IMG/VR virus record: IMGVR_UViG_3300022200_002506
Coordinates: 1-20,000 of that record
Source of the DNA: a virus
Length of the DNA: 20,000 nucleotides
Direction: 5' to 3' (one strand)
Part shown: positions 1 through 20,000 of the stretch, piece by piece
Numbering within the stretch: the first letter of the stretch is position 1
How the letters are laid out: each line of letters begins with the position of its first letter
The notes under the pieces: generated by a model
Seen by the model: the letters and a program-made list of their open reading frames with translations, nothing else
Databases searched by the model: none
What the model was told of the DNA's origin: nothing
Program-made: the position numbers and the translations under genes

Positions 1-958
1 CTGTCATCTTCAGCGATAATCGCGGAAAGTTAAGCGGGAGGATGCCTATATCACCGCTGCCAGGCGAAACAGTAAGCACATCGTATGCGTATGTATAGAT
101 CGTGTCCGCTTGCCGCTTGTAATCCGTGGCCTTGTGCGCGTCTGTGAAATTGTTTGTCTCGCTTCCCTCGTACTGCTCCGCCTTAAATTTCCACGCGTGG
201 CGGAACAGGGTTGAGGCTGGCATCGCATATCCGCCGCGATAGCTTGCGCTTGCGTCAGTCGTAGCATCGCTCGAGTCCGTCACAGGCACGAGGCTGTCAG
301 TCGATTCCTCATAAAAGTGCAGTTCGCCGCCAGAGGCTATACTCTGGTGGACAAGCCCGAAGGCCTCGCCGCCAGTCCGCGTGTCAACCTCAACAGGCCA
401 TAAGGCAAGCGAAGCGCACAGCGCCTCCGAGCCTGGTGTGCTTGCGTTGGCCGTGTAGTCGCCGTACACAACCGGAAAGTATCGCCCGCTGTCAGCCTGC
501 GTGTTCGGGATGCTCAGGAAATCCCACGGCTGATTCGGCTCGATGTCAAGCTGTACCTCGGCGGCAGTCCAGCTGATCCCGCGCAAGCGGCCTGTGTAGA
601 TCTGCGTGGATTGCGTAAAGTTGCCGTTCAGGCTGCTGTAAATTCGCACCTCGTGATTCACGAAAACGCCCGCTGCCGTGTCGCGCTCAGACAGCATATC
701 GGACACCAGCTCGCCGTCGATCTTCACATTGGCAAGCGTGACCGATACATTGCTCGTCTTGCTTGTGCATTTCGCCAAGTCGATACTCTCGCGAATCGAG
801 CTGATGCTCGTAACGATCGGAAAGGCGATCGTCCCGCCGGTGGTATGGATTGATGTGTCCGCAAATTCGATATAGTCGCTGCCCGTCCCGTAGTACAGGC
901 GCACCCTCCAGTTGTCCTGAATGTTGCCCATGCGCTGGGCATCGCGGATCGTTCTCAC
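1..958 (-). CDS. distal tail / baseplate-like protein (partial, C-terminus beyond left edge)
   Basis: The frame stays open from a GTG start at 958 to the window edge, at least 319 codons. The GTG overlaps the TGA of the tape measure gene (GTGA), and GGAGG lies 8 bases upstream, which decides the start; an ATG ten codons in is the alternative. The N-terminus reads VRTIRDAQRMGN, followed by a beta-rich region with motifs such as WRVRLYYGTG, CTSKTSNVSVTLANVK, RIYSSLNGNF and IYTGRLRGISW, then FPVVYGDYTA near residue 170. The position directly after the tape measure gene is where siphophages encode the distal tail protein or baseplate hub, so I infer a tail-tip structural component. I do not recognise the exact family. 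The missing C-terminus could carry hub or receptor-binding domains. Confidence 0.75.
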   Translation of the reverse strand, partial: MRTIRDAQRMGNIQDNWRVRLYYGTGSDYIEFADTSIHTTGGTIAFPIVTSISSIRESIDLAKCTSKTSNVSVTLANVKIDGELVSDMLSERDTAAGVFVNHEVRIYSSLNGNFTQSTQIYTGRLRGISWTAAEVQLDIEPNQPWDFLSIPNTQADSGRYFPVVYGDYTANASTPGSEALCASLALWPVEVDTRTGGEAFGLVHQSIASGGELHFYEESTDSLVPVTDSSDATTDASASYRGGYAMPASTLFRHAWKFKAEQYEGSETNNFTDAHKATDYKRQADTIYTYAYDVLTVSPGSGDIGILPLNFPRLSLKMT

Positions 959-2682
959 GCCAGATTCCTCCGCAGCCTGTGCGCCAGCCTGTCAGCCAGT
1001 TCGGCAACCGTGCCCTGCTCGACAATGCCAGCCTGCAGGTTGATCGTCACGCCACCGCCGCGCGGGCCTTCCAGATTCGGTGAACTGGTCGGCGTGATCT
1101 GCACCCTTTCGCGCCCGCCGGGATTGTCACCGACCATAATCATCTGAGGCCCGCTCGTCACGAAGTCGCCACCGCGGGCAAACTTCTGCGCCTCGATCTG
1201 TGCGACATTTGCGAGGCCCATCGTGACCGTCGCAAGCATTGCCGGGATCGTCCACGGCGGGCCGGGCGGGTTGTTCAGTGCCTTGTTTGCGGCGCTGTAT
1301 GTGTTGATGATCGCCTCACCTTGTGCCAGCCGCTTCGTGAGTGCCGCGTTCCCGCCTGCAACTTTGTTTAGCTGGGCGAAGCTCCCGAGCAGGGCTCCCG
1401 TACCGCTCACGATCGCATCTCGCTTTTTCGCCAGCAGTGCAGTCGCCTCAGCTTGTTTTTTCGTCTCGTCCGTGACCAGCCCTAAAGCCTCAGCCGCTTC
1501 TGGGTACAGTCGGATAAACTCGGCGATATGCTCTTGTTCTTGCTCCATTTGGCCAAGGCGCAAGAATGTCGCCATTTCATACTCTTCCCATGCCGAGAGC
1601 AGCTCGTCTGGCGGAAGTGGTATTTCCGAAAGCGGGCCGGGCTTTACCTTGTTCGTCTCTTCATTCATTGACGCGATCAGGGCCGTGAGAGAAGCGACGC
1701 GATCTTCGGCCATCTGAAATGCAATATCGTCCCGCAGTGACTCGCGGAACTCTTCAAAGGTCAGCCGGGCGACATGGAACGCAAGTAGGTCTTCTTGCGA
1801 CGGCGCAGGCGGCCCCACGAACGTATCAGCCGCAGCCCGCATTTTTTTGATCTCGTTCGCGGTGTCGATCGCCTGCTGGTCAAGCTCTTTCATCGAGGTT
1901 GTGACTCCGGCGAGCCTTGCGATCAAGTGATCACCTGCCGCGTCCGCGATTACCATCGCGTCACCGAGGATATTGATCGGATTGTCAGCCCATCTGCCAA
2001 GAACAGACGGCACCTCGGCAAGATTCACAAGCAGATCGGTCAACCCCGCACCGATCGGCTCCAGCATATCACCCCACGCGTTACTGATCTGCTCGAGTTT
2101 ACCGGCCTGCGTTTGCGCCACCGCCTCAGCTGCGCCACCAGCCTTCTTGATGAGCGCCTCGAGAACGGATGTGAACCGCTCCATTGATCCAGCTGCGCCC
2201 GTGACCTCAATACCGTATCGGCTCAGCGCATTAGTGGAGCTGCCAAATGATTTGCCGACAAGCTCAGCCGCGTTCACCAAGTCCATCTCTTGAAGCGTCG
2301 CGAAGTCTTGCGTCACCTTGATGAGCTTCTTGATCTGCTCTTCATCCCGCGTGTAGGCCGCGAGCCGCGCCATTGCGCTGATAGTGACCTCGTCGCCGAA
2401 GGTGGTAACTTTTTGAAGTTCGCTCGCATAATTCCGCAGCGCCTTTGTGCTGCCCCGGAAAGCAGCCGAGAGCCTGGCCTCTGCCTGCTCTTGAACCTTT
2501 GCAAGCTCAATGGATTTTTTCATCCCGGCTAAGATCGCGTTCGCGCCAAAGTACGCCGCGCCAGCTGCCGCCGCCTGCTTGGCAAGCGAGCCGAGTCCGC
2601 GTGACACACCACCCAGCTTTTGCGCTGCCTGATCCGCGCCAGTGACGCCGACCTGAATCTGGTATTTACTTGTTGTGGCCAT
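955..2682 (-). CDS. tail tape measure protein
   Basis: A 575-aa protein starting MATTSKYQIQVGV. It has the alpha-helical, Ala/Gln/Glu-rich composition of tape measure proteins, an N-terminal segment like other tape measures (GADQAAQKLGGVSRGLGSL), a hydrophobic Ala/Gly stretch around residues 37-54, and a C-terminal region with GGDFVTSGPQMIMVGDNPGG, a motif common at the end of such proteins. Tape measure proteins fill the tail lumen, set tail length and are ejected at infection. The gene overlaps the frameshifted chaperone reading frame upstream by 17 bases and the next tail gene by GTGA. At 575 residues it is short for the family and implies a short flexible tail. No lysozyme or peptidase domain is visible. 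Confidence 0.9.
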   Translation of the reverse strand: MATTSKYQIQVGVTGADQAAQKLGGVSRGLGSLAKQAAAAGAAYFGANAILAGMKKSIELAKVQEQAEARLSAAFRGSTKALRNYASELQKVTTFGDEVTISAMARLAAYTRDEEQIKKLIKVTQDFATLQEMDLVNAAELVGKSFGSSTNALSRYGIEVTGAAGSMERFTSVLEALIKKAGGAAEAVAQTQAGKLEQISNAWGDMLEPIGAGLTDLLVNLAEVPSVLGRWADNPINILGDAMVIADAAGDHLIARLAGVTTSMKELDQQAIDTANEIKKMRAAADTFVGPPAPSQEDLLAFHVARLTFEEFRESLRDDIAFQMAEDRVASLTALIASMNEETNKVKPGPLSEIPLPPDELLSAWEEYEMATFLRLGQMEQEQEHIAEFIRLYPEAAEALGLVTDETKKQAEATALLAKKRDAIVSGTGALLGSFAQLNKVAGGNAALTKRLAQGEAIINTYSAANKALNNPPGPPWTIPAMLATVTMGLANVAQIEAQKFARGGDFVTSGPQMIMVGDNPGGRERVQITPTSSPNLEGPRGGGVTINLQAGIVEQGTVAELADRLAHRLRRNLA

Positions 2683-3085
2683 TTCGACCTCTCATGTGAT
2701 TCATCGCTGCGGCCTCTTCGTTTTCGATCACGATCACAGCCTCGGCGAATGCGTTCGACATCTCATCCAGCGTGTGCGCTGCTGGCGTGTGCGTTGCCCG
2801 GATCAGCCTAAAATCTTTCATCCATCGCAGCGGGTCAGGATGGAGGAACCAGTGAGCAGACGCGAAAAAAGGAAGCTGCGTGAACAGCGCGTGCCCAAGC
2901 GGCCAGCCATTCGACGCAGCTTCCGATTCAATCCGCTCAACCTCTGCCCACACTTCGCGTTCATCGTATTCGATCACCTTTCCAAGTGTCGGGCTTTGCG
3001 CGTGCCATCTGCCTGCCGCTGGCCATTCGGTATCGGGCACCCCGCACACGCCACACCATACCGACAGCAGCAGGCAGATTCTCAG
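2666..3085 (-). CDS. tail assembly chaperone, frameshift extension (gpGT-like T part)
   Basis: This frame has no convincing start of its own. It lies -1 relative to the 90-aa gene upstream and is open across that gene's stop codon. A ribosome slipping at GGGAAAC (3085-3091) would continue through LRICLLLSVWCG into VPDTEWPAAGRWHAQ and on to GRNGHNK, giving a fusion of about 229 aa (90 plus 139). A GTG at 3049 is the first possible independent start but has no clear ribosome-binding site. In lambda and many siphophages the G and GT chaperones bind the tape measure protein and recruit tail tube subunits; gene order here (tube, chaperone pair, tape measure) is the same. The slip is inferred from sequence and position, not measured. 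Confidence 0.8.
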   Translation of the reverse strand: MRICLLLSVWCGVCGVPDTEWPAAGRWHAQSPTLGKVIEYDEREVWAEVERIESEAASNGWPLGHALFTQLPFFASAHWFLHPDPLRWMKDFRLIRATHTPAAHTLDEMSNAFAEAVIVIENEEAAAMNHMRGRNGHNK

Positions 3086-3354
3086 TTTCCCGGAATCCCT
3101 CCGATGTACACATGCGCCAGGTGCTCAAGCAGGAACGACTGCTGGAAGATAGGCAAGGCTGTAAAGGTCGCGTCATCGCCCAGCCCGCTAATCTGCTCGA
3201 CGAACTCCTGCACCTTCACGAGCACCTCGTCGTCATACTCGCCGCCACGATACAGGCACCGGACGAGAGCGGCCAGCTTCATCACCTCTTTCCGAGTAGC
3301 TTCCCGCACATCAAAGGAACCGTCAAAGTTCTCAAGCTTCGGAGTAAACTCCAT
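3082..3354 (-). CDS. tail assembly chaperone (gpG-like)
   Basis: A 90-aa protein beginning MEFTPKLENFDGSFDVREAT and ending HVYIGGIPGN. The ATG at 3354 is preceded by AAGAGGTG at good spacing. It follows the tail tube gene by 10 bases and precedes the tape measure gene, the fixed place of the G/GT chaperone pair in long-tailed phages. The last three codons, CCG GGA AAC, carry the slippery heptamer GGGAAAC and are followed at once by TGA, so a minority of ribosomes should continue in the -1 frame. Function is assigned from synteny, size and the slip site; the sequence itself is too divergent for me to name a family. Confidence 0.85.
   Translation of the reverse strand: MEFTPKLENFDGSFDVREATRKEVMKLAALVRCLYRGGEYDDEVLVKVQEFVEQISGLGDDATFTALPIFQQSFLLEHLAHVYIGGIPGN
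3085..3091 (-). promoter_or_regulatory. -1 programmed frameshift slippery site GGGAAAC
   Basis: On the minus strand the gpG-like gene ends ...CCG GGA AAC TGA. The heptamer G GGA AAC fits X XXY YYZ in the zero frame. After a -1 slip the next codons are CTG AGA ATC, entering the frame that stays open to 2666. Lambda G/GT uses the closely related GGGAAAG. The stop codon directly next to the slip site may help pausing. I see no obvious strong downstream hairpin or pseudoknot. Confidence 0.85.
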
Positions 3355-3364
3355 CTGTCACCTC

Positions 3365-4390
3365 TTATGCGTTCGAGCCGACAACAACCGTGATTGCGTC
3401 AGCCGAGCCATCAAAAGCACACCGGAAGGGCAGGTCACGGAACACGCCAGCATCCTGCCCAAAGTTGTAGTTGGCCGAATCAAACACGCAATTTGCCGTG
3501 ATCGATAACTCGTTCGTGGCATCTCCGCCGTTGAATGTCAGGTCGAGCCGTTTGTCAGCCGAGCCTGCTGTCGGGTTCGCGAGCGCATAGTCAATCAGGT
3601 TTGCCGTGTTAGCATCGTACTTCACGCTGATCGAACCTGTGGCAACATATCCCTTGCCGCCAGCTGCGCCGACCGTGCAGCCCTCAGCGTGCCCGGTCAC
3701 GTTCGCTCCCCAGAATGTCGCGCCGTTGTCGAGCGAAAGGCTGAAATTATTGGTCACAATATCACTCAAGGCGATCTGCTTGGTCGTAAACCAGTTCGTC
3801 GAAAAGTACGCCGTCCCTGCTGAAGTCCAGTCACCCGGCGTGAAGGTCGAGGTCGTGCCGAGCACCCGCCCGCTAATGAAGGTAGCGCTGAAGCTGGCGC
3901 GGCCACCGTTCGAGCCTGCGTCCCATGTGATCTCAAGGGTCTTCAGGAACGCGCTGGTCAGCTGCTTTCCTTCGCCGCTGATCGGGTCGTGCAGGGCCAG
4001 TGTGAAAAAGGTCTGATTGGCAGGGTCGCCGATTACGCTGGTGGACGAATCCCAAGCGTAGGTGTCCTCGCTCGAGTCTGTGCTCTTGTTCTGGAAGACG
4101 CCCTCAAGCAGCAGCTCAAGCACGGGTGTCGTTAGGATGCCTGACACGGTCACGGTCGTGATCGCGCCAGCTGTGGTCTTGTAGATGTCGCCTACGCTCA
4201 TGACTGCGCTTCCGTCGATGCGCGGAGTCTCGTCCGTCACGACGGCTGTGGCTGTGTCCAGCGTGGGCGGCTCGGTGATGTGCAGCTCCTGAAAGCTCGA
4301 CTGTGTTGTGATCGCCGTGCCGAATGTAGTCTCTTGGGCAATCGCGCACCTGAATTGGGTCTTGCTGTAGACAGCTGTTGAAATTGCCAT
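3365..4390 (-). CDS. major tail (tube) protein
   Basis: A 341-aa beta-rich, Thr/Ser/Gly-rich protein starting MAISTAVYSKTQFRCAIAQE; the segment AIAQETTFGTAITT is typical of tail tube subunits, which often begin with an 'E..FGT' motif. The ATG has AGGAGG five bases upstream. Position between the tail terminator candidate and the chaperone pair supports the assignment. Tube proteins polymerise as stacked rings around the tape measure protein. At 341 residues it is longer than the roughly 150-250 aa of many siphophage tubes, so it may carry an extra surface domain; the central part rich in S, T and N (about residues 140-250) could be that. No sheath gene precedes it, which argues against a contractile tail. 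Confidence 0.8.
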   Translation of the reverse strand: MAISTAVYSKTQFRCAIAQETTFGTAITTQSSFQELHITEPPTLDTATAVVTDETPRIDGSAVMSVGDIYKTTAGAITTVTVSGILTTPVLELLLEGVFQNKSTDSSEDTYAWDSSTSVIGDPANQTFFTLALHDPISGEGKQLTSAFLKTLEITWDAGSNGGRASFSATFISGRVLGTTSTFTPGDWTSAGTAYFSTNWFTTKQIALSDIVTNNFSLSLDNGATFWGANVTGHAEGCTVGAAGGKGYVATGSISVKYDANTANLIDYALANPTAGSADKRLDLTFNGGDATNELSITANCVFDSANYNFGQDAGVFRDLPFRCAFDGSADAITVVVGSNA

Positions 4391-4399
4391 TGCGGCCTC

Positions 4400-4855
4400 C
4401 TACTCGATGATGTGTGTCACGGCGCAGCTCCACTCGAAGGCCACTCGCGCCAGCCCGTTCTCGTTATCTTCATCGGTCTCAGCGCTGTAATCGGTCGCGC
4501 CAATCTGTCCATCGTGCCAGCGGTATCCCTTAGCTGGCGTGTAGTCTTTGTTTTGCCGGAGCAGCTCAAACAGCCGCTCCATGAAGTTCGCCCGCTCGGT
4601 CAGGGCTTTCTTTCCGCTGGCTGCGCCGACCTTCACGATATAGGCAAAGTCGATCGTGTATCTGCGCGTTGTCGCGCCAGCGGCCTCTTCAACCAGCTCC
4701 TCACGGAAGTGTGACAGCTCAAGCCAGCTTGCGCCCTTCGGCGGGTCCGCGTCAAAGAGCCTTAGGGTTGTGTGACCGCGAAACTCAGACGACAGAATAT
4801 CTGTCAGCGGGTCGATCACATGAGTGCTTGCGATATTCGAGAATGTGATCGCCAT
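4400..4855 (-). CDS. tail terminator / tail completion protein (inferred)
   Basis: A 151-aa protein, MAITFSNIASTHVIDPLTDI..., ending AFEWSCAVTHIIE. The ATG overlaps the stop of the connector gene (TGATG). Its length, mixed alpha/beta pattern, the RRYTIDFAYIVKV segment and its position between the connector and the tail tube match tail terminator (gpU-like) proteins, which cap the tail tube and join it to the head. No diagnostic motif is visible, so the role rests mainly on synteny. A head-closure or minor tail protein is the alternative. Confidence 0.6.
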   Translation of the reverse strand: MAITFSNIASTHVIDPLTDILSSEFRGHTTLRLFDADPPKGASWLELSHFREELVEEAAGATTRRYTIDFAYIVKVGAASGKKALTERANFMERLFELLRQNKDYTPAKGYRWHDGQIGATDYSAETDEDNENGLARVAFEWSCAVTHIIE

Positions 4856-5844
4856 CAGATGCGCCTCAAGCTAATCGTGCGCCGGCCGGTTCCGGCTTCC
4901 GGCTTCCCGCCCCTGACCTCTACTTCCCACTCATCAGCGGCAACATACACGCCCGCCGTGAATCGTGCGTACATCCCCTGCCCGATGTTCTGATATTGGC
5001 AGTTGATCACTTCAGAATCAACTACCTGCGTAGTTTTCAGACCATCAGACCCAGCCACATAAGCCGAGTACGTAACGGTCGAAGTGCTGCCCTTCGTAAT
5101 CGTGCCGCCTGTCTCGATCACCACCTTAATCGCGTCGAAGGACACGGTCGGCATCCCCTCTACATCCGCAATCGTGCCGGTCGTGGTAGCGTCCATGCTG
5201 ACAGCGTTCACGATGCCCTTGCCTGCTGCCGTGCTGGTCTCGTTCCAAAGCGGAATCCGCCCATCACGCACCATGTCAAGCAGGCCAGGCTCGTTCGGAT
5301 TGCCGGGGTTGTAGACCATGCCGCGAAGCTGGGCACCGCGCTCCATGTCGTGCGGCTGGATCAGGTACGAACAGGCGAGCGTGGCTGTGGCGCGAATGAT
5401 ACTATCATCGTACTCTCGCAGGCTCTCGGACTGTGCGCCTGTGCCTGTGCGCTTGATGATCGGCTTTGAGACATACGATCTCACGAAGTCGCTTGCGTGT
5501 GCCACAGCCTCGGTCTTGACATCGCTCCACTTGCGCCCAGCCTCAAGCCTGTGCGTGGTCGCCGGGTCGTTCGTTGAGTACAGGTACACGACGTCCGCGT
5601 CTGAGTCGTAGTACCAGTCACCGTCGACGCGCACATCCGGCTGACTTGCCTCAGCATCGCCCAAGTCTTCACCGTCCCGGTACAGCTTCGTGACGTGCCC
5701 GCAGTCGTAGCACGCATAGACCTTCGCCACGCTTGTGACCGCCCAGCCGCCCAGCTCGCGCTTCACATCATAGGAGTCGATCACAGGCTCGACGGCCTGC
5801 AAGTCGGTCGTGATGTTGCAGTAGCTCTCAAAATATGAACTCAT
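4855..5844 (-). CDS. head-tail connector / adaptor protein, gp36-like (inferred)
   Basis: A 329-aa protein beginning MSSYFESYCNITTDLQAVEP. The start codon overlaps the previous stop (ATGA) and has GGAG six bases upstream. The N-terminal YCNITTDLQAVEP and the helical part around residues 110-190 (SDFVRSYVSKPI, ATATLACSYLIQ) resemble Mu gp36-like/DUF1320 adaptor proteins, which dock under the portal. Between them lies an insertion of about 70 residues with CYDCGH and DVVYLYSTND. The C-terminal 130 residues are beta-rich (GGTITKGSTSTVTYSAYVAG) and may form an extra surface domain. The protein is about twice the usual length of this adaptor class. The role is inferred from position after the capsid and before the tail genes. 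Confidence 0.55.
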   Translation of the reverse strand: MSSYFESYCNITTDLQAVEPVIDSYDVKRELGGWAVTSVAKVYACYDCGHVTKLYRDGEDLGDAEASQPDVRVDGDWYYDSDADVVYLYSTNDPATTHRLEAGRKWSDVKTEAVAHASDFVRSYVSKPIIKRTGTGAQSESLREYDDSIIRATATLACSYLIQPHDMERGAQLRGMVYNPGNPNEPGLLDMVRDGRIPLWNETSTAAGKGIVNAVSMDATTTGTIADVEGMPTVSFDAIKVVIETGGTITKGSTSTVTYSAYVAGSDGLKTTQVVDSEVINCQYQNIGQGMYARFTAGVYVAADEWEVEVRGGKPEAGTGRRTISLRRI

Positions 5845-6038
5845 CGGAGACTCCAGAAAATGAAGTTGCCAGCGAAGGCGCCGACCACGCCAGCAGCCAG
5901 CCCGGCGAAAAGGTACACGATCACACCCACCGACCAGTCGCCCGTCAGAATCTGGCGCAGGCTCTTGACCTCGTCATTCAAGGCGGCCAGCTCACGCCTA
6001 AGCCGCCGGTTCTGCTCGTGTAAGTGCTCGAGTGTCAT
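5841..6038 (-). CDS. small coiled-coil plus single membrane segment protein
   Basis: A 65-aa protein. Residues 1-32 (EHLHEQNRRLRRELAALNDE) are charged and heptad-like, suggesting a short coiled coil. Residues about 36-62 (GVIVYLFAGLAAGVVGAFAG) form one clear hydrophobic membrane segment, with LR at the end. GAGG lies five bases before the ATG. It follows the beta-helix gene and overlaps the connector gene by ATGA. I do not recognise a family. Possible roles are a holin-like membrane protein, a phage-encoded membrane anchor, or a partner of the two exported proteins encoded just upstream; the sequence does not decide between these. Confidence 0.7.
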   Translation of the reverse strand: MTLEHLHEQNRRLRRELAALNDEVKSLRQILTGDWSVGVIVYLFAGLAAGVVGAFAGNFIFWSLR

Positions 6039-6045
6039 GCTGGCC

Positions 6046-7965
6046 TCACCTGACTCTCACCACTTTTAGCGTGTCCTGCGCCTGCGCTTCCCATGTCCCG
6101 CTGCCGTTCGGGTGCGTTCCATTCAGCCAGATGTCAATGTTCATCGCGTCTGCCGCTCCGTCGCGGGTCAGCAGGTAGTCAAGCTCGACGCCCGTAATCC
6201 CGAGCGCTCGGCAAGTCGTCAGCGCGTCCATAGGACTCTCGAATCCTGGGTTGTTGGAAGCGATCACAGGATCAGTCGAAGTCGGCGAGTAGCCAATTCC
6301 AATGAAGCCTTCAGGCGTTGCGGCGGAATAAGTCAGGCCACCAGTGCCACCGAACTTGTACTCGTATGTATCAGTCGTCGTGAAATTGGTGGCCTTGAAC
6401 CAGTTCGTCGAGTCGGCAGCATCAACCACGTCTATATCAGTGTATCCGCTCGAACTGATTAGCCTGTAAACAGTCCCGCCGCCCCAATAGTTGCTTTGGA
6501 TCGTGGCCGAGTCATAGACCTGATTGTCGTCCCATGAATTCCAATCAGTGGTACTCACCGCACTGCCATAAGTGCCAAGAATCAGGTTGTCCTGGAATGT
6601 GATACCATCGCACGGCGTGTCATCTACTTGGCTGCTCATGTCGAGAACGCCCCACGAGGCGTCATCAAAGATAAACGTATTCTGGTAGATCGCTCCGTCA
6701 TTTGCGGAGCGCAAGCTGAAAACCATCGTCCTATTGGCTGTCGAAGGCAAGTCGATGGCAGTCAAGTCATACAGGTTGTCATAAATATGAAAGGTTCCGG
6801 TCTTTACGACAGTCAGCATGATTGTTGTGACGCCCTCAGCTATCTTAGTCGTTGGCCGGAAAATGTTGTCATAAACACGAATGTTCTCTGCTGCGGTCGC
6901 GTCTGAAATATCAGCACTTCCATCAAGGCCAAGCACGAGCATATGCGGGCTACAGCACATCTCGCCCCAGCTCGCGCCACCAGCACCGAGGAACGTGTTC
7001 CCTGTGACGTGTGCATAGTTCGTCCTGACCTGGCACTGCGTGGTGATATTCTCACCCTGGAATGTGTTGCCGGAAATGACCGCACTCGCGCCTTCAGCTC
7101 CACCATGTGCGACGTCATCTCCATTCATGCCGACATAGAGCTTCACATCGGTGAACGTGCAACCAGAAACCGTGATGTCTTGCGCAATACCGGATGGTGT
7201 CTCGATCTGAAGCCCTGCGTATAACATCACGGAGTCGGTCTGGAATGTGCAGTTAGTGACCGTGATGTTGCCGCCATATTCGATCTGCACCGAGTGGTAA
7301 TAACCATTCTCGAATGTGCAGCCGTCAATCTCAACCTCGCCGCTTTGTGCGCCGGTGGACTTGCTATAGTACAGCCACGCCGTGCCACCACGGAAGGTTG
7401 AGTTAATCAGACGGACTGGAATGTCATGCGCGATCTGGAGGCCATAGTTAGTGTGACCCGGGTAGTTTACTTGATTTCCATCAAGGTCTTCATATTGGAA
7501 GGTTGACTCCTCGATGCGGATCGAATCCGTGTCCGACCTGGTGGCACTGAGCGAAGGGTTGCCACTTGTCACGCCGCGCAGCTTTTGCGTGATCCCTGAA
7601 ACAAGCATATAGCCAGACCCGCGCAGCTCCACGCCTGCACAGTTGTTCATAATCATCGTGCCGTTTCGCAGCACGAAGTCATTCACGTAGTCTGCGTCGA
7701 TCACATGGTCGCTTGGGCCTGTCAAGTTGTATGTGCCGGTGTAGCCTCCGAAGTCGATCGTCAGGTTTGCCAGTGAGCCGGGAGTCGCTCCAACCGTCAT
7801 TGAGTCGGTGTAGCTTGCGATACACAGCAGTGTATCTCCTGTCGAGGCTGCGGAAATAGCGCCCTTGAGGCTCAAATGATCAGCCCCAGCATGGCCGAAG
7901 GTCAGGACTGTTGCCTGCGCCGTGCCGAAGGCCAGCAAGCAATAGATCAGAATGGTTCTCAACAT
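6046..7965 (-). CDS. exported parallel beta-helix (pectate-lyase-like) protein
   Basis: A 639-aa protein. Residues 1-18 (MLRTILIYCLLAFGTAQA) form a Sec signal peptide with a signal peptidase I site after AQA. Next comes a pectate-lyase-superfamily opening (KGAISAASTGDTLLCIASYT) and many PbH1-like rungs: EIDGCTFENG, ITVTNCTFQTD, DITVSGCTFTD, AVISGNTFQGE, AHVTGNTFLGA. Residues about 572-639 form a C-terminal module (LNGTHPNGSGTWEAQAQDTL) shared with the 101-aa gene upstream. TAGGAGT five bases before the ATG overlaps the upstream stop. Beta-helix proteins bind or cut polysaccharides, so an exported depolymerase, adhesin or virion surface protein is possible. No catalytic residues can be assigned by eye. 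A signal peptide is unusual for a virion structural protein. Confidence 0.85.
   Translation of the reverse strand: MLRTILIYCLLAFGTAQATVLTFGHAGADHLSLKGAISAASTGDTLLCIASYTDSMTVGATPGSLANLTIDFGGYTGTYNLTGPSDHVIDADYVNDFVLRNGTMIMNNCAGVELRGSGYMLVSGITQKLRGVTSGNPSLSATRSDTDSIRIEESTFQYEDLDGNQVNYPGHTNYGLQIAHDIPVRLINSTFRGGTAWLYYSKSTGAQSGEVEIDGCTFENGYYHSVQIEYGGNITVTNCTFQTDSVMLYAGLQIETPSGIAQDITVSGCTFTDVKLYVGMNGDDVAHGGAEGASAVISGNTFQGENITTQCQVRTNYAHVTGNTFLGAGGASWGEMCCSPHMLVLGLDGSADISDATAAENIRVYDNIFRPTTKIAEGVTTIMLTVVKTGTFHIYDNLYDLTAIDLPSTANRTMVFSLRSANDGAIYQNTFIFDDASWGVLDMSSQVDDTPCDGITFQDNLILGTYGSAVSTTDWNSWDDNQVYDSATIQSNYWGGGTVYRLISSSGYTDIDVVDAADSTNWFKATNFTTTDTYEYKFGGTGGLTYSAATPEGFIGIGYSPTSTDPVIASNNPGFESPMDALTTCRALGITGVELDYLLTRDGAADAMNIDIWLNGTHPNGSGTWEAQAQDTLKVVRVR
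6069..6130 (-). repeat. duplicated C-terminal module, copy B (beta-helix gene)
   Basis: The 62 bases here align without gaps to 7998-8059 with 51 matches by hand count. They encode the shared LNGTHPNGSGTWEAQAQDTL end of the beta-helix protein. The nucleotide-level similarity shows a true gene-segment duplication rather than convergence of protein sequence. Confidence 0.85.
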
Positions 7966-7974
7966 GGTGGACTC

Positions 7975-8280
7975 CTAAAATACTTTCCCGAGCCTGAGCG
8001 TGTCCTGCGCTTGGCTTTCGTATGTCCCGCTGCCGTTTGGGTGCGTGGCGTTCAGCCACAGCTTCAGGTTGAGCGGGTCTGCATCGCTGGTGGCCGACCA
8101 ATCAAGCGTGATAGGCAGGGTCGCGTTGTATGCCGCCGTGTCTGCTGCCATCGTGGTGCTGTCCCGAATCGAAGCGAGCGCGTTGATCGGCGTTTCGTAG
8201 CCTGGCTCATTCACGTTAATGACGAGCGCCTGCGCCGTGCCAAGCACCAGCAGGCAGACTGTCAGGATGGGTCTCAACAT
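7975..8280 (-). CDS. small exported protein, paralogue of the beta-helix protein's ends
   Basis: A 101-aa protein. Residues 1-18 (MLRPILTVCLLVLGTAQA) are a signal peptide ending AQA, nearly the same as in the next gene. The mature part of about 80 residues (NEPGYETPINALASI...LNATHPNGSGTYESQAQDTL) matches the C-terminal module of the 639-aa protein. The start at 8280 is preferred over an upstream start at 8310 because AAGGAA lies before it and it aligns with the paralogue's start. It follows the capsid gene after a UUCG hairpin. It is unrecognised by family; either the ancestral short form or a deletion derivative of the longer gene. Confidence 0.8.
   Translation of the reverse strand: MLRPILTVCLLVLGTAQALVINVNEPGYETPINALASIRDSTTMAADTAAYNATLPITLDWSATSDADPLNLKLWLNATHPNGSGTYESQAQDTLRLGKVF
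7998..8059 (-). repeat. duplicated C-terminal module, copy A (101-aa gene)
   Basis: Partner of 6069-6130: 51 of 62 aligned bases identical by hand count, encoding LNATHPNGSGTYESQAQDTL. The 5' ends of the two genes, coding for the signal peptides, are also alike (both start ATGTTGAGA and share GGCACGGCGCAGGC). Confidence 0.85.
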
Positions 8281-8318
8281 GGCGCAGGTTCCTTTTTTGG
8301 CGTGATACAAAGCAGCAA

Positions 8319-8336
8319 GGGGGGCCGAAGCCCCCC
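8319..8336 (-). terminator. UUCG-loop hairpin after the capsid gene (terminator or attenuator)
   Basis: On the minus strand GGGGGGC-TTCG-GCCCCCC forms a perfect 7-bp GC stem with the extra-stable C(UUCG)G tetraloop, 15 bases past the capsid stop. The run after it (TTGCTGCTTTG) is only partly T-rich, so it may terminate poorly, letting capsid transcripts dominate while some read-through reaches the downstream genes, or protect the mRNA 3' end. Confidence 0.6.
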
Positions 8337-8351
8337 GCTTAATCAGGCAGA

Positions 8352-9212
8352 TCAGGGATTGTTGAAGTTCACGATACCCGTGTCGATCATCTTGGTTGCA
8401 CCGTAGTGCAGCGCGTATCCGATGCCGTCACCGATATGCGTCGGAACCGGCACGGGACCCTTGACCCGGATGCCGCCCTGAATGGCATAACCGACCGAGC
8501 GCGGATGCCAGATGGTTGCCGTCTCATCACCCGCGCCGCCGTCGCCGTCCCAATCATCAGACACATAGATCGGCATTCCGAGCAGGACACCTTCAGCGCC
8601 GCTGGCCACAAAGCTCTGGTTGCCAAGCTCGGCTGCACTCGTGTACTTCGTGCCCCAGCTGGCAACGGAAAGCTCGAAGGCTTCCGGGCTCATGCCGAAG
8701 GCGCACTGCTTGATGTCCACACCGGCGATCTTCAGCTTGCGGTAGGCGATCAGGACATCCGTCCAGAGCACCGTGTTGTCGGTGGCGAGCGTCACATCAT
8801 TGGTCGTGGCACTCTGCACGATGCCGGCAAGGTAGGTCTCGAAAGCCTTCAGCAGGACATAGCTTGAATCCATCGCGTAGGTGTTCAGCAGATCAAGGTT
8901 CGTCTGCAGCTGGGCGATGTCCTCAAAGAGGAACGCCTCGGCGGCAGTCTGGTTGACCGTGATCGTGCCCACGCTCTCGGCAGAGCTGTAGCCCGTGTAT
9001 TCGAGAGCGGTCTCGGTGCTCTTCGAGTCAGCCGTACGTGCGCCGATCAGCGGTACGCTGACAGCCTTTGCGCCGGGTGCGAGCAGCGAGCTGTAATCCG
9101 AGCAGTAGTTCGAGAGAGTCTTGGCACTCTGGAAGTAGCCCTCCATCGCCGGGGCGAATACGGTCGGCAGCCAGTTGGCCAGCTGAGTCGTTCCGTGGTA
9201 AATATCAGCCAT
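8352..9212 (-). CDS. major capsid protein
   Basis: A 286-aa protein starting MADIYHGTTQLANWLPTVFA; AAAGGA lies eight bases before the ATG. The N-terminal pattern (NWLPTVFAPAMEGYFQSAKT), the SVPLIGARTADS strand, a central helix with VLLKAFETYLAGI, and a C-terminal part with ECRHIGDGIGYA-like segments (THIGDGIGYALHYGATKMID) fit an HK97-fold coat protein. It sits directly after the scaffold gene, as expected, and is followed by a strong hairpin, as often seen behind highly expressed capsid genes. The length is normal for the fold, and no N-terminal delta domain is evident because scaffold is a separate gene. Confidence 0.85.
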   Translation of the reverse strand: MADIYHGTTQLANWLPTVFAPAMEGYFQSAKTLSNYCSDYSSLLAPGAKAVSVPLIGARTADSKSTETALEYTGYSSAESVGTITVNQTAAEAFLFEDIAQLQTNLDLLNTYAMDSSYVLLKAFETYLAGIVQSATTNDVTLATDNTVLWTDVLIAYRKLKIAGVDIKQCAFGMSPEAFELSVASWGTKYTSAAELGNQSFVASGAEGVLLGMPIYVSDDWDGDGGAGDETATIWHPRSVGYAIQGGIRVKGPVPVPTHIGDGIGYALHYGATKMIDTGIVNFNNP

Positions 9213-9227
9213 TGTTCAGTCCTTTCT

Positions 9228-9749
9228 TTAGCGTCCGCGAAGGATCGCCTCGTTTTCTTTGAGGAACTTCAGGCCGTGCTTCGCCACGCCTTCCCTGATC
9301 TGGTCAGGTGTGAGCGATGTCGAGCCGCCCGAAGAGCCTGGCTTCGCGGCGACCACCGCCGGAGCCTTTTGTTCCGAGAGCCTTGCAACCAGCTGCTCCA
9401 GCTTGGCAAGGCTCAATCCATCAGCCAGACCTTTGTCGTCATCCGTCAGCTTCGAGATTAACGCCTCGCGGCGATCGGTCTGGTACTGATCCCATTGGCT
9501 GGCCTTTTCCTTGGCGGCTGAAAGTTCGGTCTTGTACTTTTCGAGCACCGTCTCGAACTCTCCACGCTTGGCAGCTTCGGCCTCTTCCCGCGCCTGCTTT
9601 TCAGCCAGCAGGCTCTGAAGCTCGGCCTCGGCAGCTTTGCGCCTTTCGTTCACCTCGTCAAAGCGTCCCTTTGGGATCATGACGCTCTCAGCAGCAGCGT
9701 CAGGCTGGGTCGTCGCAGGTGCGCCCTGCGGGGCGGTGGTCTCGTCCAT
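9228..9749 (-). CDS. scaffolding protein
   Basis: A 173-aa protein from the ATG at 9749 (GAAGG seven bases upstream; a TTG two codons earlier is less likely). It is highly charged and helical: residues about 27-95 (RFDEVNERRKAAEAELQSLL, EKYKTELSAAKEKASQ) form a long coiled coil, followed by a Ser/Gly-rich linker and a short C-terminal helix (IREGVAKHGLKFLKENE). This design, and a location directly before the capsid gene, are those of internal scaffolding proteins, which guide procapsid assembly and then leave. No serine protease motif is visible, so it is not an obvious protease-scaffold fusion. Confidence 0.85.
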   Translation of the reverse strand: MDETTAPQGAPATTQPDAAAESVMIPKGRFDEVNERRKAAEAELQSLLAEKQAREEAEAAKRGEFETVLEKYKTELSAAKEKASQWDQYQTDRREALISKLTDDDKGLADGLSLAKLEQLVARLSEQKAPAVVAAKPGSSGGSTSLTPDQIREGVAKHGLKFLKENEAILRGR

Positions 9750-9769
9750 TCTCAACCTTCGGAGTTAGG

Positions 9770-10228
9770 TTATTTTCCAATCCGCACAGTTTTCTCGAAC
9801 CGTGCTTCCTTTAGTGCCTTCTCAATGCCCTCATGAAAGCGATTCTTGACCTTTTCCGCAACAGGTGCGGCGAGCGGGTTTTCCCTCGTGCTGATCGCCC
9901 TTCCCATTGCCGCGTTCTCTTCGACCTTCCAGCCGAATGCAGGCCAGCCGATCGTCACGCCGTGGTTTGAGTATGCGATCTGCTGTAAGTCGTTCATCAT
10001 GTCGCCAGTCAGGCGCAGGTTCGGCTTGGCGCTGTAATCGGCTTGGCGCGGGATTCTCGGCTCGCCTGTCGTCTTGTTCTCTCGGTAGGCACGTGAGTAT
10101 TCCTTGAACCTGCCACCCACACCCTCGCCTGAACTCGTCAGCTGGCGAATCTCGCGGATCACGAACGAACCCAGCTCGCGCCACCATGCAGCGCCCAGCG
10201 TGACCGTATCCTCCAACCGCTTAGCCAT
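9770..10228 (-). CDS. virion morphogenesis protein, Mu gpG-like (inferred)
   Basis: A 152-aa protein. The ATG at 10228 overlaps the stop of the MuF-like gene by eight bases; a TTG just before it is less likely. Residues about 70-115 contain NLRLTGDMMNDL, VTIGWPAFGW and AAMGRAIS, a pattern like gpG-family virion morphogenesis proteins (an 'L.TG.L/M' turn, a beta strand with 'IG', then 'GR'). Mu encodes gpG in the same slot between MuF and the scaffold gene. These proteins are thought to act in head or tail completion. The assignment combines a weak motif with synteny. Confidence 0.6.
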   Translation of the reverse strand: MAKRLEDTVTLGAAWWRELGSFVIREIRQLTSSGEGVGGRFKEYSRAYRENKTTGEPRIPRQADYSAKPNLRLTGDMMNDLQQIAYSNHGVTIGWPAFGWKVEENAAMGRAISTRENPLAAPVAEKVKNRFHEGIEKALKEARFEKTVRIGK

Positions 10229-10946
10229 CAATCAAAGCCCTCGCGCCTTCTGGGTCAACCTCGGTCGCCTCGCTTTTCCTGATCCACTGGTGTCGGCAGT
10301 TGTAGCCGCCACCGTCGATGAACGCATTTCCGAACCTGTCCTCAATCTCGTCCCTCGTCAACTCGCCCGCTGCCATCATCTCAAGGCACTCGTCACGCGT
10401 CCGGTCATCAGCTGGGCCGCTGTACACATAGAGCGTTTCGGGCGGCTCGTTCTCAGCTAAGACAGCTCGAACACTCCGGCTGTATGTGTTCAGCGTGGTA
10501 TTGACAAGCGCCTCGACACGATCAGGGCGAAGCACGCCTTGCACGGCTTCGCGGATCAGGTTCGCCGGCCGGCCGGCGAGTACATTGCGCGTCAGCTCGG
10601 CCATCACGTCCGCAAAGTATTTGTCGCTGGCGGCCAGAAACGACCGCTGCGAAGTGACCACCAGCCCCTGCAGGCTGCCAGTCGATACCGCGCCAGCCGC
10701 CGACAGGTTGCCGAGCACGTCGCGACCGAAGGAACCGAGCACGCCATCGACAGCACCAGCCCAGCCGCTCTCCAGCTTCAGGCGCTTAAGGACTGCCGGG
10801 TCTGCCAGCTGCTCAATGATTGCGGCCTTGCTCGCGCCCTGCTCCACCAACGCCGTGACCAGCCTCACCAGCTTGAGCGCAGCCTTCTCGCTCTCGCGTG
10901 AAAAGGACGCAGCCCTCGCGTCGATCATGTCGGTAAGCTTGCTCAC
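10221..10946 (-). CDS. MuF-like minor head protein
   Basis: A 241-aa protein with a GTG start overlapping the portal stop (GTGA). The N-terminal 100 residues are helical. The C-terminal part holds the MuF/SPP1 gp7 core: VNTTLNTYSRSVRAV, then YVYSGPADDRTRDECLEMMA, RFGNAFIDGGGYNCRHQW; the Cys in DECL and in NCRH are the usual conserved pair. MuF proteins are minor head components next to the portal and may be ejected with DNA. Location immediately downstream of the portal gene is typical. No toxin domain follows the core, unlike some MuF fusions. Confidence 0.88.
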   Translation of the reverse strand: MSKLTDMIDARAASFSRESEKAALKLVRLVTALVEQGASKAAIIEQLADPAVLKRLKLESGWAGAVDGVLGSFGRDVLGNLSAAGAVSTGSLQGLVVTSQRSFLAASDKYFADVMAELTRNVLAGRPANLIREAVQGVLRPDRVEALVNTTLNTYSRSVRAVLAENEPPETLYVYSGPADDRTRDECLEMMAAGELTRDEIEDRFGNAFIDGGGYNCRHQWIRKSEATEVDPEGARALIDG

Positions 10947-12274
10947 TCAGCCCCGCCGAGCAGGTCGGCAAGACTCAGCTCGCCGCGCTGCTGGATGGTC
11001 GGCTCTTCCGCACGCTCGCGGGCAATCGTCTCCAGCCTGTCGCGCAGCATATCGTCCGAGGCATCGGGGTCAATCTCGCGCAGGTAGTCCAGCTTGGAGG
11101 CCAGCCCGTTGCCGTACTCCCACTCCCATCGCTCGCGTTTTTCCGTGTCGCTCATCGGGATATGCGGCTCGACAAAGTTCACGCCGTACTCTGGCGGAAC
11201 CGTCATGCCGACAGACTGGAGGATGATCGAGTCGATCTGGAAGCGCGTGCGCTCGAACATCCGCCAGCGCGCAAAGTCGCTCATGATCGCCTCGGTCAGT
11301 TCGACCTCCAGCAGGCGCTGATGCTCGCCGCTGGTGGCCCTGCCCTCACCAGCCCACTTCAGGCTCAGGTGATGCGCGAAGGCAACCGACTCCAGCTCTG
11401 CCCGCTGCGTTTCGATAAGCTGCCCCAAGTTCGCGCCAGCCGTCGCGAAGCTGAAGGTCTCGCCCGGCTCGAGTGACAGGATTTCCCACGGGTTCAAAAG
11501 CTGCGTGCCGTCGAGCCTTGCGTCTGTCCACGGCTGGCCAGCACCCTGAAGCATGAATGCCTGACGAAGATAGGTGCCGAGCACATTGAAAGCCGTCTGC
11601 GCGTCGAGCACATCCTGCGCCATCGGTCGCCACCAGCTGGAGCCTGCCGCGCCACGGTGGGCGAACACGACAGGAAGCACGCCATAGGGATTCACCAGGT
11701 CGGTGTTGTCTTCCGTCGGGGCCATGATCAGGCCGCTCGAGCTGACACGGAAATGAAGCTGATCCGTCCAGACCGCCCACTCCATATCTTCGCGCTTCGC
11801 CCCGGCATTGTGCAGCGGATAGACCACGCCGATAGGTTCAGGGTTCTGCGGAAGGAACAGAGGCTCGAACTCGATCAGCGGCTCGTGATACAGCTGGCCG
11901 TCTTCTGTCGTGCCGATCAGCAATGCCATTGAGCCGAGCAGGTAGGTCAACCGCTCAAAGTGCGTCATGACCTCATCGAGGTTGTCAAGCCGCTCAAGGT
12001 AGCGCTCGTCTGCTACGCGTTCCGGTGTGTCACGATACACCCCAGCCCGAGCGTCAATGATCTTGCCCGCCACGGCCTGCACACTAAAGGGAACCTGCCG
12101 GTCAATGCCGGGAGGAAAATAGCGCGCCACATCCTGATACAGGTCAACGCCCCGGTACTGATCGACAGCCCGCCAGCGCTGCGCCTGCTTGCGAGACTCG
12201 CTCCCTCCGCCAGTTCCCGCGTAATTCTTGAACGCGCCAGCAATCAGTTCAGGTGTGGGCAGCGCGACGATCAT
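10943..12274 (-). CDS. portal protein
   Basis: A 443-aa protein starting MIVALPTPELIAGAFKNYAG. GGAGG six bases before the ATG overlaps the terminase stop. It has the portal pattern: an N-terminal helical wing, an EPLIEFEPLFLPQNPEPIG strand region, NPYGVLPVVFAHRG, a stem region DAQTAFNVLGTYLRQAFML, and a C-terminal helical crown (RWMFERTRFQID). The dodecameric portal is the DNA entry and exit channel and docks the terminase. Length is normal. The position between large terminase and MuF is canonical. Confidence 0.9.
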   Translation of the reverse strand: MIVALPTPELIAGAFKNYAGTGGGSESRKQAQRWRAVDQYRGVDLYQDVARYFPPGIDRQVPFSVQAVAGKIIDARAGVYRDTPERVADERYLERLDNLDEVMTHFERLTYLLGSMALLIGTTEDGQLYHEPLIEFEPLFLPQNPEPIGVVYPLHNAGAKREDMEWAVWTDQLHFRVSSSGLIMAPTEDNTDLVNPYGVLPVVFAHRGAAGSSWWRPMAQDVLDAQTAFNVLGTYLRQAFMLQGAGQPWTDARLDGTQLLNPWEILSLEPGETFSFATAGANLGQLIETQRAELESVAFAHHLSLKWAGEGRATSGEHQRLLEVELTEAIMSDFARWRMFERTRFQIDSIILQSVGMTVPPEYGVNFVEPHIPMSDTEKRERWEWEYGNGLASKLDYLREIDPDASDDMLRDRLETIARERAEEPTIQQRGELSLADLLGGAE

Positions 12275-12276
12275 GA

Positions 12277-13500
12277 TTAGCCTCCAAAGCGAGAATGACG
12301 GACAACCTGCCGTCTGTGGATCGGATACATATACTCAATGGCGTAACTCGCAGCGTCCAGCGCGTGCGGGTCACGGTTCGCCTTGTCTATCCGGCCATCG
12401 ACCGTGCGCTTCGTGCGCTCGCAGTCATCAATCAGATGCTTGCACTTCGGGTCAATCGTCATGTGGACATTGCCGTCAGCGTCTTGCAGCATCCGGTTCC
12501 AGCTGTTCAGGCGGTCAACCTGTTCCGGAGCCGCCTTCCGGCCATCGACCTTGAATCCGTGATCCGTCAGGATCTGGTAGTCTGACTTCGGGCCGCGCAC
12601 ACTGCGGCTCGCGCCGCTGGGATCGGGAAAGATTCTCGTGACATGTGGATACTTTTCCCGCAGCATCCGCGCCATCATGGCCGTGTGGGCGTTCGTCGGG
12701 ATCACAAGCTCATCATAGTAATGCACACGGTCAGCCGCAAGCTCTCCACCGATCACAGCGACCATCGGCTCGACGTTGAAATCAAGCCCAATCCAAGACT
12801 GCGGGCCGGCCGGCACTGTTTCAGTTTTCAGCACATGACGCGCCCTGTCGAAGTTCCAAGCCGCCCGGTTCCCGCCAGTCTCGAAGCTCGCCTCGTATTC
12901 CTGTGCGTACAGGATCGGATCCATGTCCCTCCGGGCCGCATCGACCTCGGCAGGATCCACGAAAGGCGAGTCTTTTGTTTTATAGATCCAGCTCGCCCAG
13001 TCGCCCTCGTCAGGGTCTTGGCCGAGCCTGAAAAAGTCGTACATCCGATCATATCCGCGCGGGCTGCTGGTGAACAGCGCAGGGCCCTTCGATTGCGTCA
13101 GCATCGGGCGAATCACCAGCTGCCACATTTCCTGCTTGCGCCACAGCGCGAACTCATCCAACCAGACACGCGAAAGCCCGACACCCGGCAAGCCATCCGG
13201 ATTGTCCGCGCCGTGGAGCTGGATCGCGCCACCGTTTGAGAACGTCGCCTTCAGCTCGCTCACTGACAGCTGGATGTCAGGCATCTGGCGTGAAAGCCAG
13301 ACCAACAGCGGCCAAACATTGCGCTTGGCCTGCACGCGGAAAGGGCTGACGTGCCAGCGCAGCTCGCCCGGCTGGATCGGCTCAGAGCACAGCCAGGCAA
13401 AGCCTGCATGAGTCTTGCCCCACCGCCTGCCAGTGACCAGCGCCTTGAACCGCGCAGGGTTACTCAGCAGCGTCCGGATCTGTGGTGTTGACGAAATCAA
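12277..13500 (-). CDS. terL: terminase large subunit
   Basis: A 407-aa DNA-packaging motor. The ATPase has Walker A TGRRWGKT (residues 23-30), Walker B VWLDEF (112-117) with the catalytic Glu, and the coupling motif TSSP (144-147). The RNase H-like nuclease has Asp in GLDFN (238-242), Asp293 in FPDPSG, and DPHALDAASY from residue 377. The start is a TTG at 13500: no ATG or GTG lies between the upstream in-frame TGA and Walker A, and AAGG precedes the TTG. The gene overlaps the small terminase candidate by 41 bases, suggesting translational coupling. Confidence 0.95.
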   Translation of the reverse strand: MISSTPQIRTLLSNPARFKALVTGRRWGKTHAGFAWLCSEPIQPGELRWHVSPFRVQAKRNVWPLLVWLSRQMPDIQLSVSELKATFSNGGAIQLHGADNPDGLPGVGLSRVWLDEFALWRKQEMWQLVIRPMLTQSKGPALFTSSPRGYDRMYDFFRLGQDPDEGDWASWIYKTKDSPFVDPAEVDAARRDMDPILYAQEYEASFETGGNRAAWNFDRARHVLKTETVPAGPQSWIGLDFNVEPMVAVIGGELAADRVHYYDELVIPTNAHTAMMARMLREKYPHVTRIFPDPSGASRSVRGPKSDYQILTDHGFKVDGRKAAPEQVDRLNSWNRMLQDADGNVHMTIDPKCKHLIDDCERTKRTVDGRIDKANRDPHALDAASYAIEYMYPIHRRQVVRHSRFGG

Positions 13501-13786
13501 AGACCTTAATCGGCTCCGATATTGTGTGCTCGATAGTCTGCGCGTTCGGCACCTTGCCTTCAGTCCGCTCTGCGATAAACTGCACGGCCCAGCTGTTGCC
13601 CTTCAGCGCGTACTGGTAGACGGAGCGCATCACAGCGTCAAGCTTGGTCATGGTCACGCCGCCAGCCTTGACCTCTTCAAGCCCGATCTTTTCGAGAATG
13701 TGCTCGATCCGGTAGCGCTTGCGCTTGCGCCCCGGCGAGCCGCTGTTTCCAACAGCGAAGGTTCCGTCTGGGTTCCGCTCAGGCAT
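13460..13786 (-). CDS. small terminase candidate (DUF5681-like)
   Basis: A 108-aa protein with N-terminal NPDGTFAVGNSGSPGRKRKR, the 'G.F..GNSG.PGR' signature of DUF5681-type phage proteins, often encoded beside the large terminase. The rest is helical (RIEHILEKIGLEE, AVMRSVYQYALKGNS) with an acidic end (TTDPDAAE). It overlaps the methyltransferase stop by eight bases and the large terminase start by 41. Small terminases bind packaging sites and regulate the motor; size and place fit. The basic GRKRKRY stretch could contact DNA. Function is inferred from synteny. Confidence 0.7.
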   Translation of the reverse strand: MPERNPDGTFAVGNSGSPGRKRKRYRIEHILEKIGLEEVKAGGVTMTKLDAVMRSVYQYALKGNSWAVQFIAERTEGKVPNAQTIEHTISEPIKVFDFVNTTDPDAAE

Positions 13787-15005
13787 GGACGGCCTTCTTT
13801 CCAGTGAGATTCTCCCATCGCTTGACGATCACGTCGCAGTACTGCGGGCTGATCTCCATGCCGTAGCACTTGCGGCCCAGTTGCTCGGCGGCGATCAGCG
13901 TGGTACCTGAGCCGAGGAATGGGTCGTAAACTTTGTCGCCTTTTGATCCAAAGTCGCACATAGCCCGTGCCGCCAAATCTACTGGGAAGGTGGCTTTGTG
14001 CTCCTCTTGTTGCTTTGGCCGAGGGATTTCCCACTTTGCCCATCGCGGTTCATTCTCACCTTGAGTCGTCGTATACTTTGCCCCTTTGGACAGCACAAAC
14101 ACGAGTTCCCAATTTCGTGAAAGAATGCCTTTCGATGCAGAGGGGAATCCGGCTCCTTTGTCCCAGCAAATTGTTTCTTTTACGGAAAGCCCGTGAGTTC
14201 CTGCGAACATCGTTCTTCCATACCCTGACCGGCAGTTAGCCGTATACATAACATTCCACACAACAGGAGAATAATCAGATTCCAAGTAAGACGATGTGAG
14301 AGCAAGCACGTTGTTGCAAAACTCTACCCATTCATCCTCTGACCTGTCGTCGCACTGGTGGTTGTAGAACTTTTTTGTTTTGCCGTTGTAGTCTGTTTTG
14401 TATCCTCCGTCCTTGCTGTTATACGGCGGCGACGTGAAGCACAGGTCTGCCTTCGCCCCGTCCATCAGCCGCTCAACATCCTCTGCCTTCGTCGAGTCGC
14501 CGCAAAGCAGCCGATGCTCGCCAAGCAGCCACAGGTCGCCCGGCTTTGTGATCGGCTCAGCAGGCGGCTCCGGCACCTCGTCCTCTGTGATGTCACGATC
14601 GCTGTTCCCGGCAAGCCCTTCAATCTCGCCAACATCAAAGCCAGTCAAGTCAAGGTCGAAGCCATCGTCCGCCAGGTCGCCAAGCTCAAGATTGAGCAGC
14701 TCGTCATCCCATCCGGCATTGAGCGCCAGCTTGTTGTCCGCAATCACATAAGCCCTCGCCTGTGTGTCGGTCAGGTGCGATAGGTACACAGCCGGCACGG
14801 TGTCGAGGCCGAGCTTCCGCGCAGCCATCACGCGCCCATGACCCGCAATGATCGTATTGTCATCCTTCAGCAAGACAGGATTGACAAAGCCGAATTCACG
14901 GATGCTTGCCGCTATCTGGGCAACCTGCTCGTCCGTGTGTGTGCGTGCGTTCTTCGCGTACGGTATCAGGTCTTTAGTCGAAACTTGGCTGATCTCGTCA
15001 ATCAT
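13779..15005 (-). CDS. ParB-like domain / DNA methyltransferase fusion
   Basis: A 408-aa protein. Residues about 1-130 are a ParB/sulfiredoxin-like domain (LIPYAKNARTHTDEQ, GFVNPVLLKDD, IIAGHGRVMAARKLG), then an acidic Pro-rich linker. The methyltransferase has LLGEHRLLCGDS, catalytic motif IV TSPPY (191-195), and AdoMet motif I DPFLGSGTT near 361-369, followed by LGRKCYGMEISPQYCDV. The order IV before I marks a beta-class N6-adenine or N4-cytosine enzyme. No restriction endonuclease lies nearby, so it is an orphan that probably modifies phage DNA against host restriction or marks it for packaging. It heads the packaging genes behind its own promoter candidate. Confidence 0.92.
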   Translation of the reverse strand: MIDEISQVSTKDLIPYAKNARTHTDEQVAQIAASIREFGFVNPVLLKDDNTIIAGHGRVMAARKLGLDTVPAVYLSHLTDTQARAYVIADNKLALNAGWDDELLNLELGDLADDGFDLDLTGFDVGEIEGLAGNSDRDITEDEVPEPPAEPITKPGDLWLLGEHRLLCGDSTKAEDVERLMDGAKADLCFTSPPYNSKDGGYKTDYNGKTKKFYNHQCDDRSEDEWVEFCNNVLALTSSYLESDYSPVVWNVMYTANCRSGYGRTMFAGTHGLSVKETICWDKGAGFPSASKGILSRNWELVFVLSKGAKYTTTQGENEPRWAKWEIPRPKQQEEHKATFPVDLAARAMCDFGSKGDKVYDPFLGSGTTLIAAEQLGRKCYGMEISPQYCDVIVKRWENLTGKKAVHA

Positions 15006-15034
15006 GGTTTTTCCCGTCTATAATCGGTGCCTGC

Positions 15035-15063
15035 ACTATGTCTTTCCACGCCCTGAAAGTCAA
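15035..15063 (-). promoter_or_regulatory. sigma70-like promoter candidate upstream of the methyltransferase
   Basis: On the minus strand TTGACT (15058-15063) and CATAGT (15035-15040) are 17 bases apart: 5/6 and 4/6 matches to the sigma70 consensus at ideal spacing. It lies in the 79-base gap between ssb and the methyltransferase, just past a UUCG hairpin. It would start transcription of the modification, packaging and head genes. Not proven; host promoter preference is unknown. Confidence 0.45.
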
Positions 15064-15065
15064 TA

Positions 15066-15079
15066 GGGGCCGAAGCCCC
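15066..15079 (-). terminator. UUCG-loop hairpin after ssb (weak terminator candidate)
   Basis: Minus-strand GGGGC-TTCG-GCCCC lies six bases past the ssb stop, a 5-bp GC stem with the C(UUCG)G tetraloop. It is a shorter copy of the hairpin behind the capsid gene. CCCCTATTGAC follows, so there is no U-tract and intrinsic termination would be weak. Confidence 0.45.
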
Positions 15080-15084
15080 CAATG

Positions 15085-15519
15085 TCAGAACGGCAAGTCT
15101 GCGTTCGTTTCAATGCCCTGTGGTGCTTCCGGCTTCGCAGGCTGCTCAGGATACCGGAGCCTGTCCGCGAGCCGCTCTACGTCGCTGTCAGGGGTATTTA
15201 CTGGCATTCCAGCCTTCGGGGCCAGCAGGAGCAGGCCGTATGCGTTCGCGTTCAGCTTCCAGCTCTCGCGCTTCTGGCCGTCCTTTTCCCATTTGTCGCA
15301 CTGCATCCGGCCCTTGACGGCCACGCCAGCACCTTTGACGAGCGCGGCTTTTTGGTTCTCATACGGCTCCCAAAGCACGACGCGGAACCAGTCAGTCTCC
15401 TTGTCCTTGCCACGGCTGACGGCAACGCTAAACTCGGCGATCTGCTTGCTCCCTGCCTGCCGGAACTCGGCGTCGCTTCCGATGTGTCCTGCGATCCTGA
15501 TTTCATTCTCGTACGGCAT
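15085..15519 (-). CDS. ssb: single-stranded DNA-binding protein
   Basis: A 144-aa SSB. Residues 1-100 form the OB fold: NEIRIAGHIGSDAEFRQAGS, AEFSVAVSRGKDKETDWFRV, VKGRMQCDKWEKDG. A linker of about 40 residues leads to the C-terminal tip DLPF, the short form of the SSB tail (consensus DDDIPF) that recruits replication and repair partners. AGGAGG seven bases before the ATG overlaps the upstream stop. It coats single-stranded DNA during phage replication and recombination and works with the initiator, loader-like protein and YqaJ exonuclease encoded upstream. Confidence 0.95.
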   Translation of the reverse strand: MPYENEIRIAGHIGSDAEFRQAGSKQIAEFSVAVSRGKDKETDWFRVVLWEPYENQKAALVKGAGVAVKGRMQCDKWEKDGQKRESWKLNANAYGLLLLAPKAGMPVNTPDSDVERLADRLRYPEQPAKPEAPQGIETNADLPF

Positions 15520-15530
15520 ATTCCAGCCTC

Positions 15531-16544
15531 CTATTTGATTTTGCGCCGCTTGAACTTCAGGAAGTCAGCGGCCAGCTCGGTGTCTGTGAATACTTGAACG
15601 AGCGCGGTCTCGCGCTGTGCGTCCGGGTCGATTACCGTCACCACGCTGGGGCTGATCTGCTGCGGGATCATGCCGTGCGCCTGCGGATAGTCGTCCGCGA
15701 TCTTGTAGCTGCCGACCTGAATGCAGTGGCTGATCAGGCCGCTTGATGGATCCACCACCTGCTGATAGCCTGAGATGTGCCGATGCCCGGCGAGCAGGAT
15801 GTTGTCACGATAGCCCATCGTCGCGGCTTTACTGATCGAGTGCGCCGTGTTCCACTGGCTGTGGCCCTTGAACTGGTGGTGCGCGCGCATCGTAACCTGG
15901 CGCTTATTCGGGAAGGTTAAGGCCATCCGTGCCTGGTGCGGCTTGTAGATTCCGCTTGCAGACTGCATAAACCAGCGCAGCGGGTCTGTCGCGCCGCTCC
16001 ACATATCATGGTTTCCGCCGATCATGTAGACCATGTGTTCCGACAGCTGTTCAATGAACCACTGGGCCAGCAGGACAGCCTGCCGTGCTGTGGTAGTTTG
16101 GTCGGCAAACAATCGCGCCAGCCTGCCAACCCAATTGTTCGTAGTGTCACCCAGATTCCCACACAAGAGGCCGTCCGTCTGCTTGACGAGCGCCATGTCA
16201 CGCTCAAGCGCTTTCAGGTCGGTGCCGTCGTCGTCAATGTGTGGATCGCCAAAGTGCAGGATGCCTACCGGGCCTTGCAGCTTGATCTGGATGTCAACGG
16301 CCCGCTGCTGATATGCGCCCAGCTTGCGCTCGGTGACCTTCCGCTTGTAGGTCAGGATGTCTTGGATGTCGATCTCGCCGTCTGGCGGCTGCTGGGTCTT
16401 GAAGTCTGGGCTGTACTCTTCCAGTTCTTTCAGCCAGCGTTTGATGGTGGTTCTCGGGATGTCGAGTTCCTTGCTGATTGCCCGGCGTGACATCCCTTTT
16501 TCGATCATGTTTTGCAACAGGTTCAGGTCTTTGTCGCTTCTCAT
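15531..16544 (-). CDS. helix-turn-helix / metallophosphoesterase fusion
   Basis: A 337-aa protein. Residues about 8-42 are a helix-turn-helix (MSRRAISKELDIPRTTIKRW). After a linker, residues 92-290 are a calcineurin-like phosphoesterase with all metal motifs: D100-P-H102, GD at 132-133, GNHD at 177-180, His222/His223, and GHRH at 253-256. Such enzymes cleave phosphodiesters or phosphomonoesters with two metal ions; substrates range from nucleotides to DNA ends (SbcD/Mre11). The DNA-binding head suggests a site-directed DNA role, but this is inference. It lies between the VRR-NUC nuclease and ssb. The start ATG at 16544 has only a G-rich GGGGGG just upstream. Confidence 0.88.
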   Translation of the reverse strand: MRSDKDLNLLQNMIEKGMSRRAISKELDIPRTTIKRWLKELEEYSPDFKTQQPPDGEIDIQDILTYKRKVTERKLGAYQQRAVDIQIKLQGPVGILHFGDPHIDDDGTDLKALERDMALVKQTDGLLCGNLGDTTNNWVGRLARLFADQTTTARQAVLLAQWFIEQLSEHMVYMIGGNHDMWSGATDPLRWFMQSASGIYKPHQARMALTFPNKRQVTMRAHHQFKGHSQWNTAHSISKAATMGYRDNILLAGHRHISGYQQVVDPSSGLISHCIQVGSYKIADDYPQAHGMIPQQISPSVVTVIDPDAQRETALVQVFTDTELAADFLKFKRRKIK

Positions 16545-16563
16545 CTGCCCCCCGTTTTTTCGG

Positions 16564-16591
16564 AATATACGCCGAAGCGCTTACAGATCAA
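16564..16591 (-). promoter_or_regulatory. weak promoter candidate before the phosphoesterase gene
   Basis: On the minus strand TTGATC (16586-16591) and TATATT (16564-16569) lie 16 bases apart: 4/6 and 5/6 consensus matches. The -10 sits in the 36-base gap before the phosphoesterase start, inside a small inverted repeat (TTCGG...CCGAA). It could give the phosphoesterase and ssb an extra promoter. Chance occurrence is possible. Confidence 0.3.
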
Positions 16592-16877
16592 ACACCTTCC
16601 GCCCGATTGCTTCGAGTGCCTCGTCAACACTACGGATTACAGCCACTTGACCCTTCCACTTTTCCGCCCATGCACGCTCGTCATCGGTCAGCTGCTGCTT
16701 TGATGGTGGCTTTTCGCCGTCCTTCACCTCGAAGAGCAGGTTGATTTTGCCGACGCCCACCAGCAGATCAGGACAGCCCCGCCCGACCATGTGCAGCGGC
16801 TGGACGCTTGCGCCAGCCTTTCGCAGGGCTTTGGTGATTTCTGCCTGGTTCGCGTCAACTCTTGCGGCTCTACGCAT
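16581..16877 (-). CDS. VRR-NUC domain nuclease
   Basis: A 98-aa single-domain VRR-NUC protein of the PD-(D/E)XK fold. Visible motifs are the N-terminal Q-x-E (QAEITKAL), RGCPDLLVG with the catalytic Asp37, FEVKDG with Glu50 and Lys52, and KPPSKQQLTDDE with the conserved Gln. Phages commonly encode these small nucleases in replication modules; they are proposed to act as structure-specific, resolvase-like enzymes as multimers. The ATG at 16877 has GAGG six bases upstream and overlaps the previous gene by eight bases; an ATG at 16889 is also in frame. Confidence 0.9.
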   Translation of the reverse strand: MRRAARVDANQAEITKALRKAGASVQPLHMVGRGCPDLLVGVGKINLLFEVKDGEKPPSKQQLTDDERAWAEKWKGQVAVIRSVDEALEAIGRKVFDL

Positions 16878-17079
16878 CGCCATCCTCATCCACTTTTATC
16901 GTGATTAGTGTCGGGGTATACTCTCTTCGAGTGACTTCAACTCCCAAGAAATCTGCCAGGTTTTCCAATGCTTCAAGCTTTGTTCGACCTTGCCCAAAAT
17001 ATGTCCTCTCATCCACCTTGAACGACGCTCTGTAAATACAGTCACGCTCAAGAGCCTCAGTTATCTCCCATCGTCTCAC
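16870..17079 (-). CDS. small unknown protein (GTG start)
   Basis: A 69-aa protein, read as MRRWEITEALERDCIYRASF and ending TPTLITIKVDEDGDA. AGGAGG lies seven bases before the GTG, a strong site that fixes the start within the end of the 55-aa gene upstream. The alternating pattern (YRASFKVDERTYFGQGRTKLE, then EALENLADFLG) resembles a small beta-beta-alpha fold as in HicB-like or double-stranded-RNA-binding-like proteins, but the match is too weak to name. It overlaps the VRR-NUC gene by eight bases, so both are probably translated together. Confidence 0.75.
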   Translation of the reverse strand: MRRWEITEALERDCIYRASFKVDERTYFGQGRTKLEALENLADFLGVEVTRREYTPTLITIKVDEDGDA

Positions 17080-17224
17080 GTTTCACCTCCTGCCTGATCA
17101 CTTTGTCGGTTTTGAGAGCTTCGTAGATGTCGGCGTTCTGTTCCGCGTGGTCTGCTGAGATAGCCTTCAGAAGCCTCCACAAGTGCAGCTTTGCGGCTAT
17201 GATCTCATCCGTTGTCGTTCTCAT
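17057..17224 (-). CDS. small unknown protein, 55 aa
   Basis: A short gene coding for MRTTTDEIIAAKLHLWRLLK, AISADHAEQNADIYEALKTD and an ending RETMGDN. GCGAGGG precedes the ATG at 17224. It fills the space between the 50-aa gene (20-base overlap) and the GTG-start gene (23-base overlap), and its end carries that gene's AGGAGG. The protein looks mostly helical. No family is recognised. The tight fit between neighbours and sensible composition argue that it is real. Confidence 0.6.
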   Translation of the reverse strand: MRTTTDEIIAAKLHLWRLLKAISADHAEQNADIYEALKTDKVIRQEVKRETMGDN

Positions 17225-17357
17225 CAAGCCCTCGCCTGTTCATTTCCTCGCGTATCCAGCTCAGGTAGATTCTCAGCAGCTCGTCCGGCACGCCGATCAG
17301 CATCATGCTGAACTCGTCCTCTGTCAGCGGAGACAGCTCAAAGTTTCTCGGTTTCAT
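17205..17357 (-). CDS. small unknown protein, 50 aa
   Basis: Codes for MKPRNFELSPLTEDEFSMML and ends RGLDENDNG. AGGAGGG six bases before the ATG at 17357 decides the start over an upstream in-frame start at 17399. The protein is acidic and helical with a hydrophobic patch (MMLIGVPDELLRIYLSWI), reminiscent of small protein-interaction modules. Family unknown; its place between replication genes says only that it is an early gene. Confidence 0.7.
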   Translation of the reverse strand: MKPRNFELSPLTEDEFSMMLIGVPDELLRIYLSWIREEMNRRGLDENDNG

Positions 17358-17376
17358 TTCGCCCTCCTGTTGTCGT

Positions 17377-17634
17377 TTATATGATCCGGCGCGACTCAAG
17401 CGCCAGGTTGTTGTTGGTAGGGACGGGTCGGCAAACCCGCCCCAGCGTCAGTGAATCGGCCACGCTCTTGAACATCATCATGGCCTCTCTAACCAGCCTT
17501 GCGCTGGCGGTCACACACCCATAATCCAGCCTTTCGTCATTTTGTTGATGGTTAAGAGGCGGTCGGGTATTGCGCCCGAACAGCGGCCCGTGATATTCCG
17601 CTGCCTGCCCTTTGCAGCCGCCTCGGTTATTCAT
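17377..17634 (-). CDS. unknown protein, 85 aa
   Basis: The ATG at 17634 overlaps the zinc-ribbon gene's stop by eight bases, with GGAAG upstream. It starts MNNRGGCKGQAAEYHGPLFG and is rich in Asn, Arg and Pro; the central part (SARLVREAMMMFKSVADSLT) is helical. No family is recognised. A strong hairpin (17420-17443) lies within it. Coding is likely because it joins its neighbours tightly, but composition is less convincing than for other genes in the window. Confidence 0.55.
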   Translation of the reverse strand: MNNRGGCKGQAAEYHGPLFGRNTRPPLNHQQNDERLDYGCVTASARLVREAMMMFKSVADSLTLGRVCRPVPTNNNLALESRRII

Positions 17635-18100
17635 GTATCAGTCTTCCGCTCATCTCATCGTATGCCATGCCCTCCGGCACGTCCTGATGACGCACCCTGC
17701 CACCATTGCAGGTCGGGCAGCGGTAGGCAACCAGTGTTGCAGTCGGCTTGTCGAGAGCCTGCGTCTGCATCGCCCCGCCCGTGCGCCAGACCGCCACATG
17801 GCGCAGCGTTCGCATATAGTGCCAGCCCTTGCCATCGCAGGTCGGGCAGCTTCCAGACTCTTCAACGCGCTGCTGCTTGCGCTGCTGGTAGGCATGGATG
17901 CGCGCCTGTTCAAATGCGGTCGGCAAGTTCGTTTCCTTGCTATATGCCAGATCCTTCAAGGCTGACCGGATGAACTCGTCCGTTTGATTGTGTCCGATTT
18001 CGCGCCATGCGTAATCCACCAGCGTCTCGTCCAGCTGGCGCGTCCGGCCCTTCAGCGTGAGCGCCTTGCCCAGCGCGATATTAAATTCCTGTCTCGTCAT
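17627..18100 (-). CDS. helical plus zinc-ribbon protein, possible helicase loader
   Basis: A 157-aa protein starting MTRQEFNIALGKALTLKGRT; GGGAGGG precedes the ATG at 18100, which is better than upstream in-frame starts. Residues 1-78 are helical with LDETLVDYAWREIGH and DEFIRSALKDLAYSKETNLP, similar in pattern to the N-terminal domain of phage helicase loaders such as G39P. Two CxxC pairs follow (Cys85/Cys88 in CPTCDGKG, Cys128/Cys131 in CPTCNGG), forming a DnaJ-like zinc ribbon. It comes directly after the replication initiator, the usual place for a loader. No AAA+ motifs are present. The function is inferred and uncertain. Confidence 0.65.
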   Translation of the reverse strand: MTRQEFNIALGKALTLKGRTRQLDETLVDYAWREIGHNQTDEFIRSALKDLAYSKETNLPTAFEQARIHAYQQRKQQRVEESGSCPTCDGKGWHYMRTLRHVAVWRTGGAMQTQALDKPTATLVAYRCPTCNGGRVRHQDVPEGMAYDEMSGRLIHE

Positions 18101-18110
18101 GATCCCTCCC

Positions 18111-18821
18111 TTAGAACGGCAGCGGGCCGTTGTCTCGTTCCGGCAGCTGTGTCCCTTCGTCCTGCCATCCGCCAGCATTCAGCCAGGTCGCCGGATATGG
18201 GATGTATTGCCCGTTCTCTCGGTGCCATTCAGGGTCTTTAGCCTGCTTGTTGACGGCCTCGATGATCTGCTCTTTGAGCTGCTTGCCGGGCCTCAGCTTT
18301 TTCCATGCCTTGAGTGCTGCTTCCTTCGAGCGCTTTTTGGGATATGCGCTCCAGAATTCGTCGAACCCTTCCGCGCTTTTCGCCTGCGAAAGCGCAAGAG
18401 AGTCTCCTCTTTCCTCTTTCCTCTTTCCTCTTTCCTCATTCAGAGCGTATTGGTACGCACCTTGGTTAGAAGCGCTTTCTACCAAGGTTATACTCGCTTC
18501 GCTCCTTGGTGGTAATTCGCTTGCTGCCTCGTTTGGGTGTGGGCGCTGGTGTTTCGTGAAGTTGTTGATTTCAAAGTACTTCACCCCATCAACCTCATAA
18601 TGGCAGAGGAACCCGGCCTTGGTCAAGGCAGAGAGCATTTTGGGAATATCGTAGTCTTCTGCTGGGAAGATCGCCATTTTGATCTTGATCGGTCGATCTT
18701 CAAAACGCCCTTCGCGGTCAGCAAAACACCACAGCCCGATGAATAACAGCCTGCAGGCAGGATCAATCTGCACAAGGTTCTCGTTCAGAAAGAATCCCGG
18801 CTTGATGTTTCGCGCGCGCAT
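18111..18821 (-). CDS. phage replication initiator (O-like / replisome organizer)
   Basis: A 236-aa protein. Residues 1-95 form a winged-helix domain typical of phage initiators (PACRLLFIGLWCFADREGRF, EDRPIKIKMAIFPAEDYDIP, VKYFEINNFTKHQRPHPN). A charged linker (NEERGKRKEERGDS, 128-141) is encoded by heptanucleotide repeats. The C-terminal domain has FDEFWSAYPKKRSKEAALKA and QYIPYPATWLNAGGWQDE, a pattern common at the end of phage replication proteins. Such proteins bind the phage origin and recruit loader and helicase. The last residues, GPLPF, look like an SSB tail tip. GAGGT precedes the ATG and overlaps the upstream stop. Confidence 0.88.
   Translation of the reverse strand: MRARNIKPGFFLNENLVQIDPACRLLFIGLWCFADREGRFEDRPIKIKMAIFPAEDYDIPKMLSALTKAGFLCHYEVDGVKYFEINNFTKHQRPHPNEAASELPPRSEASITLVESASNQGAYQYALNEERGKRKEERGDSLALSQAKSAEGFDEFWSAYPKKRSKEAALKAWKKLRPGKQLKEQIIEAVNKQAKDPEWHRENGQYIPYPATWLNAGGWQDEGTQLPERDNGPLPF
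18405..18437 (-). repeat. heptanucleotide tandem repeat in the initiator linker
   Basis: The plus strand carries TCCTCTT four times in perfect tandem plus a partial fifth copy; the coding strand is purine-only GAGGAAA units. A 7-bp unit is not a multiple of three, so gain or loss of one unit would shift the reading frame. The repeat lies within the initiator gene, where phages such as lambda place origin iterons. Confidence 0.9.
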
Positions 18822-18823
18822 GG

Positions 18824-19021
18824 CTACCTCAAGCTCTTGGCACGAATGCCCATTTTCGCGGCGTATTCCAGCACATCCAGATCAAGGTAGCGGCCTCGCT
18901 CGTTGCGCTGCGGGAATTCTGGATCGTTTGCCCGCCAGCGGTAAAAGGTCGGAGAACTGCAGCCAAGCATAGCCATTGCTTCAGTCGCGCTCATCCAGGT
19001 TCCTGCGTATTCGTCAGACAT
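18824..19021 (-). CDS. AlpA/excisionase-like DNA-binding protein
   Basis: A 65-aa protein. Residues 9-45 hold a MerR-type helix-turn-helix with wing: WMSATEAMAMLGCSSPTFYR, WRANDPEFPQRNERGRYLD, then LDVLEYAAKMG. This is the pattern of AlpA/excisionase-type regulators (HTH followed by 'W.....FP....G....Y/W'). AAGGAAAAG lies before the ATG. It could be an excisionase, a transcription switch or an origin-region regulator. It stands first before the replication initiator and behind an inverted repeat. No integrase is visible in the window, so an excision role is not proven. Confidence 0.85.
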   Translation of the reverse strand: MSDEYAGTWMSATEAMAMLGCSSPTFYRWRANDPEFPQRNERGRYLDLDVLEYAAKMGIRAKSLR

Positions 19022-19038
19022 TGCTTTTCCTTTCTTTG

Positions 19039-19055
19039 TTGCACCATTGTAGCAA
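19039..19055. promoter_or_regulatory. 17-bp imperfect palindrome, operator candidate
   Basis: TTGCACCA-T-TGTAGCAA: half-sites TTGCACCA and TTGCTACA agree at six of eight positions around a central T. It sits in the 57-base gap before the AlpA-like gene and overlaps a minus-strand TACAAT, a 5/6 match to a -10 box. Size and place fit a binding site for a dimeric regulator. I found no good -35. Confidence 0.35.
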
Positions 19056-19078
19056 TTGATGAGCGATAAAAGAAGCCA

Positions 19079-19288
19079 TCAGGCAATTTCCCGCGAAAAA
19101 ACTTCCTTGACCAGCGGCCCAACGCCGATAGCCTTTGCGGCATGGATGCGGACGCTGATCAGGTCGTCCAGGTAGCAGCGCACGATATTGCGCGACACCC
19201 GCTCGGCTTCGCTCATCGTGTCGCAAAAAATGCGCTCGTGGCTTTTCTTGGGCTCGCAGTTCCGCCATTTGATCTCGATGTATGCCAT
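19079..19288 (-). CDS. small unknown protein, 69 aa
   Basis: Starts MAYIEIKWRNCEPKKSHERI at an ATG that overlaps the upstream stop (TAATG), which favours it over an in-frame start at 19381. The protein has a beta-helix-beta look (AYIEIKWRN, SEAERVSRNIVRCYLDDL, VGPLVKEVFSR) and two cysteines. No family is recognised. It is the last of three small overlapping genes after the exonuclease. Confidence 0.7.
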   Translation of the reverse strand: MAYIEIKWRNCEPKKSHERIFCDTMSEAERVSRNIVRCYLDDLISVRIHAAKAIGVGPLVKEVFSREIA

Positions 19289-19521
19289 TACCACTCTCCC
19301 GTGTATTCTGGCGCGGGATGGAATATCCGCGTCTTGTTCCCTTCGCGCTCCATGATCCGGCTCCCGTCTGGGCCGATCCATTCGAGCCTCGCAAGCTGCA
19401 TCTCAAAGGCGCGGTTCAGGATCCGATATAGCTTAAGCGCTTGCTCTTCCGTCAGCCCGCCTTCACTGTGGCGTGCCCCGCCCTCCGAGTATGTCCATCT
19501 TATCCGGTGATCAGTTTGCAT
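19288..19521 (-). CDS. small unknown protein, 77 aa
   Basis: Starts MQTDHRIRWTYSEGGARHSE, overlapping the upstream gene by 11 bases; the ATG at 19521 is preferred to an in-frame start at 19554. A helix (LTEEQALKLYRILNRAFEMQ) is flanked by strands (ARLEWIGPDGSRIM). Ends HPAPEYTGEW. Family unknown; translation is likely coupled with both neighbours. Confidence 0.7.
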   Translation of the reverse strand: MQTDHRIRWTYSEGGARHSEGGLTEEQALKLYRILNRAFEMQLARLEWIGPDGSRIMEREGNKTRIFHPAPEYTGEW

Positions 19522-19819
19522 AGCGGATGTCCTCCAGCAGCCTCGCAAGCGCACGCGCCCAGCGGGCCTCCTGCTCCTGCTTTTGCATCATCCGGCTCTG
19601 CCATGCCTTGATCCGGCCTGAGTCTTCACCAGCCTGCCATGCCGTGTAAATCATTGCAGCTTCGCGCTCGGTCGAATATGAAAGCCCTTCGATCAGCCCG
19701 ATTCGCTCCCACTTGATCAGCTTCGCCCCTGCAAGCTGCCCATGTCGGGCAGCCTGCACTTCGATACCGTGCTCGGTGTTCGCGAGCCTGGTGTCTGGGT
19801 TGATTTTGTACGCTCTCAT
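19511..19819 (-). CDS. small unknown protein, 102 aa
   Basis: Starts MRAYKINPDTRLANTEHGIE; the ATG overlaps the exonuclease stop (ATGA). The N-terminal half is mixed (AGAKLIKWERIGLIEGLSYS) and the C-terminal half is one long charged helix (KAWQSRMMQKQEQEARWARA, LARLLEDIRY). No family is recognised. Coupling to the exonuclease gene suggests a recombination or replication accessory role, which is inference only. Confidence 0.7.
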   Translation of the reverse strand: MRAYKINPDTRLANTEHGIEVQAARHGQLAGAKLIKWERIGLIEGLSYSTEREAAMIYTAWQAGEDSGRIKAWQSRMMQKQEQEARWARALARLLEDIRYAN

Positions 19820-20000
19820 GCTATGCTCCTGATTTCCTGCTCATGCTTGTCGATCTCGTCGCAGAATGTGGGGAGATTATCGGCAAGCGCCTGCTGAACT
19901 TTAGCGTCCGGCAAGACTTCAATGATCAGCGGCGGCAGGCCGGGAAAGTAGGACATGAAATACCACTTGGGTGCGCCCGTCACGAACAAGCAGCCTTGCA
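19816..20000 (-). CDS. YqaJ-like exonuclease/recombinase, C-terminal end (partial)
   Basis: The frame is open to the right edge and codes for the last 61 residues: QGCLFVTGAPKWYFMSYFPG, then LPPLIIEVLPDAKVQQALAD and a helical end finishing EIRSIA. The pattern 'QxQ..L.VTG..W..F.SY.P..P.....V..D' is the C-terminal part of YqaJ/lambda-exonuclease-type enzymes; the Gln in QG matches the conserved Q of that family. These exonucleases resect DNA ends for single-strand annealing recombination. The catalytic core lies outside the window. Confidence 0.8.
   Translation of the reverse strand, partial: QGCLFVTGAPKWYFMSYFPGLPPLIIEVLPDAKVQQALADNLPTFCDEIDKHEQEIRSIA

Follow-up and report, generated by a model that had tools for sequence, protein, structure and literature searches.

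Adjacent phage paralogues with predicted signal peptides share a C-terminal module, one of them around an apparently exchangeable beta-helix core

The locus and its phage

The DNA analysed here, referred to as the window, is a stretch of 20,000 nucleotides (positions 1 to 20,000 of the IMG/VR virus record IMGVR_UViG_3300022200_002506) that derives from a tailed phage, with profile support for TerL, MCP and the tape measure. On the minus strand the genes follow the order TerS, TerL, portal, MuF-like, g153, scaffold-like, MCP, EXP101, BH639, TM65, g329, g151, tube-like 341, g90, g127 and tape measure; for TerS (which has a DUF5681 match), portal, tube and scaffold the names rest on position and inference, and for the MuF-like gene on position. 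The genes considered here lie between MCP (9212–8352, minus strand) and g329 (5844–4855, minus strand), and consist of EXP101 (7975..8280), BH639 (6046..7965) and TM65 (5841..6038), all on the minus strand and closely packed, the gaps being 9 bases long after EXP101 and 7 bases long after BH639.

MCP and the two genes for predicted exported proteins are separated by a terminator- or attenuator-like hairpin, GGGGGGC-UUCG-GCCCCCC (8314..8339, minus strand). A strong GC hairpin after MCP is also found in relatives (contigs with L numbers), with the UUCG loop in L005, L009 and L010 as in the window and a UCCG loop in L008, and it may attenuate transcription, such that the genes behind it are made less than the capsid protein. 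TM65 encodes a 65-aa protein with a coiled coil and one transmembrane segment that is 86–94% identical between relatives; it is always the next gene after the helix gene in this clade, and overlaps the stop codon of that gene (ATGA) in L005 and L009. The space between MCP and g329 often holds accessory genes, since distant relatives carry glycosyltransferase-like and P-loop sulfotransferase-like genes there (recognised by eye; L018:5917–7208).

One tail gene is split over both ends of the 26,198-bp contig, as residues 1–318 and 361–669, and is whole in L015; because the contig ends hold two parts of one gene, we infer that the genome is circularly permuted, about 26.3 kb long and almost fully covered by this contig. 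The tail genes seem to end with proteins of 669 and 340 aa. The latter has conserved ends and a variable middle in the relatives compared, and could be another receptor-binding candidate. No tyrosine integrase was found in the contig. The clade of the window comprises only about six contigs in the collection searched, and MCP, BH639 and the helix protein of L053 (see below) had no match in phage and plasmid records. The nearest terminase relatives, at 31–34%, come from Bryobacterales, an Acetobacter-labelled MAG, Dyadobacter and Prochlorococcus, with lower matches in Chlorobium and Neomarinimicrobiota; a host assignment by this route was rejected, as matches scattered across these lineages point to no single host.

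Several other features of the window were observed. MCP is a mosaic when window 8840–9336 is compared with L005 3822–4320, its first part being divergent and the rest 86% identical in DNA, and this break inside the gene marks a second recombination boundary near the genes for exported proteins. At 13779–15005 (minus strand) a ParB N-terminal domain is fused to an N6/N4 DNA methylase (PF02195 and PF01555), and at 15531–16544 (minus strand) a helix-turn-helix domain is fused to a calcineurin-like phosphoesterase; homologues of the latter fusion adjoin g329 in other phages (L021–L025).

Two adjacent paralogous genes

EXP101 encodes 101 aa, in which a signal peptide is joined directly to a C-terminal module. 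The signal-peptide codons (MLRPILTVCLLVLGTAQA; 8227..8280, minus strand) were recognised by pattern and by 77% DNA identity to the start of BH639, and the stand-alone module of about 83 aa (7978..8226, minus strand) by alignments. BH639 encodes a predicted exported beta-helix protein of 639 aa, identified by its open reading frame and a match to Pfam PF13229. It is made up of signal-peptide codons (MLRTILIYCLLAFGTAQA; 7912..7965, minus strand), close to where DNA identity to L005 ends (7914), a variable beta-helix core (6334..7911, minus strand), delimited by Pfam, comparison with L005, a structural model and G+C, and a C-terminal module (6049..6270, minus strand), defined by DNA identity to L005 and by HMM matches in L005, L009 and L053.

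The earlier note on this DNA had described adjacent paralogues with a common signal-peptide-like start and a common C-terminal module, and the open reading frames and alignments uphold this description. The N-termini are identical at 41 of 53 bases over the signal-peptide codons, and the C-termini at 38 of 83 aa (46%; BLASTP E 4e-19). The module DNA agrees at 67 of 86 bases (blastn E 5e-16), and its best 62-base stretch has 52 matches, one more than the 51 of 62 previously counted. This likeness is far beyond chance, and the two genes are paralogues.

EXP101 itself is a real gene under purifying selection, since dN is 0.057 and dS 0.332 between the window and L005 (dN/dS about 0.17) and the gene is preceded by its own ribosome-binding-site-like AGGA; from this comparison the rows for the second half of MCP and for the two window modules, which are not in frame, were left out.

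Signal peptides were judged by pattern (a charged n-region, a hydrophobic core and AxA) and not by a trained predictor. An AxA-type pattern is present in BH639, EXP101 and their homologues, and eight such N-termini, several of them with little other similarity, have retained it. The infected cell would thus probably export BH639, and for both proteins we infer Sec export late in infection.

The beta-helix core and its replacement in related phages

The Beta_helix profile PF13229 matches residues 203–325 of BH639 at 26.1 bits, just above the cut-off of 25.9, and scores higher in several relatives (48.7 bits in L005, 51.0 in L053 and 33.3 in L012), with the L009 protein below the cut-off at E 1e-5. 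In a weak AlphaFold model of BH639, helix-like ladders appear only at about residues 183–444. The roughly 550 residues of beta-helix proposed earlier are therefore borne out for these stretches and not for the rest of the span. Structure prediction of the two proteins, which had been proposed as a check, gave poor models, as 5–7 alignment rows yielded a mean pLDDT of 44.3 for EXP101 and 43.5 for BH639, and the module folds in these models were dropped as evidence. A fold search with the BH639 model returned no match below E 0.02; its top, non-significant matches were polysaccharide-acting helices, namely tailspike depolymerases, AlgG and chondroitinase B. BH639 had no sequence match to tailspikes or fibres in phages, PHROGs and PDB sequences, or to any PDB sequence by phmmer, including XepA and YomS, and neither BH639 nor EXP101 had a Pfam or PHROG match to a peptidoglycan hydrolase or endolysin domain.

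L005 and L006 keep the gene order of the window, with identities of 90–91% for EXP101, 86% for TM65 and 94% for g329, against 29% overall for the helix protein. DNA identity between the window and L005 runs at about 86% through EXP101 to position 7914, the end of the BH639 signal peptide, where it stops; it returns at 6197, for the last ~150 bases of the gene and the downstream genes, and the intervening core defies alignment. Following the identity 15 bases at a time gave much the same limits, with the 5' boundary at about 7905–7914 and the 3' boundary near 6197. The helix proteins of the window, L005 and L009 have cores that can barely be aligned with one another (best BLASTP E 0.002), and in all three the G+C of the core (0.535, 0.526 and 0.538 respectively) lies below that of its flanks, which in the window are genes of 0.58–0.62, the drop being confined to the core. 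Because the flanks are 85–95% identical, the boundaries fall at the signal peptide and the module, and the core cannot be aligned, the middle of BH639 is evidently exchanged as a cassette between constant ends in related phages.

Other members of the clade fill the same slot in their own ways. In L009 the whole slot is taken up by a 715-aa protein that has a signal peptide, a core of its own and a module at 40% identity, and EXP101 is missing; in L008 a BH-type signal peptide directly follows MCP, in a contig that breaks off after 34 codons of the gene. The slot of L010 holds the start of a further signal-peptide gene, which is cut by the contig end (L010:10931–11116); it begins ...VLGTIGDSWTSNGQ and has a GDS motif, perhaps esterase-like, and its assignment as an SGNH/GDSL esterase was rejected, as Pfam gave no support.

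The C-terminal module

The module spans ~75–83 residues, with conserved P, D56, W73 and DTL-like C-terminal positions, and a low-confidence helix is predicted near its start in both proteins. Searches against Pfam, PHROGs, NCBIfam and PDB sequences returned nothing above noise: the best PDB sequence for the module profile was a designed protein at E 1.6, and EXP101 and both module pieces had no NCBIfam match at E <= 5 and no Pfam match above the cut-off. The NCBIfam library includes models of T9SS tails, and a T9SS sorting domain was rejected, as the module matched no NCBIfam profile. The module was also absent from 595 bacterial genomes (396 of the Dyadobacter phylum and 199 of the Neomarinimicrobiota phylum) in a run made without a positive control. 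The profile search of phage and bacterial proteins that had been suggested thus yielded no match in either the libraries or these genomes.

Related phages were more informative. The end of the L053 helix protein matches the module, with E 7.6e-4 for an HMM built without L053 (next non-member 5.9) and E 2.1e-5 by hhalign. The search of relatives proposed earlier, for the module on other central domains, was thus answered in part: it recurs on different helix cores in L005, L009 and L053, and no centre other than a beta-helix, or nothing, was seen in the relatives searched. In distant phages (L037:6555–6965, L038:1437–1859 and L040:5818–6228), the gene directly before the g329 homologue codes for another kind of small protein with a signal-peptide-like start; these proteins, of ~140 aa and with ~40% mutual identity, match no Pfam family and were rejected as module homologues (hhalign 0.3%).

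These observations bear on whether the module does no more than cap the C-terminal end of the beta-helix, with EXP101 as a deletion remnant that is being lost. So far the module has been found only after beta-helices or a bare signal peptide, and EXP101 is absent beside MCP in L008 and L009, as such a reading would have it. However, the low dN/dS of EXP101 (about 0.17) speaks for purifying selection, the gene stays 90–91% identical in L005 and L006 while the neighbouring helix is replaced, and the module is kept across helix cores that can hardly be aligned (BLASTP E about 0.002), which together make a cap and its remnant improbable. Since L009 and the unrelated L053 carry the module on other beta-helices, it does not consist of ordinary last rungs; it also stands alone in EXP101, and its sequence is unlike that of rungs, with a helix predicted at low confidence. 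The comparisons with L005, L009 and L053 largely support the modular view of the earlier note: the module is inherited as a unit of its own, and the core can be acquired, lost or replaced while both ends are conserved.

Direction of change

A helix protein with the module is present in every relative with a fully readable slot, whereas EXP101 is confined to the window, L005 and L006; among the bearers of the module L053 is the most distant, and it has the helix form only. Because the helix protein is in all relatives and EXP101 in some, loss of the helix after duplication is likelier than gain. The simplest account would be that the helix gene was duplicated and one copy then lost its core by an internal deletion that spared the signal peptide and the module. 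A module tree does not contradict helix loss, with two of its four inner branches unresolved, and as the module is too short for the tree to resolve the order, the direction rests on gene distribution. Duplication with either gain or loss of the helix had been proposed; the paralogy stands, and gene distribution makes loss the likelier course.

Lysis cassettes and unrelated phages

L053 belongs to a phage contig of 35.3 kb whose capsid is unrelated (of the PHROG 1328 type, where the window has 267), and encodes a 653-aa predicted exported helix protein. The helices of L053 and L012 share 78% identity although the capsids of these two phages differ, the MCP of L012 being 47% identical to that of the window; the predicted exported helix protein thus passes from one phage lineage to another. 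L053 carries its helix gene inside a lysis cassette, in the order DUF2279-like exported gene, helix gene, transmembrane protein, C92-like amidase and M15 endolysin. In the window clade, homologues of these lysis genes (25–48% identity) follow the tail genes, and the helix gene is placed outside that cassette, behind MCP and among virion genes; a separate M15-like endolysin or peptidase is present in the phage (L017). The helix gene adjoins a small transmembrane gene in the window clade, L053 and L012, directly upstream of the helix gene in the last case, and these transmembrane proteins have no mutual similarity.

In L144:3424–4306 (contig 22923–23805) an exported DUF2279-like protein adjoins a C92/NlpC-like amidase, and the lysis cassettes of L017 and of the unrelated L053 contain homologues of both.

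Proposed function

We tentatively propose, at somewhat below even probability, that BH639 is a late, Sec-exported protein acting on the cell envelope or its glycans, with a swapped recognition core and a constant docking module, that EXP101 provides bare modules and that TM65 may contribute a membrane step. The host Sec system would carry BH639 and EXP101 across the inner membrane late in infection, where the exchanged helix would recognise or cleave a variable surface glycan of the host (capsule, exopolysaccharide, O-antigen or another envelope polymer), so that progeny could leave or spread. The constant module would dock to a constant partner, which may be itself in an oligomer, EXP101 or an envelope component, and EXP101, as a duplicate without the helix, would supply bare modules that are mixed into the oligomer or fill docking sites; the hydrophobic TM65 next door may belong to the same membrane step. 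This proposal is favoured because the L053 helix gene lies in a lysis cassette homologous to that of the window clade, the signal-peptide-like start is kept in all homologues, no integrase was found in the contig and the top, non-significant fold matches are polysaccharide-acting helices. The paralogy of the two genes, the cassette swap, the G+C drop limited to the core, the module on the helix protein of the unrelated L053 and the similar helices of L012 and L053 also speak for it. It is weakened by the mean AlphaFold pLDDT of 44, by fold matches no better than E 0.02, by a clade of only about six contigs and by the position of the helix gene among virion genes in the window clade.

That position supports the main rival, in which BH639 is a tailspike, another receptor-binding protein or a head fibre, its hydrophobic start being a virion anchor or ignored, and its module a trimerisation or attachment end. 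BH639 lies just after MCP, where the distant relatives L042–L051 carry a large tail-fibre gene; a variable core between constant ends is typical of phage adhesins; and BH639 has the only beta-helix detected in the near-complete 26-kb genome, where the 669-aa and 340-aa proteins appear to be the last ones encoded by the tail genes. Tail adhesins are, however, normally cytoplasmic, and clean Sec-type signal-peptide patterns are a feature of every homologue, EXP101 among them, a protein without any helix that could be attached. Moreover, the 340-aa last tail protein, with its variable middle, could itself be the receptor-binding protein, and the L053 helix gene stands in a lysis cassette. A virion tailspike is hence considered unlikely.

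Predicted export, the variable core, the core-less duplicate and the lack of a match to endolysin families would also suit a factor exported to the surface of the infected cell, where it would hide or alter the receptor, for superinfection exclusion or the protection of progeny from debris, with EXP101 as a helper. This we regard as rather improbable: a late-operon position downstream of the MCP hairpin is late for exclusion, the absence of an integrase argues against a role in lysogeny, and no match was obtained in a defence library. A further reading, improbable as well, is an extracytoplasmic adhesin or depolymerase, in which Sec-exported, interchangeable helix heads would be assembled through the module with the head-less EXP101, on the envelope or on released virions; if true, one cassette swap would change surface specificity and leave the virion genes untouched.

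Known systems and biological meaning

The closest precedent for the proposed envelope-acting pair is that of XepA and YomS, in likeness of layout, with no homology or membership claimed. XepA of the Bacillus subtilis prophage PBSX is exported late in phage development and is absent from mature particles, the smaller YomS of SPbeta corresponds to the C-terminal domain of XepA alone, and both form pentamers via that domain (PMC6834076). The systems are thus alike in having a phage protein that is exported late, as is predicted for BH639, and a smaller form with only the shared C-terminal domain. They differ in that XepA consists of two beta-sandwiches and has no beta-helix, and that XepA and YomS belong to two different prophages whereas BH639 and EXP101 are adjacent in one genome; by location, the helix gene is within the lysis cassette in L053, and the cassette of the window clade comes after the tail genes.

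Tailspike depolymerases (P22, HK620, K5A and the Klebsiella and Acinetobacter types) resemble BH639 in their right-handed beta-helix, variable centre, constant ends and presumed glycan target, but are virion parts with an N-terminal virion-binding domain and without Sec signal peptides, and show no significant sequence or fold match to BH639. Bacterial secreted right-handed beta-helix proteins (PF13229 or NosD-like) have a signal peptide, as is predicted for BH639, and share the pectin-lyase-like N-cap, the beta-helix and the Pfam match, whereas BH639 is phage-borne, lies in a late operon and ends in a module that was not found in the sampled bacterial genomes. Signal-peptide endolysins of the fOg44 Lys44 type are Sec-exported phage proteins that act outside the inner membrane (PMC6116005), and are comparable in export during infection, which is predicted here; unlike them, BH639 has no peptidoglycan hydrolase domain, and the phage has a separate M15-like endolysin.

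The layout of BH639 and EXP101 suggests a modular tool with which the phage might act on bacterial surfaces that vary. Phage adhesins and depolymerases swap cores between fixed ends as virion parts; here the same kind of evolution is seen in a probably exported protein that is paired with a core-less paralogue and recurs among the lysis genes of an unrelated phage. If confirmed, the module would represent a new small domain family without a profile in the libraries searched, and exported, specificity-swapping envelope proteins would form an under-described layer of phage–host interaction.

Follow-up and report, generated by a model that had tools for sequence, protein, structure and literature searches.

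Phased 22-bp repeats and a heptamer array in the linker of a phage initiator gene: a putative in-gene replication origin

Introduction

Replication origins located within the gene of their own initiator are already known from phages and plasmids. In phage lambda, iterons in gene O are followed by a 40-bp opening region (PMC5043065), and six iterons have been described in the O gene of Stx phages (PMC7466680). In mycobacteriophages with RepA, an origin in repA or upstream of it has been suspected by analogy with lambda (PMC7157519). Plasmids with an oriV inside the initiator gene include repABC p42d, pAD1, pSK1 and others (PMC3155836). In the RepA_N-type initiator of pSK41, the winged-helix N-terminal domain binds four boxes located centrally in its own rep gene; the origin-coding part serves as a linker, and the C-terminal domain is thought to be host-specific and to meet primase (PMC5703833). 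Plasmid Rep proteins also bind one strand of repeated 13-mers in the opening region (PMC4081077). Heptameric repeats are likewise found in bacterial genomes, such as GGGAATC in Xanthomonas and GGGGA(T/C)T in Nostoc (PMC4692102).

To our knowledge, the origins of most phages are unmapped. Here, we analyze the surroundings of a heptanucleotide repeat in a 20-kb virus record (IMGVR_UViG_3300022200_002506), which makes up the whole entry and is called the window in the following. A first-pass annotation had placed this repeat inside a replication initiator gene. Sequence comparison with relatives suggests, with a probability of roughly 0.75, that the linker of this gene is the replication origin of the phage.

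Methods

A DNA-level search of a phage collection with the initiator gene gave no matches, and relatives were therefore collected by protein search. Four protein-similarity scans of viral contigs provided 5, 80, 80 and 80 loci, the last three being the best 80 of at least 591, at least 569 and at least 570 matches, and four phage records were added. The protein-selected set comprised 247 loci, 243 of them usable (N-terminal domain and full linker present) and 144 non-redundant. Left out were 8 of 276 N-domain ORFs, in which the linker ran past the contig end or contained N, and N-domain hits shorter than 70 residues, which were not counted. As tandem statistic, the 240 bp that follow the N-domain were scored for their best tandem repeat with a period of 5-24, and scores of at least 12 were regarded as strong. 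The AlphaFold model of the initiator was built from 41 sequences.

Results

The initiator gene and its domains

The gene carrying the repeat lies on the minus strand and is predicted to encode two domains joined by a linker.

18111..18821, minus strand: replication initiator gene, 236 aa, ATG at 18821, matching PHROG replication initiation protein families
18492..18821, minus strand: N-terminal domain, residues 1-110, resembling winged-helix DNA-binding domains in Foldseek and VIA-align (mean pLDDT per 10 residues 81-98)
18396..18491, minus strand: linker, residues 111-142 (pLDDT below 50 at 113-139)
18162..18395, minus strand: C-terminal domain, residues 143-220 (mean pLDDT per 10 residues 91-97 for 151-220)

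The evidence that the gene encodes a replication initiator, as an in-gene origin implies, consists of PHROG family profiles. The best match was phrog_16167 (replication initiation protein, E 3.1e-49), and that of phrog_270 covers residues 8-229; phrog_9474 (replication initiation protein) and phrog_9327 (primosomal protein) match residues 92-223 and 128-225. The window initiator matched no Pfam family at E <= 0.1, and none of 41 members of its family matched any Pfam family, including the RepA_N profile, at E <= 0.01. An NCBIfam search with the initiator returned nothing near the cut-off, and a PDB sequence search returned zinc-finger noise only.

The linker position of the repeat, as annotated in the first pass, is borne out by the AlphaFold model, in which a disordered stretch (residues 113-139) separates two confidently modelled regions (residues 1-110 and 150-220, approximately). 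The best Foldseek match of the N-terminal domain was 4pt7_B ('Structure of initiator', E 0.024, prob 0.99), which we take to be a RepA_N-type initiator; the search gave no match at E <= 0.001. By VIA-align, the N-domain was aligned with 4pql (Z 8.1, rmsd 7.4, 100 aligned), 4pt7 (Z 7.4, rmsd 3.1, 85 aligned), 5kbj ('Rep-DNA complex', Z 7.2, rmsd 8.3, 97 aligned), 4pta (Z 7.0, rmsd 2.8, 82 aligned) and the N-domain of DnaD, 2v79 (Z 6.5, rmsd 3.0, 83 aligned). The matched initiator entries are presumably RepA-type proteins of staphylococcal plasmids. Since their Z values of 7.0-8.1 lie in a range also reached by many unrelated winged helices, the modelled likeness to plasmid initiator winged helices is suggestive only. 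The C-terminal domain probably contacts helicase, loader or primase.

Among nearby minus-strand genes with profile matches are the following.

15085-15519, minus strand: single-strand DNA-binding protein
15531-16544, minus strand: DNA repair exonuclease-like protein
16581-16889, minus strand: resolvase-like protein

The exonuclease-like phosphoesterase carries an additional N-terminal helix-turn-helix. In several relatives, the gene directly following the initiator encodes a helicase loader or helicase, whereas no helicase loader was recognized by profile search in the next downstream gene of the window (17627-18097).

The heptamer array

18403-18437, minus strand: heptamer array, (TCCTCTT)4.7 as read on the plus strand, (GAGGAAA)n in the coding sense; candidate module for unwinding or strand-specific loading

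Positions 18405-18437 read TCCTCTT four times and then TCCTC, giving 33 bp of perfect 7-nt periodicity, just as the first-pass annotation had described it (four perfect copies and one partial). The surrounding pure pyrimidine tract (18403-18437) extends to 35 bp, the runner-up in the window being 14 bp long. Tandem Repeats Finder scored the array at 67 (18405-18441) and the eight other rows of the window at 40 or less. The linker has a tandem score of 26.5 (read from the identical contig L001), and scores of at least 12 occurred in 0 of 720 dinucleotide shuffles of the 144 family linkers. The array starts 77 bp past the end of the N-domain profile, the median for 7/8-nt-type arrays of the relatives being 105 bp. 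G+C accounts for 3/7 of the unit and for 51% of the 500-bp segment 18251-18750, as compared with 53-60% in neighbouring segments. The heptamers encode residues 129-139 (EERGKRKEERG) of the minus-strand ORF 18111-18821, and the protein remains unbroken because (GAGGAAA)n is free of stops in every frame and is located in a flexible linker.

The first-pass annotation had also claimed that a change by one copy would disrupt the C-terminal domain. This holds, as the gain or loss of one or two units shifts the frame and truncates the product at 173-196 aa; three extra units keep the frame and give 243 aa. Slippage of the heptamers could thus turn the C-terminal domain on and off, as in a contingency locus, and arrays of this kind can slip, as indicated by CTGATTC arrays with similar flanks in a related phage group, which range from 36 to 64 nt in 7-nt steps (plus one of 22 nt at a contig end). 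However, among 449 close pairs of relatives with both domains recognized, the linkers differed by 0 nt (439 pairs) or 3 nt (10 pairs, by eye resembling a shift of the profile end), never by 7 or 14 nt. Because only 125 of 276 N-domain ORFs have an in-frame match to the C-domain profile, this comparison covers part of the family, and relatives only. A C-domain in another frame was seen in 1 of the 276, a record with ambiguous bases. In addition, a second assembly of this virus (IMGVR_UViG_3300025687_004399) is identical to the window across 15114-20000 and has the same number of heptamer copies, and an initiator would be an unlikely target for switching. Altogether, we consider such a switch, which the earlier annotation had offered as one of two readings, highly improbable. 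Its suggestion of a triplex finds no support as intramolecular H-DNA, since the heptamer unit lacks mirror symmetry and the longest perfect mirror arm measures 6 bp.

Phased 22-bp repeats beside the array

Three 22-bp repeats (18445-18510), overlooked in the first pass, precede the heptamers in the coding sense.

18489..18510, minus strand: putative iteron 1, ACCAAGGAGCGAAGCGAGTATA, coding for the end of the N-domain, exact 22-bp CCWWGG spacing
18467..18488, minus strand: putative iteron 2, ACCTTGGTAGAAAGCGCTTCTA, 22-bp CCWWGG spacing
18445..18466, minus strand: putative iteron 3, ACCAAGGTGCGTACCAATACGC, 22-bp CCWWGG spacing

The phased repeats thus lie within the gene between its domains, with repeats 2 and 3 in the linker and repeat 1 in the last codons of the N-domain. 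Of the six CCWWGG sites in the 20 kb, three follow each other here in exact 22-bp steps. Repeats 2 and 3 form an inverted repeat with 8-bp arms (18459-18488). The start of repeat 3, CTTCTAACCA, was also present in the relatives L149 and L150 (3 of 148 linkers including this virus) and in 0 of 3216 background windows. Pairs of CCWWGG at 22 bp numbered eight in the 144 linkers, two of them from this virus, at an expectation of about 0.09.

The alternative reading of the first-pass annotation, an origin within the initiator gene as in lambda O, is therefore retained in part: comparison with relatives speaks for the in-gene origin, and the likelier, still putative, initiator-binding iterons are the three 22-bp repeats rather than the heptamers, which look like a second, downstream module. 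The GC skew, proposed as a check, shows no change at this site in the window and gave a mixed picture in three complete relatives. The distance between the initiator and the minimum of the detrended skew is 3.6 kb in JBD44, 3.1 kb in EV13 and 19 kb in Fyn8; the raw minimum falls inside the initiator gene of JBD44, near the start of the record, and outside the initiator in EV13 and Fyn8.

Repeats in the linkers of the initiator family

Tandem scores of at least 12 were reached by 97 of the 144 linkers, while the remaining 47 scored lower. Elsewhere in these loci, 36 of 3094 windows scored as high, and no shuffle (0 of 720) did so. The linker was the top-scoring window of its locus in 111 of 144 cases, where 6.6 were expected. 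An earlier set, in which loci had been chosen partly by repeat and partly by protein, gave 25/49 versus 13/1154 and was replaced by the protein-chosen set. Across the 144 linkers, autocorrelation was raised at 6-8, 11, 14, 15, 21 and 22 nt, with peaks at 7, 11, 15, 21 and 22, of which 15 is the lowest, which is explained by two kinds of units. The first recurring module consists of motifs such as CAAGCACCGGA and CCWWGG at distances of 11 or 22 bp, i.e. in helical phase. The second comprises arrays in steps of 7 or 8 nt (CTGATTC, CCTTTAA, CCTCTTT), usually downstream of the first. The window holds both, 22-bp repeats and then heptamers.

Among 21 period-7 arrays with scores of at least 10, the window included, the coding strand was pyrimidine in 19, mixed in one and purine in one, namely that of the window; for periods of 7, 8, 14, 15 and 21, the corresponding numbers were 86 pyrimidine, 5 mixed and 8 purine. 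The array of the window, with purines on the coding strand, is hence on the strand opposite to that of most relatives. Five actinophage relatives share this purine-rich orientation. In the actinophage initiators L422, L423, L424, L425 and L426, the purine-rich linker arrays are made of other units, e.g. (GGAAG)n, (GGAACAGA)n and (GGAACAGG)n.

Seven phage records picked by organism (JBD44, Gsput1, Hum25, PFR1, WilliamBoone, Purky and one other phage) all had an array in the initiator linker, with scores of 12-31; their background included the linker itself, so that they provide no clean control. In JBD44, two ACAACCAAGG motifs were seen by eye 22 bp apart, and the four phage records added to the relatives contain CTGATTC-type repeats.

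Arrays outside the initiator reading frame

In some relatives, the array is not, or not entirely, translated with the initiator. The initiator ORF of L252 and L259 ends after the N-domain and the CTGATTC array lies past the stop codon, and in L241 the array itself supplies the stop codon. These three loci come from a search with the CTGATTC pattern, which selected for the presence of an array and not for its adjacency to an initiator. An N-domain ORF was present in 27 of the 49 loci found with this pattern, and in 36 of the 49 the arrays share similar flanks. One member of the latter group, L214, the only locus inspected gene by gene, has its (CTGATTC)n array (5722-5771) in an intergenic region, some 80 bp beyond a CI-like repressor gene; its initiator, 2.3 kb away on the same contig (also L178), has a short repeat-free linker and is followed by a DnaC-like loader gene. 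Besides L214, (CTGATTC)5-9 with similar flanks was recorded in L190, L215, L217-L220, L222-L232, L234, L236, L237, L239, L240, L242, L243, L246-L251, L253, L255, L257, L260 and L261. The viral contig L244 carries five separate heptamer arrays within 600 bp (11733-12325), four of them GAATCAG.

A pair of CCWWGG motifs at 11 bp was found within 60 bp upstream of 31 of 36 intergenic-type arrays (10 of 12 distinct flanks) versus 1 of 5220 background windows; the motif stems from the window and its relatives, and the test of 11/22-bp spacing was chosen post hoc, after the flanks had been seen. The exact sequence AAGCACC, frequent in linkers of relatives, preceded 0 of 35 intergenic-type arrays.

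These locations, after a stop codon in two relatives and intergenic in another phage group, suggest that the linker array behaves as a DNA element and not only as a protein linker. The linker of the window is charged, and its peptide ERGKRKEERG might itself matter, for example in DNA binding, with the DNA repeat as a by-product. Yet the arrays of relatives translate as LIPDSLIPDS, SFLFPLSS or GKGREGKG, occur on both strands and in two frames (186 and 107 TGATTC units, with 4 in the would-be stop frame), and are in some cases not translated with the initiator at all, so that a purely protein-level role appears very remote.

The same heptamer in other genomes

A 21-base seed of the heptamer was present in seven viral contigs: L010 (this virus), the related L006, L009 and L012, and three others. 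In L006 (identical to L262), L009 and L012, the heptamer of the window occupies the corresponding linker of an initiator homologue, on the other strand. In L011 (10763-10783), the heptamer is part of an ORF judged by eye to be similar to a TOPRIM-type primase. When plasmids and phages were searched with the repeat plus its flanks, the matches were confined to the repeat or to short stretches, in most cases lacking gene annotation. Bacterial genomes contained the seed in at least 117 stretches and, judged by reading of translations, also inside other ORFs. The 117 bacterial stretches listed (L014-L130) contain 110 GAGGAAA arrays of at least 24 nt, some within long ORFs, in e.g. Prevotellaceae, Methylomicrobium, Myroides, Planktothricoides and Anaerolineales.

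As the unit is common in bacteria, it proves nothing by itself, and the array could be a generic simple-sequence repeat that expanded without function in a permissive linker. The wide distribution of the AAAGAGG heptamer fits this explanation, as do the reported over-representation of heptameric repeats in bacteria (PMC4692102) and a linker that is disordered in the AlphaFold model and holds a repeat free of stops in all frames. Against it, two of about five independent seed places in viral contigs, after merging, are linkers of related initiators. It also leaves unexplained the position bias over 144 family members with differing units, the arrays outside the reading frame and the adjoining 22-bp repeats. 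We therefore regard a functionless repeat as unlikely, though a more serious competitor than the two above.

Discussion

The layout observed in the window is that of an initiator-family protein with two domains, in whose gene three CCWWGG motifs at 22 bp are followed by a heptamer array, and similar phased motifs and arrays of 7/8-nt units recur at this position in relatives, in some of them outside the coding frame. For an origin in this linker, the following course of events can be envisaged. The N-terminal winged-helix domain would bind the phased repeats as iterons, thereby bending and straining the DNA. The adjacent heptamer array would then melt, or one of its strands would be held by the initiator or a partner, and the C-terminal domain would subsequently recruit helicase, loader or primase. 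For the heptamers as an opening or loading module, we see about even odds. Several observations weigh against an origin at this site: the array has the opposite strand orientation to most relatives, its heptamer is widespread in bacteria, the GC skew, though not decisive, does not turn there, the gene after the initiator is not recognizable as a helicase loader, AAGCACC is missing ahead of the intergenic-type arrays, 47 of the 144 linkers score below 12, and the fold matches are weak.

More tentatively, and with rather more doubt than confidence, the elements described here might represent a portable two-part origin used by a large family of phage initiators, seen here in phages of Pseudomonas, Acinetobacter, Gordonia, Arthrobacter, Propionibacterium and Mycobacterium besides those of unknown hosts. 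Helically phased iterons of the CCWWGG or CAAGCACC type would be combined with a strand-polar 7/8-nt array as single-strand loading tract. Such a tract would be comparable to DnaA-trios or to the repeated 13-mers of which plasmid Rep proteins bind one strand (PMC4081077). The element would move between three places, namely the initiator linker, the region behind the stop codon and an intergenic position next to the repressor; its units would turn over with the spacing kept, and the window would be a case with the polar module reversed.

If the linker is indeed the origin, that of many phages with such an initiator could be read straight from the sequence, and the non-helical 7/8-nt periodicity beside helically phased iterons would offer a handle on DNA opening by initiators. 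One stretch of DNA with two jobs would furthermore limit the evolution of the protein linker. Outside the gene, as in the CTGATTC phage group, the array is a pure heptamer with varying copy number. In the literature searched, subscription papers aside, no title or abstract described a family-wide element, a 7/8-nt module or its three locations.

Compared with known systems, the heptamers of Xanthomonas and Nostoc resemble the array in their 7-nt units and variable copy number. Unlike it, they are over-represented in intergenic regions of the host, and the accessible part of the source states no link to replication genes. The plasmids p42d (repABC), pAD1 and pSK1 have, as proposed for the window, the origin inside the coding sequence of the initiator, but their initiators are different ones and the origin of p42d is associated with a large A+T region. 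The origins of mycobacteriophage RepA are similarly suspected, though not pinned down, within or upstream of the initiator gene. RepA_N plasmid initiators such as that of pSK41 have their origin inside rep, and the N-domain of the window weakly resembles theirs. In contrast, the family of the window belongs to phages and not to plasmids, lacks Pfam matches in all 41 members, and has phased repeats that are then joined by 7/8-nt arrays. The origin of phage lambda is built from inverted iterons of 19 bp and an A+T-rich stretch of 40 bp, in place of which the window has a heptamer array. Common to both, putatively in the case of the window, are an origin within the initiator gene and an order of iterons followed by an opening region, and in several relatives of the window, as in lambda, the next gene encodes a helicase loader or helicase.
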